A stretch of DNA of 64,000 nucleotides from Tumebacillus algifaecis (lineage in GTDB: Bacteria > Bacillota > Bacilli > Tumebacillales > Tumebacillaceae): contig NZ_CP022657.1 in the NCBI RefSeq assembly GCF_002243515.1, positions 1,417,001 to 1,481,000 of the forward strand. The letters are read 5' to 3'. Shown in pieces: positions 1 through 64,000 of this stretch; position 1 is the first letter of the stretch; each line of letters starts with the position of its first letter. Position numbers and translations under genes: made by a program. The notes beneath the pieces are model-generated. The model worked only from the letters and a program-made list of their open reading frames with translations, had not been told where the DNA came from and did not search any database.

Positions 1-79
1 AGTCGAAATCTTCGTTCATTGTCAGTCATGATTTTTATATCGACTTTACAAGGGTTATCAGGTTTAATAACGAATAGAA

Positions 80-108
80 TTAACAGATAATATTGATTCT
101 CTTTTAAT
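80..108 (+). promoter_or_regulatory. Candidate sigma-A promoter of NRPS/PKS block 1
   Basis: TTAACA at 80-85 and TTTAAT at 103-108 are separated by 17 bases, a fair but not perfect sigma-A match in an AT-rich leader. Transcription would start near 115, giving a short leader before the ATG at 139. The ribosome binding site GGAAGGG (120-126) is rather far from that ATG (12 bases). Other AT-rich hexamers nearby could serve instead. Confidence 0.35.
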
Positions 109-138
109 GAAACCATACTGGAAGGGACGATCCACAAC

Positions 139-3100
139 ATGACTCTGTATGCATTTCCCGCGTCGTTCGCTCAGCGCAGGCTTTGGTTTTTGGATCAACT
201 CATGCCGGGGAATGCGGCGTACCATATGCCGTTTGCATTGCATCTAAAGGGAATTTTGGATGTAAATGCTTTACAAGGTGCCTTGCAGGAGATCGTGCGC
301 AGGCATGAAACGCTGCGCACTATGTTCCGTGAGCGCGACGGTGAGCCGCTACAGATCGTTCGTGAACAGGTCGAATGGACGCTGACGGTGAACGATCTGG
401 AAGAATTAGAAGAGACTGAACGGGAAGCTCATCTCCAGCGATCGCTTGCCAATGAATGCGCTCGCCCGTTTGTTTTGACGGACGATCTGCCGCTGCGGGT
501 GACTTTGTATCGGTTGGGGGCGGAAGAGCATGTGCTCTTGTTCGTGCTCCATCACATCGTTTCGGACGCATGGTCAAACGGGGTGATCGCCCGGGAACTG
601 TCGGCGCTCTATGCGGGGCTTGTCAACGGGGAGGCGTCTGTGCTGGCTGAGCCGGACATTCAGTATGCCGATTATGCTCACTATCAGCTGGAATGGCTGG
701 ATGGTGCAGAATATCAAGAATCGTTACGCTTTTGGAAAGCGGCGCTGGAAGGTCATCCGTACTTTCTGCCTTTGCCTGCCGACCATGAGCGCCCGGCGCG
801 CGCGAGTGGCCGTGGCGGTGCCGTGCAGTTTACGTTACCTGAGGGGTTGACGCAACAGCTGCGCGAGGTGGCGTTGCGAGAAGGGGCGACGATGTTTATG
901 ACGCTTCTGACTGCGTTCAACATCCTGCTCGCACGCTATGCGGAAGTGCGCGATGTGTTGGTTGGGACGCCCGTCGCAGGGCGGACGCAAGAAGAGGTCG
1001 AAGGGACGGTCGGACTGTTTGCCAATTCGCTGGTGTTGCGGACGCAATTGGCCGAGGAGATGACATTTGCAGAATTGCTGCAGGCTGTGAAACAGAAGGC
1101 GCTCGCCGCCTATGCTCATCAGGAGATGCCATTTGATAAGCTGGTTGAGGAGTTGCAGCCAGAGCGGAGTACAGCTTATTCGCCGCTGTTTCAGGTGATG
1201 TTCTCGCTGCAAAATGCGGCGGGGCCGCTGGTCGTGCTACCCGGTGTGACGGCAACGGAAGTGGAGATTGCGCGCACCCATGCGAAATTTGACCTCCTGC
1301 TCGATGTGACAGAGACGGCAGATCAACTGCTCTGCGTGTTGGAGTACAGCGCCGATCTGTTCGAGCGCGAGACGGTCGAGAAGATGGCGGGTCATCTGAC
1401 GACGTTGCTCTATGGAGCGGCACAGTCTCCGCAGACCAAGTGGCAAGCGCTTCCAAGCCAAGAAATTCCGGTCGGTCTGGTGCGGCATGAGGTGAAGAAC
1501 TCACGTCCATCTGAGGCCGTGTATGCGGCGCCGCGCACGCCGACCGAAGAGATCGTCACCGCGATCTTTGCTGGCGTGTTGCGGGTGGGGCGCGTCGGGA
1601 TCGAAGATGATTTCTTTGAACTGGGCGGCCATTCTTTGCTCGGGGCGCAGGCGATGTCGCGCATTCGCACCGCGTTTGGCGTCGGGATTCCGCTGGAGGT
1701 ACTGTTTGAATCACCGCGCGCTGTCGATGTGGCCGCACAGGTGGAGCGGATTTTGCAAGCGTCGAGCGGGAGTGATCGAGCAAGTGCCCCGATTGCGCTC
1801 CTGTCGCGAGAGCAGGAACTTCCCCTCTCCTATGCTCAACAACGCTTGTACGTGCTGGATCAAATCTTGACGGAAAAGTCGGCGTACAACATGCCGTTTG
1901 CTGTCAAGCTCGTCGGGGAGCTGGATGTGTCCGCCTTGGAGCAAAGCCTCGATACGATCGTGAAGCGGCATGAGTCGCTGCGAACCACGTTCGCAGAGGG
2001 GGACGAAGGGCCGATTCAGGTGGTCGCGCCTGCTGGGTGGACACCGCTTGTGGTCGTGGACCTGAGCGGGATGCCGCTCGAGGAGCGGGACGCTGAGCTT
2101 TTGCGGCATGTGCAGGCTGAAGCGGAAACTCCCTTTTCCTTGCAACAAGGGCCCCTGCTGCGCTACTCGCTGTTGAAGCTGGGCGAAGCAGAACATGTGT
2201 TGATGCTCAACTTTCATCACATCGTATTTGACGGTTGGTCGGTCGGTGTGCTGATTCGGGAACTGACCATGCTGTACAGTGGTGGAGAACTGCCCGATAT
2301 AGCGGTGCAATATGCCGATTATGCGGCTTGGCAGCGCGAATGGCTGGCCGATGAAGTGCTGGAGCGGCAGATCTCGTATTGGAAAAGTCAGCTTGGCGGA
2401 GAATTGCCGATGCTGGAACTGCCGATCGACCGGCCGCGTCCGCCTGTGCAAACCTATGCCGGCGCTGTGCTGAAGTTTGAGCTGACGAACGAGCTGACCG
2501 CTTCGCTAAAAGCGTTTAGCACCGAAAAGCACGCGACGCTGTTTATGACGCTCTTGAGTGGATTTGTGACCCTGTTGCACCGCTATTCAGGGCAGGAGGA
2601 CATCTGTGTCGGGACGCCGATCGCCGGACGCAACCGGGAGGAAATCGAGGAGACAATCGGCTTTTTTGTCAATACGCTGGTGTTGCGCAGCGACTTGTCG
2701 AACAACCCCAAGTTTTCCGAATTGGTCGGACAGGTGCGCCAAACGGCGCTGGGGGCGTATGCACATCAAGATGTGCCGTTTGAGATGCTGGTCAAGGAAC
2801 TTCAGCCGGAGCGCAATATGAGCGGTTCGCCGTTGTTTCAGGCGATGTTCGTGCTGCAAAATGCTCATGTCGAGAAGGTGGCGCTGGCCGATTTGTCGCT
2901 CGAACCTGTGGAGTTGGAGAGCCGAACGGCGAAGTTTGACATGTTGGTCTCGATGGCGGAGACGGACGGTGTTCTGACGGGGACTTGGGAGTACAACACC
3001 GATCTATTTGATGAAGCGACGATTCGACGGATGATCGGTCATTTTGAAACGCTGTTCGTGGAGGCGATGCGCGAGCCCGAGTTGACGGTGGGTGAGATCA

Positions 3101-5088
3101 AGTTGCTCTCCGCACAGGAACAAATGGCCGCGGTGCTGGAAACGGTGGGCGGCGATGAGCGCCTCAGACTGCTCGGTTCGGAGCACACGGAAGCCACGAC
3201 AGGTAGCGGAGTGGAAGCGGGCGATGCACCTCTGCCGCTTTTGCAAGAGTTGGTGGAAGCGCAGGCGGCCAAGACTCCCGATGCGGTCGCTGTGCGGATG
3301 GAAGGACGGATGCTGACCTATCGGGAGCTGAACGAGGAAGCGAATCGTCTGGCGCGCTATTTGCAACGTCTCGGCACGGGGGCGGATGTTCCAGTTGGCA
3401 TTTCGATGGAACGGTCGCCCGAAATGATCGTGGGGCTGTTGGCGATTCTGAAGGCGGGCGGATGCTATGTGCCGCTCGACCCGTCCTATCCGAAAGAGCG
3501 CTTGGAGCGGATCGTGCGGGAGTCGCGCATGTCGATTCTCTTGACCAACCAAAGTGACTCCGAATGGGAAGCGTCGGTCACCTCGGTCGTCAATGTGGCA
3601 CGCGATCAATCGCTGTGGGCGGCGGAAAGCTCGGCGAATCGGGAGCATGAGGTGACATTGGATCATCTGGTCTATGTGCTATACACCTCGGGCTCGACCG
3701 GCGTGCCAAAAGGAGTGGCGATGCCAGGCCGTGCGGTGGTGAACTTGATCGCTTGGCAATTGCAGGACGCCCGCGCTATGCAGGCCACGACGCTGCAGTT
3801 CACTTCGCTCAATTTTGATGTGTCGTTTCAAGAGATCTTCGTCACGCTCTGTGCAGGCGGGACGTTGGTGCTGATGACCGAGGAGATGCGGAAAAATCTG
3901 ACCGGATTGCCGCAATTCCTTCGGGAGCAACAGATCGAGCGCTTGTTCTTACCGTTTGTCGCACTGCAACATGTGGCCGAGGTGAGCGTGGAGCAAAACA
4001 TTGACCTGCCCGCGTTGCAAGAAGTGATGACAGCAGGTGAACAGTTGCAGATCACGCCTGTTGTGCGTGAATTTTTCAGGCGGCATCCGCACTGTCTTTT
4101 GTATAACCAGTACGGGCCGACTGAGACGCATGTGGTGACGTCGCTCCGGCTGGAGGGATCGGTAGAACGGTGGCCGCTGTTGCCGTCGCTGGGCCGACCG
4201 ATCACCAATGCGAAAGTGCTGATCCTCGATGCGCGGATGCAGCTCGTGCCGCTCGGGGTAAAAGGAGAGATCTGCCTTGGCGGACGTGCAGTGGCGCGCG
4301 GATATTTGGAGCGAGAGGATTTGACCGAGGAACGTTTTGTCAACAGTCCGTACGGGCGGTTGTACAAGACGGGCGATGTGGGACGCCTACTGCCAGATGG
4401 CACGGTCGAGTATCTGGGGCGTCTCGATCATCAGGTGAAAATCCGCGGGTTCCGCATCGAACTCGGTGAGATCGAAGCGGCGTTGGCCCAACATGCTGAG
4501 ATTCGAGATGCGGTCGTCATGGCGAGGAATGACCTGCCAGGCGGCAAACGCTTGGCAGCTTATGTGGTCGCACAGGATGGTGCGACGAGCGGTCCGCTGG
4601 AATGGCGGAATTTCCTGCGCGAGCGGCTGCCTGATTACATGGTACCGTCCACTTTTGTGGCACTCGATCAATTTCCGTTGACGCCAAGTGGCAAAGTGGA
4701 TCGCAAGTCGTTACCAGCACCTGTCGCCACACAAGGGGCAGGTGAAAACGCGTACCATCCGCCGCAAAATGAAATCGAGCGGCAGTTGGTCGAGGTCTGG
4801 TCGAAACTGCTGGCTGTGGAGCAGGTCGGGATTCACGATAATTTCTTCGACTTGGGCGGTGACTCACTGCTGATCTTACAGTTGCACAAGCAACTCGTCA
4901 GGCAGTTTCCCGAGCGGGCATTGACGGTGGTCGAGCTGTTCCGTCACCCGACGATTCATACGTTGGCCGCCTTCTTGGTTCAAGAATCGGCCGAACAGCC
5001 ATCCTTTGCGGTGGTCGAAAACCGTGTGGAAAAACAAAAAGAGATGCTCGCCAAACGCAAACAGATGATGAAGGGCAGGAGGACATAA
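139..5088 (+). CDS. Nonribosomal peptide synthetase, C-T-C-A-T (Pro-like A domain)
   Basis: This 1649-residue protein has five domains. C1 runs from about 5 to 430 with HHIVSDAWS near 138, so the usual DG is DA. T1 is at about 470-540 with Ser in LGGHSLL near 498. C2 runs from about 558 to 1000 with HHIVFDGWS near 692. The A domain spans about 1030-1530 (YTSGSTGVPKG near 1181, NQYGPTETH, C-terminal SGKVDR). T2 is near 1573 (LGGDSLL). The first C-T pair has no A domain. The A-domain specificity residues read approximately DVQFMAQVVK, closest to the known proline code DVQLIAHVVK; Pro or a Pro-like acid is inferred. The protein starts directly at the first C core motif with no docking extension, which suits the first enzyme of a line. 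Its basic C-terminal tail (KQKEMLAKRKQMMKGRRT) matches two other NRPSs here that precede a PKS. The next gene starts 4 bases downstream. Confidence 0.93.
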   Translation: MTLYAFPASFAQRRLWFLDQLMPGNAAYHMPFALHLKGILDVNALQGALQEIVRRHETLRTMFRERDGEPLQIVREQVEWTLTVNDLEELEETEREAHLQRSLANECARPFVLTDDLPLRVTLYRLGAEEHVLLFVLHHIVSDAWSNGVIARELSALYAGLVNGEASVLAEPDIQYADYAHYQLEWLDGAEYQESLRFWKAALEGHPYFLPLPADHERPARASGRGGAVQFTLPEGLTQQLREVALREGATMFMTLLTAFNILLARYAEVRDVLVGTPVAGRTQEEVEGTVGLFANSLVLRTQLAEEMTFAELLQAVKQKALAAYAHQEMPFDKLVEELQPERSTAYSPLFQVMFSLQNAAGPLVVLPGVTATEVEIARTHAKFDLLLDVTETADQLLCVLEYSADLFERETVEKMAGHLTTLLYGAAQSPQTKWQALPSQEIPVGLVRHEVKNSRPSEAVYAAPRTPTEEIVTAIFAGVLRVGRVGIEDDFFELGGHSLLGAQAMSRIRTAFGVGIPLEVLFESPRAVDVAAQVERILQASSGSDRASAPIALLSREQELPLSYAQQRLYVLDQILTEKSAYNMPFAVKLVGELDVSALEQSLDTIVKRHESLRTTFAEGDEGPIQVVAPAGWTPLVVVDLSGMPLEERDAELLRHVQAEAETPFSLQQGPLLRYSLLKLGEAEHVLMLNFHHIVFDGWSVGVLIRELTMLYSGGELPDIAVQYADYAAWQREWLADEVLERQISYWKSQLGGELPMLELPIDRPRPPVQTYAGAVLKFELTNELTASLKAFSTEKHATLFMTLLSGFVTLLHRYSGQEDICVGTPIAGRNREEIEETIGFFVNTLVLRSDLSNNPKFSELVGQVRQTALGAYAHQDVPFEMLVKELQPERNMSGSPLFQAMFVLQNAHVEKVALADLSLEPVELESRTAKFDMLVSMAETDGVLTGTWEYNTDLFDEATIRRMIGHFETLFVEAMREPELTVGEIKLLSAQEQMAAVLETVGGDERLRLLGSEHTEATTGSGVEAGDAPLPLLQELVEAQAAKTPDAVAVRMEGRMLTYRELNEEANRLARYLQRLGTGADVPVGISMERSPEMIVGLLAILKAGGCYVPLDPSYPKERLERIVRESRMSILLTNQSDSEWEASVTSVVNVARDQSLWAAESSANREHEVTLDHLVYVLYTSGSTGVPKGVAMPGRAVVNLIAWQLQDARAMQATTLQFTSLNFDVSFQEIFVTLCAGGTLVLMTEEMRKNLTGLPQFLREQQIERLFLPFVALQHVAEVSVEQNIDLPALQEVMTAGEQLQITPVVREFFRRHPHCLLYNQYGPTETHVVTSLRLEGSVERWPLLPSLGRPITNAKVLILDARMQLVPLGVKGEICLGGRAVARGYLEREDLTEERFVNSPYGRLYKTGDVGRLLPDGTVEYLGRLDHQVKIRGFRIELGEIEAALAQHAEIRDAVVMARNDLPGGKRLAAYVVAQDGATSGPLEWRNFLRERLPDYMVPSTFVALDQFPLTPSGKVDRKSLPAPVATQGAGENAYHPPQNEIERQLVEVWSKLLAVEQVGIHDNFFDLGGDSLLILQLHKQLVRQFPERALTVVELFRHPTIHTLAAFLVQESAEQPSFAVVENRVEKQKEMLAKRKQMMKGRRT

Positions 5089-5091
5089 GAG

Positions 5092-8000
5092 ATGAGCAAC
5101 GCGTTGATGGAAGGGATTGCGATTATCGGCATGTCGGGGCGTTTTCCCGGCGCAAAGAATGTGGAGGAGTTCTGGGAGAACATCAAAAATGGGGTGGAAT
5201 CGATCTCCACATTTCAAGATGAAGAGCTGAAAGCGGCTCTGGTCTCCGAACAATTGCTTCAGCATCCCAATTATGTCAAGCGCGGCGGGGTGCTGGAAGG
5301 CGCGGACAGCTTCGATGCGGAGTTTTTCGGCTACACCCCGCGCGAGGCGGAGATCACCGACCCGCAGCAGCGCGTTTTTTTGGAGGCAGCTTGGAGTGCG
5401 CTTGAGCATGCCGGATATGATGCGGAACGCTTTGCAGGCGCAGTTGGCATGTTTGGCGGAGCGGCGAGCAACCGTCATGAGTCGATGTATCTCGCCGCCA
5501 ACCAAGATGTGGTGGCAGCGATGGGGCCACTGCAAGCGTTGATGGGCGTGTCCCGCGACTTTTTGGCGACGCGCGTCTCTTACAAACTCAACCTGACTGG
5601 CCCGGCCGCGACGGTGCTCACCGCTTGCTCGACCGGACTGGTCGCGGTGCATCAAGCCTGCCAAAGCCTGCTGATGTACGAATGCGACATGGCGCTCGCT
5701 GGCGGCGTCGCCGTGACGTTGCCTCAGAAGCAGGGCTATCTCTATCAGGAAGGCGGCATCATGTCACCGGATGGACACTGTCGCACGTTTGACGCTGAAG
5801 CCAAAGGTACGGTGCCTGGCGAAGGGGTCGGCGTGGTGGTATTGAAGCGTTTGGAAGAAGCGCTGGCCGATGGCGATACGATCCATGCGGTGATCAAAGG
5901 GACGGCGATCAACAACGACGGTGCGATGAAAGTCGGCTACACCGCGCCGAGCACCGACGGTCAGGCGCAGGCGATCGCGCAAGCTCAACTGCTGGCTGGC
6001 GTGGAACCGGACACGATCAGCTATGTCGAGGCGCATGGCACGGCGACCGCATTGGGCGATCCGATTGAAGTGGCGGCGCTGACACAAGTGTTTCGCAACA
6101 AGACGGAACGCGAGCAATTTTGCGCGCTCGGATCGGTCAAATCGAACATCGGCCACGCCGACGCCGCGGCAGGTGTCGCGGGCCTGATCAAAACGGTGAT
6201 GGCGCTGAAGCACAAGCAACTGCCGCCCTCCCTGCATTTTGAAAAAGGCAATCCGGGAATTCCGTTTGCCTCCTCGCCGTTCTACGTGAACCATGAGTTG
6301 AAAGCGTGGGAGACGGATGGTCCGCGCCGCGCTGGCGTTTCTTCTTTTGGCATCGGCGGTACGAATGCGCACGTGGTGCTCGAAGAGGCGCCGCAAGCGA
6401 ACAGCTCCCCGTCTGTCTCGTCACACCACCTGCTCGTGCTGTCAGCGAAGACGCCGACCGCGTTGGAGCAAGCTGCCCACAATCTGTCGGCACATCTCAG
6501 CACGCAAGCTGATCAGGCGCTGGCCGATGTGGCGCATACGTTACAACAGGGGCGCAAAGCGTTCACACATCGCCGTTTTGCCGTGGTCAGCGACCATGCG
6601 GATGCGGCAGAACTGCTCGTGTCGGCTGACGAAGCGCGCACAGGCAGCGGCTCTTTGACGACTGGTGAAGCAGAGATCGAGCGCTCCGTGGTCTTCCTGT
6701 TCCCTGGTCAAGGGGCGCAGTATGTGGGGATGGGCCGCGACCTCTATCATAGCGAAGCGGTGTTCCGCGACCATGTGGACCGCGCCGCCGAACTGTTAAA
6801 GCCACACCTTGGCCTCGATCTGCGCACGGTGCTCTACCCACAAGCAGGACAGGAGGCAACAGCGCAGGACGCGCTCACCGAGACTCGCTTGACGCAGCCC
6901 GCGCTGTTTGTCATCGAATATGCGTTGGCTCAGCTTTGGCTCGCCAAAGGGATCTCCCCGCAAGCGATGCTCGGCCACTCGATCGGTGAATATGTGGCCG
7001 CCTGCCTCGCGGGCGTGTTCACACTGGAAGCGGCATTGGAACTGGTCGCCGCGCGCGGTGCGCTGATGCAGGCGCTCCCAGAAGGTGCGATGCTCGCCGT
7101 GATCTTGTCGGAAGAAAAATTGCGGGAGATCCTGCCGACTGACCTCTCGCTTGCCGCCGTCAATGCACCGAACGCCTGCGTGGTGTCGGGTGACAGAGAA
7201 GCGGTGGCGGCGTTTGCAGCCGTGCTGGAGCAACAAAATATCTCGTCGCACCGCTTGGAAACCTCGCATGCGTTCCATTCCTCGATGATGGACGGAATGC
7301 TCGATGCCTTTTTGGCAACGGTGCAGGGGGTTGAACTGAACGCCCCGCAATTGCCGTACCTGTCCAATGTCAGCGGCTCATGGATCACTGCAGAACAAGC
7401 GACCGATCCCCGCTATTGGGTGACGCACCTGCGAGAAGCGGTGCGCTTTGCGGACAATGTGCAGGAACTGCTGCGCACGCCGTCCCGCGTCTATCTAGAA
7501 GTCGGGCCGGGCCATGCGCTTGGCAAAATGGTGAAACAGACGGCGCTTGCCATTAGCGCCAAAGCGGACACGGTCGCCTCGCTGCGCCACCGCAAGGAAG
7601 AGCTGCAGGACGGAGCCGCTTGGCTGCGCGCTGTCGGTCAACTGTGGGTGTCGGGCGTCGAGATCGATTGGAACACGTTGTATGGGGAGGCGGAACTGCG
7701 ACTTCGCGTTCCTTTGCCGACCTATCCGTTCGAGCGTAAAAAATATATGTTGCAACCGAGCGTGCCGGGGGTAGCGAAACGGTCGCTTGTGAAAAAACAA
7801 GCGGTCGCCGACTGGTACTACGTGCCGGTGTGGAAGCAAGGTCACCTGACAGCCGCCGCCATCGAGACCCCGCAGCGCTGGCTGGTCTTCCTCGATGATG
7901 CCGGATTTGGCAGGGAAGTCGTGCACGAACTGACAGCAGAAGGGCATGAGGTCGTATCGGTCGTCGCGGACGATCACTTCTCGCGCCTCGAAGAGCGTCT

Positions 8001-9654
8001 ATACGGCCTCGACCTGCGCGATCGCGCCCAGTACGGAGAACTGATCAAAGCGATTGTGCAGTCCGGTCAAACGCCGGAGCGCATCGTGCACTTTGGAGCG
8101 TTGACCGAACTGGAGCTGGCCGATGCGAGCCTCGACCGCTATGAAGCGGCACAGGAGCGCGGGCTGAACTCCCTGCTCTATCTGGCGCAGGCGATCACCG
8201 ACCAAGGTCTGAATGAGCAGATCGCGGTCACCGTCGTCACCAACAACTTGCAAGAAGTGACGGGTGGTGAGGTGTTTGCCCCTGAGCGCGCCACCTTGCT
8301 TGGCGCCTGCAAAGTCATCCCGCAGGAGTATCCGGCGCTGTCGATTCGCACGCTCGATCTGCATCTCCCCTCCACAGGAGCGGAGCAGGCGGCCGATTGT
8401 GTGGAACAGGTGGCGGAGGAACTTTTGTCAGAGGCGACAGAAGAGCTGGTCGCCTATCGCGGACAGTTCCGCTTCGTGCAAGCGTTCGAGCAAGCATCGC
8501 TGAAACATGCCTCCCGACGCGGGCGCGAACTGCGTAAAGAGGCAGTCTATCTGATCACAGGCGGCGCTGAAGAGACCGCTTTGCAACTGGCCGAATATCT
8601 TTCTTCGCAGGTGGGGGCAAAAGTCGTGCTGGTTGGCCCTGCAGAAGATCGCGAACTTGTGCAGACTCGACTCGGGCAGCAGGCAGGCTGGTTCTATGCA
8701 GCGGCTGATGTCACCCAACTTGGGCAGGTGCAAGCGGCGATCGAGCAGGCCGAAGCACAGGTTGGCAAACTGAACGGCGTGTTCCATGCGGTGGAAAATC
8801 GCGGCATGGGCATGATGCAGTTCAAAACGTCAGACGCCGTCTCGCACGCGCTCGATCCGAAAGTGAAGGGGGCTTTGGTGCTGGAGGCGGCGCTGAAAGG
8901 CACCGAGCTGGAATTTTTCGTATTGTTCGCTTCGACCTTTGGGCAAGTCGGTGGTTTGGGCGCGCTGGAAAATACGGCTTCGAGCTTGTTCCTCGACTGC
9001 TTTGCCCGCCAGAAGACGGCGAACGGCACGCGTGCGTATGCGATCGATTGGAGCATCTGGAAGTGGGAGACCTGGCAGGAAGAGCAGATGGATGGCAACC
9101 CGGCCGTACAAGCGCATATGAAGCAGATGCGCGAAGAAAATGGCATGACCAAAGCGGAAGGCATGGAAGCGCTGGTCAACATCATGGCGAGCGGGATGAC
9201 ACAGGTGATCGTCTCCACGCAAGACCTGCAAGCGGTCATCGCCAACCAGCAAGCCTACACGATGGGCGCGTTGTCACAAGGTGGCGCAGATGCATCCTTG
9301 CAGCGTGAAGGCGATGCCGACTATGTCGCGCCGCGCAATGAGACGGAAGAGAAGATCGCTTCCATCCTCGGCGAGCTGTTTGGCGTCGGGCAGGTGTCGG
9401 TGCTCGATAACTTCTTCGAACTCGGAGGCAACTCGCTGTTGGCGATTCAACTGGTCGCGCGGATTCGTCAGGAGTTCATGGTCGAACTGCCGATGGATGA
9501 GTTCTTCCAAGCGCCGACCATCGCCGGTTTGGCCGAGCGCGTTGCGCAAACTGGCTTGGCGCAAGATGAGTTGGATGAGTTGGAGCGTCTGCTTGGTGAG
9601 ATCGAAGACCTCGATTTGGAAGAAGTGCAGGCCCGGCTGTCGGGTGATCAGTAA
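5092..9654 (+). CDS. Type I polyketide synthase, KS-AT-KR(inactive?)-ACP
   Basis: One extension module of 1520 residues. The KS (about 5-430) has Cys179 in TACSTG and His in EAHGTAT and NIGHADAAAG. The AT (about 525-825) has the nucleophile Ser630 in GHSIGEY, and HAFH at 726 marks malonyl-CoA selection. A KR of the DWYYVPVWK type spans about 900-1345, and the ACP Ser sits in LGGNSLLAI near 1446. There is no DH, ER or methyltransferase. The KR looks dead: where active enzymes of this type have Tyr and Asn (YxAAN), this one has Asn1294 and Ser1298, and the nucleotide loop is ITGGAEE rather than TGGxGxxG. The module would then add an unreduced C2 (beta-keto) unit. After the ACP comes an acidic helical tail (ELERLLGEIEDLDLEEV), a likely docking element for the next protein. 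It is transcribed with the NRPS 4 bases upstream. Confidence 0.94.
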   Translation: MSNALMEGIAIIGMSGRFPGAKNVEEFWENIKNGVESISTFQDEELKAALVSEQLLQHPNYVKRGGVLEGADSFDAEFFGYTPREAEITDPQQRVFLEAAWSALEHAGYDAERFAGAVGMFGGAASNRHESMYLAANQDVVAAMGPLQALMGVSRDFLATRVSYKLNLTGPAATVLTACSTGLVAVHQACQSLLMYECDMALAGGVAVTLPQKQGYLYQEGGIMSPDGHCRTFDAEAKGTVPGEGVGVVVLKRLEEALADGDTIHAVIKGTAINNDGAMKVGYTAPSTDGQAQAIAQAQLLAGVEPDTISYVEAHGTATALGDPIEVAALTQVFRNKTEREQFCALGSVKSNIGHADAAAGVAGLIKTVMALKHKQLPPSLHFEKGNPGIPFASSPFYVNHELKAWETDGPRRAGVSSFGIGGTNAHVVLEEAPQANSSPSVSSHHLLVLSAKTPTALEQAAHNLSAHLSTQADQALADVAHTLQQGRKAFTHRRFAVVSDHADAAELLVSADEARTGSGSLTTGEAEIERSVVFLFPGQGAQYVGMGRDLYHSEAVFRDHVDRAAELLKPHLGLDLRTVLYPQAGQEATAQDALTETRLTQPALFVIEYALAQLWLAKGISPQAMLGHSIGEYVAACLAGVFTLEAALELVAARGALMQALPEGAMLAVILSEEKLREILPTDLSLAAVNAPNACVVSGDREAVAAFAAVLEQQNISSHRLETSHAFHSSMMDGMLDAFLATVQGVELNAPQLPYLSNVSGSWITAEQATDPRYWVTHLREAVRFADNVQELLRTPSRVYLEVGPGHALGKMVKQTALAISAKADTVASLRHRKEELQDGAAWLRAVGQLWVSGVEIDWNTLYGEAELRLRVPLPTYPFERKKYMLQPSVPGVAKRSLVKKQAVADWYYVPVWKQGHLTAAAIETPQRWLVFLDDAGFGREVVHELTAEGHEVVSVVADDHFSRLEERLYGLDLRDRAQYGELIKAIVQSGQTPERIVHFGALTELELADASLDRYEAAQERGLNSLLYLAQAITDQGLNEQIAVTVVTNNLQEVTGGEVFAPERATLLGACKVIPQEYPALSIRTLDLHLPSTGAEQAADCVEQVAEELLSEATEELVAYRGQFRFVQAFEQASLKHASRRGRELRKEAVYLITGGAEETALQLAEYLSSQVGAKVVLVGPAEDRELVQTRLGQQAGWFYAAADVTQLGQVQAAIEQAEAQVGKLNGVFHAVENRGMGMMQFKTSDAVSHALDPKVKGALVLEAALKGTELEFFVLFASTFGQVGGLGALENTASSLFLDCFARQKTANGTRAYAIDWSIWKWETWQEEQMDGNPAVQAHMKQMREENGMTKAEGMEALVNIMASGMTQVIVSTQDLQAVIANQQAYTMGALSQGGADASLQREGDADYVAPRNETEEKIASILGELFGVGQVSVLDNFFELGGNSLLAIQLVARIRQEFMVELPMDEFFQAPTIAGLAERVAQTGLAQDELDELERLLGEIEDLDLEEVQARLSGDQ

Positions 9655-9683
9655 GCGAGCGAGGAGCAGGGAGGAACGATCAG

Positions 9684-11162
9684 ATGGACGATCTGCAAAA
9701 ACGTTTGGCAGCACTGCCGCCTGACAAGCGCAAACTGCTGGAAATGGCGCTGAAACAAAAAGGTATCGATGTGTCAAAAGCGGCTCCGCAAAAGGAGCGC
9801 ATAAAAAAGCGCGGGCATGACGGCCCGAGCCCCTTGTCGATCGACCAGTTGCGTCTGTGGGAGAGCTACCAAGAGACTCCTGACGACCCACGCCACAACA
9901 ACTACAACGCTCAGCACATCAAAGGTCAGCTCGACCCTGATGCACTGTTGAGCGCTTATCAGGAGATCGTGCGCCGCCATGAAGCGTGGCGCACCGTCTT
10001 CCGCGTGATCGATGGGAAACCGATGCAGGTCATCTTGCCACAGCTTGAGGTGGAGATGGAACGGATCGACTTGCGCCACCTGCCGCTGGAGGAGCGCCGT
10101 GAAACGGCGAACCGTCTGATGGTGGAGGCCACGCGAGTTCCTTTTGATGTGACAGAAGCCCCGCTGTTTCGCATTCAACTGTTCCGGTTGGATGAAGAGG
10201 AGCATATCAAGCTGTGGGTCACGCACCATCTGATCACCGACCGGATTACCTACATGGTGACCGATCAGGAATTGTTGCAATTCTACATGAGTGAAGTGAT
10301 GGGCAACCCCTTGCAACTGGCGCTCCCCGATGTGCAATATGCCGATTGGACCGAATGGCAACACAATTATCTGCAAGGGGACGTGCTGGCAGACCTGACC
10401 GCTTTTTGGAAAGGGCAACTTGGGGGCGCGTCACTGAAACTCGATCTGCCAACCGACCATCCGCGTCCAGCGGTGATGAGTTATGAAGGCAAGCGCAAGC
10501 ATTTCCGCCTGCCGAGCGATCTGTTCCAAGGTATCAATCTGCTTGCGAAAAACGAAGGCGTCACGCCGTTTATGGTATTTCTTGCCGCGTATGATGCGCT
10601 GCTCCATCTCTACTCCGGACAGGAGGACATCGTCGTTGGGACGCCATACGTTAACCGCTCCCGTCTGGAAGTGAAAAACACGGTCGGCTATTTCCTGACT
10701 CCGATCGTTTTCCGCCTGGATGTGCATGGGGAGATGACGTTCCGCGGGCTGCTGCAAAAGGTGAAGGAAGTGAACGTCGCCGTACACAAACATGCAGACA
10801 TTCCATTTGGACTGCTCGTTGACCTGATGGAACTCGCACCCGATCAGAGCCGTCATCCGATCTTTCAAGCGATGTTCGTCCATGTGGACGTACCGACGGT
10901 GCAGGTGCTCGAAGGGATGCCGTTGTCGATCGTCGATCTCGACATCGACGGCTCGACTTCAAAATATGATATCGTCTTCGCGGTGCTCGATGCGAATGAG
11001 GAGCCAAAAGGCTTCTGGGAGTTTAACGCAGACCTGTTTGAACAGGAGACGATCGAGCAGATCGTATCCGACATGGAGCGCCTGCTGCGAGCGGTACTTC
11101 TCGATCCGTCACAAAAATTGGCCGACCTGCCGCTGCGGGTCAAGGAGGGGCGGGCGATATGA
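9684..11162 (+). CDS. Free-standing NRPS condensation-domain protein
   Basis: This 492-residue protein is a single condensation domain (about 45-480) behind a helical N-terminus (DLQKRLAALPPDKRKLLE) shared with four other proteins here. The catalytic motif is H181-H-L-I-T-D-R187: both His and the Asp are kept, but the Gly of HHxxxDG is Arg. Later C-domain motifs remain (VRRHEAWRT, YSGQEDIVVGTP, KHADIPFGLL, FQAMFVHVDVP). No A or T domain follows; the next gene overlaps by ATGA and has its own C domain, so two condensation domains lie in tandem between the PKS and the next carrier. The closest relative in the window is the C domain of the gene at 38003, which also follows a PKS and also has HHxxxDR. 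It may form the bond to the polyketide-extended chain or act as a modifying C-like enzyme; the sequence cannot decide. The start is supported by GGAGG 8 bases upstream. Confidence 0.88.
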   Translation: MDDLQKRLAALPPDKRKLLEMALKQKGIDVSKAAPQKERIKKRGHDGPSPLSIDQLRLWESYQETPDDPRHNNYNAQHIKGQLDPDALLSAYQEIVRRHEAWRTVFRVIDGKPMQVILPQLEVEMERIDLRHLPLEERRETANRLMVEATRVPFDVTEAPLFRIQLFRLDEEEHIKLWVTHHLITDRITYMVTDQELLQFYMSEVMGNPLQLALPDVQYADWTEWQHNYLQGDVLADLTAFWKGQLGGASLKLDLPTDHPRPAVMSYEGKRKHFRLPSDLFQGINLLAKNEGVTPFMVFLAAYDALLHLYSGQEDIVVGTPYVNRSRLEVKNTVGYFLTPIVFRLDVHGEMTFRGLLQKVKEVNVAVHKHADIPFGLLVDLMELAPDQSRHPIFQAMFVHVDVPTVQVLEGMPLSIVDLDIDGSTSKYDIVFAVLDANEEPKGFWEFNADLFEQETIEQIVSDMERLLRAVLLDPSQKLADLPLRVKEGRAI

Positions 11163-14100
11163 AAAATTTAGGAGACCGTCTCGCGGCGCTCTCACCGGAG
11201 CAACGAGCGCTCTTGGAAAAGAAGCTACAGGAAAAAAACATCGACAGCAGTAAGCTGGCCAAGGCGGAGACGCGCATTCCACGTCGTCAAGGAACGGGAC
11301 CCGCACAGCTGTCGTACGACCAAGAGCGCATTTGGTTCTTCCAGCAGATGGAGCCGAATGATCCGGCCTACAACATGTATAACGTGGTCAAGATCACCGG
11401 CGCATTGGATCTGGAGCGAATGGAGCAGAGCGTAGCGAAGATCGTGCAACGCCATGAAACGCTACGTACCACGTTCGCTCAGTTTGACAGCGTACCGATG
11501 GCCGTGGTGGCCGATTCCTTGGCGGTGCCGCTCGTGGTGAACGACGTGCGCGGCACGGCAGAAGCGGTGGTGCTGGAGCAGATTTTGGCAGAGGTGAAGG
11601 TGCCTTTTGCATTGGAACAACAGCCGTTGTTGCGGATCAGCTTCTGGCAGACGGGTGAACAGGAGCATCTGTTTTTGCTGATCGTGCACCATATCGTCAG
11701 CGATAATTTGTCGCTCGGACTGTTCTTTGGCGAACTGTTGATGCACTACCAAGGGATGGAACTGCCCGACCTGCCGCTGCAATATACCGATTTTGCCGAG
11801 TGGCAGCGGGAACAATTGCAAGGGGCGAATCGGGAAAAGCTGGTGTCGTATTGGCAGGAAAGGCTTGCCGGAAGCGACTTTGTCCTGAACTTGCCGACCG
11901 ACCGTCCTCGTCCTGCCGTGCAGACCTATCGCGGGGGACAGGTGAAGGTATCTGTGCCCACTACGATCAGATCGGCGATCAGAGCGTTGGGCGGCAAACA
12001 GAACCTCTCGCCGTTCATGGTGACGCTTGCGGCGTATCAAGCGTTGCTCTATCGCTATACGGGACAGGAAGATCTGCTGATCGGCACGCCGGTCTCGTTG
12101 CGCAAACAGCAGGAGACACAACAGTTGATCGGGTATCTGCTGAACACGCTGGTGATTCGGACACAGGTCACGCCCGAGTTGAGCGGGGCCGACTTGCTTA
12201 TGCGGACCAAAGAAGCGAGCACAGCGGCATTTACCAATGGCGATATGCCGTTCGGATTGCTCTTGGAAGCGATCCAGCCAAAGCGTGATCTGAGTCGCAG
12301 CCCGATTTTTCAAGCGATGTTTACGTACGTGGAAGGCGGGGGTGGCGAACAGTCGGTGGAAGGACTGACATTGCAACCGCTCGAGTTTGACGGTGGGACA
12401 GCAAAATGTGACCTGGCACTGACCATGCTCGATTCGGAAGCGGGCGCAGAGCTGTTGATCGAATATGCGGCCGATCTGTTCGAGCGCGAGACGATCGAAC
12501 GCATGGCCGGGCATTATCTCGCCCTGCTGGCAGGGTTGGTACAAACGCCGGAGCGCACGGTCGGCGAGTTGCCCTTGTTAACCGAAGCGGAGCAAAAGCG
12601 TCTGCTCATCGACTGGAATCGGACGCAAGACACGCTTCCCGCCGCGCGCAACCTCTGCATCCATGAGCAGTTCGAAGCGCAAGTGGCAAAGACGCCGGAG
12701 AAGGTGGCCCTCGTGTTCGAGGAGCAACAATTGACCTATGCAGAATTGAATGATCGTGCGAACGAGGTCGCACGGTATCTGATCGAACAATGTGGTGTCG
12801 GACCAGGAAGGCGGGTCGGTATCTTCATCGAACGGTCATTGGAATTGGTCGTCGGGTTGTTTGGCATCTTAAAATCGGGTGCGGCCTATGTGCCGCTCGA
12901 TCCGAGCTATCCGGCTGAACGCATCGCCTACGTATTACACGATGCGAACGTCCATGCGCTGGTGACGCTGGATCGCCATCAGGAGCAGTTACCAGAACAT
13001 CCTGGCGTGTTGCTCGTTTCATTGAGCACAAATCCGTTCGCAGTACATGGTACTGCCAAGATGGCGAGCGAATCGGCAAAATCGACAGCATCGCTTCACG
13101 ACCTTGCCTACCTGATCTATACGTCAGGCTCTACAGGACTGCCCAAAGGGGTGATGGTGGAGCATCAGAATGTCGCAAACTTCTTCTGCGGCATGGATGA
13201 ACGGATCAAGCTACAGGACGGGGATGTGTTGCTTTCCGCTACGAGCTATGCCTTTGATATTTCGGTATTGGAACTGTTGTGGCCGTTTACGCGGGGCATT
13301 CAAGTGGTAATCATCCCCACTCCCGACCAACTGGCTGTGCAGGCGCGCAAACATGGTGTGACGCTGCTGCAAGGAACCCCGTCCTTGCTGAAGATGGCGC
13401 TCGACAATCCGGAAACGTCAGACGCCTTAGGCGGACTGCGGCTGTTGATGCTTGGCGGGGAAGCGCTGACGACAGCGACGGTGGCAGGCGTTCGGGAGAA
13501 GCTGTCCTGCACCATCTTCAATATGTACGGACCGACCGAAACTACCATCTGGTCGTCCACTTATGAAGTGCAGGGCACAGAACAGGCGCTCATCCCGATC
13601 GGCAAACCGATCGTAAACACGCAATTTTATGTGCTCGATGCACAAATGCAACCTGTGCCGATCGGTGTGCCCGGTGAGTTGTACATCGGGGGTGCAGGCG
13701 TGACGCGCGGCTATTATGAACGTCCCCAACTGACCGAGGAGCGTTATGTGCCCGATCATTTCAGCGGACAGGGCCTGCTCTACCGCACGGGAGACATGGT
13801 GCGCTGGCTGCCCGATGGAAACGTGGAATATCTGGCCCGTCTGGATCAGCAGGTCAAAGTGCGCGGGTTTCGGATTGAGCTTGGCGAAGTGGAAGCGCGG
13901 CTGAGTACACATCCGGATGTTGAGGAAGTGGCAGTGGCAGCTTGGCCCGACCCGCAAGGCGATCTGCGTTTGATCGGGTACATCGTCCCAAAAGCGACTT
14001 CAACGCCGAACAGCGGGGCGTTGCGCTCCTTCTTGCAGAAGAGCCTGCCCGATTACATGGTGCCAACCGCATTTATCACGCTCGAGGCACTGCCGCTGAC

Positions 14101-14509
14101 GCAAAACGGCAAACTCGACCGCAAAGCGTTGCCCAATTTGGATGCTCAGTCGCACGCGGAAGTCACCGCGCCAAAAACTGCGGTACAGGAAGTGCTAGCT
14201 CGTCTGTTTCATGAAGTGCTTGGCATCGAGCATGTTTCGACGTCGGCAAACTTCTTCGAAATCGGTGGACATTCGCTGCGGGCGACACAGCTTGCCGTAA
14301 GCATCAGGCGCATCTTCGGTCTGGAGATTCCGCTCCATCGTTTGTTTGAGCGGGCGACCATCGTCGAAATCGAAGACGAGATGAAGTTGACAGCAGGCGA
14401 TCTGCACCAGTTGGAACAGAAGGCCAAACAGTTCATGCAAACGGGCGAAAGTCTGTCCACACCGCAGATCAAGCAACTGGCGAGAGCATCTCGAAAACGT
14501 CGGTCATAA
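11159..14509 (+). CDS. Nonribosomal peptide synthetase module C-A-T (Gly-type A domain)
   Basis: An 1116-residue single module. It has a helical N-terminus (1-35, NLGDRLAALSPEQRALLE), a C domain (about 45-480, HHIVSDNLS near 177, with DG changed to DN), an A domain (about 500-1010; YTSGSTGLPKG, NMYGPTETT, QNGKLDR) and a T domain with Ser in IGGHSLRAT near 1038. Specificity residues read approximately DILQMGMIWK, nearly the known glycine code DILQLGLIWK, so glycine is predicted. There is no epimerase and no thioesterase. The tail after T is long, charged and ends RKRRS, unlike the tails that precede PKS genes here. The start overlaps the stop of the free C protein (ATGA), implying translational coupling. 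It is the last large gene of block 1; how its product is released or passed on is not visible in the window. Confidence 0.93.
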   Translation: MKNLGDRLAALSPEQRALLEKKLQEKNIDSSKLAKAETRIPRRQGTGPAQLSYDQERIWFFQQMEPNDPAYNMYNVVKITGALDLERMEQSVAKIVQRHETLRTTFAQFDSVPMAVVADSLAVPLVVNDVRGTAEAVVLEQILAEVKVPFALEQQPLLRISFWQTGEQEHLFLLIVHHIVSDNLSLGLFFGELLMHYQGMELPDLPLQYTDFAEWQREQLQGANREKLVSYWQERLAGSDFVLNLPTDRPRPAVQTYRGGQVKVSVPTTIRSAIRALGGKQNLSPFMVTLAAYQALLYRYTGQEDLLIGTPVSLRKQQETQQLIGYLLNTLVIRTQVTPELSGADLLMRTKEASTAAFTNGDMPFGLLLEAIQPKRDLSRSPIFQAMFTYVEGGGGEQSVEGLTLQPLEFDGGTAKCDLALTMLDSEAGAELLIEYAADLFERETIERMAGHYLALLAGLVQTPERTVGELPLLTEAEQKRLLIDWNRTQDTLPAARNLCIHEQFEAQVAKTPEKVALVFEEQQLTYAELNDRANEVARYLIEQCGVGPGRRVGIFIERSLELVVGLFGILKSGAAYVPLDPSYPAERIAYVLHDANVHALVTLDRHQEQLPEHPGVLLVSLSTNPFAVHGTAKMASESAKSTASLHDLAYLIYTSGSTGLPKGVMVEHQNVANFFCGMDERIKLQDGDVLLSATSYAFDISVLELLWPFTRGIQVVIIPTPDQLAVQARKHGVTLLQGTPSLLKMALDNPETSDALGGLRLLMLGGEALTTATVAGVREKLSCTIFNMYGPTETTIWSSTYEVQGTEQALIPIGKPIVNTQFYVLDAQMQPVPIGVPGELYIGGAGVTRGYYERPQLTEERYVPDHFSGQGLLYRTGDMVRWLPDGNVEYLARLDQQVKVRGFRIELGEVEARLSTHPDVEEVAVAAWPDPQGDLRLIGYIVPKATSTPNSGALRSFLQKSLPDYMVPTAFITLEALPLTQNGKLDRKALPNLDAQSHAEVTAPKTAVQEVLARLFHEVLGIEHVSTSANFFEIGGHSLRATQLAVSIRRIFGLEIPLHRLFERATIVEIEDEMKLTAGDLHQLEQKAKQFMQTGESLSTPQIKQLARASRKRRS

Positions 14510-14573
14510 CGGGAGCAACAAGTCGAGATACTACATGTTGACACACCCAAAACCCAAAAAAGGGGGGATCAAC

Positions 14574-14711
14574 ATGAAAAGCAAGCTCGCAAATCTGACG
14601 CCGGAGCAGCATACGGCGATCAACCGTTTGGAGTCGGAGCTAGGCGTGGTGCTGGTCGCGTATGACAACTACAAGCAGGAAGGCGTCAACGGGGAACTGC
14701 TTCAGCAGTAA
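14574..14711 (+). CDS. Small 45-residue protein of unknown function at the end of block 1
   Basis: A 45-codon reading frame starts MKSKLANLTPEQ and ends NGELLQQ, mostly helical and charged, with a central ELGVVLVAYDNY. A strong purine-rich ribosome binding site (AAAAAAGGGGGG) precedes the ATG by a normal distance, and a clear terminator lies 17 bases after the stop. It lies 64 bases behind the last NRPS gene with no terminator between, so it is probably on the same transcript. I do not recognise a characterised family. The good start signals and defined end argue it is real. A chance frame is the alternative. Confidence 0.6.
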   Translation: MKSKLANLTPEQHTAINRLESELGVVLVAYDNYKQEGVNGELLQQ

Positions 14712-14728
14712 TAGCAGTGCAAACAAGC

Positions 14729-14756
14729 GGCGAAGGCACCTGCCTTCGCCCTTTTT
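14729..14756. terminator. Rho-independent terminator ending block 1
   Basis: A perfect 10-bp stem, GGCGAAGGCA / TGCCTTCGCC, with a 2-base loop, is followed by CTTTTT. It closes the block 1 transcript and lies just past the end of the convergent lipoprotein gene, so it may work for both. Confidence 0.85.
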
Positions 14757-14762
14757 CATTGG

Positions 14763-15233
14763 TTATTGGTTGAGGATGATGACGCGACGAAGATTTGGGT
14801 TGGTTAAGAGAAGCCTGTCCCGGATGTCATTTTTCATCGCGGCGGTCAGACGGACTTCGGCCGGAGCGTTCAGAATGTTATCAGTCGTATTTGGCGCACC
14901 GACGTCCGACTTGTTGATCGAGCCGGTGTCTTCCACCATGACGTACGCGTCCCTGCCTGCGACCATCACGGTGGCATGCTTGACGTTTTGCACCTGTAAC
15001 AGAGCCGCTTCTAACGCTTGATCTTCGTACATGCCTTGTTGATGGTCCTGCTTATACAGGACATTTGGCTGACCATTCTGGATGCCTTGATTGCGGGCTT
15101 GTTGGCTTTGCGCACTTGCGCCGCCATCGATAGGCTTCCCGTTGAACTGCGCATTGTCCGCTTTCTTTCCGCAGGCGGTGCCAAGCGTCGCGCAGAGCAG
15201 GAGCGCTGTGACCAGTGCCGTAAACTTTTTCAT
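14763..15233 (-). CDS. YhcN/YlaJ-family sporulation lipoprotein
   Basis: The protein of 156 residues begins MKKFTALVTALLLC, a classic signal peptide, with the candidate lipid-attachment Cys in LGTACGKK about 21 residues in. The rest matches the YhcN/YlaJ family as I recall it: a low-complexity linker, then a domain with ALLQVQNVKHATVMVAGRDAYV and a C-terminal TNPNLRRVIILN. Relatives are lipoproteins of the forespore or inner spore membrane that help spore outgrowth. A start upstream of MKKF is open, but the ribosome binding site GGGAAGG sits 9 bases before this ATG and would overlap earlier starts. The gene is convergent with block 1 and appears unrelated to the synthetases. Confidence 0.82.
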   Translation of the reverse strand: MKKFTALVTALLLCATLGTACGKKADNAQFNGKPIDGGASAQSQQARNQGIQNGQPNVLYKQDHQQGMYEDQALEAALLQVQNVKHATVMVAGRDAYVMVEDTGSINKSDVGAPNTTDNILNAPAEVRLTAAMKNDIRDRLLLTNPNLRRVIILNQ

Positions 15234-15372
15234 CTTGCACATCCTTCCCTCAAGTTGTGCGTGCAAGTATAGTGTGCGTACGGGCCTGTTTTCTAGTCAT
15301 CAGGGCAATTGCCGTGTCCAAACTCCCCTCTGCTTCGTATTGTGATAACGAACAGAGAGGGGGTGTTGCTCA

Positions 15373-15498
15373 ATGTACGGAGTATTCGGCGCTTATACGA
15401 AATGGGCCGTTGTGTTCCTGATTATCTTCGTTCTGTTCTTTCTCTTCGTTCCAGATTATGGGGTAGGTGGTCCAGCCGGAGGCGGCTGCGGCTGCTAG
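15373..15498 (+). CDS. Small YjcZ-like membrane protein, probably sporulation-associated
   Basis: A 41-residue protein: a short polar start (MYGVFGAYTKW), one hydrophobic segment (AVVFLIIFVLFFLFV) and a Gly/Cys-rich end (GGPAGGGCGC). This build resembles the small YjcZ-type sporulation proteins of Bacillales, although those usually carry the Gly-rich part in front of the membrane segment. The start follows AGAGAGGGGG at a good distance and a strong terminator follows the stop. It is divergent from the sporulation lipoprotein, which supports a spore-related role. Assignment to YjcZ is a resemblance only. Confidence 0.68.
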   Translation: MYGVFGAYTKWAVVFLIIFVLFFLFVPDYGVGGPAGGGCGC

Positions 15499-15521
15499 TA
15501 TTCGATGCAATAGCTAAAAAG

Positions 15522-15552
15522 CCCGCATCCTTGACCGGATGCGGGTTTTTTT
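15522..15552 (+). terminator. Rho-independent terminator after the small YjcZ-like gene
   Basis: The stem CCCGCATCC (15522-15530) pairs perfectly with GGATGCGGG (15537-15545) across a 6-base loop and is followed by seven T. It lies 23 bases after the stop codon at 15498. Confidence 0.88.
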
Positions 15553-15602
15553 GTGTTGTTCTTTGGAGATAACTGGCAAGTATGAGAAATGGGGGGATCA
15601 CG

Positions 15603-16616
15603 GTGCGGCGAAAACGAAAAAAAAGAGTCTGGTTCTGGCTGTCCTTTTGGAGCCTGCTGGCCGTCTTAGCCCCAGCGCTCAGCATTGCCTATGTCAGTTG
15701 GGAATATTTGCATCCTCCGAAAAAACCGCTCTCCGTCACGCCTATGGCGTTTCATCTCGATTATCAAGATGTTTCGTTTCACAGTCGGGGTGAGGATGTC
15801 ACTTTGAAAGGTTGGTTGGTACAGTCAAAAGAGCAGAGCAGGCGCATCGTCATTTTTGCGCACGGATATTCGGAAAATAGAGCCAGTGCCAATGTGGCTT
15901 TACATATGGCGCACGTCCTGCATTTGCGTGGAATCGCATCACTGATGTTCGATTTTCGCGGCGCGGGTGAATCGGATGGAAAGATGACATCGCTCGGGTA
16001 TTTTGAACGGAGCGATCTGCTCGGAGCGATCGACTATGCCAAAAGTCTTGGCTATCGGCACATCGGGCTGGTCGGCTTTTCGATGGGCGCTTCCACCGCA
16101 TTAAATGTCGCACCCGACGTACCGGAAGTGCAGGCGGTGATCGCCGACTCAGCATTTACCAATTTGAGTCAATATTTGGAGGGGAATCTGCCCAACCTGC
16201 ACCCGCTTGCTGAACTCGAATTTATGCCCAAACTGGCGATGTGGGAGACAAGCTTGCTGACTGGGATTGAACCGGAGACGGTCCAGCCGATCGCTTCGAT
16301 TCAGAAGTTGCGCGACCGTGGGGTCTTTTTGATTCACGCGGCAGGGGATGACATCATTCCAGCGTCAGAGAGCAAGCAGCTCTATACTGCGTCAGGGTCG
16401 ATGAACACGTTGCTTTGGGTTTCTCCTGCGCAAAAGCATGTTGGCACTTATCGGACGGCGACCAACGAGTATTTGGTGCGCACGAGTTCCTTTTTGGCCT
16501 ATCATCTGAACAAAGAACTTGATGACAGCCAGGTTGTGGAGCACATGATGCCTAACGATGTGGTGACGAAAGTTAGGTTGGCGACCGTGCTGAGCGAAAA
16601 ACAATCTGCATGGTAA
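15603..16616 (+). CDS. Membrane-anchored alpha/beta hydrolase
   Basis: An alpha/beta-hydrolase fold protein of 337 residues from the GTG start chosen here. An ATG 21 bases upstream is in frame but lacks a ribosome binding site, while GGGGGG lies 6 bases before this GTG. The N-terminus has a basic stretch (RRKRKKR) and then one membrane segment, so the catalytic domain is probably outside the cell. Visible features are the oxyanion motif FAHGYSENR, GAGESDG, the nucleophile elbow GFSMGAS, the acid in HAAGDDIIP and the His in QKHVGTY. The layout resembles Bacillus YqkD-type hydrolases. The substrate is unknown. It has its own terminator downstream and no evident link to the NRPS genes. Confidence 0.85.
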   Translation: MRRKRKKRVWFWLSFWSLLAVLAPALSIAYVSWEYLHPPKKPLSVTPMAFHLDYQDVSFHSRGEDVTLKGWLVQSKEQSRRIVIFAHGYSENRASANVALHMAHVLHLRGIASLMFDFRGAGESDGKMTSLGYFERSDLLGAIDYAKSLGYRHIGLVGFSMGASTALNVAPDVPEVQAVIADSAFTNLSQYLEGNLPNLHPLAELEFMPKLAMWETSLLTGIEPETVQPIASIQKLRDRGVFLIHAAGDDIIPASESKQLYTASGSMNTLLWVSPAQKHVGTYRTATNEYLVRTSSFLAYHLNKELDDSQVVEHMMPNDVVTKVRLATVLSEKQSAW

Positions 16617-16746
16617 GCAGTTCGGGGCCATGGAGCACAGTCTAAGAAAGAGCGGATGTTTGACAGCGGGCTCGTGGTGGCGAAGGCCAGGCCGAGGTGG
16701 TTTTTCGTGCATCACTTTTGAGACATGTGAACAAGCGAACAAACAG

Positions 16747-16776
16747 AAAAAGAGAGAGCAGTTGCCCTCTCTTTTC
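16747..16776. terminator. Bidirectional terminator between convergent genes
   Basis: AAAAGAGAG (16748-16756) pairs with CTCTCTTTT (16767-16775) across a 10-base loop. The A-rich and T-rich flanks give a U-run in either direction, serving both the hydrolase gene and the GNAT gene. Confidence 0.7.
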
Positions 16777-16795
16777 GTTCGGTAAAGCATAAAGC

Positions 16796-17314
16796 TTATA
16801 GATACAGCGCCATCAGGTCTTCATCATAGGACTTGCCGCCTGTGATCAGCGCGTCTTTTTCCAGACCGTACGTTTCAAAGCCATATTTCTGATAGAGCCG
16901 TTTGGCCGATTCGTTGCTGGAGACGACCGCGAGTTGGATCTGGGTGAGGCCGGGAATCTGGCGCGCCTGTTCGATCGCATGTTGCAACAGTTTGGCTCCT
17001 GCACCTGAACCGTGCAGTTCTGGTACGACATACATGCCCCAAATCATGCCTTTGTGCTGTACTTTTCGTTTGGGCTGCTGGAAAAAACCGATCGTGCCGA
17101 CGAGACTGCCATCTTCTTGAAAAGCACCTGCCACAAAATTTTGCGGTGCTACTCGGGTCGCAAACGTGGCGGTGATCTGTTCGAGTGTAACGGTCTGTTC
17201 CTCTTCAAATGAGGAGCCGAATGCCTGCGGATATTCCTGCAACGCGCGCAGGCGTAGCTCGCGGAACAGCGCCGCATCCTGTGGTGTCAGATTGCGAATG
17301 TGCAGTTGTAACAT
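16796..17314 (-). CDS. GNAT-family N-acetyltransferase
   Basis: A 172-residue protein of the Gcn5-related acetyltransferase fold, which moves an acetyl group from acetyl-CoA to an amine. The signature is complete: beta-4 IWGMYVVPELHGSGAGAKLL holds the Q/RxxGxG/A-type CoA loop, followed by LAVVSSNESAKRLYQKYGFE, the usual motif B. The start used is the ATG of MLQLHI, 9 bases after AAAGGA; the ATG three codons earlier abuts that site with no spacing. The substrate cannot be told. It is a single gene, convergent with the hydrolase. Confidence 0.85.
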   Translation of the reverse strand: MLQLHIRNLTPQDAALFRELRLRALQEYPQAFGSSFEEEQTVTLEQITATFATRVAPQNFVAGAFQEDGSLVGTIGFFQQPKRKVQHKGMIWGMYVVPELHGSGAGAKLLQHAIEQARQIPGLTQIQLAVVSSNESAKRLYQKYGFETYGLEKDALITGGKSYDEDLMALYL

Positions 17315-17394
17315 TTTCGTCATTCCTTTTTTCTTCCTATTCTAGCCGATCTTTTCGAATTGGTATATTGTTGAACTAAGAAGGGGATGATTTG

Positions 17395-19161
17395 ATGCTA
17401 GTGGAATTATCTCAAAATTGGAACTTAGATGACATCTTTACCGGCGGTAAGGACTCGGATGAACTGGCCTTGGAAATAAAGAGCCTTCACCATTTATTGT
17501 CCGAGATGACCGTCGTTTCTCAAGATCTCACACAATTGAAAGCGTTGATTTTAACCTTGCAGGATTTGGGAAGTCGATTGGCGGAATGTGAGATGTTTGT
17601 GTTCTGCCTGGCTTGTGAGCGGCGCGGGGATACGCACGTGCAAGCCCTTCAAGTGCAGGTCGCTGAATTGCGTGCCAAACAGAATGCGCTCTTGATCCGC
17701 TTGGAGCAGGTACTGGCCGTGCTGCCGCAAAGTGAATGGGATGAACTGTTGAACACTGAAGAGCTCAGCTCGATCAGGCTCTATCTTGACGAGCGTCGAG
17801 AGCGCGTGCTGGTGCGCTTGAGCGGGGAGCAGGAACTGCTGGTCAACGAACTAGCGGCCGATGGTTATCACGCCTGGGCGAGCTTATATCGCAAGCTTCA
17901 AGATCAGCTTCGCGTGCCAGTTGAACTAGACGGTGAGCGGCAAGAGCTCACCGCGGGCCAGATCTGGGGGATGCTCAGCCACAGAGATCGCCATGTCCGC
18001 GCACACGTGTTAGATGCTTTAGAAGTAAAGCTGAAAGCGGAAGAAGAGCTGTTCGCCGCGGCGCTCAACCATCTCGCTGGATTCCGTCTCGCCTTATATA
18101 GCCGTCGCGGGTGGGACTCGGTGCTGGAGGAGCCTTTGTTCAACAATCGGCTGTCCCAAGCGACACTTGATGCGATGTTCGGGGTTGTCGAGCAAAACCG
18201 CAAGCGGCTGACTCCCTTTTTGAAGCGCAAAGGAGAGCTGCTCGGGTTGGAGGATCTGATCATGCCGGACAGCGGCGCTCCCTTCTCCGAGACAACATCA
18301 GATATGCCATTCAATCGGGCGGCAGTACTGATCGTCGAACAATTCCGCGCGTTCTCGCCGCAGATGGCCGAATTTGCCGAAACCTGTTTTCGAAACGGGT
18401 GGGTGGATGCAGAAGAGCGCCCAGACAAAGGGGCGGGGGGATTTTGCGTCCCGTTTTTCCGCCGCGAACAGTCGCGCGTGTTCATGAATTATCGCGGACG
18501 GGCGTCCGACATGCTTGTTCTCGCGCATGAACTGGGTCACGGTTATCATAATCATGTACTGAATGGGCTGCCCTATTTTGCGCAAGAATATCCGATGTCG
18601 TTAGCCGAGACGGCGTCCACTTTTGCCGAGTTGATCGTGATGGATTCAGCGATCGAAGGGGCGGAGTCTCTGGAGATTCAGGCTGCTTTGCTCGCCGATA
18701 AGCTAGGACGGGGCATCCTGTTGGTGCTGGGCGTGTACGGTGCATATCAGTTTGAGCGTGCCTTTTATGAGGAGCGCAAAAATGGCATCGTGCAGGCAGC
18801 GCGACTGTCGGAGCTGATGGCCGAGTCACAGCGCCATGCACATGACGGAGTATATGACCGCTATCATCCGTATCAGTGGATCTTACAGCCCCATTTCTAT
18901 ATGACAGACAACCCGTTTTACAACTTCCCGTACACGTTTGGCTATCTGTTTTCCATGGGGCTCTACGCACAAGCGAAAAGGGTGGGCGCAGGCGAGTTTG
19001 CCAAAAAGTATCAGCAATTGCTCGGCGATACGGGCCGCATGACGGCCGAGCAATTGGCGCAGACACATCTTGGTGTTGACTTGACCAAGGTAGAGTTTTG
19101 GCAAGGGGCGGTTGACCTGTTGGCGGCAGATGTGGAACAGTTTTTGCACCTTACGAATTAG
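17395..19161 (+). CDS. M3-family oligoendopeptidase (PepF-like zinc peptidase)
   Basis: 588 residues, the usual length of M3 oligoendopeptidases. The zinc site HELGH lies in VLAHELGHGYHNH, and the third ligand is the Glu in SLAETASTFAE, as in thimet oligopeptidase/PepF. A long helical N-terminal half and YHPYQWILQPHFY near the C-terminus also fit. These are cytoplasmic enzymes that cut short peptides. The start is the ATG of MLVELSQ, 8 bases after AAGAAGGGG. The gene stands alone with a terminator right after it. Confidence 0.92.
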   Translation: MLVELSQNWNLDDIFTGGKDSDELALEIKSLHHLLSEMTVVSQDLTQLKALILTLQDLGSRLAECEMFVFCLACERRGDTHVQALQVQVAELRAKQNALLIRLEQVLAVLPQSEWDELLNTEELSSIRLYLDERRERVLVRLSGEQELLVNELAADGYHAWASLYRKLQDQLRVPVELDGERQELTAGQIWGMLSHRDRHVRAHVLDALEVKLKAEEELFAAALNHLAGFRLALYSRRGWDSVLEEPLFNNRLSQATLDAMFGVVEQNRKRLTPFLKRKGELLGLEDLIMPDSGAPFSETTSDMPFNRAAVLIVEQFRAFSPQMAEFAETCFRNGWVDAEERPDKGAGGFCVPFFRREQSRVFMNYRGRASDMLVLAHELGHGYHNHVLNGLPYFAQEYPMSLAETASTFAELIVMDSAIEGAESLEIQAALLADKLGRGILLVLGVYGAYQFERAFYEERKNGIVQAARLSELMAESQRHAHDGVYDRYHPYQWILQPHFYMTDNPFYNFPYTFGYLFSMGLYAQAKRVGAGEFAKKYQQLLGDTGRMTAEQLAQTHLGVDLTKVEFWQGAVDLLAADVEQFLHLTN

Positions 19162-19163
19162 AA

Positions 19164-19192
19164 AAGTCAGCCGGCTCGCCGGTTGACTTCTT
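19164..19192 (+). terminator. Terminator after the M3 peptidase gene
   Basis: A hairpin AAGTCAGCCGG / CCGGTTGACTT with one G-T pair and a small loop is followed by CTTCATTTC, a weak T run. It starts 3 bases after the stop. The 200 bases that follow, up to 19409, hold nothing I can name. Confidence 0.65.
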
Positions 19193-19409
19193 CATTTCGA
19201 GTATGAGATGAGTGGAACCGCATCAACAGCATTCATCGTTTTGCTGAAGGATACATTCAATCTTATGGAACTCCTCCTTCGTATTTGCATGGTGCTATCT
19301 TGATATGGATCACAGGTTTCATCCTAATAAAACAACCGAAAAGCGATGCTTGTCCGCCGCTCTTTGGCAGGGTATGATGAGAGAAAATGGTGAAGTTGGG
19401 TGATGGAGG

Positions 19410-20177
19410 ATGGCTTATTCGACGGAGACGCATTTGCAATTTATGATGAAAATTGGCCAGCAAAAGCCGGAGAGCATCATCAATCGGGAGACTGTCTGCC
19501 CCTTTTGCGACCGGGAGTCGCTGACCGACATTTTGGCGGAAGACGCACCGATGCTGTTGCTCAAGAACAAATATCCGGTGCTGCAAGATACGCTTCAGAC
19601 CGTGCTGATCGAAACGGATGAGTGCCTCTCCGAACTATCGACCTACAAGCGTGAACATCTGCACCGCTTGATGCGCTTCGCTGTGCGGGAATGGGAACGT
19701 CTGGAGGAGAGTGGCGATTACCGCTCGGTGGTGATGTTCAAAAGTCATGGCCCGCATTCGGGCGGAACGATTCGTCATCCACACATGCAGATCGTCGGTT
19801 TGAAGAAGGTTGATTATCTGGAGCATGTCAGCCAAGATCAGTTTGAGGGAATCCGGATTGCAGCCGAACCGGGTGTCGAACTGAACATCTCGACGAAGCC
19901 GAAGGTCGGGTTTTATGAATTGAACGTGCTGTTGTCAGACCGCGAGCAGATCGACACGATGTCCGACTATATCCAGACGGCCGCTCATTATCTGATGCAT
20001 CATTTCCATAAGTCCTGCACATCGTACAACCTGTTTTTCTATCGGCTGAACGGGCAGATCGCCGTCAAGATCATGCCGCGCTTTGTGGCCTCCCCCATCT
20101 TTATCGGCTTTGCGATTCCGCAGGTGGCCGATCGGATCGACGATGTGGTAGACGAGATCAAAAGGTTGTATTTTTAA
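19410..20177 (+). CDS. DUF4931 protein (GalT/HIT-like)
   Basis: 255 residues. Features typical of DUF4931: a paired-Cys motif CPFCDRESL near 30, an HPHMQI motif (IRHPHMQIVG) resembling the nucleotide-binding HxHxQ of galactose-1-phosphate uridylyltransferases, and a second half with YNLFFYRLNG and MPRFVASP. The fold suggests a nucleotide-transfer or hydrolase activity; the real reaction is unknown to me. The ATG directly abuts GGAGG with no spacer, which is odd. A TTG eight codons in has GGAG at a normal distance and may be the true start, still leaving the HLxF-IGxxKP region mostly intact. Confidence 0.83.
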   Translation: MAYSTETHLQFMMKIGQQKPESIINRETVCPFCDRESLTDILAEDAPMLLLKNKYPVLQDTLQTVLIETDECLSELSTYKREHLHRLMRFAVREWERLEESGDYRSVVMFKSHGPHSGGTIRHPHMQIVGLKKVDYLEHVSQDQFEGIRIAAEPGVELNISTKPKVGFYELNVLLSDREQIDTMSDYIQTAAHYLMHHFHKSCTSYNLFFYRLNGQIAVKIMPRFVASPIFIGFAIPQVADRIDDVVDEIKRLYF

Positions 20178-20207
20178 GGGAAAAAGCACCATGCACGTGT
20201 GACCATC

Positions 20208-20232
20208 GCCCCGGCAAGCAGCCGGGCTTTTT
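20208..20232 (+). terminator. Terminator after the DUF4931 gene
   Basis: CCCGGC (20210-20215) pairs with GCCGGG (20221-20226) across AAGCA, followed by C and six T. It lies 33 bases after the stop. Confidence 0.82.
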
Positions 20233-20357
20233 TGTTATCGGCCCACCTTTTGATTACTTGAACAGTGTCTTAGTTTGCCATGAATCAGGATTGGTTTTCG
20301 TTACATGCTAGCAAGCTCGACCGAAATCGCGACAGACATCTGAATAGAAATGAAAAT

Positions 20358-20409
20358 CCCTCTTGCTTGAGCAGAAAGGAGATTGCTTCCTGCTGTTTAG
20401 CCAAGAGGG
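20358..20409 (-). terminator. Possible terminator of the DUF418 gene
   Basis: CCCTCTTG (20358-20365) pairs with CAAGAGGG (20402-20409) around an imperfect inner stem, just past the stop of the leftward DUF418 gene. Read leftward it is followed by ATTTTCATTTC, a poor T run, so terminator function is uncertain. Confidence 0.38.
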
Positions 20410-20436
20410 ACGAAGCGGTTTGTTTTCATGTTGTGC

Positions 20437-21681
20437 TTACGAGTTGGTTTGGTGGGGTCGTTCCAAACGCATCGGTTGCAGTTCGCCATAGGTGAGCGAC
20501 CGCCAGAGCCACTCGACAGGGCCGTAGCGGAAGTAGCGCAGCCAAACGATCGAGCCGACCATCAACAGTGGGTAGATCAAGCAGGCGAGCAACAGACCTT
20601 TGGCCGGGCCGACTTTGTTGAACAGCCCAAAGCCATATGAATAGAAGATCGTCGTGCAGATCAGCGAGGAAGCCAGGTAGTTCGAGATCGCCATCCGACC
20701 GACCGCTGCCAGCGGCGCCAACTTGACTCGCACCGACTGAATTTGTAGCAGTTGGAGCAGTGAGGTGACATAAAAGAGGCAAAGGGCCGGATCAAAGAGC
20801 GAGATGATCCATTGGCCGTACAGGTAGCGGAAGGAATGGAGATTCGTGGTGTAGAGTTCCGCTTTGATGGAGTAGGAGAGCAGGGCGACGATCAAGGAAC
20901 CGATCCAGACGGAGCGGATCAGCCGCATGTTGCTCGCAACATCGTGGAAGATGCGCTTTTTCGCCACATAGACTCCCAACAAGAACATGGCGAAGACGAT
21001 CGGAAACAGCGCCCAGAAGGTACCGTACTGATAGACGAAATCGGTGAGGCGCTGTACAATCTGTTCACCATAGCTACCGGATGAAAAGACGTAGTTCGCT
21101 TGTTCGAGCAGACCAGATGGATCGAACAATTGGGTGCCAAGTCCTGACGCTTTATAAAGCGGAATGGTGATCTTTTGGTAGGCGTCAAAATAGGTCAGCA
21201 CCGGTCTCAGCAGCAGAAAGAAACACGAGGACAGCAACACGAACCACGGTCGGGCCCGTTCGAACAGGACGAGGAGAAAGGCAAGCACCGCGTATTCGAA
21301 TAAAATGTCACCCGACCAGATGAAGAAGGCATGAAGGATGCCAAAGAATAGCAAGATGGTGACTCGGCGCAAAAACAGACGCAATCCACGCTTTCCTTTT
21401 TGACGGGCCCGCTCCAGAAAGATCATCATGCCGATCCCAAATAAAAAGGAAAACATCGTATAAAATTTGCCGGCTGCAAACAGGTCGATCAACAGCTTGG
21501 CCAGCTTGTCCCCTTCATCAGGCCAGAGCGTGATCCGATTTCGTAACAGATAGACATAGGCACTGGAAAAGAACTGCATATTTACGATCAGGATTCCGAA
21601 GATAGCAAATCCGCGGATCACATCAAGTTCCAGCGTTCGCTGTTCAGGTTGAATCGGATTGATTGTTGACTGTTCGATCAT
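20437..21681 (-). CDS. DUF418-family multi-pass membrane protein (YeiB-like)
   Basis: 414 residues with about ten hydrophobic segments. The start matches the family: after a short polar lead comes RTLELDVIRGFAIFGILIVNM, with the conserved D-x-x-RG-x-A-x-x-GI-x-x-x-N pattern, then KFYTMFSFLFGIG and RRVTILLFFGILHA. The C-terminal third (LAAVGRMAISNYLASSLI, then GPVEWLWRSLTYGE) is the DUF418 domain proper. These proteins sit in the cytoplasmic membrane, and an acyltransferase or transport role has been suggested for relatives. There is no obvious link to the NRPS genes, although it directly borders block 2 on the opposite strand. Confidence 0.88.
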   Translation of the reverse strand: MIEQSTINPIQPEQRTLELDVIRGFAIFGILIVNMQFFSSAYVYLLRNRITLWPDEGDKLAKLLIDLFAAGKFYTMFSFLFGIGMMIFLERARQKGKRGLRLFLRRVTILLFFGILHAFFIWSGDILFEYAVLAFLLVLFERARPWFVLLSSCFFLLLRPVLTYFDAYQKITIPLYKASGLGTQLFDPSGLLEQANYVFSSGSYGEQIVQRLTDFVYQYGTFWALFPIVFAMFLLGVYVAKKRIFHDVASNMRLIRSVWIGSLIVALLSYSIKAELYTTNLHSFRYLYGQWIISLFDPALCLFYVTSLLQLLQIQSVRVKLAPLAAVGRMAISNYLASSLICTTIFYSYGFGLFNKVGPAKGLLLACLIYPLLMVGSIVWLRYFRYGPVEWLWRSLTYGELQPMRLERPHQTNS

Positions 21682-21948
21682 AGCTGAGGTTCCCCTTTCG
21701 ATGGTTATAGTCGGAAAATTTTCACGAAATGTTTCAGAAATGACAAAAGTTGAAAAAATATTAGGTACATTTTTCTGTTTTCTACTTTACAGGAAGAATT
21801 ATGTTGTAATATATATGAGTAAGAATATTTTTTTTTGGCAGGCAATAATGAAATTTAGAAAAATGAACAGTGAATGATAATCAATAAATATATTCGGAAC
21901 TGAAGTAACGGATTAGGAGTGAACCAAGTCGGCTAGCGGAGGTGGAAC
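21682..21948. promoter_or_regulatory. AT-rich divergent control region
   Basis: This spacer lies between the leftward DUF418 gene and the rightward kinase gene and is much richer in A+T than its surroundings. Rightward, TTTACA (21786-21791) is followed at 15 bases by TAATAT (21807-21812), a suboptimal spacing. A run of nine to ten T lies at about 21828. A TGATAAT near 21875 recalls half of a Fur box, but the other half is poor. No reading frame here looks real. Confidence 0.3.
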
Positions 21949-22896
21949 ATGCAGGAGACGCGTTTTAAAGACTCGACGAATGGGAAAACGAACGCTTATT
22001 CGAAAGCGGGCTACGGTTTGGCAATCTGTCATCACGGCGAGATTTTGCAAGGGAAGTTTTACGATCGTGACGGTACCCTGCGGCGCGGGCTGGTCACGCT
22101 GCCATGTGACCGCTATCAAGCCGGGGCACATTTTGTTCCGGATGGCAGCGGGATGCTGACCGTCGAACCGGCTTTTAAGAAAAAAGCGTTGCGGGCGGTG
22201 CGCGTGACGCTCGATCATTTGAAAGAATTGAAAGTCGGTGGTCGCTTGATCGTAGACAGCGATATTCCGGAAGGTTGGGGCTTAGGCTCGTCAACGGGTG
22301 ACGTTGTCGCAGCGATCATGGCGGTGGCTGATGCGTTGGAGATCGAACTGACGGAGGAGCACGTTGGAGCGTTGGCAGTCGAATCGGAGACGGCGGCCGA
22401 TTCGATCATGTTTATCGACCGAGCGGTGCTGTTTGCACAGCGCGACGGCTTGGTGATCGAAGATTTTGGCGGGCAGTTTCCGTCGTTTGAGGTGCTCGGA
22501 TTTAATACGGAGCCGAACAGCAATGGGGTGGATACGCTTGCCTTCGAACCAGCTAACTACAACATGCACGAGATTGACCGCTTTGTAAAGCTGCGCGACA
22601 TCATGCGCCAAGCTGTGCAATTGCAAGATGCCAAGCTGCTCGGACAGGTCGCGACAGAAAGCTCAGAAATTAACCAGTTCTATCTGCCTAAGCTTCGATT
22701 TGATGATATGCAAAAGTTGGCACAAGAAATCGATTCGGTCGGGTTGCAGATGGCGCACAGCGGCACGGTCGGCGGGTTTATCTTTGATCCTGGCACAGCG
22801 TTGCTCGATGAAAAGATGGCCGAAGCGAGCGCCAAACTAATCGAATGGGGCTTTGAGATCACCTGTCGTTTTCAGGTGGGCGAGTCTAAAAAATAA
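21949..22896 (+). CDS. GHMP kinase, PduX-like (candidate L-threonine kinase)
   Basis: 315 residues of the GHMP small-molecule kinase superfamily. The N-terminal HGEILQG resembles the GE(L/I)(L/I)QG of PduX, the ATP loop is PEGWGLGSSTGD (104-118), and the C-terminal AHSGTVGGFIFD is the third GHMP motif. Length is close to PduX (about 300). PduX makes O-phospho-L-threonine for the cobalamin side chain; no cobalamin gene is visible here. Instead the gene is followed, after a terminator, by a synthetase line with a threonine-coded module (gene at 38003), so a role in supplying or altering threonine for the peptide is possible but unproven. A GGAGGTGG site precedes the ATG. Other GHMP substrates (sugars, homoserine) cannot be excluded. 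Confidence 0.75.
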   Translation: MQETRFKDSTNGKTNAYSKAGYGLAICHHGEILQGKFYDRDGTLRRGLVTLPCDRYQAGAHFVPDGSGMLTVEPAFKKKALRAVRVTLDHLKELKVGGRLIVDSDIPEGWGLGSSTGDVVAAIMAVADALEIELTEEHVGALAVESETAADSIMFIDRAVLFAQRDGLVIEDFGGQFPSFEVLGFNTEPNSNGVDTLAFEPANYNMHEIDRFVKLRDIMRQAVQLQDAKLLGQVATESSEINQFYLPKLRFDDMQKLAQEIDSVGLQMAHSGTVGGFIFDPGTALLDEKMAEASAKLIEWGFEITCRFQVGESKK

Positions 22897-22908
22897 TTTA
22901 TTCACGAA

Positions 22909-22944
22909 AGCGGGTACAGTCTTTGGACTGGGCCCGCTCTTTGA
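22909..22944 (+). terminator. Terminator after the GHMP kinase gene
   Basis: AGCGGG (22909-22914) pairs with CCCGCT (22933-22938) and CAGTC with GACTG inside, with a TTTG loop, followed by CTTTGATTTTTC. It separates the kinase from the NRPS operon, so the two are separate transcripts unless read-through occurs. Confidence 0.75.
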
Positions 22945-22987
22945 TTTTTCGTGATGTTGAAGTGTTCAAATGAGAACGAAGTGTTAA

Positions 22988-23016
22988 TTGATATGCGCCA
23001 CGAGGTGTGCTACAAT
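22988..23016 (+). promoter_or_regulatory. Sigma-A promoter of NRPS/PKS block 2
   Basis: TTGATA (22988-22993), a 17-base spacer, then TACAAT (23011-23016) preceded by TGTGC, a near-consensus sigma-A promoter. Transcription would begin around 23023 and give a leader of about 140 bases before the ATG at 23165. It would drive about 33 kb of coding sequence, with no terminator seen before 56054. Confidence 0.72.
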
Positions 23017-23100
23017 TCTGTTATTTAATAAGGGTTTTACCGATCTAAAGAATTCAAAATCAACGAATTATGTTTTCACTAAAAGTACAATCCCGATTGT

Positions 23101-23123
23101 CAGGATCGGTACTGATAATCCTG
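23101..23123 (+). other. Small hairpin in the 5' leader of block 2
   Basis: CAGGAT (23101-23106) and ATCCTG (23118-23123) can pair within the leader between promoter and first gene. No T run follows, so it is not a terminator; it could affect mRNA stability or bind a regulator, or be chance. Confidence 0.25.
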
Positions 23124-23164
23124 CTTGACGGTTGATCACTTCGATTGAAAGAGGGTGGTTTAAA

Positions 23165-26100
23165 ATGTTTTCCTTTGTTGAACTCTCTCAATTCTCTTTC
23201 TTTCCTCTTCCTTCCATTCTCCGCATGACCCTTCCTATGACGATGCTCCTCAAGGGGGCTCTCCATGTCGAATGTTTACAGAGCAATTTGCGAAAGGTTG
23301 GTTTGCGCTTGCAGTTGATCGCGGATCAACATTGGGAACTGCGGACGCTAAACCTTCAAGGTTTGCCAGACAATCAACAAGAAGCACGGTTGCGTGAAGC
23401 GATCGATGAGATCGGCACGCAGCAAAAGAGTTTGCAGGCGATTTTGTGTACATTGGGCAAGGAGGAGCACCTGCTCTGCTTGCTGGTGCCAATCGATGCG
23501 TATGAGGACTTGCAGGACCTGCTGTTGGCAGTGGCTGCGGGCTATGAACAGGAGCTTGCGGGAGCAGGTTCTACGGCGATGACCGCAGCGTGGAAAGCGA
23601 GTTTGGACGGTCCTTGGCTGTCCGAAGCAGAGCGTGAAAAGGTGTTGTTTACGTGGAACGAGACCGGTACCGCCTATCCGCGTGAGCAGTCGATTCAGGA
23701 GCTATTCGAAGAGCAGGCTACGCGCACGCCAGATGCAGTGGCGGTAGTCGATGCGGGCGAGCAGTTGACCTATCGCCAATTAAACGAGCGGGCGAACCGG
23801 GTGGCACAAGCGCTGTGTGTGCCCGGGGTCGGGCCCGATGTGCTCGTCGCCATCTGCGTGGAGCGCTCGGTGGAGATGATCGTAGGAATGCTTGGCATCT
23901 TGAAGGCTGGCGGGGCTTACGTACCGCTCGATCCAGCCTATCCTAAGGAGCGTTTGGCTTACATGTTGTCCGACACGGAGACGACGGTGTTGCTGACACA
24001 GCGCCAGATCGCTCAGGTCTTCCCGGCACATGATGCGGTCGTGCTCTGTTTGGAAGACTTGGCAGGTCAAGTTGCAGAAAATCCGCCTTGTCGGGCCACC
24101 GCAGAGTCGCTCGCCTATGTGATGTACACGTCAGGCTCGACGGGACGACCGAAAGGGGTGGCCGTTCCACAGCGCGGCGTAGTGCGCTTGGTCCGCGATA
24201 CCAATTATCTGCAGTTCGGGCCACAGGAAGTGTTTTTGCAAGCGGCGGCGGTGTCGTTCGATGCGGCAACGCTGGAGATTTGGGGGGCCTTGCTGAACGG
24301 TGCGCGGGTTGTGCTGATGCCAAGCGGGGCGTTGTCCTTGGAAGAGTTGGGACGAGTCGTTCGCGAGCAAGCTGTGACCGTGCTGTGGTTGACAGCCGGT
24401 TTGTTCCATCAGATGGTGGAGCACCGTTTGCCAGATTTGCGCGGTGTCCGCTATCTGTTGGCGGGCGGCGATGTTCTCTCGGTGCCGCATGTGCAAAAGG
24501 TGTTGCGGGAACTGGACGGAATCGTCTTGCTCAACGGGTATGGTCCGACCGAAAACACGACGTTCACTTGCTGTTATCCGATGCGCAAGGCGGAAGATGT
24601 CGGGACCTCGGTGCCAATCGGACGCCCGATCAGCAACACGACGGTGTATCTGCTCGACAAAAGGATGCAACCAGTTCCTGTTGGTGTGCCGGGCGAGCTT
24701 TATACGGGCGGTGACGGGTTGGCTCGCGGCTATTGGCGCAACGAGCAGTTGACGGCAGACGCGTTTGTCGCGCACCCGTTCGTGCCAAGCGATCGATTGT
24801 ATAAGACGGGTGATCTCGCGCGCTATCTGCCGGATGGGCAGATCGAATTTTTAGGCCGGATCGACAGTCAAGTGAAGATTCGTGGGTTTCGGATTGAGAC
24901 GGGCGAGATCGAGACGGCGATGTTTCAGCATCCGGCGGTTCGCAGTTGTGCGATCTTTGCGCGTGAGGATGTACCGGGTGTGAAGCGTTTGGTCGCCTAT
25001 GTGGTGCTAAGCGGGCAGGAGCAGGTAAGCATCGCCGAGTGGCGGGCATTTTTGGCAGAGCGGCTCCCCGAGTATATGATTCCGGCGGTGTTTGTGCAGA
25101 TCGACGCTCTGCCGCTGACCGCAAACGGCAAGGTCGATAAAAAAGCGCTCCCTGCGCCGACAGCTGGCCGTCCTGAACTCCGTGCGGACTATGTGGCCCC
25201 GCGCGTTGAGACGGAGGTGCTGATCGCCAGGATCTGGGGGCAGATGTTAGGGATTGCAGAGATCGGCATTTACGACGACTTCTATGAATTAGGTGGAGAT
25301 TCGCTGTTGGCGACTCAGATTTTGTCCCGTGTCCGTGCGGCGCTAGGCGTGGAGTTGTCGCTTGCCGATGTGCTGGAAGCACAGACGGTCGCGCGGCTTG
25401 CCGAAACTGTCACACGGAGCCAGACGGCCGACAGTGCCCGACTACATTCGGCGGGTGATGAACCGAATGTATCCAATGGGAGCGAGATCGGGAGTGCTAC
25501 TGGTCAGAACGCTGGTCGATCAGCAAATGCCGAACACAGCGTTGAGGGTCGGACTGAACTTCCGAACCGCGAGTTGAGGCCGATCCCGCACAGAGCGGGG
25601 GAAGCCCTTGCTCCCGTCTCTTTTGCGCAGCAGCGGTTGTGGTTCCTCGATCGATTGGAGCCGGGGAGTGCGCTGTATAATTTACCGCTGGCGTTGCGGC
25701 TTCGCGGGGAGTTGAATGTGACAGCGCTGGAGCAAGCGTTGTCAGAAGTGGTGCGGAGGCATGAGGCACTGCGCACAGTGTTTGTGGATTTGGCTGGGCA
25801 GGCGATGCAAGTCGTTGCGGCGGCAAAGTCTGTTGAATTGAGAAAATGTGTGACTTGGGACGACCTGCGAAACGAGGCGGCGGAACCGTTTGATCTGGAG
25901 CGAGGCCCGCTTATTCGGGCACAGCTGTTGCGTGTCGCAGAAGCAGATCATGTGCTTTTGCTCAACATGCATCACATCGTCTCGGACGGATGGTCGCTTG
26001 AAGTGTTGCGCAGGGAGTTTGCGGCGCTTTACACCGCGTTTGTCGAGGGACAAGCTTCACCGCTCCCAGAACTGCCAGTGCAATATGGCGACTATGCCAG

Positions 26101-28762
26101 TTGGCACCGCGAATGGCTGGAAGCTGACGTGTTGGACAAACAGCTCGTTTATTGGAAGGAACAGCTGAGCGGCGAACTTCCGGTGTTGCAATTGCCTGCT
26201 GATCGTCAAAGACCTGCTGTTCAATCTTTTCGAGGCGGTACGAAGCGAATGATGCTGTCTGCCGATCTGGTTCGCTCCCTGCAGAGCTTGAGCCAATCGG
26301 TGGGCGCAACCTTGTATATGACGATGCTAAGCGCCTTTAAAACATTGCTCCATCGCTACACAGCGCTTGAAGATGTGCTCGTCGGCACCCCGATCTCCGG
26401 ACGCAACCGAGCGGAGACCGAAGGGCTGATCGGCTTTTTCGTCAACACGCTGGTGCTGCGGACCGAGGTCGTGGGCACGCTTCCCTTTCGAGACCTGATC
26501 GCACGGGTGCGCCAGACCGCATTGGGCGCCTTTGCCAATCAGGATGTGCCCTTTGAAAAGTTGGTCGAAGCACTGCGTCCTGAGCGCGACGGATCGCACT
26601 CTCCGTTTTTCCAAGTGATGTTCGTGTTTGAAAACTCGCCCAAACTGGCGCTGGAACTGCCCGGTCTCACGCTTGAACCTGCTGAGATCGACAACGGGAT
26701 GGCCAAATTTGACCTTTCGCTCCTGCTGATGCAGGAGGCGGAGGGGCTTTCCGCGACGTTCGAATACAGTCTGGATCTGTTCGAGGAAAGCACGGTTGAA
26801 CGCATGATGGGACACTTTGTCACCCTGTTGCAAAGCGTCTGTGCCGCCCCGGAGCGGACAGTTGCCCAATTGTCACTGCTGACGGCAGAAGAGCTTACAT
26901 GGCAGCACACACTCGCCGCCAGCACCAACCGCGATTTTGATGACACCGATCTGCGTTTGCATGAGCTGTTCGAACGACAAGTGGCAACCACACCACACGC
27001 GGTCGCTCTGGTCGCGGGTCAAACGGTGTTGACCTACCGCGAGTTGAACGATCGTGCCAATCGCACCGCCCGCTACCTGTTGCAGGTAAGAACCGCCCCG
27101 ATCGGCATCGTCGCCGTTTGTATGGAGCGATCGGTGGAGATGGTCGTTGCCTTGCTCGCCGTGTTGAAAGCGGGCGGTGCCTATCTTCCCCTCGATCCCG
27201 AGTATCCGCAGGAACGCCTTGCCTTCATGTTGGAAGACTCGCGTGCGAGCATATTACTCACCCAATCTAGGTTGCAAAAGAGGTTCGACAAAGTGGACGC
27301 ACAGGTCCTCGCTCTGGAAGAGATCGAGGATGCTACATCCCTAGATACGGATGAAGCGTCGCAGGTCGCAGTCGCAGCACAGGACGCCGCCTATGTGATC
27401 TACACATCGGGCTCGACAGGAACGCCAAAAGGGGTGGTCGTGCCGCATGGCGCGATTTGTAACCACATGCTGTGGATGCAGGAAGAGTTCCCCTTGGACG
27501 CAACCGATGCCGTTTTGCAAAAAACGTCCTTTTCCTTTGATGCATCGGTTTGGGAGTTTTACGCACCCTTGTTCGCTGGGGGTCGCTTGGTGCTGGCCGA
27601 ACCGGGTGGACACCTCGATGCCCGCTACCTGATCCGCGTGATGCAGGAGCATAACGTGACCGTGCTACAAGTGGTACCGTCAATGCTGACGATGCTGCTT
27701 GGCGAAGCGGAGTTTGCCGCCTGTGGCGCGCTGAAGAGAGTGTTCTGCGGGGGTGAGGCACTGAGCGCAGAACTGGTCAAGCGATTTTATGCGCTGTTGC
27801 CAGCCGAACTCGTCAATCTGTATGGACCGACAGAAGCTTGCATCGATGCGACCTTCCACGTCTGTTCGCGCGACACGTCAGAACTGGTGCCGATCGGCCG
27901 ACCAGTGGCCAACGTGCAAACCCTTGTGTTAGATGAAGCACAACAACTCGTACCAGTTGGTGTGACAGGCGAACTGTACATCGGTGGCGCAGGACTGGCC
28001 CTCGGTTATTTGCACCGCCCGGACTTGACCGCAGAAAAATTTGTTGAGACGTCCTTTGGACGCTTGTATAAAACGGGCGACTTGGCGCGGCAATTGGCCG
28101 ATGGAACGTTGCAGTATGCAGGGCGCATCGATCATCAGGTCAAACTGCGGGGCTTCCGCATCGAGCTTGGGGAGATCGAAGTCGAATTGCTCAAGCATCC
28201 GGCGGTGACCGACGCGGTTGTGATGGTGCAGGAGAACCGTCTGATCGGTTATGTGGTCGCTTGCGAAGCGGTCGAAAGGAGCGCGTTGCAGACCCATTTG
28301 CGCGCTCGGTTGCCCGACTATATGGTGCCGGCACAGATGATCGTGCTGGAAGCTTTTCCTTTGACCGCCAATGGCAAGGTGGATCGCAAAGCGCTGCCGA
28401 AACCGGACATTGAAGCAATGAGCGAAGTGATCGTGCTCCCGCGTGGTGCTGTCGAAGAGGTGATCGCCGTGATCTGGGCGGATTTGTTGGAAGTGGAGCA
28501 AGTCGGCGTGACGAGCAACTTTTTTGCACTCGGTGGCCACTCCTTGCTCGCGATGCAAGTGATCTCACAGATCTGCGAGGCGTTGGACGTGGAACTTGGG
28601 GTCAAGGCGCTGTTTGACGCACCGACTGTCGAAGGGCTGACTGGAGTCCTGTTGCAAAATGAGCAGGAGCGACAGCGTATCGAAAAAACGGCAGAGCTTT
28701 TGCTTCAGCTATCCGACATGTCGGAACTTGAAGTACAGATGATGATGGAGGCGGAGAAATGA
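23165..28762 (+). CDS. Nonribosomal peptide synthetase, (vestigial C)-A-T-C-A-T
   Basis: 1865 residues from the ATG at 23165, chosen because GAGGGTGG lies 6 bases upstream; an ATG 33 bases earlier is in frame but has no such site. Residues 1-140 look like the shrunken N-terminal half of a C domain (LKGALHVECLQSNLRKV, then LLCLLVPIDAYEDL where HHxxxDG should be), so this part cannot condense. Next come A1 (about 160-665), T1 (LGGDSLLAT near 712), an intact C (about 815-1240, HHIVSDGWS), A2 (about 1255-1755) and T2 (LGGHSLLAM near 1795). A1 residues read about DALWLGGTFK (Val-like); A2 reads DAWQFGLIDK, which I recall as a glutamine code. The lost C domain suggests that this protein starts the chain with a free amino acid. 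The next gene overlaps by ATGA. Confidence 0.92.
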   Translation: MFSFVELSQFSFFPLPSILRMTLPMTMLLKGALHVECLQSNLRKVGLRLQLIADQHWELRTLNLQGLPDNQQEARLREAIDEIGTQQKSLQAILCTLGKEEHLLCLLVPIDAYEDLQDLLLAVAAGYEQELAGAGSTAMTAAWKASLDGPWLSEAEREKVLFTWNETGTAYPREQSIQELFEEQATRTPDAVAVVDAGEQLTYRQLNERANRVAQALCVPGVGPDVLVAICVERSVEMIVGMLGILKAGGAYVPLDPAYPKERLAYMLSDTETTVLLTQRQIAQVFPAHDAVVLCLEDLAGQVAENPPCRATAESLAYVMYTSGSTGRPKGVAVPQRGVVRLVRDTNYLQFGPQEVFLQAAAVSFDAATLEIWGALLNGARVVLMPSGALSLEELGRVVREQAVTVLWLTAGLFHQMVEHRLPDLRGVRYLLAGGDVLSVPHVQKVLRELDGIVLLNGYGPTENTTFTCCYPMRKAEDVGTSVPIGRPISNTTVYLLDKRMQPVPVGVPGELYTGGDGLARGYWRNEQLTADAFVAHPFVPSDRLYKTGDLARYLPDGQIEFLGRIDSQVKIRGFRIETGEIETAMFQHPAVRSCAIFAREDVPGVKRLVAYVVLSGQEQVSIAEWRAFLAERLPEYMIPAVFVQIDALPLTANGKVDKKALPAPTAGRPELRADYVAPRVETEVLIARIWGQMLGIAEIGIYDDFYELGGDSLLATQILSRVRAALGVELSLADVLEAQTVARLAETVTRSQTADSARLHSAGDEPNVSNGSEIGSATGQNAGRSANAEHSVEGRTELPNRELRPIPHRAGEALAPVSFAQQRLWFLDRLEPGSALYNLPLALRLRGELNVTALEQALSEVVRRHEALRTVFVDLAGQAMQVVAAAKSVELRKCVTWDDLRNEAAEPFDLERGPLIRAQLLRVAEADHVLLLNMHHIVSDGWSLEVLRREFAALYTAFVEGQASPLPELPVQYGDYASWHREWLEADVLDKQLVYWKEQLSGELPVLQLPADRQRPAVQSFRGGTKRMMLSADLVRSLQSLSQSVGATLYMTMLSAFKTLLHRYTALEDVLVGTPISGRNRAETEGLIGFFVNTLVLRTEVVGTLPFRDLIARVRQTALGAFANQDVPFEKLVEALRPERDGSHSPFFQVMFVFENSPKLALELPGLTLEPAEIDNGMAKFDLSLLLMQEAEGLSATFEYSLDLFEESTVERMMGHFVTLLQSVCAAPERTVAQLSLLTAEELTWQHTLAASTNRDFDDTDLRLHELFERQVATTPHAVALVAGQTVLTYRELNDRANRTARYLLQVRTAPIGIVAVCMERSVEMVVALLAVLKAGGAYLPLDPEYPQERLAFMLEDSRASILLTQSRLQKRFDKVDAQVLALEEIEDATSLDTDEASQVAVAAQDAAYVIYTSGSTGTPKGVVVPHGAICNHMLWMQEEFPLDATDAVLQKTSFSFDASVWEFYAPLFAGGRLVLAEPGGHLDARYLIRVMQEHNVTVLQVVPSMLTMLLGEAEFAACGALKRVFCGGEALSAELVKRFYALLPAELVNLYGPTEACIDATFHVCSRDTSELVPIGRPVANVQTLVLDEAQQLVPVGVTGELYIGGAGLALGYLHRPDLTAEKFVETSFGRLYKTGDLARQLADGTLQYAGRIDHQVKLRGFRIELGEIEVELLKHPAVTDAVVMVQENRLIGYVVACEAVERSALQTHLRARLPDYMVPAQMIVLEAFPLTANGKVDRKALPKPDIEAMSEVIVLPRGAVEEVIAVIWADLLEVEQVGVTSNFFALGGHSLLAMQVISQICEALDVELGVKALFDAPTVEGLTGVLLQNEQERQRIEKTAELLLQLSDMSELEVQMMMEAEK

Positions 28763-31700
28763 GCCGGGTTTCGAAGTTTGCGATGTCAAAAGAGAAGCGA
28801 GCGCTACTCGACAAGATGCTGCAAGAGGAAGGAATTTCCGCCTCGGGAATCGCGCGCATCGAAAAGCGTTCGGACCAGCGTCCGGCACGCTTGTCGTCCA
28901 GCCAGCAGCGCTTGTGGTTTCTCGACAAGATGGAGCCGAACAGCAAGACGTATAACATGCCGTATCTGATCGAACTGCATGGCCCGCTCGATGTGGATCT
29001 GTTGCGTGATACCCTGCAGGAGATCAGCGAGCGCCATGAGATTCTGCGCACCTCTTTTGCTACACAGGACGGGGAGACGGTGCAGGTCGTCAACAGTAAG
29101 CAGGCTGTGACGATGCACGTGTTGCCGGTTCAACCGTCAGATGTTGGTCGCTTGGCGATGGCAGAGGCGCAAAGGTCGTTTTCGCTCACCGAGGGGCCGC
29201 TGCTGCGCACGGTGCTGTTGCAGACGGGGGAGGAAAAGCACACCCTTTTGCTCACCCTGCACCACATCGTTTTCGATGGCTGGTCGATGGGCGTTCTGCT
29301 GCGCGAACTGTCTGCGCTGTACGAAGCGTTTGCCAAAGGTGAGCCATCGCCGCTCGGCGTGTTGCCCTTGCAATATGGGGATTACGCCGAATGGCAGCAG
29401 GAGTGGCTGAAAGGCGCAGGGTACCAACAGCAGATCAACTACTGGAAGGAAACGCTCGCCGGTGCGCCGGTCGTGCTCGACCTGCCTGTCGATCGTCCCC
29501 GACCACTGCTGAAGACCGACCGTGGCGGCAACGTTGCCTTTTCGCTGTCAAATGAGCTGGCGAAGCGGTTAAAAGCCTGGAGTCAGCAGGAAGATGTCAC
29601 CCTGTTCATGACCTTGTTCGCCGCGTTTTCTGTGCTGCTCTCCCGCTATAGCGGACAGGAAGACCTGCTCATCGGAGCCCCGTTTGCCGGGAGAAGTCAG
29701 CGCGAGACGGAAGGGTTGCTCGGCTTTTTCGTCAACACCTTGGTCCTGCGTGCCAACTTGACTGGCGATCCGACGTTTTCCGAACTGGTGCGCCGCGTCA
29801 AGGAGACGACGACCGGAGCGATGTCCAATCAGGACCTGCCGTTTGACAAACTGGTCGAAGAATTGCAACCGATGCGCGATGCCAGTCGCAGTCCGCTGTT
29901 CCAAGTGATGTTTAACTTCCTTGACTCGCCGCATGAGGAACTGCACTTTGGCGGCCTTACCCTGACGCACAGTGAAGTGCTGAACGGCACAGCCAAATTT
30001 GACCTGACGCTTTATGTCGAAGATGGGGCGGACGGCATCAAAGGAAACTTCGAATACAACCTCGACCTGTTCGAAGCGGCGACGGTGGAGCGGATGGCCG
30101 GACATTTGCAAACGCTTTTGGAAGGCATCGTCATCCGTCCGGAGCTGTCGGTGGTCGAACTGCCGATGCTGACCGATGCGGAGTTGGAGCAGGAGTTGCA
30201 GGGGTGGAATGACACGAAGAGACCGTATCCGCAGGACCGTTGCGTCCACCAACTGGTGGAAGAACAGGCTGAAAAGCGGCCGGATGCGGTAGCGACTCTT
30301 TTTGACGGAACGGAATTGACCTATGCCCAACTGAATGCGCGGGCGAATCAACTCGCTCACCACCTGCGTCAACATGGCGTCAGACCTGATGCTCTCGTTG
30401 GTCTTTGCGTCGAGCGATCGCACGATCTGGTGATCGGGATGCTCGGTATTCTAAAAGCGGGAGGGGCCTATGTTCCACTCGATCCGGCTTACCCTGCCGA
30501 GCGTTTGGCGTTCATGCAGCGCGACACCGGGCTTTCTGTGATCGTAGCGCAAGCGCATCTGCTGGAGCGCTTGCCACAAAACGGCGTGCAGACGATCTGT
30601 CTTGACCGCGACCATGCCGCGATCGCGGCGGAGCGCACAGACAATTTGGCACCAGTGACCGACGCGGAACAGCTCGCCTACGTGCTGTATACATCCGGCT
30701 CGACCGGGGTGCCCAAAGGTGTGCTCGTCCCGCATCGCGCGATCAACCGCTTGGTCTGCAACACCGATTATGCGCAACTTGACGCAAGCGATGTGGTCGG
30801 GCAGGTGTCGAACTCTTCATTTGACGCGGCGACCTTTGAAATCTGGGGTGCGCTGGTCAATGGAGGCAAACTGGTCGGCGTGACCAAAGATGTGGCGCTG
30901 ACACCCAAAGAGTTTGCTGCGGAGCTAAAAGCGCAAGGGATCACGGCGATGTTTATGACGGCTGCGCTGTTCAATCAAATCGCAGCGGTGTTTCCCGACG
31001 CGTTTTCAGGCCTACGCCATCTACTCGTCGGCGGCGAAGCGCTCGACGCACGCTGGATTCGCGAAGTGATCATGCACGGAGCACCGCAACACTTGCTCAA
31101 CGGGTACGGCCCTACAGAGAGCACCACTTTCGCGGTCTGTCAGCAAGTGTACGACCTAGCGATCGATGTGGCGAACATCCCGATCGGCAAACCGATCGCC
31201 AACACGGTGGCCTACGTGCTGGACTCTCGATTACAGCCGCTTCCGGTCGGTGTGCCGGGCGAGTTGTACCTTGGCGGAGACGGGTTGGCACACGGCTATC
31301 TAAACCGTCCGGAACTGACCGCTGAGCGCTTTTTGCAGAACCCGTACGGAACAGGGCAGCTGTATAAAACGGGCGACCTTGTGCGCCGTTTGCCAGATGG
31401 GACTTTGGAGTACCTCGGCCGCCTCGACCATCAGGTCAAGGTGCGCGGGTTTCGGATCGAGCTCGGTGAAATCGAGCAAGCGCTCGCCGCACAGCCTGCG
31501 CTTCGCGAGGTGGTGGCCATCGTGCGCGAAGATGAGCCGGGCGATAAGCGTATCGTAGCGTACGTGGTGCCTGAGCAAAGCGGTGCTATCACGGCACAGG
31601 AACTGCGCGAACAACTGAAATCAAAGCTCCCCGAGTATATGCTGCCCTCGGCGATCGTCTTGCTCGATGCACTGCCGCTGACCGTCAATGGCAAGGTTGA

Positions 31701-32091
31701 TCGTCAAGCGCTGCCCCATCCGCAAGCGGCAAGAGGGAGCGACACAGACTATGTTGCACCACAAAACGAGACGGAAGCGATCGTGCTTGGGGTGTGGCAA
31801 GCGGTGCTACAAGTGGAGCGGATCAGCATCCATGATAATTTTTTTGATCTTGGTGGACATTCGCTCTTATTGATCAAGGTGCATGAAGGCATTCAGGATA
31901 AACTGCGGACTCAGTTTTCGATCGTTGAACTGTTCCGTCACACGACGGTCTATACGCTGACTCAATTTTTGACCTCTCAGCAAGCATCGGCAAAAACGGC
32001 AGGACAGGCGGAGGAATCGCAGGCGCGTGCGCTTTCCAAAAAAGATGTGATCAACCGCCGCAAGCAAGTATCAAAAGGCAGGGGGAAGTAA
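28759..32091 (+). CDS. Nonribosomal peptide synthetase module C-A-T (Ile/Val-like)
   Basis: An 1110-residue module: a helical N-terminus (KFAMSKEKRALLDKML), a C domain (about 36-470, HHIVFDGWS), an A domain (about 480-990; YTSGSTGVPKG, LNGYGPTEST, VNGKVDR) and a T domain (Ser in LGGHSLLLI near 1033). Specificity residues read about DAFFLGGTFK, between known Ile and Val codes, so a branched aliphatic acid is inferred. The C-terminus carries the basic tail KKDVINRRKQVSKGRGK, like the NRPSs ending at 5088 and 61833, and like them it is followed 3-4 bases later by a PKS starting at its KS domain. It overlaps the previous gene by 4 bases. Confidence 0.93.
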   Translation: MSRVSKFAMSKEKRALLDKMLQEEGISASGIARIEKRSDQRPARLSSSQQRLWFLDKMEPNSKTYNMPYLIELHGPLDVDLLRDTLQEISERHEILRTSFATQDGETVQVVNSKQAVTMHVLPVQPSDVGRLAMAEAQRSFSLTEGPLLRTVLLQTGEEKHTLLLTLHHIVFDGWSMGVLLRELSALYEAFAKGEPSPLGVLPLQYGDYAEWQQEWLKGAGYQQQINYWKETLAGAPVVLDLPVDRPRPLLKTDRGGNVAFSLSNELAKRLKAWSQQEDVTLFMTLFAAFSVLLSRYSGQEDLLIGAPFAGRSQRETEGLLGFFVNTLVLRANLTGDPTFSELVRRVKETTTGAMSNQDLPFDKLVEELQPMRDASRSPLFQVMFNFLDSPHEELHFGGLTLTHSEVLNGTAKFDLTLYVEDGADGIKGNFEYNLDLFEAATVERMAGHLQTLLEGIVIRPELSVVELPMLTDAELEQELQGWNDTKRPYPQDRCVHQLVEEQAEKRPDAVATLFDGTELTYAQLNARANQLAHHLRQHGVRPDALVGLCVERSHDLVIGMLGILKAGGAYVPLDPAYPAERLAFMQRDTGLSVIVAQAHLLERLPQNGVQTICLDRDHAAIAAERTDNLAPVTDAEQLAYVLYTSGSTGVPKGVLVPHRAINRLVCNTDYAQLDASDVVGQVSNSSFDAATFEIWGALVNGGKLVGVTKDVALTPKEFAAELKAQGITAMFMTAALFNQIAAVFPDAFSGLRHLLVGGEALDARWIREVIMHGAPQHLLNGYGPTESTTFAVCQQVYDLAIDVANIPIGKPIANTVAYVLDSRLQPLPVGVPGELYLGGDGLAHGYLNRPELTAERFLQNPYGTGQLYKTGDLVRRLPDGTLEYLGRLDHQVKVRGFRIELGEIEQALAAQPALREVVAIVREDEPGDKRIVAYVVPEQSGAITAQELREQLKSKLPEYMLPSAIVLLDALPLTVNGKVDRQALPHPQAARGSDTDYVAPQNETEAIVLGVWQAVLQVERISIHDNFFDLGGHSLLLIKVHEGIQDKLRTQFSIVELFRHTTVYTLTQFLTSQQASAKTAGQAEESQARALSKKDVINRRKQVSKGRGK

Positions 32092-32094
32092 GAG

Positions 32095-35000
32095 ATGAGC
32101 CACGAGAAGGAAAACCAACTGCTCGAAGGAATTGCCATCGTCGGAATGTCCGGCCGTTTTCCGGGTAGCAAGAACATCGCTGAATTTTGGGCAAATCTGC
32201 AAAATGGTATGGAAACGATCTCCGAGTTTACCGAAGAAGAGCTGAAAGCGGCAGGTGTCGATGCCGACCTGTTGCAGGACCCACAGTATGTGAAACGCGG
32301 TGGTCTGCTCCAAGACCGCGAGTTGTTTGACGCTCATTTTTTTGATTACACCGCCAAAGAAGCGGAAGTCACCGACCCCTCCCACCGCCTGTTTCTCGAA
32401 ACGGCATGGGAAGCGCTGGAGACGGCAGGCTACGATGCGGAACAGTATCCGGGTCGCATCGGGGTGTATGGCGGCGTCGGGGCGAACAGCTTCTCCTATC
32501 ACCTAAGCGCCAATCGGGCGCTGTTTGAGCAGATCGGGGCGCTGCAGGCGACGCTTGCGACCTCCTATGATTTTCTGGCGACGCGCGTCGCGTATAAGCT
32601 CAATCTGACCGGGCCTGCGCTGACCGTGCAGACGGCGTGCTCCACATCGCTTGTCGCCGTGCATCAAGCCTGTCAGCAACTGCTGATGCACGAATGCGAC
32701 ATGGCGTTGGCAGGGGGTGTGGCGATCAAGCTGTTGGAGGCGGAAGGCTATCTCTATCAGGAAGGTAGCATCCTCTCTCCCGACGGGCATTGCCGCGCCT
32801 TTGATGAACAGGCACAAGGCACGATCGGCGGCGACGGCGTGGGCGTGGTGGTGCTGAAACGACTGGAAGATGCGCTAGAGGATGGCGATCAGATCTACGC
32901 GGTGATTCGCGGTTCGGCGGTCAACAACGACGGCGCGGAAAAAATCGGCTTTACCGCACCGAGCGTGGACGGGCAGGCGCAGGTGATCCTCGACGCGCTG
33001 GCCGTGGCCGGGGTGGAAGCGGACACGATCTCGTACATCGAGACGCATGGCACAGCAACCCCGCTCGGCGATCCGATTGAAGTGGCGGCGCTGACCAACG
33101 CCTATCGGGAAAGCACCGACCGCGTCGGCTATTGCGCCTTGGGCTCGTTGAAAACGAACATGGGACATCTTGACGCGGCGGCAGGTGTAGCAGGGCTGAT
33201 CAAAGCCACCTTGATGCTGAAACATGCGCAGTTTGTTCCCAGCTTACATTTTGAAAAAGCAAATCCGAAACTCGGCTTAGAATCATCACCGTTCTATGTC
33301 AACACCGAGCTGAAAGCGTGGCCGTCGGGCCGTGAGCCGCGCCGGGCGGGCGTCTCGTCCTTTGGCATGGGGGGTACGAATGCCCATGTGGTGCTGGAAG
33401 AGGCGCCTGTAGCTGAGGTGGGTTCCGAATCGCTGCGCAACTGGCAACTGCTCGTCTTGTCGGCCAAAACGAGTACGGCGTTGACCAGCGCTACGGAAAA
33501 TGTAGCAGCACACCTGCGCGAAAATCGACAGGGCGAGTTAGCAGACGTAGCCTATACGCTACAAACGGGCCGTCGGGCATTTGACCATCGGCGGATCGTG
33601 GCGGTGCAAAGCCATGAGGATGCGGTTGCGGCGCTGACTGCGCTGGACGGAAAGCGAGTCTTCACCGCAGAATCGGAAACGCGAGACCGTTCGGTCGTCT
33701 TCCTCTTCCCAGGACAAGGCGCACAAAATGTGAACATGGGGCTGGACTTGTACCGCGAGGAGCCTGTGTTTCGCGAACAGGTGGACCTCTGTTCCGAACA
33801 GCTCAAGGCCCACCTCGGCTTCGATTTGCGCGATGTGCTCTACCCGGCAGTCGACAAGCAGGAAGAGGCACAAGAACGATTGCGTCAGACCTCGATCACC
33901 CAGCCCGCTCTGTTCGTCATCGAGTATGCACTGGCCAAGCTTTGGATTGAACTGGGCGTACAACCGAGCGCGATGCTCGGCCACTCGATCGGCGAGTATG
34001 TGGCGGCCGTCTTCGCAGGCGTGATGTCGCTGGAGGACGCGCTGAAACTGGTAGCTGTGCGTGGCAAGCTGATGCAGTCCTTGCCGGAGGGCACGATGCT
34101 GGCTGTACCGCTGGCCGAAGCGGAGGTGCTACCGTTGCTCGGCGCCGGATTGTCTCTGGCGGCGGTGAACGGGCCGCGCGCCTGCGTGGTCGCTGGAACC
34201 ACGGAAGCGGTGGAACAACTGGAGGCGCAACTGCAAGCGCAGGAAGTGGAGTGCAGACGTTTGGTGACCTCTCATGCGTTCCACTCGGAGATGATGGACC
34301 CGATTCTCGCGGCGTTTGCGGAAGCGGTGCAAGGGGTGGAACTGCACGCGCCGCAACTGGCCTACCTCTCCAACGTGTCGGGCAGTTGGATCACGGCGGA
34401 AGAAGCGACCGACCCGAACTACTGGGTCAAGCATCTGCGCGGTACGGTGCGCTTTGCCGACAATGTGCACGAACTGCTTCAAGAGCCGGGCCGTCTGTTC
34501 CTCGAAGTTGGCCCTGGTCGCTCGCTGATCGGCCTGACCCGCCAACAGGTGGCGGCGGAAGGGGCGCAGGAAGTACTACTTTCCTCGATGCGTCACCGCG
34601 ATGAGCAGGTGTCTGATGCGGCCTTCTTGCTGACCTCGCTCGGCCGGATCTGGCTGTCCGGGCTGAAGCTCGATTGGACACGGCTCTACCAAGCAGAAAC
34701 GCGCCGCCGCGTGGCGTTGCCGACCTACCCGTTCGAGCGCAAGCGCTACTGGCTGGAGCGCAAGGCGGGCACCACCGCCAAAATCCAGCGCAAGAAAGCG
34801 GACATCGCCGACTGGTTCTATGTGCCAACGTGGAAAAAGTCGCTCCTGATCGCAGACGATGCGACAGATGCAAAACATTGGCTTTTGTTCCTCGACGAGA
34901 CGGGTGCTGGCGCAGAGCTGGCCAAGCGCCTGACTACAGCCGGACACCACGTGGTGACGGTCGCAGCCGGGGCGTCTTTTGCCAAAACGGAGGCAGACGC

Positions 35001-36717
35001 CTACACCGTGCGTCCGGCGGAGCGCGAAGATTACAGCCTGCTGTTGGATGACTTGGCGACTGCTGAGCGTCTGCCGCAGAAGATCGTTCATCTGTTCGGC
35101 GTGACCGACGCGGCGGACGATTACGAGGAGACGCAGGGCAAAGGCTTCTACTCGCTGCTCGGCCTGGCGCAGGCGCTCGGCGAGCAGACCCTGGCAGACG
35201 GTGTGGAGATCGGCGTGATCACCAACAACCTCCAAGACGTCCTGAACGACATCGTCACCGCTCCGGCCCGTGCCACCGCGCTCGGCCTGTGCAAAGTCAT
35301 CCCGCAAGAGCTGACCGGCGTCTCCGCCCGCGCGATCGACATCGACAGCGTGACCGATGCTGCCCTGCTGATCGCCGAGCTCTCTGCAGAAAGCGTGGAC
35401 ACGGTGGTGGCCTATCGCCGTAGCCTGCGCTTCGTGCAGACGTATGAAGCAGTTCGCTTGCCGCAGCGTAGCGCATCTGTCCACGCGAACGCGGTGGTCC
35501 TGATCACCGGTGCCAATACGCCAAACGGCCAGGCGGCAGCAGCGTATTTCGAACAACACCAAAATGCGAAGCTGGTGCTCATCACGCACGACGCGGAAGC
35601 AACCGACCCGCACGCTGTCACCGTGCACGTGCAGTCCTCCGACGCGGCAGCCGTTTCCGTGCAATCGCCAACGTCGAACTCGATTGAGATCACCGTACAG
35701 CCGCAGTCGGCAACCGAGGCCGGCTCGCAAACGAAAACGGCAGACAGGCTGTACTTCACCGCCAATATCACCGACCTTGCACAGATCCAATCGATTGTGC
35801 AGCGAGCGACGGAGCAGTTCGGCGAGATCACCGGCGTGATCCATGCGGAAGACCCGCGCGGCACGGGGATGTTGCAGCTGAAAACCCAAGAGATGACCGC
35901 CGCCGTCCTCGACCCGAAAGTAAAAGGTGCTCTGGTGCTGGAGCGGGCCCTCGCCGATGCGAAGCTGGACTTCTTCCTGCTCTACAACTCCACCGTCGCC
36001 GCTACCGGTGGCTTCGGCCAGTCTGACAACTGTGCTGCGGGCATGTTTTTGGACGCTTTTGCCGCCGCCAGAGCTCACACGCACACGGTCAATTGGGGCA
36101 TCTGGAAATGGGATGACTGGCAAGAACAGCAGCTCACAGGTGTCGCTGAACTGCACCAGCAGTTGCGTGAGGCACGCCTTGCGTTTGGCATCACGGAAGC
36201 GGAAGGATGGGAAGCTTTGACCCGCATTCTCAGCTTCGGCCTGCCGCAGACGGTCGTCTCCACCCAGGATTTCCACGACGTGCTGCAAGCGTCGCAAAGC
36301 TTCACCGCTGCGGGCTTCCTCGAAGCGCTGGAAGAGTCCCGCCAAGCCGCTTTGGCAGGCGCGCAGTCCAATTCCAACTATGTCGCTCCGCGCAATGAAC
36401 TGGAAGAGACGATCGCCGGATTCTGGGCCGAACTGTTCGGGATCAACCGCCCATCGATCCAAGCTGACTTCTTTGACTTAGGCGGCAATTCGCTGGTCGC
36501 GATCCAACTGGTCACACGGATGCGCAAACAGTTTGGCATGGATTTCCCGATCAATACGATCTTTGAATCACCTACCATTGAAGCGCTCGCCCAGATGGTG
36601 GAAAGCAACCAACTCGGTCAGGAAAAATTGGATGCGCTTGAGGAACTCCTGAAGCAGATCGAAGGCATGTCTGACGATGACCTGCTCGCCAAAATGCTGG
36701 AAGAAGAGACGAAGTGA
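32095..36717 (+). CDS. Type I polyketide synthase, KS-AT-KR(inactive?)-ACP
   Basis: 1540 residues, close in layout to the PKS at 5092. The KS has Cys182 in TACSTS and His in ETHGTAT and NMGHLDAAAG. The AT has Ser631 in GHSIGEY, with HAFH at 727 indicating malonyl-CoA. The KR (about 900-1365) begins DWFYVPTWK. The ACP Ser is in LGGNSLVAI near 1466. The KR catalytic segment reads GGFGQSDNCAAG: the Tyr is Asn1312 and the following Asn is Gly1316, while the Ser (in YNST) and the upstream Lys (DPKVKG) remain. Reduction is therefore unlikely, and the unit added should stay a beta-ketone unless modified in trans. The KR also has a loose Thr/Ser/Ala-rich insertion around 1175-1210. The acidic C-terminal helix (LEELLKQIEGMSDDDLLAKM) probably docks to the monooxygenase gene product next door. 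Confidence 0.94.
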   Translation: MSHEKENQLLEGIAIVGMSGRFPGSKNIAEFWANLQNGMETISEFTEEELKAAGVDADLLQDPQYVKRGGLLQDRELFDAHFFDYTAKEAEVTDPSHRLFLETAWEALETAGYDAEQYPGRIGVYGGVGANSFSYHLSANRALFEQIGALQATLATSYDFLATRVAYKLNLTGPALTVQTACSTSLVAVHQACQQLLMHECDMALAGGVAIKLLEAEGYLYQEGSILSPDGHCRAFDEQAQGTIGGDGVGVVVLKRLEDALEDGDQIYAVIRGSAVNNDGAEKIGFTAPSVDGQAQVILDALAVAGVEADTISYIETHGTATPLGDPIEVAALTNAYRESTDRVGYCALGSLKTNMGHLDAAAGVAGLIKATLMLKHAQFVPSLHFEKANPKLGLESSPFYVNTELKAWPSGREPRRAGVSSFGMGGTNAHVVLEEAPVAEVGSESLRNWQLLVLSAKTSTALTSATENVAAHLRENRQGELADVAYTLQTGRRAFDHRRIVAVQSHEDAVAALTALDGKRVFTAESETRDRSVVFLFPGQGAQNVNMGLDLYREEPVFREQVDLCSEQLKAHLGFDLRDVLYPAVDKQEEAQERLRQTSITQPALFVIEYALAKLWIELGVQPSAMLGHSIGEYVAAVFAGVMSLEDALKLVAVRGKLMQSLPEGTMLAVPLAEAEVLPLLGAGLSLAAVNGPRACVVAGTTEAVEQLEAQLQAQEVECRRLVTSHAFHSEMMDPILAAFAEAVQGVELHAPQLAYLSNVSGSWITAEEATDPNYWVKHLRGTVRFADNVHELLQEPGRLFLEVGPGRSLIGLTRQQVAAEGAQEVLLSSMRHRDEQVSDAAFLLTSLGRIWLSGLKLDWTRLYQAETRRRVALPTYPFERKRYWLERKAGTTAKIQRKKADIADWFYVPTWKKSLLIADDATDAKHWLLFLDETGAGAELAKRLTTAGHHVVTVAAGASFAKTEADAYTVRPAEREDYSLLLDDLATAERLPQKIVHLFGVTDAADDYEETQGKGFYSLLGLAQALGEQTLADGVEIGVITNNLQDVLNDIVTAPARATALGLCKVIPQELTGVSARAIDIDSVTDAALLIAELSAESVDTVVAYRRSLRFVQTYEAVRLPQRSASVHANAVVLITGANTPNGQAAAAYFEQHQNAKLVLITHDAEATDPHAVTVHVQSSDAAAVSVQSPTSNSIEITVQPQSATEAGSQTKTADRLYFTANITDLAQIQSIVQRATEQFGEITGVIHAEDPRGTGMLQLKTQEMTAAVLDPKVKGALVLERALADAKLDFFLLYNSTVAATGGFGQSDNCAAGMFLDAFAAARAHTHTVNWGIWKWDDWQEQQLTGVAELHQQLREARLAFGITEAEGWEALTRILSFGLPQTVVSTQDFHDVLQASQSFTAAGFLEALEESRQAALAGAQSNSNYVAPRNELEETIAGFWAELFGINRPSIQADFFDLGGNSLVAIQLVTRMRKQFGMDFPINTIFESPTIEALAQMVESNQLGQEKLDALEELLKQIEGMSDDDLLAKMLEEETK

Positions 36718-36731
36718 GGAGTGAAGTCCCG

Positions 36732-37991
36732 ATGAACGATCTGAACAAACGACTGGCCGCACTGTCACCGGAACAGCGCGCCCTGCTGGAAAAGCAGTTG
36801 AAAAAGCAAGGTCTCGACAACCTCGTCCAAAAAGAGGAAAGCGGCGAAATCGCCGTCACGATGCCGAAAGCGGACAGCGGGTCGCCAACTTTCAAAGGCG
36901 CTGGTCTGGAAAAGAAAGAGCGCGACCCGAACAAAGGGATGGACTTTTCCCTCTACTTCTTCTCAGGCGATGGCAGCACCGCGTCCCGCGACAAGTACCA
37001 GTTGCTCATCGACTGTGCCAAGCACGGCGACGAACACGGCTATGCGGCGGTCTGGACGCCGGAGCGCCATTTTCAAGATTTCGGTGGCCTGTACCCGAAT
37101 CCGGCCGTTCTATCGGCTGCGCTTGCGATGGTCACCGAAAAGATCGAACTTCGCGCTGGCTCGGTCGCGATTCCGCTCCATCACCCGATTCGCGTAGCTG
37201 AAGAATGGTCGGTCGTCGATAACCTCTCCGGAGGACGCATCGCGATCTGTGCCGCGTCCGGCTGGCATCCGAACGATTTCATCCTCTCTCCGAAGCCGAA
37301 CATGGATTACTACACCAATCGCCGACAGGAGATGATCGACTCGCTTGGAATCATCCAGCGTCTGTGGCAAGGCGAGACGGTCACCATGACCGGCATCGAT
37401 GGAGAAGCGGTGTCAACCCGCATGCTACCACGACCGATCCAGCCACAACTCGAGTTCTGGTTCGCCTCCCAGGGCGCGCCTGAAACGCTGATCAAGGCGG
37501 GCGAGATGGGCGGTCACATCCTGACCGGACTGGTCAACCAACCACTGCACGAATTGGAGCAAAAGATCAAGCTGTACCGTGACGCTCGCGCCAAAGCGGG
37601 GCATGATCCGGAAAAAGGGAAGGTGGCCGTCATGCTGCACACTTTCCTGGGCACCGATAACAACACGGTCAAAGAGCAGGCGAGACAGCCCTTGACCAGC
37701 TACCTGCGCACCTTCCTGCGCCAACAGGACAATTTTAAAAGCGACTTCGACCTCGCTACGGAAGCGGATAAAGATGCACTGGTCTCGTTTGCTTATGAAC
37801 GATACTTCGAGGAAAGCACCTTGCTCGGCACGGTAGACAAATGCGAAACGCTGATCAACAACCTGATCGCCATCGGCGTGACCGAAGTCGCCTGCCTCGT
37901 AGACTTTGGTCTGGCACCGGATACGGTGTTGGAAGGTCTCACCCATCTGAATGAATTGCAAGAACGGTATCGTGTCAAACAAACGGTATAG
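36732..37991 (+). CDS. Luciferase-like (LLM) flavin monooxygenase with assembly-line N-terminus
   Basis: 419 residues from the ATG at 36732, preceded by GAGGAG; this start gives MNDLNKRLAALSPEQRALLE, the same helical N-terminus as the NRPS partners. A GTG 18 bases earlier is possible. From about 65 the protein is an FMN/F420-type luciferase fold of the natural-product (MupA/Atu3640-like) class: GMDFSLYFFSGDG, AAVWTPERHF, RAGSVAIPLHHPIRVAEEW, then SGGRIAICAASGWHPNDF. Such domains are usually found inside or next to NRPS/PKS modules and are thought to oxidise the carrier-bound chain, commonly by hydroxylation. Here it is free-standing between a PKS with a dead KR and a Thr-loading NRPS, so the likely substrate is the beta-ketoacyl-ACP. 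The reaction is inferred, not shown. Confidence 0.9.
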   Translation: MNDLNKRLAALSPEQRALLEKQLKKQGLDNLVQKEESGEIAVTMPKADSGSPTFKGAGLEKKERDPNKGMDFSLYFFSGDGSTASRDKYQLLIDCAKHGDEHGYAAVWTPERHFQDFGGLYPNPAVLSAALAMVTEKIELRAGSVAIPLHHPIRVAEEWSVVDNLSGGRIAICAASGWHPNDFILSPKPNMDYYTNRRQEMIDSLGIIQRLWQGETVTMTGIDGEAVSTRMLPRPIQPQLEFWFASQGAPETLIKAGEMGGHILTGLVNQPLHELEQKIKLYRDARAKAGHDPEKGKVAVMLHTFLGTDNNTVKEQARQPLTSYLRTFLRQQDNFKSDFDLATEADKDALVSFAYERYFEESTLLGTVDKCETLINNLIAIGVTEVACLVDFGLAPDTVLEGLTHLNELQERYRVKQTV

Positions 37992-38002
37992 GAGGTTCGG
38001 CC

Positions 38003-41000
38003 ATGAAGGATTTACAGGAACGCATCAAATCGTTGTCGCCAGAACAGCGCAAAGTATTTGAAGCCCAACTGAAAAAAATGGGCATCGAAATCCCGCAAGA
38101 GCAAAAAGAGGAAGACACGATCGCACCGCGCGGCCACAACAATCCGAGCCCGTTGTCCTATGACCAGGAGCGCCTATGGTTCTTTCAGCAGATGGAGCCG
38201 GACAAATCGACGTACAACGTTTATACAGCATTGCGCTTCAAAGGAGTCTTGCATATCGACTTGCTGGAGCGTGCAGTGAATGGGATCGTGGCTCGACATG
38301 AGGCATGGCGCACGATTTTCCGGATGCAAGCGGACGGTAGTGTCGTACAGATTGTCCAGCCGAACGTGGAGATCAAAGCGGAGCTGATCGACTTGCGTCA
38401 TTTGCAGGAATCGGAGCGTGAAGAGGCGCTGGAGACAGAGAAATTCCGCGAATCGAATCGGTTGTTCGATCTGGAAAACGGACCTCTTTTACGCGTGATG
38501 CTCGTTCGGATGAGTGATGAAGACACCGTCTTCATCTTCTCGATTCACCATCTGGTGATGGACCGCGTAACGTTTTCGATGTTTTTCCACGAATTGAAAG
38601 TCAATTACACCGCGTACTTAAACGGTGAAGAACCGCAGTATGCTCCACTTCAATTGCATTATGCCGACTTTGCGGAATATCAGCGCAACACTTTACAGGG
38701 CGCTGAGATGGAAAAACAGCTTTCCTACTGGCGCAAACATCTGGAAGACTCTTCGCTCATCCTGAATCTGCCGACCGATTATCCGCGTTTAGCCGATCAG
38801 GATTACAAAGGGGCGCGACACCACTTTGAGATTCCGCAGAGCCTGTTTCAAGACCTGAAAGCGTTGGCCCGCCAAGAAAACGCGACCGCAAACATGATCA
38901 CGATGGCAGCCTATAAAGTCCTGCTCTACCGCTATACTGGACAGCCAGACATCATCATTGGTACCCCGCTTGCCAATCGTGACAAAGTGGAGATGGAAAA
39001 CATCTTTGGATACTTCCTGACCACAATCCCGCTGCGCACCGATCTGGCAGGTGATTTGCCGTTTCGCGAAGTACTTCGCCGCGTGAAAAATACTTCATTT
39101 GGCGCGTATGATTACAAAAACACACCGTTTGGCCTGATACTTGATGACATCAAGCCGGAGCGCGACGCTTCACGCAACCCGATCTATCAAGCGGTGTTCG
39201 TGTATGTTGACGTTCCAGAAGAAAAGTTTACTTTGCCTGGCATTGAAGTTGACGGCGAATGGATCGATAACCAGACGGCCAAATACGACCTCTCCCTCGC
39301 CATCGTGGAAAATGACGACGGCCTGAGCTTGTTCGAATATCGTGCCGATCTGTTCGAGCATGAAACGATTGTGCGCATGGCTGAGCATTACATGAATCTG
39401 CTTTACGCCATCGTGGACAACCCAGACAAGAGCATTTCCGAATTGGCGATGTTGACCGATGTGGAACATACTAAGCTGTTTAAAGAATGGAACGTGAAAC
39501 AAGAACTCTCGACACAGCCAACTCTGCATCAATTGTTTGAAGAGCAAGCTGCGAAACGCCCACATGCGGTCGCGGTCACGGAAGAAAATACAATCCTGAC
39601 TTACGCAGAACTGAATGCTCGCGCGAACCGATTGGCACATCGCCTGCAAAAGTTAGGCGTCGGCCCGGAGTCGTTGGTCGGCCTTTGCGTCGAGCGTTCG
39701 ACCGATATGGTCGTTGCAGTGCTCGGGATTTTGAAAGCAGGAGGTTCCTACGTTCCGCTCGATCCGACCTACCCGCAAGACCGTCTTGCATTTATGTTGG
39801 AAGACTCGGCTGTGTCTGTGTTAGTCACACAATCGAATCTACTGACGAACCTGCCTGCTCATCGTGCGCAAGTGGTCACCCTTGACCACGACGCTGCTGG
39901 GATCGCTGAAGAAAGCGCAGACAATTTGGAAAGCAGAGCAACGAGAGATACGCTTGCGTATGTCATTTACACCTCTGGCTCGACAGGGACACCAAAAGGA
40001 GTTCTCGTTCCGCACGGCAATGTGGTGCGCTTATTCAGCGAGACAGAGCATTGGTTCCATTTTCACGAACGGGACGTCTGGACGCTGTTCCATTCTTACG
40101 CGTTCGACTTCTCGGTCTGGGAACTGTGGGGGCCGCTGCTTTCCGGCGGTAAGTTGGTGATCGTGCCGTACCACGTCACCCGTGAACCGGACGCCTTCTA
40201 TGACCTGCTCGTCCGCGAAGGAGTGACCGTGCTTAACCAAACGCCGTCCGCTTTCCGACAATTGATGCTGGCTGAAGAGCGCGTTGGACTGTCGCCACAG
40301 CTCGCATTGCGTTATGTGATTTTCGGTGGAGAAGCATTGGAAATTCGATCGCTTGGCCCATGGTTCGACCGACATGGTGATTCGAAACCGCAACTGATCA
40401 ACATGTATGGCATCACAGAAACGACCGTTCATGTCACCTATCGTCCGCTCTCTGGTGATGACTTGGCCTCTAAAGCATCTGTGATCGGCCGTCCGATCCG
40501 CGACTTGCAAGTATATCTGTTTGACAATTACGGACAGCCGGTACCGATCGGCGTTCCCGGAGAAATCTGCGTTGGCGGTGCAGGTCTTGCGCGTGGATAT
40601 TTGAATCGCCAAGAACTAACGGAGGATCGCTTTATCCAAAAAGAGATCAACGGTGTTTCCGAACGTCTTTATCGCTCCGGTGATTTGGGTCGTTACTTGA
40701 GCAATGGTGATCTGGAATACCTTGGTCGTATTGACCAGCAGGTAAAAATTCGCGGGTTCCGTATTGAACTTGGTGAGATTGAAGCGGCGGTTGTAGAACA
40801 TCCGAGTGTGCGATCTGCGGTAGTCATCGACCATGAAGATGAGCGGGGTCACAAGCGGCTCATCGGGTATGTGATTCCGTATGCGAGCGGTGCAGTCTCT
40901 TCACAAGAACTTCGACATTATTTGAAAGAGCGTCTGCCTGAATATATGGTGCCGGCGTTGTTCGTCAGCGTGGAAACGATTCCGCTCACCGCCAATGGCA

Positions 41001-42736
41001 AGGTCGATCGCAAAAAGCTTCCAGCACCGCAAGCGATGGTTTTGGAAGATGCGGTGATGCCGACCAATGATGTGGAAGAAGTGTTGGCGAAGATTTATGC
41101 CGAAGTTCTACGTTTGGAGCATGTCGGGACTCACGACAATTTCTTTGATCTTGGCGGAGACTCGATCCTTTCGATTCAAATCATCACTCGCGCTGCCCAA
41201 GAGGGTCTGCGCCTGACGCCAAAGGACATGTTCAAATACCAGACCATTGCTGAACTTGCCATCGTTGCTGGCAAGGCGGCAATTGTCAAGAGCGAGCAAG
41301 GTCTCGTAACTGGCGAGGCAGCGCTGACCCCGAGTCAAGAGTGGTTCTTTGAGCAAAACCTGCTTGAGCAACATTACTGGAATATGCCGTTCTTACTTGA
41401 GGTGCGCCAGCGCGTCGATCTCGATCTATTACAAGCAGCATTTGGGGAGCTGATGAAACATCATGATGCTCTGCGCATGCGATTTGTCAAAGGCCAAAAT
41501 GGCTGGTCACAATTCAATGCCGATCTGAGTGATGACGTGCCGTTCGTAGTAATCGATTTAAGCCATGTGCCAAGCGATCTGCAGGAAGCGGCATTGGAAG
41601 AAGCGGCGCTCGAACTGCAAAGCGGTCTGAACTTAACTGACGGTCCGCTTGTACAATTTGCCTATTTCAATCTGGGACCGGAAAAAACGGGACGCCTATT
41701 ATTCGCGATGCACCACTTGGTGATCGACGGTGTCTCATGGCGAATTTTGATCGAAGATTTGCGCACTGCATACATGCAATTGCAAAACGGACAAAAAGTA
41801 AAATTGCCGCCGAAGACTACCTCGTACCGCTATTGGGCTAACCGTTTGAACGAGTATGCGCAAACTGCGACGGTTTTGAGCGAAGCAGATTATTGGCTCG
41901 AAGCAAGATGGCATCAGGTGAATGCACTGCCTGTGGATCAGAACGGTGAGAACATCGAATCATCTGTTGACATCGTCAGCGTCTCGCTCCCGAAAACGGA
42001 GACACAGCAATTGCTGTATGATGTGCCGAAAGCGTACAACACGCAGATCAATGACGTTTTGCTCACCGCGCTTGCCAAATCGATTGCCAACTGGACACAA
42101 CAGCGTACACTGCTTGTCAACATTGAGGGTCACGGCCGCGAAGACCTGATGGAGGAGATCGATCACTCCCGCACGGTCGGTTTCTTCACCTCAATCTATC
42201 CGGTGCTGCTCGACATAGGATTCGACAAACGCTTAGGTGAGCAGATAAAAGCGGTCAAAGAACAGCTGCGCGCGATCCCGAACAAAGGGGTCGGTTACGG
42301 CATTCTGCGTCATCTTTGCCAGGTGGGTTCGGTGGCGGAGCGCCTGAAGTCATTGCCGCAAGCGGACATCTCTTTCAACTATTTGGGCCAGTTTGATCAA
42401 CAGGTATCTGGTGATGCATGGTTCGGATTTGCCAGCGAATCGATCGGTTCCCCGCGCGCTCAAAGCGGCAGCCGCTCTCACAGCTTGCAAGTGTCAGCGA
42501 CTGTGCTAAGCGGTGAGCTCGAAGTGGTCTGGGAGTTTTCCAAGAACCTCCACAAGCGCGAGACGATCGAGCTCATCGCTCAGAACTTTCTTGCCGAATT
42601 GCAAGCTTTGATCGAGCACTGCCTCGACCCGAACGCTGGAGGTTTCACTCCGTCCGATTTCCCAGAGGCGAATGTCAACCAGCAAGACCTCGACAAGTTT
42701 TTAAGCTCGTTCGGCAAAGTGGGGGGCAAGGAATGA
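38003..42736 (+). CDS. Nonribosomal peptide synthetase C-A-T-E, threonine module
   Basis: 1577 residues: a helical N-terminus (MKDLQERIKSLSPEQRK), a C domain (about 45-480) whose motif is H182-H-L-V-M-D-R188, an A domain (about 500-1010), a T domain (LGGDSILSI near 1054) and an epimerisation domain (about 1105-1545; HHLVIDGVSWR, EGHGRE, RTVGFFTS, NYLGQFD). The A-domain residues read DFWNIGMVHK, the standard threonine code, with the YGITETTVH segment typical of Thr domains. With the E domain, a D-configured (allo-)threonyl residue is predicted. HHxxxDR is shared only with the free C protein at 9684; both act just after a PKS. It starts 11 bases after the monooxygenase stop, behind AGGAGG, and the next gene overlaps by ATGA. 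Confidence 0.94.
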   Translation: MKDLQERIKSLSPEQRKVFEAQLKKMGIEIPQEQKEEDTIAPRGHNNPSPLSYDQERLWFFQQMEPDKSTYNVYTALRFKGVLHIDLLERAVNGIVARHEAWRTIFRMQADGSVVQIVQPNVEIKAELIDLRHLQESEREEALETEKFRESNRLFDLENGPLLRVMLVRMSDEDTVFIFSIHHLVMDRVTFSMFFHELKVNYTAYLNGEEPQYAPLQLHYADFAEYQRNTLQGAEMEKQLSYWRKHLEDSSLILNLPTDYPRLADQDYKGARHHFEIPQSLFQDLKALARQENATANMITMAAYKVLLYRYTGQPDIIIGTPLANRDKVEMENIFGYFLTTIPLRTDLAGDLPFREVLRRVKNTSFGAYDYKNTPFGLILDDIKPERDASRNPIYQAVFVYVDVPEEKFTLPGIEVDGEWIDNQTAKYDLSLAIVENDDGLSLFEYRADLFEHETIVRMAEHYMNLLYAIVDNPDKSISELAMLTDVEHTKLFKEWNVKQELSTQPTLHQLFEEQAAKRPHAVAVTEENTILTYAELNARANRLAHRLQKLGVGPESLVGLCVERSTDMVVAVLGILKAGGSYVPLDPTYPQDRLAFMLEDSAVSVLVTQSNLLTNLPAHRAQVVTLDHDAAGIAEESADNLESRATRDTLAYVIYTSGSTGTPKGVLVPHGNVVRLFSETEHWFHFHERDVWTLFHSYAFDFSVWELWGPLLSGGKLVIVPYHVTREPDAFYDLLVREGVTVLNQTPSAFRQLMLAEERVGLSPQLALRYVIFGGEALEIRSLGPWFDRHGDSKPQLINMYGITETTVHVTYRPLSGDDLASKASVIGRPIRDLQVYLFDNYGQPVPIGVPGEICVGGAGLARGYLNRQELTEDRFIQKEINGVSERLYRSGDLGRYLSNGDLEYLGRIDQQVKIRGFRIELGEIEAAVVEHPSVRSAVVIDHEDERGHKRLIGYVIPYASGAVSSQELRHYLKERLPEYMVPALFVSVETIPLTANGKVDRKKLPAPQAMVLEDAVMPTNDVEEVLAKIYAEVLRLEHVGTHDNFFDLGGDSILSIQIITRAAQEGLRLTPKDMFKYQTIAELAIVAGKAAIVKSEQGLVTGEAALTPSQEWFFEQNLLEQHYWNMPFLLEVRQRVDLDLLQAAFGELMKHHDALRMRFVKGQNGWSQFNADLSDDVPFVVIDLSHVPSDLQEAALEEAALELQSGLNLTDGPLVQFAYFNLGPEKTGRLLFAMHHLVIDGVSWRILIEDLRTAYMQLQNGQKVKLPPKTTSYRYWANRLNEYAQTATVLSEADYWLEARWHQVNALPVDQNGENIESSVDIVSVSLPKTETQQLLYDVPKAYNTQINDVLLTALAKSIANWTQQRTLLVNIEGHGREDLMEEIDHSRTVGFFTSIYPVLLDIGFDKRLGEQIKAVKEQLRAIPNKGVGYGILRHLCQVGSVAERLKSLPQADISFNYLGQFDQQVSGDAWFGFASESIGSPRAQSGSRSHSLQVSATVLSGELEVVWEFSKNLHKRETIELIAQNFLAELQALIEHCLDPNAGGFTPSDFPEANVNQQDLDKFLSSFGKVGGKE

Positions 42737-45700
42737 AACGCGAAAACATCGAGTCTCTGTACGAGCTGACCCCCCTGCAGCACGGCATGTTATTCCATTC
42801 GTTGTATGCCCCCGATTCGGGGGTGTACGCAGTACAGATCAACTTTACACTGGAGGGCTCATTTGATCAAAGAACGTTTATCCGCGCCTTTCAAAAAGTG
42901 ATCGAACGCCATCCGATTCTGCGAACCGCTTTTTATTGGGAAAATTTAGATAAACCACTGCAAGTGGTAGGCAAAGAAGTGGAACTTCCCTTTCAATACT
43001 TGGATTGGCGCGGGCTTTCGCAGGAAGAGAAGCGGCAGAAAGTGATCTCCATTCAGGAGCAAGACCGTCTCCAACCATTCATTTTCACCGAAGCCCCTGT
43101 CATGCGAATCACCTTGATGCAACTGTCTGAGCAGATTCACAGTTTGAGCTGGACTTTTCATCACATACTGCTCGATGGCTGGTCGCTGCAACTGGTGTTG
43201 CAGGAGCTGTGGCAACTCTACGAAGCGTACCAAGACGGGCAGGAGTTGAGCCTGCCCCCAAGTCAGCCGTTTCGCAAGTATTTGGCTTGGCTTCAGCGGC
43301 AGGATATGGGGCAGGCCGAAGCGTACTGGCGCACGGCATTACAAGGGTTTGTGGAGCCGACTCCGCTGCCGCTCGACTTTGGCAAACGCCAATTGTTCGA
43401 AGGGGAAGCGCGGACGGCGAGCCTCGATCTCAATCTGTTGCCCGCTGTTCATGAAAAACTGCAACATGCCGCCCGAACGTTTCAGGTGACGCTCAACACC
43501 CTGTTGCAAGGAATCTGGGCACTTTACTTGAGCCGGGCATCAGGTGAGAGCGATGTCGTCTTTGGCTATACTGTTTCGGGACGTCCTGGCGATCTGCCCG
43601 GTGTGGACATGATTGCTGGGATGTTGATCAACTCATTGCCGGTGCGGGTGAGCATCGATCCTGACGCTTGGCTTGGCACGTGGCTGAAAGACTTGCAAAC
43701 TGAACAGTTGGAAGCACGTCAGTATGATCACAGTCCGCTGATCAGCGTGCAGGAGTGGAGCGATGTACCGCGTGGTACACGTTTGTTTGAAACACTGTTC
43801 GTCTTTGAAAACTTTTTGGACGAAGAGGGACAGACAGAGATCAAACGCTCCTTGAAGATCACAGACGATCCGACAGATCACCCAAACTCCTTTCCGCTGA
43901 CACTGACGGGCATCCCGACTCGGGAATTCATCCTGCGCATGCAGTATGATACGACTCGTTACGATCAAGCGACAGTGCAGCGCATCCTCGACCATCTGTC
44001 GGTGATGTTGAACACCGTTGCCGAGCGTCCGGAAGTAAAACTGTTTGACATTCCGCTCTTGACCGACGCAGAGCGAGAAGAAGTGGTAGTTTCTTGGAAC
44101 GCGACAGAGATCGATTTTCCTCGTGACCGTTTTTTGCATCAATATGTAGAAGAACATGCTGAGCACTGTGCCGAGGCTCTAGCGATCATCTCGCCGGAAA
44201 AAACATGGACGTATGGTGAACTGAATGCATATGCCAACCGCCTTGCCCACTTTTTACTCGCCCATGGTGTAGGACCGGAACGTACGGTTGGCGTTTTGAT
44301 GGAGCGTTCACCGGAGCTGGTCGCCGCTTATCTCGCGGTATGGAAGTGCGGGGCCGCTTTCCTGATGATCGACCCGAAAACGCCGGGCGAACGAGTACGT
44401 TTTATGCTCGATGATGCTGACACCATGCTGTTGTTGACGCAAGCAAGCCTGCACGAACTGGTCGATTGGTCGGGCGGACCTGTTTGGCAACTCGATGCTG
44501 ACGCGGATCTTTTGGCCAAGGAAAGCACAGAAAATTTGAAATCTGTATCGGAGCGGGGCCATCTCGCCTGTGTGCTCTACACCTCAGGTTCGACCGGAAC
44601 ACCAAAAGGAGTGGAGTTGGAACAGGCAGGCATTCTAAATTACATGCATTGGTGTGCCCGGTTGACGAGACTGACTTCAGCAGATCGCACCACGCACATT
44701 TCTGGGCTAGGCTTCGACGGGACGCTGTTAGAGCTGCTCCCAGCCTTGTGCGCTGGATGTACGATCATTCAACCCGATGCGGAAGTGCGCTATTCTCCGC
44801 AAAAGCTGCATGCTTGGATTTTGGAGCATGAAGTGAACGTAGCTTATGCGACGACCGCACTGACCGAATCGTTGATGGCGCTGCCATGGCCGAAGGATAC
44901 GAAGTTTCGGATCCAACTGACTGGCGGCGAGGCGATGCGCACATATCCTTCAGTCGATTTGCCGTTTACGGTGATCAACGGGTACGGCCCGACCGAAGCG
45001 ACCATCTACACCACATTTTTCGAGGTGCCGACGACACCTGCAGGCGACCATCTGCCGTCGATCGGACGACCGCTGGCGAACATGAAAGTTTTCGTGCTCG
45101 ACGAGCAACAAAATCCCCTGCCCGTCGGGATGCCTGGCGAACTGTATGCGGGGGGAATCGGGGTCGGTCGCGGCTATCTGAATCGTCCCGAATTGACGGC
45201 GGAGAAGTTTGTGGACACTTCCTATGGGCGCTTGTACAAGACGGGTGACAAAGTGCGCTGGCTGCCCGATGGAAATTTGGATTATATCGGACGAATCGAC
45301 CAGTTGGTGAAGATTCGCGGATTCCGCATCGAGCTTGGTGAGATCGAGGCTGCTCTGCTCAAGCATCCAAAGGTCAAAGACGCCGCTGTGCTGGTGCGAG
45401 AACAGCAGATCATCGCGTATGTGGCAGGAAGCCAGGTCCCGTCCGCACAGCAACTGCGCCTCTTTTTGCAAGGAAATCTGCCGGAGTTTATGCTCCCGTC
45501 CTATTTTGTGGCGTTGGATGCCCTGCCGCTCAATGCGAATGGCAAGATCGATCGCCGAGCCTTGCCTGCGCCGACCCGTGAACATGCGGCCGGGGCGGAA
45601 GAAACGGTGTTGGCGCGAACGGAGACTGAGCGCAGTCTGGTCGAGATTTGGCAAAAAGTGTTGCGCCTGGATGACGTGGGCGTGACCGACAATTTCTTTG

Positions 45701-48700
45701 CGCTCGGTGGACACTCTTTGTTGGCGACACAAGTGATGGGACAGATTGCGGCTGTGTGCGAGGTGGAACTTCCACTGCGAGCGCTGTTCGAATCACCGAC
45801 GATCGAAGCGTTGGCGCGGTTGATCGAGGACAAGCAGAACGTCCCATCCGAAGTGAGCGCTATTCTGCCGATCGACCGCAGCGAACGCCTGCCTTTGTCG
45901 TTTGCGCAGGAGCGCCTGTGGTTCTTGGAGCAGTTCAACTCCAATTCGGCCGCCTATAATGTGCCGATCGCGTTGCGGATGACAGGACGTTTGAACGTTG
46001 AGGCATTGAAACAAAGTTTCAATGAAATCATGTCGCGCCATGAAGTGCTGCGCACGTCGTTTACGGCGGTGGACGGACAGCCGGAACAAGTGATTGCAGC
46101 CAAACTGGAGATGCCGTTTACCTTGCTTGACCTCTCGCAGATGCAAACAGATGAGGCGGAGTCGCAAGCGGCGCAGGAGGCGGCGAAAGAAGTCGAGACC
46201 CCGTTCGAGTTGACAGATGGCGCTTTGGTGCGAGCTACGCTTTTGCGGATCGCAGAAGAAGATCATGTGCTCCTGCTGACGATGCATCACATCATTTCGG
46301 ATGGCTGGTCGATGGGAATTTTGATCGATGAACTTTCGAAACTCTATGCTGCGTTTGCACAAGGGACCCCGTCATCGCTCGCTCCTCTGCCGATTCAATA
46401 TGCTGATTTTGCGCACTGGCAGCGTGAATGGTTCCAAGGGGAATGGCTGGAAGAGCAGATCGCCTATTGGAAGAAAATTCTAAACGGCGCGCCATCTGTC
46501 CTGCCCTTGCCGACCGACAAGCCGCGCCCTGCGGTGCAGACCTATCGGGGGGCCAACCGAGAGATCGTGCTTTCTGCTGAGCTGACCGAGCGGTTGAAGG
46601 TGCTGAGTCAACAGGAAGGCGCGACGCTGTTTATGGCCTTGCTGGCGGCGTTTAACGTGCTGATGGCGCGTTACTCAGGTCAGGAGGACGTCGTGGTCGG
46701 AACGCCGATCGCGGGCCGCACCCGTCCGGAGACGCATGATTTGATCGGCTTTTTCGTCAATACGCTCGCCTTGCGCACCGATCTGTCGCGCGATCCGAAT
46801 TTCCGAGAGTTGCTGGCCCGAGTTCGCGAAGTGACGCTGGGCGCATACGCACATCAGGACCTGCCGTTTGAGCGGTTGGTACAGGAAGTGCGTCCTGAGC
46901 GCGATATGAGTCATGCGCCGTTGTTTCAAGTGATGTTCGTACTACAGAATGCACCGATGGATGATTTCAATTTGACTGGGCTTACGCTGCATGATTTTCC
47001 GGTCGAGTGGGGCACGTCAAAGTTTGACCTCACCGTTTCGGTGCAAGAAGAACATGGCAGCTTGCGCGGCTTTGTCGAGTATAATACCGACCTGTTCGAA
47101 GGCGAGACGATCGATCGCCTGATCGAGAATTTCCGCCTGCTATTGGCAGGCTTGGCTGACGATCCGGAGTGTTCGGTATATGTGGTGCCGATGGTGACGG
47201 ACGAAGAGCGACGTTTGCTACTGGAAGAGCGATCAGGCAACTCGGTGCCATTTGATGAGCAGGCGTGTGGGCATCATCTCTTTGAGCGGCAAGTGGAACG
47301 GACGCCCGATCTGATCGCCGTGGAGTTTGGCGAAGTGAGTCTGACCTACCGCGAACTGAACGAGCGCGCCAACCGCCTTGCCCATCGTCTGCAAAAGCTT
47401 GGTGTGGGGCCTGATCAATTGGTCGCCCTCGCGGTAGAACGTGGGCCGGAGATGATCGTCGGTCTGCTCGGCGTATTGAAAGCGGGTGGCGCGTATGTGC
47501 CGATCGAACCGGAATATCCGGCCGAGCGGATCGCCTATCAACTTGAAGATGGCAAGGTGTCCGTTTTGCTGACACAGTCGCACTTGGCCGCTGGCCTGCC
47601 GACGGAAGGGGTAGAGCTGATCTGCCTCGATGCGGAAACGTTTCTGGATGAGCCAGCTGGCAATCCAGAAAGCGCTGTGTCGGCGCATCATTTGGCTTAT
47701 ATCATCTATACGTCCGGCTCCACCGGAAAACCAAAAGGCGTGTTGATCGAACATCGTAGCTTGGTCAATTTCACCGAAATGTACATCCGCACGTTCGATG
47801 TGCAGACAGGGTCGCGATCGTTCCAGTTTTCCTCGCTCTCTTTCGATGCGTCCGTGATGGATATTTTTCCAACGCTCGCTGCGGGAGCGACCGTGGTGTT
47901 GGTGAAACGGGAAGAGTTGCTGCCAGGTCCGCAGTTGCAAAAGCTGATGCGGGAAAAACGCGTCAATCGCATGTTTGCAACGCCTTCGATGATGATGCAG
48001 CTGCCAAGCGAGGATTTACCCGATCTGCACACGGTGCTCATCGGCGGTGAGGCTGTGTCGAAGGAAGTGGTGCAGCGGTGGAAGCAACCGGGCAGGAAGG
48101 TCTATAACGTATATGGCCCAACCGAAACGACAGTTATATCAACAGGCGAGGAATATGACGGTGAGAGCGTACCACCGATCGGCGGGCCGCTGTCAAATGT
48201 GCGTTTGTACGTACTGGACGCCAAGATGCAGCCCGTGCCGATCGGTGTGCCAGGTGAGCTGTATATCGGCGGGGCCGGTGTCGCGCGCGGGTATTTGAAT
48301 CGCTCCGAGCTGACGGCAGAAAAGTTCGTGGAAACTGCATATGGTCGCCTGTACAGAACGGGTGATGCGGTGCGCTGGCTGGCGAGTGGCAAACTGGAGT
48401 ATTACGGTCGCATCGACTTGCAGGTGAAGATTCGTGGATTCCGCATCGAGCTTGGTGAGATCGAAGCGGTGTTGCGCCAACATCCAGCCGTGCAAGATGC
48501 TGCTGTTCTGGCCGTGCAGGACGAAACGGGGGATCGGCAACTTGTCGCGTATGCGGCGGTCGGGACGGCTGAATCTCCTGCTCCGGCAGAGTTGCGTGCC
48601 CATTTGAAAGCCGCTTTACCTGAGTTTATGGTGCCAGGGCTGTACGTGATGATGGATGCACTGCCACTGACGATCAACCGCAAAGTGGACCGCGCCGCGC

Positions 48701-51700
48701 TTCCCGCTCCGGATCGCAGCCAACTGACGGACGATCAAGATGTCATCTTGCCGCGCACACCGCTGGAAGAAACGGTAGCGCACGTTTGGAGAACCGTGTT
48801 GCGCGTACCACAGGTGGGCGTACAGGATAACTTTTTTGAACTGGGTGGGCACTCGCTGCTCGCGACGCAAGTCATGTCCCATTTGACATCGGCTCTTTAC
48901 GTGGAGTTGCCTTTGCGTGCTTTGTTCGAGTCACCGACCGTCGAGGGATTGGCCGCTCGTGTCGAGCAAAAGCTTCGCGATGGCGGGGCGGTGCAGGCTG
49001 CGCCGCTTGTGGCGATGTCAAAAGATGGTGCGTTGCCGTTGTCATTTGCTCAAGAGCGTGTGTGGTTCTTTGAGCAATATCACGAGGGAACGGCTACGTA
49101 CAACATGCCGTTTGCCTTGCGCATGCAGGGGCGTTTGCATGTCGAAGCGCTGCAACGGGCGTTCGATGAAATTTTGCGCCGTCATGAAGTCTTGCGCACA
49201 GTATTCGTAACGCATGATGGGGAAGCGGGACAGGTGATTATCGAGGAGGTCCGTACGCCGTTTGCGACGATTGACCTCACCGGACTGGATTTGATCGAGC
49301 GGGAGATGCAGACCGTCTTGACGGCGATTGAAGAAGGCGACAAACCGTTCGATTTGACCACAGGACCGATGTTGCGCGCTGTGCTCCTGCAGTTGGCCGA
49401 AGCGGAGCATGTGCTGTTGATGACTTTGCATCACATCGCCTCGGACGGTTGGTCGATGGGGATCTTGATCGAGGAACTATCTGTGCTGTATGCAGCATTT
49501 GCTGCTGGGAAACCGTCCCCCTTACCGCCGCTTCCGGTTCAGTATGCCGACTTTGCGCGCTGGCAACGTGAAAAATTCCAAGGTGGCGCGCTGGAGGCGC
49601 AGCTTAGCTATTGGAAGCAACAACTGAACGGCGCATCTTTTGTACTGCAATTGCCAACCGATAAGCCGCGCCCGGCGGTGCAGACCTACAATGGGGCGAT
49701 CCGAGAGTTCACGCTTGGCTCCGCACTGTTCCCGAGATTGCGGGAACTGTGTCAGCAGGAAGGTGTCACCTTGTTCATGGCGCTTTTGGCGGCGTTTAAC
49801 CTGTTGCTCTCCCGATTGTCTGGACAGGAGGACATCCTGGTCGGATCACCGATTGCTGGACGAACGAAGCAGGAGACGGAAGGTCTGATCGGCTTCTTCG
49901 TCAATACGTTGGCTTTGCGCACCGACTTGGCGGGCAATCCGAGTTTCCGCGAACTGCTGACCAGAGTGCGGGAGACGACGCTCGGTGCTTATGCGCATCA
50001 GGATGTGCCGTTTGAACGACTCGTGCGAGAAGTGCAGCAGGAACGCGATTTAAGTCATGCACCAGTGTTTCAAGTGATGTTCGCCCTGCAAAATGCACCG
50101 ATGGGCGATTTCGAACTGCCTGGGTTGACCTTGTCCGATTATCCGGTGGAAAAATCGTCCTCCTTGTTCGACATGTCATTCTCTTTGCATGAAGGGGAAC
50201 ACGGTCTGCAAGGGAGTGTGAGATACAACACCGACCTGTTTACCGAGGAGACGGTGCAACGAATGGTGGAACGCTTTGAGATGTTGCTCGAAGGCATCTT
50301 GCACTCGCCCGATCTGGCCATGGCCAGTTTACCGATTCTTACCGGAGCAGAACGCCAATTGCTGGAGAAATGGAACGATACGACGGCTCCTTTTTCGGAG
50401 GATCTCTGTGTGCACCACCTGTTTGAGCGGCAAGTGGAGAAATCGCCGCAACGAGTGGCTATCGAGTTTGGCGACGTCTCTCTGACCTATCAAGCACTGA
50501 ACGAGCAAGCCAACCGTCTGGCGCATTACCTGCAAAAGCTTGGTGTAGGCAGTGAGCAACGGGTCGCCATCGCGGTGGAGCGTGGGCCGGAGATGATCAT
50601 CGGTCTGCTCGGCGTTTTAAAAGCGGGCGGCGCGTATTTGCCGATCGACCCGGCGTATCCGACCGAGCGGATCGCCTATCAGTTGGAAGACGGCAAGGTG
50701 GCCGTGCTGCTGACCCAATCGCACTTGGCGTCCGACTTGCCGCACGGCGGGGCAGAAGTGATCTGTCTCGATACGCAGTCATTTGCAGACGAGTCGTCAG
50801 CCAATCCAGCAAGCGGTGTGCAGTCGGACGATCTGGCCTATGTGATTTACACGTCGGGCTCGACAGGCAAGCCGAAGGGCGTGTTGATCGAACATCGCAG
50901 TGTGGTGAATTTTACCGAGATGTTCATCCGCGATTTTGACTTGCAGGAAGGCACGCGTTGTACGATGTTCCCGTCGTTCTCGTTCGATTCGTCAGTCAAA
51001 GATCTCTATCCGCCGCTTGCAACCGGTTCGACGATCGTGCTGTTCACGCGTGAGGAGTTGATGCCAGGGCCGCATCTACAATCGTTGTTGCGGCAAAAAC
51101 GCGTCAACCGCATCTCGACGACCCCGGCGATGCTGGCCCAGTTGCCAAGCGGGGATCTGCCCGACTTGAACACGGTGATCTGCGGTGGTACGGTGTTGCC
51201 GCTGGAAGTGGTCGAGAAATGGCGACAGGACGGGCGCAACATCTACAACGTGTACGGCCCGACCGAAACCACCGTCTTTGTCACCGCAGAACACTGTGAC
51301 GGTGAAAAAGCACCGACCATCGGCTCACCGCTGCAAAATTCTACGCTACATGTCTTGGATGCGCAGATGCAGCCAGTGCCGATCGGCGTGATAGGCGAAC
51401 TGCACATCGGTGGTGTTGGCGTGGCCCGAGGCTATCTGAACCGGGCCGATTTGACGGCGGAGAAATTTGTGGAGACGCCGTATGGACGACTGTACAAGAC
51501 GGGCGACGCGGTGCGTTGGCAGCCTGATGGCAAGCTGGAGTATGTCGGGCGGATCGATCTGCAGGTGAAAATACGCGGGTATCGCATCGAACTTGGCGAG
51601 ATTGAAGCGGTGCTGCGCCAACATCCGATCGTACAGGACGCGGCCGTCGTGGCCTTGCCCGATCAGTCGGGCGAAAACCAACTGGTCGGCTATGTGGCGG

Positions 51701-54700
51701 TCGGGGAACAGCATGCTCCTGCCTCCAGCGAACTGCGCGCTTATCTGAAAGCGTTGTTGCCAGAGTTTATGGTGCCGGGGATGTTCGTGATTTTGGCGGC
51801 CTTGCCGCTGACAGTCAATCGCAAAGTGGATCGGGCTGCGTTGCCTGCGCCAGATCGCAGTCAACTGGTGGAGACGGCTGAGCTCGTTTTGCCACGCACG
51901 CCGCTCGAACATACGGTGGCCGATGTGTGGCGCAAGATCCTAGGCTTGTCACTTGTGGGCGTGAAAGAAAACTTCTTCGAACTGGGTGGACATTCGCTGT
52001 TAGCGACGCAGGTCATGGCGCATCTGCGCTCTGCATTGCATGTCGAGTTGCCGCTGCGAGCGCTGTTTGAGTCACCGACGGTCGAGGGGTTGAGCGTCCG
52101 TGTAGAGGAAAAGCTGCGCGAAACTGGCACAGCCAAATCGTTGTCCATTTCGCCTGTGCCGCGCGAAGAAGCGTTGCCGCTGTCGTTTGCGCAGGAGCGT
52201 TTGTGGTTCTTCGAGCAGTTCCATCAGAGGACGTCCACCTATAACATGCCGTTTGCACTGCGCATGAAAGGGCCAGTTCACCTAGCCGCGCTGCAACGGA
52301 CGTTTGATGAAATTTTGCTCCGACATGAAGTATTGCGCACTTCGTTTGTCACGCAGGCAGGCGAAGCGAGGCAGAAGATCAATGCGGATACGACATGGCC
52401 GATTACGGTGGTGGATCTCTCCGAGCTGTCCTTGATCGAGCGCGAGATGCAGGCCGTCTTGACGGTGATTGAGGAAGGAGACAAACCGTTCGATCTGACC
52501 CACGGGCCGATGCTGCGTGCCGTGCTTTTGCGAATGGCAGAGCAGGAGCACGTGTTGCTCGTGACGATGCATCATATCGCTTCGGACGGCTGGTCGATGA
52601 GCGTGTTGCTCGAGGAATTGTCTGTGCTCTATGAGGCGTTTGCAAGTGACAAACCTTCGCCGCTCCCTGAGCTTCCAGTGCAGTATGCAGACTTTGCGAA
52701 CTGGCAGCGCGAATGGTTCCAAGGCGAGGTGCTGGAAGAGCAGTTACACTACTGGAAGGAACAATTGCGTGATGCTCCTTTCGTGTTGGATTTGCCGACC
52801 GATAAACCGCGCCCTGCGGTGCAGACGTATAACGGGGCGATCTGCGAGGTGTCGCTTGCCTCTGGCATTTTGCCGAAACTGAAAAAGCTGGGCCAGCAGG
52901 AAGGCGCGACCCTGTACATGACCTTGCTCGCGGCGTTCAATCTCTTGCTCAGTCGCTTGTCGGGCCAAGAGGACATCGTGATCGGCTCGCCGATCGCCGG
53001 GCGGACGCACAAGGAGACGGAAGGATTGATCGGCTTTTTCGTCAACACCTTGGCGCTGCGCACCGATCTGTCGGGCGAGCCGAGCTTCCGCGCACTGTTG
53101 AGCCGAGTGCGCGAGACGACGCTCGGGGCGTATGCGCATCAGGATCTGCCTTTCGAACGCCTCGTGCGGGAAGTGCAACCGGAGCGCGATATGAGCTATG
53201 CCGCGCTATTCCAAGTGATGTTCGCGCTGCAGAATGCTCCACGGGGCGATCTGGAGCTACCTGGGCTTACGTTGACCAATTTCCCGATGGAAAAAGCGAC
53301 CTCGATGTTCGATCTTACGCTCTCGCTGTATGAAGCGGAGGACGGACTGCACGGGAGTGTGCAGTATAACACCGACCTGTTTGCTGAAGACACGGTGCAG
53401 CGCATCGTCGAACGCTTTGGGGTATTGCTCGAAGGAATTGTGAGCACGCCCGATCTGGCGGTACAAGAACTGCCGCTGTGGACTGAAACGGAGATGCGTC
53501 TCCTGAAACAATGGAATGAAACGGCAACAGCGTATTCGAAAGACGCCTGTCTGCATCTCTTGATCGAAGCTCAGGCGGAGCGCACGCCAGATGTGATCGC
53601 AGCGGAGTTTGAAGGACGGACGCTGACCTATCGTGAACTGGACGAGCAGGCCAACCGCATCGCGCGCGTGCTACAAGAAAAAGGAGTCGGGCCGGATCGG
53701 TTGGTAGCGATTGCGGTAGAGCGCACGCTGGAAATGGCGGTCGCTGTCCTCGCTGTGCACAAGGCGGGTGGGGCCTATGTGCCGCTTGACCCCGCCTATC
53801 CGAGCGAGCGATTATCGTACATGCTGGAGGACGCACAGGTCGCGTGGATCTTGACTGTGGAGCAGTTGCGATCCTCTTTGCCGAAGACGAAAGCCGAGTT
53901 GGTGCTGCTCGATGCAGACTGGTCGGAAGTGAGCGCGGAGCCGGTGCAAAGCGCAGTAACACCCGATCATCTGGCCTATGTGATCTACACGTCAGGCTCG
54001 ACAGGTCGTCCGAAAGGCGTCATGGTGATGCACCGCAGCTTGGCCAATTTTGTGGAAGCACAAGGGGCGCGGAATCGATGGGAGCCGGGCGACCGCGTTC
54101 TGAAATTCACGTCGTTCGCCTTTGACGCATCCGCTTGCGACATGCTGGTCCCACTGACCAGAGGGGCGACCGTCTGCTTTGTCCGCAACACGTTGCCAGG
54201 ACCCGCGTTGAACTGCCTGCTCCGCGAGCAAAAGATCACCGGTGCCTGCATCCCACCGTCCGCTTTGGCGATGTTACCGGAAGACAACTTGCCCGATCTG
54301 CGCTTGATCATGACGGGCGGTGAAGTCGTATCTGAAGAATTGATCTCACGCTTTGGCAAGGGACGCGAGCTGTATGTCGAGTATGGGCCGACAGAAGCCA
54401 CCGTCGCCGTCACCGCGATGAAAGCTCAGCCTGGTGATCGCACCGGGTTGCTCGGAGCACCGCTTCCCAATGTCAAACTGTACGTGCTGGACACTCATCT
54501 GCAGCCGGTGGCGATCGGCGTAGCAGGCGAATTGCATGTGGCCGGTGTGATATTGGCGCGCGGCTATCTGAATCGCCCGGAACTTACGGCGGAGAAATTT
54601 ATCGAAGTGAACGGCGAGCGCATGTACAAAACTGGCGATCTTGTGCGCTGGCTACCCGATGGAAACCTGGAGTTCTGCGGGCGGATTGACGATCAAGTGA

Positions 54701-56049
54701 AACTGCGCGGCTTCCGCATCGAACTTGGCGAGATCGAACAACTCTTGCGCAAACACCCGGCGGTTCAAGACGCTGTGGTGCTCGTCCGCGAAGACGTGCC
54801 GGGAGATCAGCGTCTGGTCGGCTATGTAGCGGCAACAGAGGCGGGATCACTGATTCAGGCGGAGCTTCGCGAGCACTTGTCCGCGCGCTTGCCAGACTTT
54901 ATGGTGCCATCCGTTCTGGTTGTGTTGGACGCTTTACCGCTCACTCAGAACGATAAAGTGGATCGCCGCGCTTTGCCAAAGCCGCAAGCGAGCAGTGCGG
55001 TGCGTGAGGCAGAGCTTGTCGCACCGCGCGATAAGACCGAATTTGAGGTGAGCCGCATCTTTGCCGACTTGCTCGGTGTGGAGAACATCGGCAGGCACGA
55101 CAACTTCTTCTCTCTCGGCGGCCACTCGCTCTTGGCAGTACGTCTGTCTGCGCAGATCATGCACTCGTTCGGACAGGAACTTCCACTCGCACACCTGTTC
55201 AAGCACGCGACTGTCGAGGCCATCGCCAATCACCTACGCCAAGGGGAACAGATATCCTACTCGCCGCTGGTCGAACTGCGCAAAGGGGAAGGTGATCCGT
55301 TCTTCTGCGTTCACGCAGTCGGGGGAAGCGCTCTGTCGTTCCTCGAGCTGGCTCAGGCAAGCGGCGATCACCTGCCGTTCTACGCCTTCCAAGCCAGAGG
55401 GCTTGACGGAGGCGAAGCGGCGTTTGAAGACATCGAGACGATGGCAGCCTGCTATGTGGCCGAGCTTACCGCGATGCAACCGGAAGGCCCGATTCATCTT
55501 GGCGGCTGGTCGTTCGGCGGCTCGGTCGCATACGAGATGGCGCGTCAGTTGCAGTCAGCGGGGCGTGAAGTGGCATCGTTGGTCTTGCTCGACAGTTATG
55601 CTCCAACCCTGCTCGAACAGGAGGATACGACACTGTCGTCCTTTGCAGCCGACCTTGCCGGGCAGTTCGGGGTGACCTTGCTCACCGAGGAGTTGGCCGA
55701 GCTCTCCCGTTGCGACGAGGAGACCGCGCTTCGCAACCTGCACCAATCGGTTGCGACCGAACTCGGACTGGAACAGTTGACTCGCCTTTACAGCGTTTTC
55801 AAATCGAATCTCACAGCACTCCATGCTTACACCCCGCAAGGTGTAGCCCAAGTGCCGACCACGCTCTTCCTCAGCGAGCGAAGTGCGGGACACCCGCTCG
55901 CACCGACACTTGGTTGGGGCGAGTTGGTACAGCAGGTGGAAGTGCATAAAGTGGCAGGAGATCATTTCACGATGTTGCAGCGACCACACGTGGCAACATT
56001 GGCAGAAAGTCTGCTCACCCTGATGAAGCAAACGGTTCGTAAAAGTTGA
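42733..56049 (+). CDS. Four-module terminal NRPS, (C-A-T)x4-TE
   Basis: 4438 residues. C1 (8-435) begins LYELTPLQHGMLFHS with HHILLDGWS, the form found after epimerase modules (D-L joining), matching the E domain just upstream. C2 starts near 1055 (HHIISDGWS), C3 near 2100 and C4 near 3148 (both HHIASDGWS). The T serines lie near 994, 2038, 3086 and 4130. A-domain codes, read by eye, are about DGLYLGGIYK, DAMFLGVVIK, DSKSIGVVFK and DACCMGEVAK; none is a textbook code, so the residues are left unassigned. A2 and A3, and C3 and C4, are strikingly alike, suggesting recent module duplication. The final A has NDKVDRR in place of NGK at motif A10. The thioesterase (4175-4438) has Ser4260 in GWSFGG, Asp in LLDSYAP and His in GDHFTML, so it ends the line by hydrolysis or cyclisation. 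A strong terminator follows. Confidence 0.95.
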   Translation: MKRENIESLYELTPLQHGMLFHSLYAPDSGVYAVQINFTLEGSFDQRTFIRAFQKVIERHPILRTAFYWENLDKPLQVVGKEVELPFQYLDWRGLSQEEKRQKVISIQEQDRLQPFIFTEAPVMRITLMQLSEQIHSLSWTFHHILLDGWSLQLVLQELWQLYEAYQDGQELSLPPSQPFRKYLAWLQRQDMGQAEAYWRTALQGFVEPTPLPLDFGKRQLFEGEARTASLDLNLLPAVHEKLQHAARTFQVTLNTLLQGIWALYLSRASGESDVVFGYTVSGRPGDLPGVDMIAGMLINSLPVRVSIDPDAWLGTWLKDLQTEQLEARQYDHSPLISVQEWSDVPRGTRLFETLFVFENFLDEEGQTEIKRSLKITDDPTDHPNSFPLTLTGIPTREFILRMQYDTTRYDQATVQRILDHLSVMLNTVAERPEVKLFDIPLLTDAEREEVVVSWNATEIDFPRDRFLHQYVEEHAEHCAEALAIISPEKTWTYGELNAYANRLAHFLLAHGVGPERTVGVLMERSPELVAAYLAVWKCGAAFLMIDPKTPGERVRFMLDDADTMLLLTQASLHELVDWSGGPVWQLDADADLLAKESTENLKSVSERGHLACVLYTSGSTGTPKGVELEQAGILNYMHWCARLTRLTSADRTTHISGLGFDGTLLELLPALCAGCTIIQPDAEVRYSPQKLHAWILEHEVNVAYATTALTESLMALPWPKDTKFRIQLTGGEAMRTYPSVDLPFTVINGYGPTEATIYTTFFEVPTTPAGDHLPSIGRPLANMKVFVLDEQQNPLPVGMPGELYAGGIGVGRGYLNRPELTAEKFVDTSYGRLYKTGDKVRWLPDGNLDYIGRIDQLVKIRGFRIELGEIEAALLKHPKVKDAAVLVREQQIIAYVAGSQVPSAQQLRLFLQGNLPEFMLPSYFVALDALPLNANGKIDRRALPAPTREHAAGAEETVLARTETERSLVEIWQKVLRLDDVGVTDNFFALGGHSLLATQVMGQIAAVCEVELPLRALFESPTIEALARLIEDKQNVPSEVSAILPIDRSERLPLSFAQERLWFLEQFNSNSAAYNVPIALRMTGRLNVEALKQSFNEIMSRHEVLRTSFTAVDGQPEQVIAAKLEMPFTLLDLSQMQTDEAESQAAQEAAKEVETPFELTDGALVRATLLRIAEEDHVLLLTMHHIISDGWSMGILIDELSKLYAAFAQGTPSSLAPLPIQYADFAHWQREWFQGEWLEEQIAYWKKILNGAPSVLPLPTDKPRPAVQTYRGANREIVLSAELTERLKVLSQQEGATLFMALLAAFNVLMARYSGQEDVVVGTPIAGRTRPETHDLIGFFVNTLALRTDLSRDPNFRELLARVREVTLGAYAHQDLPFERLVQEVRPERDMSHAPLFQVMFVLQNAPMDDFNLTGLTLHDFPVEWGTSKFDLTVSVQEEHGSLRGFVEYNTDLFEGETIDRLIENFRLLLAGLADDPECSVYVVPMVTDEERRLLLEERSGNSVPFDEQACGHHLFERQVERTPDLIAVEFGEVSLTYRELNERANRLAHRLQKLGVGPDQLVALAVERGPEMIVGLLGVLKAGGAYVPIEPEYPAERIAYQLEDGKVSVLLTQSHLAAGLPTEGVELICLDAETFLDEPAGNPESAVSAHHLAYIIYTSGSTGKPKGVLIEHRSLVNFTEMYIRTFDVQTGSRSFQFSSLSFDASVMDIFPTLAAGATVVLVKREELLPGPQLQKLMREKRVNRMFATPSMMMQLPSEDLPDLHTVLIGGEAVSKEVVQRWKQPGRKVYNVYGPTETTVISTGEEYDGESVPPIGGPLSNVRLYVLDAKMQPVPIGVPGELYIGGAGVARGYLNRSELTAEKFVETAYGRLYRTGDAVRWLASGKLEYYGRIDLQVKIRGFRIELGEIEAVLRQHPAVQDAAVLAVQDETGDRQLVAYAAVGTAESPAPAELRAHLKAALPEFMVPGLYVMMDALPLTINRKVDRAALPAPDRSQLTDDQDVILPRTPLEETVAHVWRTVLRVPQVGVQDNFFELGGHSLLATQVMSHLTSALYVELPLRALFESPTVEGLAARVEQKLRDGGAVQAAPLVAMSKDGALPLSFAQERVWFFEQYHEGTATYNMPFALRMQGRLHVEALQRAFDEILRRHEVLRTVFVTHDGEAGQVIIEEVRTPFATIDLTGLDLIEREMQTVLTAIEEGDKPFDLTTGPMLRAVLLQLAEAEHVLLMTLHHIASDGWSMGILIEELSVLYAAFAAGKPSPLPPLPVQYADFARWQREKFQGGALEAQLSYWKQQLNGASFVLQLPTDKPRPAVQTYNGAIREFTLGSALFPRLRELCQQEGVTLFMALLAAFNLLLSRLSGQEDILVGSPIAGRTKQETEGLIGFFVNTLALRTDLAGNPSFRELLTRVRETTLGAYAHQDVPFERLVREVQQERDLSHAPVFQVMFALQNAPMGDFELPGLTLSDYPVEKSSSLFDMSFSLHEGEHGLQGSVRYNTDLFTEETVQRMVERFEMLLEGILHSPDLAMASLPILTGAERQLLEKWNDTTAPFSEDLCVHHLFERQVEKSPQRVAIEFGDVSLTYQALNEQANRLAHYLQKLGVGSEQRVAIAVERGPEMIIGLLGVLKAGGAYLPIDPAYPTERIAYQLEDGKVAVLLTQSHLASDLPHGGAEVICLDTQSFADESSANPASGVQSDDLAYVIYTSGSTGKPKGVLIEHRSVVNFTEMFIRDFDLQEGTRCTMFPSFSFDSSVKDLYPPLATGSTIVLFTREELMPGPHLQSLLRQKRVNRISTTPAMLAQLPSGDLPDLNTVICGGTVLPLEVVEKWRQDGRNIYNVYGPTETTVFVTAEHCDGEKAPTIGSPLQNSTLHVLDAQMQPVPIGVIGELHIGGVGVARGYLNRADLTAEKFVETPYGRLYKTGDAVRWQPDGKLEYVGRIDLQVKIRGYRIELGEIEAVLRQHPIVQDAAVVALPDQSGENQLVGYVAVGEQHAPASSELRAYLKALLPEFMVPGMFVILAALPLTVNRKVDRAALPAPDRSQLVETAELVLPRTPLEHTVADVWRKILGLSLVGVKENFFELGGHSLLATQVMAHLRSALHVELPLRALFESPTVEGLSVRVEEKLRETGTAKSLSISPVPREEALPLSFAQERLWFFEQFHQRTSTYNMPFALRMKGPVHLAALQRTFDEILLRHEVLRTSFVTQAGEARQKINADTTWPITVVDLSELSLIEREMQAVLTVIEEGDKPFDLTHGPMLRAVLLRMAEQEHVLLVTMHHIASDGWSMSVLLEELSVLYEAFASDKPSPLPELPVQYADFANWQREWFQGEVLEEQLHYWKEQLRDAPFVLDLPTDKPRPAVQTYNGAICEVSLASGILPKLKKLGQQEGATLYMTLLAAFNLLLSRLSGQEDIVIGSPIAGRTHKETEGLIGFFVNTLALRTDLSGEPSFRALLSRVRETTLGAYAHQDLPFERLVREVQPERDMSYAALFQVMFALQNAPRGDLELPGLTLTNFPMEKATSMFDLTLSLYEAEDGLHGSVQYNTDLFAEDTVQRIVERFGVLLEGIVSTPDLAVQELPLWTETEMRLLKQWNETATAYSKDACLHLLIEAQAERTPDVIAAEFEGRTLTYRELDEQANRIARVLQEKGVGPDRLVAIAVERTLEMAVAVLAVHKAGGAYVPLDPAYPSERLSYMLEDAQVAWILTVEQLRSSLPKTKAELVLLDADWSEVSAEPVQSAVTPDHLAYVIYTSGSTGRPKGVMVMHRSLANFVEAQGARNRWEPGDRVLKFTSFAFDASACDMLVPLTRGATVCFVRNTLPGPALNCLLREQKITGACIPPSALAMLPEDNLPDLRLIMTGGEVVSEELISRFGKGRELYVEYGPTEATVAVTAMKAQPGDRTGLLGAPLPNVKLYVLDTHLQPVAIGVAGELHVAGVILARGYLNRPELTAEKFIEVNGERMYKTGDLVRWLPDGNLEFCGRIDDQVKLRGFRIELGEIEQLLRKHPAVQDAVVLVREDVPGDQRLVGYVAATEAGSLIQAELREHLSARLPDFMVPSVLVVLDALPLTQNDKVDRRALPKPQASSAVREAELVAPRDKTEFEVSRIFADLLGVENIGRHDNFFSLGGHSLLAVRLSAQIMHSFGQELPLAHLFKHATVEAIANHLRQGEQISYSPLVELRKGEGDPFFCVHAVGGSALSFLELAQASGDHLPFYAFQARGLDGGEAAFEDIETMAACYVAELTAMQPEGPIHLGGWSFGGSVAYEMARQLQSAGREVASLVLLDSYAPTLLEQEDTTLSSFAADLAGQFGVTLLTEELAELSRCDEETALRNLHQSVATELGLEQLTRLYSVFKSNLTALHAYTPQGVAQVPTTLFLSERSAGHPLAPTLGWGELVQQVEVHKVAGDHFTMLQRPHVATLAESLLTLMKQTVRKS

Positions 56050-56053
56050 CATA

Positions 56054-56087
56054 AAAAAGGCTTCTCACTCTGGTGAGAAGCCTTTTT
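56054..56087. terminator. Strong bidirectional terminator ending block 2
   Basis: A 15-bp perfect stem, AAAAAGGCTTCTCAC (56054-56068) with GTGAGAAGCCTTTTT (56073-56087), and a TCTG loop. It works in both directions and overlaps the stop end of the small leftward gene. Confidence 0.92.
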
Positions 56088-56250
56088 CCTTTTCCATCAG
56101 TTTTTTCACATTCGGTTTCGGATTCCAGCAATCGAATTGGTACTTCGGATTCGTATCAAAGCCCAGTCGGGCGCATTTGCTGATCGAACGACCCGCCACT
56201 TTGTTCACAGCATAGTGCTGGCAAGTGGCGCAGCAATGAAATCGGTTCAT
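56065..56250 (-). CDS. Small Cys-rich protein, possible zinc binder
   Basis: 61 residues from the ATG of MNRFHCCATCQHY; GGTGAGGTG lies about 6 bases upstream, and slightly longer in-frame starts would overlap it. Cys and His are arranged as HCCATCQHY, then KCARLGFDT, then FDCWNP, a spacing that could hold a metal. I recognise it only as a small conserved-looking Bacillales-type protein without known function. It lies alone between block 2 and block 3 on the opposite strand. Its stop end lies inside the terminator stem. Confidence 0.65.
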   Translation of the reverse strand: MNRFHCCATCQHYAVNKVAGRSISKCARLGFDTNPKYQFDCWNPKPNVKKLMEKEKGFSPE

Positions 56251-56324
56251 CAACATCACCTCACCATTCTATTTCTGCATCGTCGGATGTAAACCTGCTT
56301 TAATAAAATTGCAACCAATTTGAT

Positions 56325-56352
56325 TTGATCGAAGAGGCATATAAATTATACT
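56325..56352 (+). promoter_or_regulatory. Candidate sigma-A promoter of block 3
   Basis: TTGATC (56325-56330) and TATACT (56347-56352) are 16 bases apart, a good sigma-A match in an otherwise AT-rich spacer. The leader to the ATG at 56492 would be about 130 bases, without a reading frame I trust. It may overlap regulation of the divergent small Cys-rich gene. Confidence 0.55.
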
Positions 56353-56491
56353 GTGCGCAATTCTAAAATTTCAGGGAGGGATTGGTCTGGCTATTATCGA
56401 ATAGTGAGTGTAGATTGCAACAGATTGGAATCGCTTCATCATTTAAAAAGTATAGAACTCAATGGAGTTTCCATGACTGGAGGAACTACTC

Positions 56492-59400
56492 ATGCTCGAA
56501 ACGCAGGTATTGTCTGCTACGCTTGTGGATCTGCTGCGCTACAGAGCACAGGTGCAGCCCAGCCAACTTGCGTATCGCTTTCTGGTTGAAGAGGAGGAAT
56601 TGGAGTATTCATATGCTCTGCTCGATCAAAAAGCGCGCGCGCTCGGCGCCTTGTTGCAAAGTATGGGGGCCACCGGAGAACGTGCCTTGTTGCTTTATCC
56701 ACCAGGGCCGGATTATGTGGTCGCCTTTTTTGGTTGTCTATATGCGGGCGTGGTCGCTGTACCTGCTTATCCGCCGCGACAAAATGGCAATCTGTCGCGG
56801 TTGGTCGCCGTCGCTTCGGACGCCAAAGCGACGCTCGCGCTCACCACTGATGAAATTTTCAAAAATATTGAACGACGCTATACCGACACGCCGGGCTTGG
56901 CTGCACTTCGTCTGATCGCCACCGATCATTTGGATGGCTCGCTTGCCGTGGAATGGAGGCACCCAGGCACCGATGCGTCGGCACTTGCGTTTTTGCAATA
57001 CACGTCCGGCTCGACGTCGGCACCGAAAGGCGTCATGTTGAGCCAAGGCAATTTGATGCACAATCTCGGACTGATCCACAATTGTTTTGGCATTGCACCT
57101 GTTGGCACCAAAGGCGTGCTGTGGTTGCCTCCCTTTCATGATATGGGATTGATCGGCGGCGTGTTGCAACCGCTGTACGGCGGTTACGAGATGACCTTGA
57201 TGCAGCCAGTCGCATTTATTCAAAAGCCGTTGCGCTGGTTGGAAACGATCTCCCGTCTCGGTGGAACGCTGGGCGGCGGGCCGAACTTCGCCTATGACCT
57301 TTGCGTACAAAAAATCACGCCGGAGCAACGCGACACGCTCGATCTCTCCACGTGGGAGACGGCGTTTACTGGAGCCGAACCGATTCGTCATGAGACGTTG
57401 GCGCGTTTCTCCGAGTTCTTCGCTCCCTGCGGATTCCGAAAAGAGGCATTCTATCCCTGTTACGGCTTGGCCGAAGCGACTTTGTTCGTCACCGGGGGAC
57501 TGAAGAAAGAAGCGCCGATCACGCTTGCCTTTGATGGCGACGCGCTGGAGAAAAACAAAGTCTGCCCGACAACGCAAGTCACCGATACAACGCGTGTGCT
57601 CGTCGGCTGTGGCAGTCCGGATCGCACCGACCAGCGCGTGCAGATCGTGCATCCCGAAACGTTCACCCCCTGTCAAGAAGATGAGGTCGGTGAAATCTGG
57701 GTCGGCGGATTGAGCACTGCGCTCGGCTATTGGAATGCTGACGACAAGACGGCCGAGACGTTTGGCGCTCGCTTGGCGAACGGAGAAGGCCCCTTTTTGC
57801 GGACTGGAGATCTCGGCTTTCTCGTGGAGGGGGAATTGTTCGTCACGGGACGACTCAAAGACCTAATCATCATCCGTGGACGCAATCATTACCCGCAGGA
57901 TCTGGAATTTACCGTTTCTGATGCGCACCTCGCTGTGCCCGCCGGTGCAGGCGCAGCGTTTTCTGTTGAGGTGGACGGGGAAGAGCGACTGGTCATCGTC
58001 AGCGAAGTTGAGCGCGCTCACCGCAAAGGCAACCTCGCGGAAGTTGCCACCGCCATTCGCCAAGCGGTCGCACAACATCACGATCTGCAAACATATGGCG
58101 TCGTGCTGATCAAACCGGCGAGCATTCCGAAGACCTCCAGCGGCAAAATTCAGCGACACGCCTGCCGACAGCGTTTCTTGGAAGGAACGTTGGAAGCGTT
58201 GCATACGGATGTACTTGGGCGGCAGACTGCGACAGACGCACCACCACAAGCGGGCTTTGATTTCGGCACGCTCGACCGCAAGGCGTTGCAGTCGCTTGAT
58301 GAGAGTGAACGCTTGATCGCGTTAGAAAATTACCTGCAGGTTAAAGCGTCCGCCGTGTTAAAAGTGAACCCGACGCAGATTGAGCGCAGCCGATCGCTGA
58401 ACGCTCTGGGTCTCGATTCGCTGATGGCAGTCGAGTTGAAAAACGAAGTGGAAGAGGCGTACCAGATCGAATTGCCGCTCACCGCCTTGTTGGACGGCCC
58501 GAGCATCACCGAGCTTGCGACAGACGTCTTGGTAATGCTTAGTGTTGCACAGGAAACGGTGGCAGAGTCGGAAGTTTCCGCCGCAGATGATACTGAGTTC
58601 CCGCTTTCATTCGGTCAGCGCTCGCTGTGGTTCATGCAACGACTCGCTCCGGACAGCGCTGCCTATAACGTGGCACGCGCCGTAAAGGTACCGGGTCGAT
58701 TGGACAAAACTGCGCTCCAGGCCGCTTTTTATCGGCTGGCGGTCGCCCATCCGCAACTGCGCACCCGCATCGTAACCCAAAAGGGTCAACCGTGGCAACA
58801 GGTGCAGGAGCAGCCCGAATTTCTTTTTTCAATCGAAGATGCTTCCTCTTGGAGCGCGGCACAGCTTGAACAGCGCATCACGGAGGAAGCGAACCGCCCG
58901 TTCGATCTGGCTAGCGGCCCGTTGTGGCGTGTGCACATGTTCTCAACCTCGGACGACGAGCATGTGTTACTGCTGACGATGCATCATATCATCACCGATT
59001 TCTGGTCGCTCGGCCTGTTGATCAGCGAACTGCGCGAGCTCTATCCGGCGCTGGTCGCTGGCACGGAGCTTCCTGCGTTGACCGCAGCTTCGCATCGCTA
59101 TAGCGACTATGTGCACCGCCAAGCGGAGCGGCTGTCTGGAGCCACGGGGGAGCGGCTGTTGAATTATTGGAAGCAACAGTTGGCAGGACAATTGCCTGTG
59201 CTCAACCTGCCGACCGACCGACCCAGACCGCCTGTGCAGACGTTCCGAGGTGCGGCGCACTCCTTCCGCCTCGAAAAAGCACTGACCGAGCAGATCAAAA
59301 CGTTTGCTAAGCGATACAACACCACGCTGTACACAGCATTGCTCGCCGCCTACCAAGTGCTTTTGCACCGCTATAGTGGGCAGGATGACATCTTGGTCGG

Positions 59401-60643
59401 CTCTCCGACTGCGGGGCGCGCATCGGCGAAAGATGCGACGACGTTCGGTTATTTTGTTAATCCGATCGTGCTGCGCGGGCGTTTTGCAGAACGTCCGACC
59501 TTCGCCGCGTTTATCGAAGAGCTGCGTCAGACGGTGCTCGGTGCACTCGACCACCAAGAGTACCCCTTCGCTTTGCTCGTCGAGAAGCTTCACCCGCAGC
59601 GTGACCCGAGCGTCTCGCCGCTGTTCCAAGCGTTTTTCGTTTTGCAAAAATCACATCTGCTGGACCGTGACGGCTTGACAGCATTTGCGCTCAATGAAGC
59701 GGGTGCACAGCTTGCGGGCGGCCTTCCGATGGAGTCGATGCGTTTGGAACAGACGCATGTGCAGTATGATCTGATCCTGACGATGGCCGAACTGGACGGT
59801 GAACTGGCGGCCACCTTTGAATACAACGCCGATTTGTTCGACCCTGCGACCATCGCACGCATGAGTGGGCATTTCACCACGCTTTTGCAAGGTTTGCTCA
59901 CAGCGCCGGACGCTCCTGTCAGCACAGCTCCGCTCTTGACAGCAGCGGAAGAGACCCAATTGCTCGATGGCTGGAACGACACCCAAGCCGATTTTGGCGA
60001 CGTTGTCTGTGCCCACGATCTATTTGCACAGCTTGCGGCACAACAGCCGAATGCGATCGCCGTGGAAGCGGGCGCTGTTTCGTTGACCTATGGCGAACTG
60101 AACAGGCGCGCCAATCAACTCGCACACTACCTGCAACAAGCGGGCGTCCGGTCAGAAACGCTGGTCGGCATCTCGGTCGAACGCTCGGTGGAGATGGTCA
60201 TCGGCATGCTCGGCATCCTCAAGGCGGGTGGTGCTTACGTACCGCTTGACCCGACCTATCCGAGCGAGCGGCTGTCCTTCATGTTGGAGGATGCTGACGT
60301 GCGCGTTCTGCTCACGCAACAGCATCTGGTCGAGCGACTGCCCAAGCATGGCGCCAAGCAGATCCTGCTCGATGCGGATGCCGCGCAGATCGCGGAGTCG
60401 AGCATGGACGATCCGACAGTCAGCGCATCGCCGGACGACCTTGCGTATGTGATCTACACGTCCGGCTCGACAGGCAAACCGAAAGGCGTGTTGCTCGAAC
60501 ATGCCGGGCTGTTCAATCTTGTCCACGTGTTGCAGGAGGCGTATGCCATCGGGAGCCAGACTCGCCTGTTGCAATTTGCTTCCTTCTCGTTTGACGCCTC
60601 GGTGGCGGAAGTGTTCACCGTGCTGACCGCAGGGGGACGTTGA
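56492..60643 (+). CDS. FAAL-ACP-C-A(N-terminal part): lipid-loading NRPS, frameshifted
   Basis: 1383 residues before a premature stop. A fatty acyl-AMP ligase (about 1-580; LQYTSGSTSAPKGV, WLPPFHDMGLIGG, KTSSGKIQRH) activates a fatty acid and loads it on the ACP (Ser643 in LGLDSLM). A C domain (about 700-1130) has H831-H-I-I-T-D-F-W, with DF for DG as in other starter-type cases here, and would acylate the first amino acid. The A domain begins near 1160 and breaks off after SFDASVAEVFTVLTAGG, at core A4. The rest of A plus T continues in the overlapping frame from 60640. Restored, the protein would be about 1780 residues, FAAL-ACP-C-A-T, a typical first enzyme of a lipopeptide line. GGAGG precedes the ATG by 7 bases. 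Confidence 0.9.
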   Translation: MLETQVLSATLVDLLRYRAQVQPSQLAYRFLVEEEELEYSYALLDQKARALGALLQSMGATGERALLLYPPGPDYVVAFFGCLYAGVVAVPAYPPRQNGNLSRLVAVASDAKATLALTTDEIFKNIERRYTDTPGLAALRLIATDHLDGSLAVEWRHPGTDASALAFLQYTSGSTSAPKGVMLSQGNLMHNLGLIHNCFGIAPVGTKGVLWLPPFHDMGLIGGVLQPLYGGYEMTLMQPVAFIQKPLRWLETISRLGGTLGGGPNFAYDLCVQKITPEQRDTLDLSTWETAFTGAEPIRHETLARFSEFFAPCGFRKEAFYPCYGLAEATLFVTGGLKKEAPITLAFDGDALEKNKVCPTTQVTDTTRVLVGCGSPDRTDQRVQIVHPETFTPCQEDEVGEIWVGGLSTALGYWNADDKTAETFGARLANGEGPFLRTGDLGFLVEGELFVTGRLKDLIIIRGRNHYPQDLEFTVSDAHLAVPAGAGAAFSVEVDGEERLVIVSEVERAHRKGNLAEVATAIRQAVAQHHDLQTYGVVLIKPASIPKTSSGKIQRHACRQRFLEGTLEALHTDVLGRQTATDAPPQAGFDFGTLDRKALQSLDESERLIALENYLQVKASAVLKVNPTQIERSRSLNALGLDSLMAVELKNEVEEAYQIELPLTALLDGPSITELATDVLVMLSVAQETVAESEVSAADDTEFPLSFGQRSLWFMQRLAPDSAAYNVARAVKVPGRLDKTALQAAFYRLAVAHPQLRTRIVTQKGQPWQQVQEQPEFLFSIEDASSWSAAQLEQRITEEANRPFDLASGPLWRVHMFSTSDDEHVLLLTMHHIITDFWSLGLLISELRELYPALVAGTELPALTAASHRYSDYVHRQAERLSGATGERLLNYWKQQLAGQLPVLNLPTDRPRPPVQTFRGAAHSFRLEKALTEQIKTFAKRYNTTLYTALLAAYQVLLHRYSGQDDILVGSPTAGRASAKDATTFGYFVNPIVLRGRFAERPTFAAFIEELRQTVLGALDHQEYPFALLVEKLHPQRDPSVSPLFQAFFVLQKSHLLDRDGLTAFALNEAGAQLAGGLPMESMRLEQTHVQYDLILTMAELDGELAATFEYNADLFDPATIARMSGHFTTLLQGLLTAPDAPVSTAPLLTAAEETQLLDGWNDTQADFGDVVCAHDLFAQLAAQQPNAIAVEAGAVSLTYGELNRRANQLAHYLQQAGVRSETLVGISVERSVEMVIGMLGILKAGGAYVPLDPTYPSERLSFMLEDADVRVLLTQQHLVERLPKHGAKQILLDADAAQIAESSMDDPTVSASPDDLAYVIYTSGSTGKPKGVLLEHAGLFNLVHVLQEAYAIGSQTRLLQFASFSFDASVAEVFTVLTAGGR
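60631..60643 (+). other. Frameshift site in a G run
   Basis: The sequence CAGGGGGACG has five G; in the current frame it reads A-G-G-R-stop. One more G would read A-G-G-T-L-I-L-A-E-K, the expected A-domain sequence, and join both reading frames exactly. Either one base is missing (mutation or assembly error) or a -1 shift occurs in translation. The run is not a standard X-XXY-YYZ slippery heptamer, so an indel is more likely. Confidence 0.85.
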
Positions 60644-61833
60644 TCCTCGCAGAAAAAAATGATCTGCTGCCGGGACCGTCCCTGCTGAAGGTGTTGCATG
60701 ACAAGCGGATCGAGAATGTTACCTTGCCGCCTTCGGTGCTCGCGATGTTGCCTGCCGACTCGTTGCCGCATCTGCGCACGGTGATTTCCGCAGGGGAAGC
60801 GTGTACACAGGAGATCGTCACGCGCTGGGCGACAGGCGGGCGCCGTTTTGTGAACGGGTACGGTCCGACCGAAAACACCGTTTGCACCACGCACGCTGTG
60901 CTGACGGCAGACTCGGATGTCCATATCGGTCGCCCCAACCGCAACGTCAACGTCTACATCCTCGATGCACACGGTCAGCCGACGCCGATCGGCGTGCCAG
61001 GTGAATTGTACATCGGCGGTGCGATGCTCGCTCGCGGCTACTTGAACCGCACCGACCTGACTGCAGAAAAATTCGTTTCCCACCCGCACCTCGTGAATGG
61101 GAAAGCCAAGCTGTACCGCACGGGCGACCTCGCGCGTTGGCGGGCGGACGGGACGATCGAATACATGGGCCGCCTCGACCATCAGGTCAAGCTGCGCGGG
61201 TTCCGCATCGAGCTAGGCGAGATCGAAGCGCTGCTCAGCGGCCAGTCCGGCGTGGGAAATGGCGTGGTGCTGGTTCGCGAAGACAAACCAGGTGAAAAGC
61301 GCCTCGTCGCTTATGTGACGACAAAAGCAGGTGCGGCGCTCACCGTGCCCGACTTGCGCCAAACGTTAAAAACGGAGTTGCCCGACTACATGGTGCCGTC
61401 GTTGTTCGTGTTGCTTGATGAATTTCCGCTCACGGCAAACGGCAAGATCGACCGCGGAGCGCTTCCAGCCCCGGATCGTGGCCGTGCGGTAGGTGCTGAG
61501 TATGTGGCACCTGCTTCAGAATTGGAGCAGCAGGTGACAGCGATTTGGCAGGAAGTGCTCGGCGTCGATCAGATCGGCGTACATGACAATTTCTTTGATC
61601 TCGGCGGCCATTCGCTGTTGATGGTACAAGTCCACGAGCGTCTCCAAGCGCAGATGCAGCGTGAGTTTTCCGTTGTGGAAATGTTCAAATATCCAACCGT
61701 CTTTGCCGTGGTCAAATTTTTACAACAAGACGTGGTGGCCAAGCATTCGATCGATGAAATTCGCGATCAAGCCAGCAAACAAAGAGAAGCGCTCAACAAG
61801 CGCAAGCAGTTGCTAAAAGATAGGAGGAAGTAA
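60640..61833 (+). CDS. C-terminal A-T part of the frameshifted FAAL-NRPS
   Basis: 397 residues opening at a TTG, with no ribosome binding site, and lacking the ATP-binding core of the A domain, so not functional alone. It carries the rest of the A domain (NGYGPTENTV, YRTGDLARW, LDHQVKLRGFRIELGEIE, ANGKIDRGALP), a T domain (Ser in LGGHSLLMV near 325) and the basic tail QREALNKRKQLLKDRRK that precedes PKS genes here. Joined across the frameshift, the specificity residues read about DAATIAGVCK, resembling aromatic codes such as DAWTIAAVCK (Phe) and DASTIAAVCK (Tyr); an aromatic residue is inferred. Everything downstream of the shift is intact, so the break is recent, artefactual or bypassed. Confidence 0.85.
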   Translation: MILAEKNDLLPGPSLLKVLHDKRIENVTLPPSVLAMLPADSLPHLRTVISAGEACTQEIVTRWATGGRRFVNGYGPTENTVCTTHAVLTADSDVHIGRPNRNVNVYILDAHGQPTPIGVPGELYIGGAMLARGYLNRTDLTAEKFVSHPHLVNGKAKLYRTGDLARWRADGTIEYMGRLDHQVKLRGFRIELGEIEALLSGQSGVGNGVVLVREDKPGEKRLVAYVTTKAGAALTVPDLRQTLKTELPDYMVPSLFVLLDEFPLTANGKIDRGALPAPDRGRAVGAEYVAPASELEQQVTAIWQEVLGVDQIGVHDNFFDLGGHSLLMVQVHERLQAQMQREFSVVEMFKYPTVFAVVKFLQQDVVAKHSIDEIRDQASKQREALNKRKQLLKDRRK

Positions 61834-61837
61834 GCAG

Positions 61838-64000
61838 ATGAGTGAGATCCAGGACTTGCAAGGGATTGCCATCATCGGGATGTCCGGTCGGTTCCCGGGC
61901 GCTGCGAACACCAAGGAATTTTGGGAGAACTTGAAAAATGGGGTGGAATCGATCCGCCCCCTTGCTGATGAGGAAGTGGAAGACTCCAACATCGACCGTG
62001 AAGACCCGAGCTACGTACAGGCAGCCGCGCCGCTCGAAGGGGCGGAGGATTTTGACGCGCCCTTCTTTGACATGGTGAAACGGGAAGCGGAAACGACCGA
62101 TCCCCAGCATCGCATCTTCTTGGAGTGTGCCTATGAAGCGCTCGAAGACAGCGGCTACGATGGCCGTTCGTACGATGGGCGGATCGCCGTGTTTGGCGGA
62201 GTAGGTCGCAACAGCTATTTGCAAAACCTGCTCTCCAACCCGGACATCGTCAATGCGGTCGGCTCGTACCAAGCGGGCATCGGCAACGATCACGACTTTT
62301 TGGCCACCCGCGTCGCTTACAAGTTGAACTTGCAAGGTCCGGCGATGACGGTGCAGACCGCCTGCTCGACATCGCTGGTCGCGGTGCACATGGCCTGCCA
62401 AAGCTTGCTCACCTATGAATCGGACATGGCGCTCGCTGGCGGCGCGTCTGTAAAATTTCCGCAAAAAGCGGGGTACCTGTGGCAAGAAGGAGGGATTTTC
62501 TCTCCGGACGGTCATTGTCGTGCCTTTGACGAAAATTCAGCGGGGATGGTCGTCGGGAACGGTGGCGGCGTCGTGTTGCTCAAGCGCCTTGAAGACGCAG
62601 TCGCAGATGGCGACACGATCTATGCGGTGATTCGCGCTTCAGCGATCAACAACGACGGCTCGAACAAAGTCGGCTACACCGCACCGAGCGTAGACCGTCA
62701 GGAAAGCGTGATCGCGCAGGCCATCGCCATCGCGGACATCGATCCGGCTTCGATCAGCTATGTCGAAGCGCACGGCACCGGAACGGCGCTCGGTGACCCG
62801 ATTGAAGTGGCAGCTCTGACGCAGGCGTTTAGGATGAGCACAGACGAGACGGGCTATTGCGCACTCGGTTCGGTCAAGACGAACGTCGGTCACCTCGACG
62901 CAGCGGCTGGTGTGACCGGCCTGATCAAAACGGTGCTCTCCTTGCACCACAAGCAGATTCCGCCGAGCCTGCATTTTGAAAATCCGAATCCGAAAATCGA
63001 CTTTGCCAACTCTCCGTTTTTCGTTAACACCGAACTTCGCGATTGGACCGCTTCAGCAGACGCCCCGCGCCGAGCGGGAGTCTCTTCGTTTGGCATCGGC
63101 GGCACCAACGCGCATGTCATTTTAGAAGAAGCTCCAGCAGTGGGAAGCTCAGCTGTGGCGAGCGATCTCAATCTGCTCGTGCTCTCGGCGAAAACGGAAT
63201 CGGCGCTCGCGAAATCGACAGACAATCTGGCTGCGCATCTGGAGCAGGAGCAAGACCTGAATCTGTCCGATGTGGCCTACACGTTGCAGACAGGTCGTGC
63301 AGCGTACAACCATCGCCGCATCGTCGTGGCCAAAGATCTGGCCGAGGCGGCACAGGCTTTGCGCGAACTCGATCCGAAAAAAGTGCAGTCGAGCGGACTG
63401 AAATCCAACCATACCCCGTCTGTCGCCTTCCTGTTCTCAGGTCAAGGTTCTCAGTATGCCAACATGGGTCGCGAGTTGTATGAATCGGAAGCAATTTTTA
63501 AAGAAGAGATCGACCGCTGTGCCTTGCTGTTGAAACCGCATCTCGGTCTTGACCTCCGCGACCTATTTTTCCCGGCGAAAGGCAATGAAGTGGATGCGCA
63601 GGAGCTGTTGAATCAAACGCAATTCACCCAGCCGGCACTGTTCGTCTTCGAGTATGCCTTGGCACAGCTTTGGCTGGCGCGCGGCGTGCAACCGGAGGCG
63701 ATGATCGGTCACTCGATCGGTGAATATACGGCAGCTGTGCTCGCAGGCGTCATGAACGTAGACGAAGCGTTGCCGCTCGTCGCGGCGCGTGGTCGCCTGA
63801 TGCAGGCGATGGAGCCAGGCTCGATGCTGGCGATTCCACTGCCTGAAGCTGATGTGGCAGCGCTGCTCCCGTCCGAACTTTCGATCGCAGGCGTGAACGG
63901 TCCGCAAGCGACCGTTGTCGCAGGCCCGACGGCGGCGATTGAGCACTTGGAAGCGGAGTTGCAAAAGCAAGACCTGCACTTCAAGCGACTTGATACCTCT
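61838..64000 (+). CDS. Type I polyketide synthase, KS-AT (partial, runs off window)
   Basis: The first 721 codons of a PKS, open to the window edge. It starts 4 bases after the previous stop, behind GATAGGAGG. The KS (about 7-430) has Cys176 in TACSTS and His in EAHGTGT and NVGHLDAAAG. The AT begins near 525 (FLFSGQGSQYANMG) with Ser626 in GHSIGEY and is cut before the HAFH/YASH position, so the extender unit cannot be read. The N-terminus (LQGIAIIGMSGRFPGA, then FWENLKNGVESI) is almost identical to that of the PKSs at 5092 and 32095. Whether it too has a degenerate KR lies outside the window. Confidence 0.92.
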   Translation, partial: MSEIQDLQGIAIIGMSGRFPGAANTKEFWENLKNGVESIRPLADEEVEDSNIDREDPSYVQAAAPLEGAEDFDAPFFDMVKREAETTDPQHRIFLECAYEALEDSGYDGRSYDGRIAVFGGVGRNSYLQNLLSNPDIVNAVGSYQAGIGNDHDFLATRVAYKLNLQGPAMTVQTACSTSLVAVHMACQSLLTYESDMALAGGASVKFPQKAGYLWQEGGIFSPDGHCRAFDENSAGMVVGNGGGVVLLKRLEDAVADGDTIYAVIRASAINNDGSNKVGYTAPSVDRQESVIAQAIAIADIDPASISYVEAHGTGTALGDPIEVAALTQAFRMSTDETGYCALGSVKTNVGHLDAAAGVTGLIKTVLSLHHKQIPPSLHFENPNPKIDFANSPFFVNTELRDWTASADAPRRAGVSSFGIGGTNAHVILEEAPAVGSSAVASDLNLLVLSAKTESALAKSTDNLAAHLEQEQDLNLSDVAYTLQTGRAAYNHRRIVVAKDLAEAAQALRELDPKKVQSSGLKSNHTPSVAFLFSGQGSQYANMGRELYESEAIFKEEIDRCALLLKPHLGLDLRDLFFPAKGNEVDAQELLNQTQFTQPALFVFEYALAQLWLARGVQPEAMIGHSIGEYTAAVLAGVMNVDEALPLVAARGRLMQAMEPGSMLAIPLPEADVAALLPSELSIAGVNGPQATVVAGPTAAIEHLEAELQKQDLHFKRLDTS

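Follow-up and report, generated by a model that had tools for sequence, protein, structure and literature searches.

How a free tailoring enzyme picks one carrier of an assembly line, and then alternates there with the next synthetase, is an open question even for MupA. The window analysed here, a stretch of 64,000 nucleotides from Tumebacillus algifaecis whose features discussed below all lie on the forward strand, poses this question through a free-standing oxygenase gene (36732-37991) set between a PKS and an NRPS module. From the sequence comparisons set out here, we think it probable that this oxygenase is an in-trans tailoring subunit of the PKS-NRPS line, which would dock on the PKS tail, alpha-hydroxylate the beta-ketoacyl-ACP and then hand over to the NRPS.

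The oxygenase and its assembly line

The initial annotation described the product of 36732-37991 as a free-standing luciferase-like monooxygenase (LLM), and profile searches confirm this, placing it in the FMN-dependent MupA/Atu3671 family. It scores 458.6 bits against TIGR04020, well inside the family (curated cut-off 244.45), is also matched by PF00296 in the Pfam scan, and has PuwE (6ket, E 7.7e-105) as its nearest solved structure. In an alignment of 28 rows that includes the window's own (5 distant rows of 33 were excluded), it keeps every column conserved in at least 90% of the rows, with no deviations. Based on its family and conserved residues, we infer that it is an FMNH2-dependent oxygenase. 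An alternative GTG start lies at 36714. The ATG at 36732 is to be preferred, because the T. avium ortholog (92% identical) begins at the equivalent ATG and does not overlap its PKS, and because an AGGAG stands at 36717-36721, 10 bases 5' of the ATG. A second LLM, 55% identical, lies just outside the window (window-equivalent position 66424) in cluster C, a FAAL lipopeptide cluster with the same gene order.

The gene belongs to cluster B, which runs A-PCP-C-A-PCP / C-A-PCP / PKS / LLM / C-A-PCP-E / four modules and TE. The domain scan places the first NRPS subunit at 23132-28762 and the C-A-PCP subunit that should feed the PKS at 28759-32091, followed by the KS-AT-KR-ACP PKS at 32095-36717. Behind the LLM come the C-A-PCP-E module at 38003-42736 and the NRPS with four C-A-PCP modules and TE at 42733-56049. 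The PKS domains match Pfam and retain the KS Cys/His/His, the AT motifs GHSIGE and HAFH and the ACP Ser; HAFH we take to be the malonyl signature. Its KR domain (35494-36108) is inactive: Asn (codon 36028-36030) stands where the catalytic Tyr should be, and the nucleotide motif has degenerated. The A-domain code of 38003-42736 is DFWNIGMVHK, which we read as Thr. These two results bear out the original placement of the LLM between a PKS with a dead KR and a Thr module. A motif script extracted codes for only part of the A domains, the first subunit included; we assume that DALxLGGTFK and DAFxLGGTFK stand for Val or another branched residue, and DAWQFGLIDK for Gln. No named product of the cluster was found among the Tumebacillus papers listed. 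The Pfam scan finds no carrier domain in the LLM ORF; the chain must therefore pass from the PKS ACP.

Two further clusters in the window offer comparison. Cluster A (139-14509), like cluster D (locus L089), has a KR-dead PKS (5092-9654 in the window, by domain scan and KR motif) and no LLM; the place of the LLM is taken by a stand-alone C domain with the N-terminal element described below (9684-11162, motif HHLITDR). A C-A-PCP protein with the same element follows at 11159-14509. The stand-alone C domains 9684-11162 and 7763-9205 of L089 have no A-PCP partner, and may modify the beta-keto chain instead of condensing. Cluster C begins at 56492-64000 with FAAL-ACP-C-A / A-PCP / KS-AT. Its FAAL-ACP-C-A and A-PCP ORFs (56492-61833) are split in the middle of an A domain (profile positions 2-233, then 235-384) and their orthologs in loci L047 and L048 are single ORFs; the split looks like a frameshift or sequencing error.

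The N-terminal element and its distribution

The LLM opens with a docking-like element of about 30 residues (36732-36821), MNDLNKRLAALSPEQRALLEKQLKKQGLDN. Searching the organism's own genome with the LLM also matched the N-termini of ORF 11159 (61% over 31 aa, E 1.4e-4), ORF 38003 (46% over 41 aa, E 3.3e-4) and ORF 9684 (58% over 31 aa, E 9.3e-4). An HMM built solely from ten LLM N-termini was run on 292 ORFs of the window and the fetched loci. Its hits besides the ten LLMs were 13 N-termini of NRPS or C-domain proteins (E 2.2e-13 to 0.0027), among them 38003-38089 of the Thr module; all 13 stand behind PKS, LLM or helix-bearing C genes, and no other ORF fell below E 0.7. In the window and fetched loci the core pattern is found in 13/52 C-first ORFs and 10/16 LLM-first ORFs. 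All 12 Bacilli LLMs directly behind a PKS carry the element (the ten from the ORF set and two from T. avium, masked there by longer antisense ORFs), as against none of the six other free-standing LLMs. The initial annotation was thus right that this N-terminus is shared with NRPS and C-domain proteins. Its claim that the segment is helical stands as a low-confidence prediction: the structure predicted for the LLM is of low quality (pLDDT 37.5), and in it the N-terminus forms two short helices at residues 4-9 and 13-25.

A genome-wide profile of the element (A4) gave 14 matches in the own genome at E ≤0.01. Seven are strong (E <1e-13) and come from the subunits that follow the genome's four KR-dead PKSs (LLM, NRPSs and C proteins); they are themselves rows of A4, which makes them strong by construction. 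The remaining seven, independent and weaker, belong to NRPSs elsewhere in the genome and start 8 to 61 residues past a stop codon, so that they sit at or near ORF starts. For five of these NRPSs the preceding subunit has a C-terminal carrier domain and an acidic tail, though one less long than those of the PKSs; for the other two it does not. The element therefore marks subunit starts without being limited to PKS junctions; the oddity is its presence on an oxygenase.

Two other descriptions of the element were considered. Specificity for junctions behind PKSs was rejected on account of the weaker form on the seven further NRPSs. A generic linker before C domains became less plausible when the core was found in 0/36 internal carrier-to-C linkers.

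At E ≤1e-60, TIGR04020 matched the own genome alone among 398 sampled across the phylum, 5 of the 7 genomes of the family and 17 of 398 genomes of the class, where scoring covered only each genome's best candidates. We examined all 26 matches of the class survey outside the own genome. Some LLMs stand alone between a KS-AT-KR-ACP subunit and a C-A protein, others are inserted into A domains, and the rest have different surroundings. The PKS/LLM/C-A order occurs in 12 Bacilli rows, the two from T. avium included, which fall into four cluster types: B, C (with a similar cluster in genome G400) and two in family f162. On plasmids, 82 records match TIGR04020; among the matches listed, five loci (H1, H3, H4, H5 and H8) were chosen by N-terminal reach or cyanobacterial host, and one Pantoea, one Streptomyces and two cyanobacterial plasmids have a related order. 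The survey of other genomes proposed with the initial annotation has thus found the arrangement to recur.

The plasmid loci vary. The Pantoea stewartii locus (L067) reads KS-AT-ACP / LLM with a weak element match (0.006) / 429-aa protein / NRPS. The 429-aa protein (L067 13169-14458) opens with a similar element (LSPEL...), has a weak element HMM match of its own (E 0.021) and no Pfam match at E 1; it is perhaps another docked tailoring enzyme. Streptomyces sp. KN37 (L068, 11950-14598) encodes a natural element-LLM-C fusion (4.5e-6) behind a KR-less KS-AT-ACP. The cyanobacterial loci L070 and L071 have a PKS, an LLM without the element and a C protein with it; since the gene order is the same, the element is not always needed. 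In Nostoc (C052, locus L069) the LLM is embedded in an A domain.

A tree of 33 LLM domains, from which the element was excluded, puts the 12 rows labelled helix-bearing on one side of a branch (support 83/81; 84% of bootstrap trees). These rows include Pantoea and Streptomyces, whose branches are long and whose placement is unsure; the two helix-bearing T. avium LLMs are not in the tree. LLMs embedded in A domains (C-A-LLM-A-PCP), which belong to the same family as the window LLM but lie in cis inside the A domain, fall outside the helix-bearing group. A cross-phylum clade of helix-bearing LLMs is thus possible.

In the LLM-linked PKSs of Bacilli, the KR is dead in types B, C (with G400) and f162 type 1, and intact in f162 type 2 (L050, L052). 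A KR is absent from Pantoea and KN37; in L070 and L071 the catalytic Tyr is retained. A dead KR was rejected as a mark of the LLM: in clusters A and D the KR is dead and there is no LLM, and L050 and L052 have an LLM with an intact KR.

The proposed docking port

The candidate partner of the element is a two-helix acidic tail at the C-terminus of the PKS (36616-36711). AlphaFold2 modeling of PKS fragment 36385-36714 placed helices after the ACP at residues 78-92 and 97-109, the two-helix tail behind a carrier that three-helix (PAX-like) docking would use. Block pLDDT was 73-77 over residues 81-110, from a two-sequence alignment and five models with mean pLDDT from 67 to 40. A profile of ten PKS tails against 177,635 PDB sequences gave weak matches, with 6tdn best (E 0.006) and 6trp second (E 0.04); the window PKS tail alone again found 6tdn first (E 0.46). 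The PDB listing gives 6tdn as two beta-ketoacyl synthase pieces within one chain, and we take it to be an enacyloxin docking complex. 6TRP is described as the PAX three-helix docking complex, in which a two-helix C-terminal tail meets a single N-terminal helix through charged contacts (PMC9113145). The same source reports that PAX-like three-helix docking domains are also predicted on oxidoreductases. PAX differs in being a PCP/C junction, whereas the window has a PKS ACP junction and an N-element in which a PDB profile search detected no sequence match to the PAX docking domains.

The N-element profile found no known docking domain in the PDB, its best matches being non-significant single stretches of designed repeat proteins. 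Beta-hairpin docking domains with SLiM tails offer a precedent for one tail recruiting several partners, tailoring enzymes included (PMC9113145), but their fold differs and Pfam matched none in those window proteins that were scanned. In the LLM itself no Pfam match precedes the LLM domain at E 0.001, and at about 30 aa the element does not qualify as a beta-hairpin docking domain.

For segments picked by eye, net charge ran from -7 to -14 in nine PKS tails and from +2 to +5 in the N-elements; the tail of the NRPS 23132-28762 was at -4. Within a cluster, the LLM element matches the downstream element better than it does after swapping between clusters; 3 of 120 permutations score as high for five clusters and 19 of 720 for six. 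This pairing signal is modest, and the clusters are related.

Other junctions of these lines have features of their own. Between 23132-28762 and 28759-32091 in cluster B there is a similar yet distinct pair of acidic tail and N-element, MSKEKRALLDKML; this N-element is at noise level with the LLM element HMM, and the junction is possibly an orthogonal docking pair. NRPS subunits that stand before a PKS have basic C-terminal tails, for example RRKQVSKGRGK or RKQLLKDRRK (in 28759-32091 and 139-5088; loci L047, L048, L059-L061 and L089-L091), and most PKS N-termini in these loci are short, at about 7-17 residues. Basic tail and short N-terminus are perhaps a separate NRPS-to-PKS junction signal.

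The element might instead be no docking device at all. It could derive from C-domain proteins and serve for solubility or as a lead-in, with the LLM contacting the ACP directly as MupA can, a member of the family that has been seen in NMR contact with its ACPs (PMC10953402). The cyanobacterial LLMs that occupy the same place without the element speak for this reading, as does the weaker element that leads into the C domains of other NRPSs in the own genome. However, the element stands only at subunit starts and is missing from every internal linker surveyed, a C-domain lead-in has no obvious reason to be on an oxygenase, and most of the seven further junctions also lie behind a carrier-ended subunit with an acidic if shorter tail. 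We therefore consider a mere lead-in segment rather unlikely, and continue with docking as the favoured explanation.

In that favoured mechanism, to which the LLM family, the dead KR, the gene order, the shared element and the missing carrier domain contribute as features read from the sequence, the N-terminal helix of the LLM would dock on the acidic pair of helices that follows the PKS ACP. Supplied with FMNH2 by a reductase, the docked LLM would hydroxylate the alpha carbon of the unreduced beta-ketoacyl-ACP, as MupA does. It would then leave, and the next NRPS, with the same element, would take the same tail and condense the alpha-hydroxy-beta-keto chain with Thr. The earlier idea that the LLM visits the beta-ketoacyl-ACP in trans gains from the shared element, the acidic two-helix tail, the recurring order and the dead KR, and in this indirect form it stands.

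A docking-like helix common to an oxygenase and a condensing subunit looks new. In the accessible portions of open-licence papers retrieved by searches on LLMs, on docking domains and on helical docking with monooxygenases, we found no description of an LLM with a docking helix. The motif LSPEQR was absent from the docking-domain literature among the best 10 of 956 matches listed, as far as their excerpts go.

Chemistry at the beta-keto stage

The initial annotation expected oxygenation of a beta-keto intermediate to be unusual chemistry. This expectation finds no support, as alpha-hydroxylation is precedented. MupA alpha-hydroxylates an ACP-bound beta-ketothioester in vitro, acting only on that ACP-bound form and before reduction (PMC10953402). 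Like the window LLM as we propose it, MupA of mupirocin and OocM of oocydin are described as trans alpha-hydroxylases of a beta-ketoacyl-ACP at a subunit junction (PMC10953402). The settings differ: mupirocin has a trans-AT PKS followed by a non-elongating KS0, whereas the window has a cis-AT PKS and a C-A-PCP-E subunit next, with no KS0. According to PMC10953402, neither of two known docking motifs was found at the mupirocin ACP/KS0 junction, in contrast to the shared docking-like element here. The mupirocin KR reduces after hydroxylation; the window KR is dead.

The PuwE monooxygenase domain of puwainaphycin likewise lies between a PKS and an NRPS module, and the 2-hydroxy group is assigned to this Ox domain (PMC4219810). 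PuwE is fused with an aminotransferase in one protein; the window junction has neither that fusion nor an aminotransferase. Hydroxylating or chain-shortening roles on PKS-bound chains have been proposed for the LLMs of palmerolide, onnamide (OnnC), calyculin (CalD) and mandelalide (MndB) (PMC8739492); that paper mentions no docking helix, and the word 'docking' is absent from its text.

The expected unit would be a 4-amino-2-hydroxy-3-oxo acid, made from the amino acid of the 28759-32091 module and malonate. A KR-dead line would keep the ketone, giving an alpha-hydroxy-beta-keto-gamma-amino acid unit, and the KR-intact type would give a diol after the LLM step.

Alternative outcomes for the same intermediate can be weighed. 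Flavin peroxide chemistry permits a Baeyer-Villiger type insertion of oxygen, or cleavage of a C-C bond that shortens the chain, and such shortening has been reported for CalD and MndB (PMC8739492). The family namesake MupA nevertheless hydroxylates the alpha carbon (PMC10953402), and we regard insertion or cleavage in the window line as very unlikely. Chances are lower still that the LLM oxidises twice to an alpha,beta-diketo (vicinal tricarbonyl) unit, an electrophile of the protease-inhibitor type. Because the KR is dead and the module has no other reductase domain, the alpha carbon would still be activated after the first hydroxylation; the ketide also follows an amino acid, as it does in statine-like inhibitors. 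However, no sequence feature separates single from double oxidation, and the literature sampled on vicinal tricarbonyls and biosynthetic gene clusters yielded only work apparently on cispentacin. A different substrate, or a passenger role in the cluster, as the LLM-free KR-dead PKSs of clusters A and D might hint, is highly improbable for the LLM, since placement and element are conserved across genera and, in a few loci, phyla, and the conserved residues are retained. Single alpha-hydroxylation thus remains our preferred reading.

The C domain that would receive the chain has a distinctive motif. HHxxxDR replaces the usual HHxxxDG in the first C domain after a KR-dead PKS (10/10 rows), and Arg occurs at this position in 0/59 other readable C domains. 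As many of the rows are orthologs, independent events are few. Behind KR-intact PKSs the first C domain has DG (2/2), and FAAL-fed C domains have HHxxxDF (7/7); among 60 other C domains, 48 have DG, one A and one N, and 10 have no readable motif. The HHxxxDR proteins are 38003-42736 (HHLVMDR) and 9684-11162 in the window and those of loci L009, L046, L059-L061 and L089-L093; the T. avium row L039 also reads HHLVMDR and lies outside the count of ten. Five stand-alone C domains fetched for resemblance, a set biased by the search, likewise have DR behind KR-dead PKSs. At the Arg position the second C protein of cluster A has N in the window and H in L092 and L093, and the KR-less lines have H (Pantoea), W (KN37, a divergent motif read by eye) and Y (L094). 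This motif in C domains behind KR-dead PKSs, and the possible cross-phylum LLM clade, also look new.

A wider proposal can be put forward only tentatively, and we hold it to be doubtful as a whole: the PKS tail would be a time-shared port, used by the oxygenase and then by the NRPS through the same helix, and together with the HHxxxDR C domain would make up a portable module for introducing unreduced, alpha-oxidised beta-keto units (alpha-hydroxy-beta-keto, even vicinal tricarbonyl) into peptides of several phyla. Both visitors appear to carry the same tag, so that deleting or exchanging about 30 residues could put to the test how they choose and share one carrier. Were the tag portable, it would help to direct alpha-hydroxylation in engineered lines, and the C-domain motif could let genome readers recognise unreduced beta-keto units.
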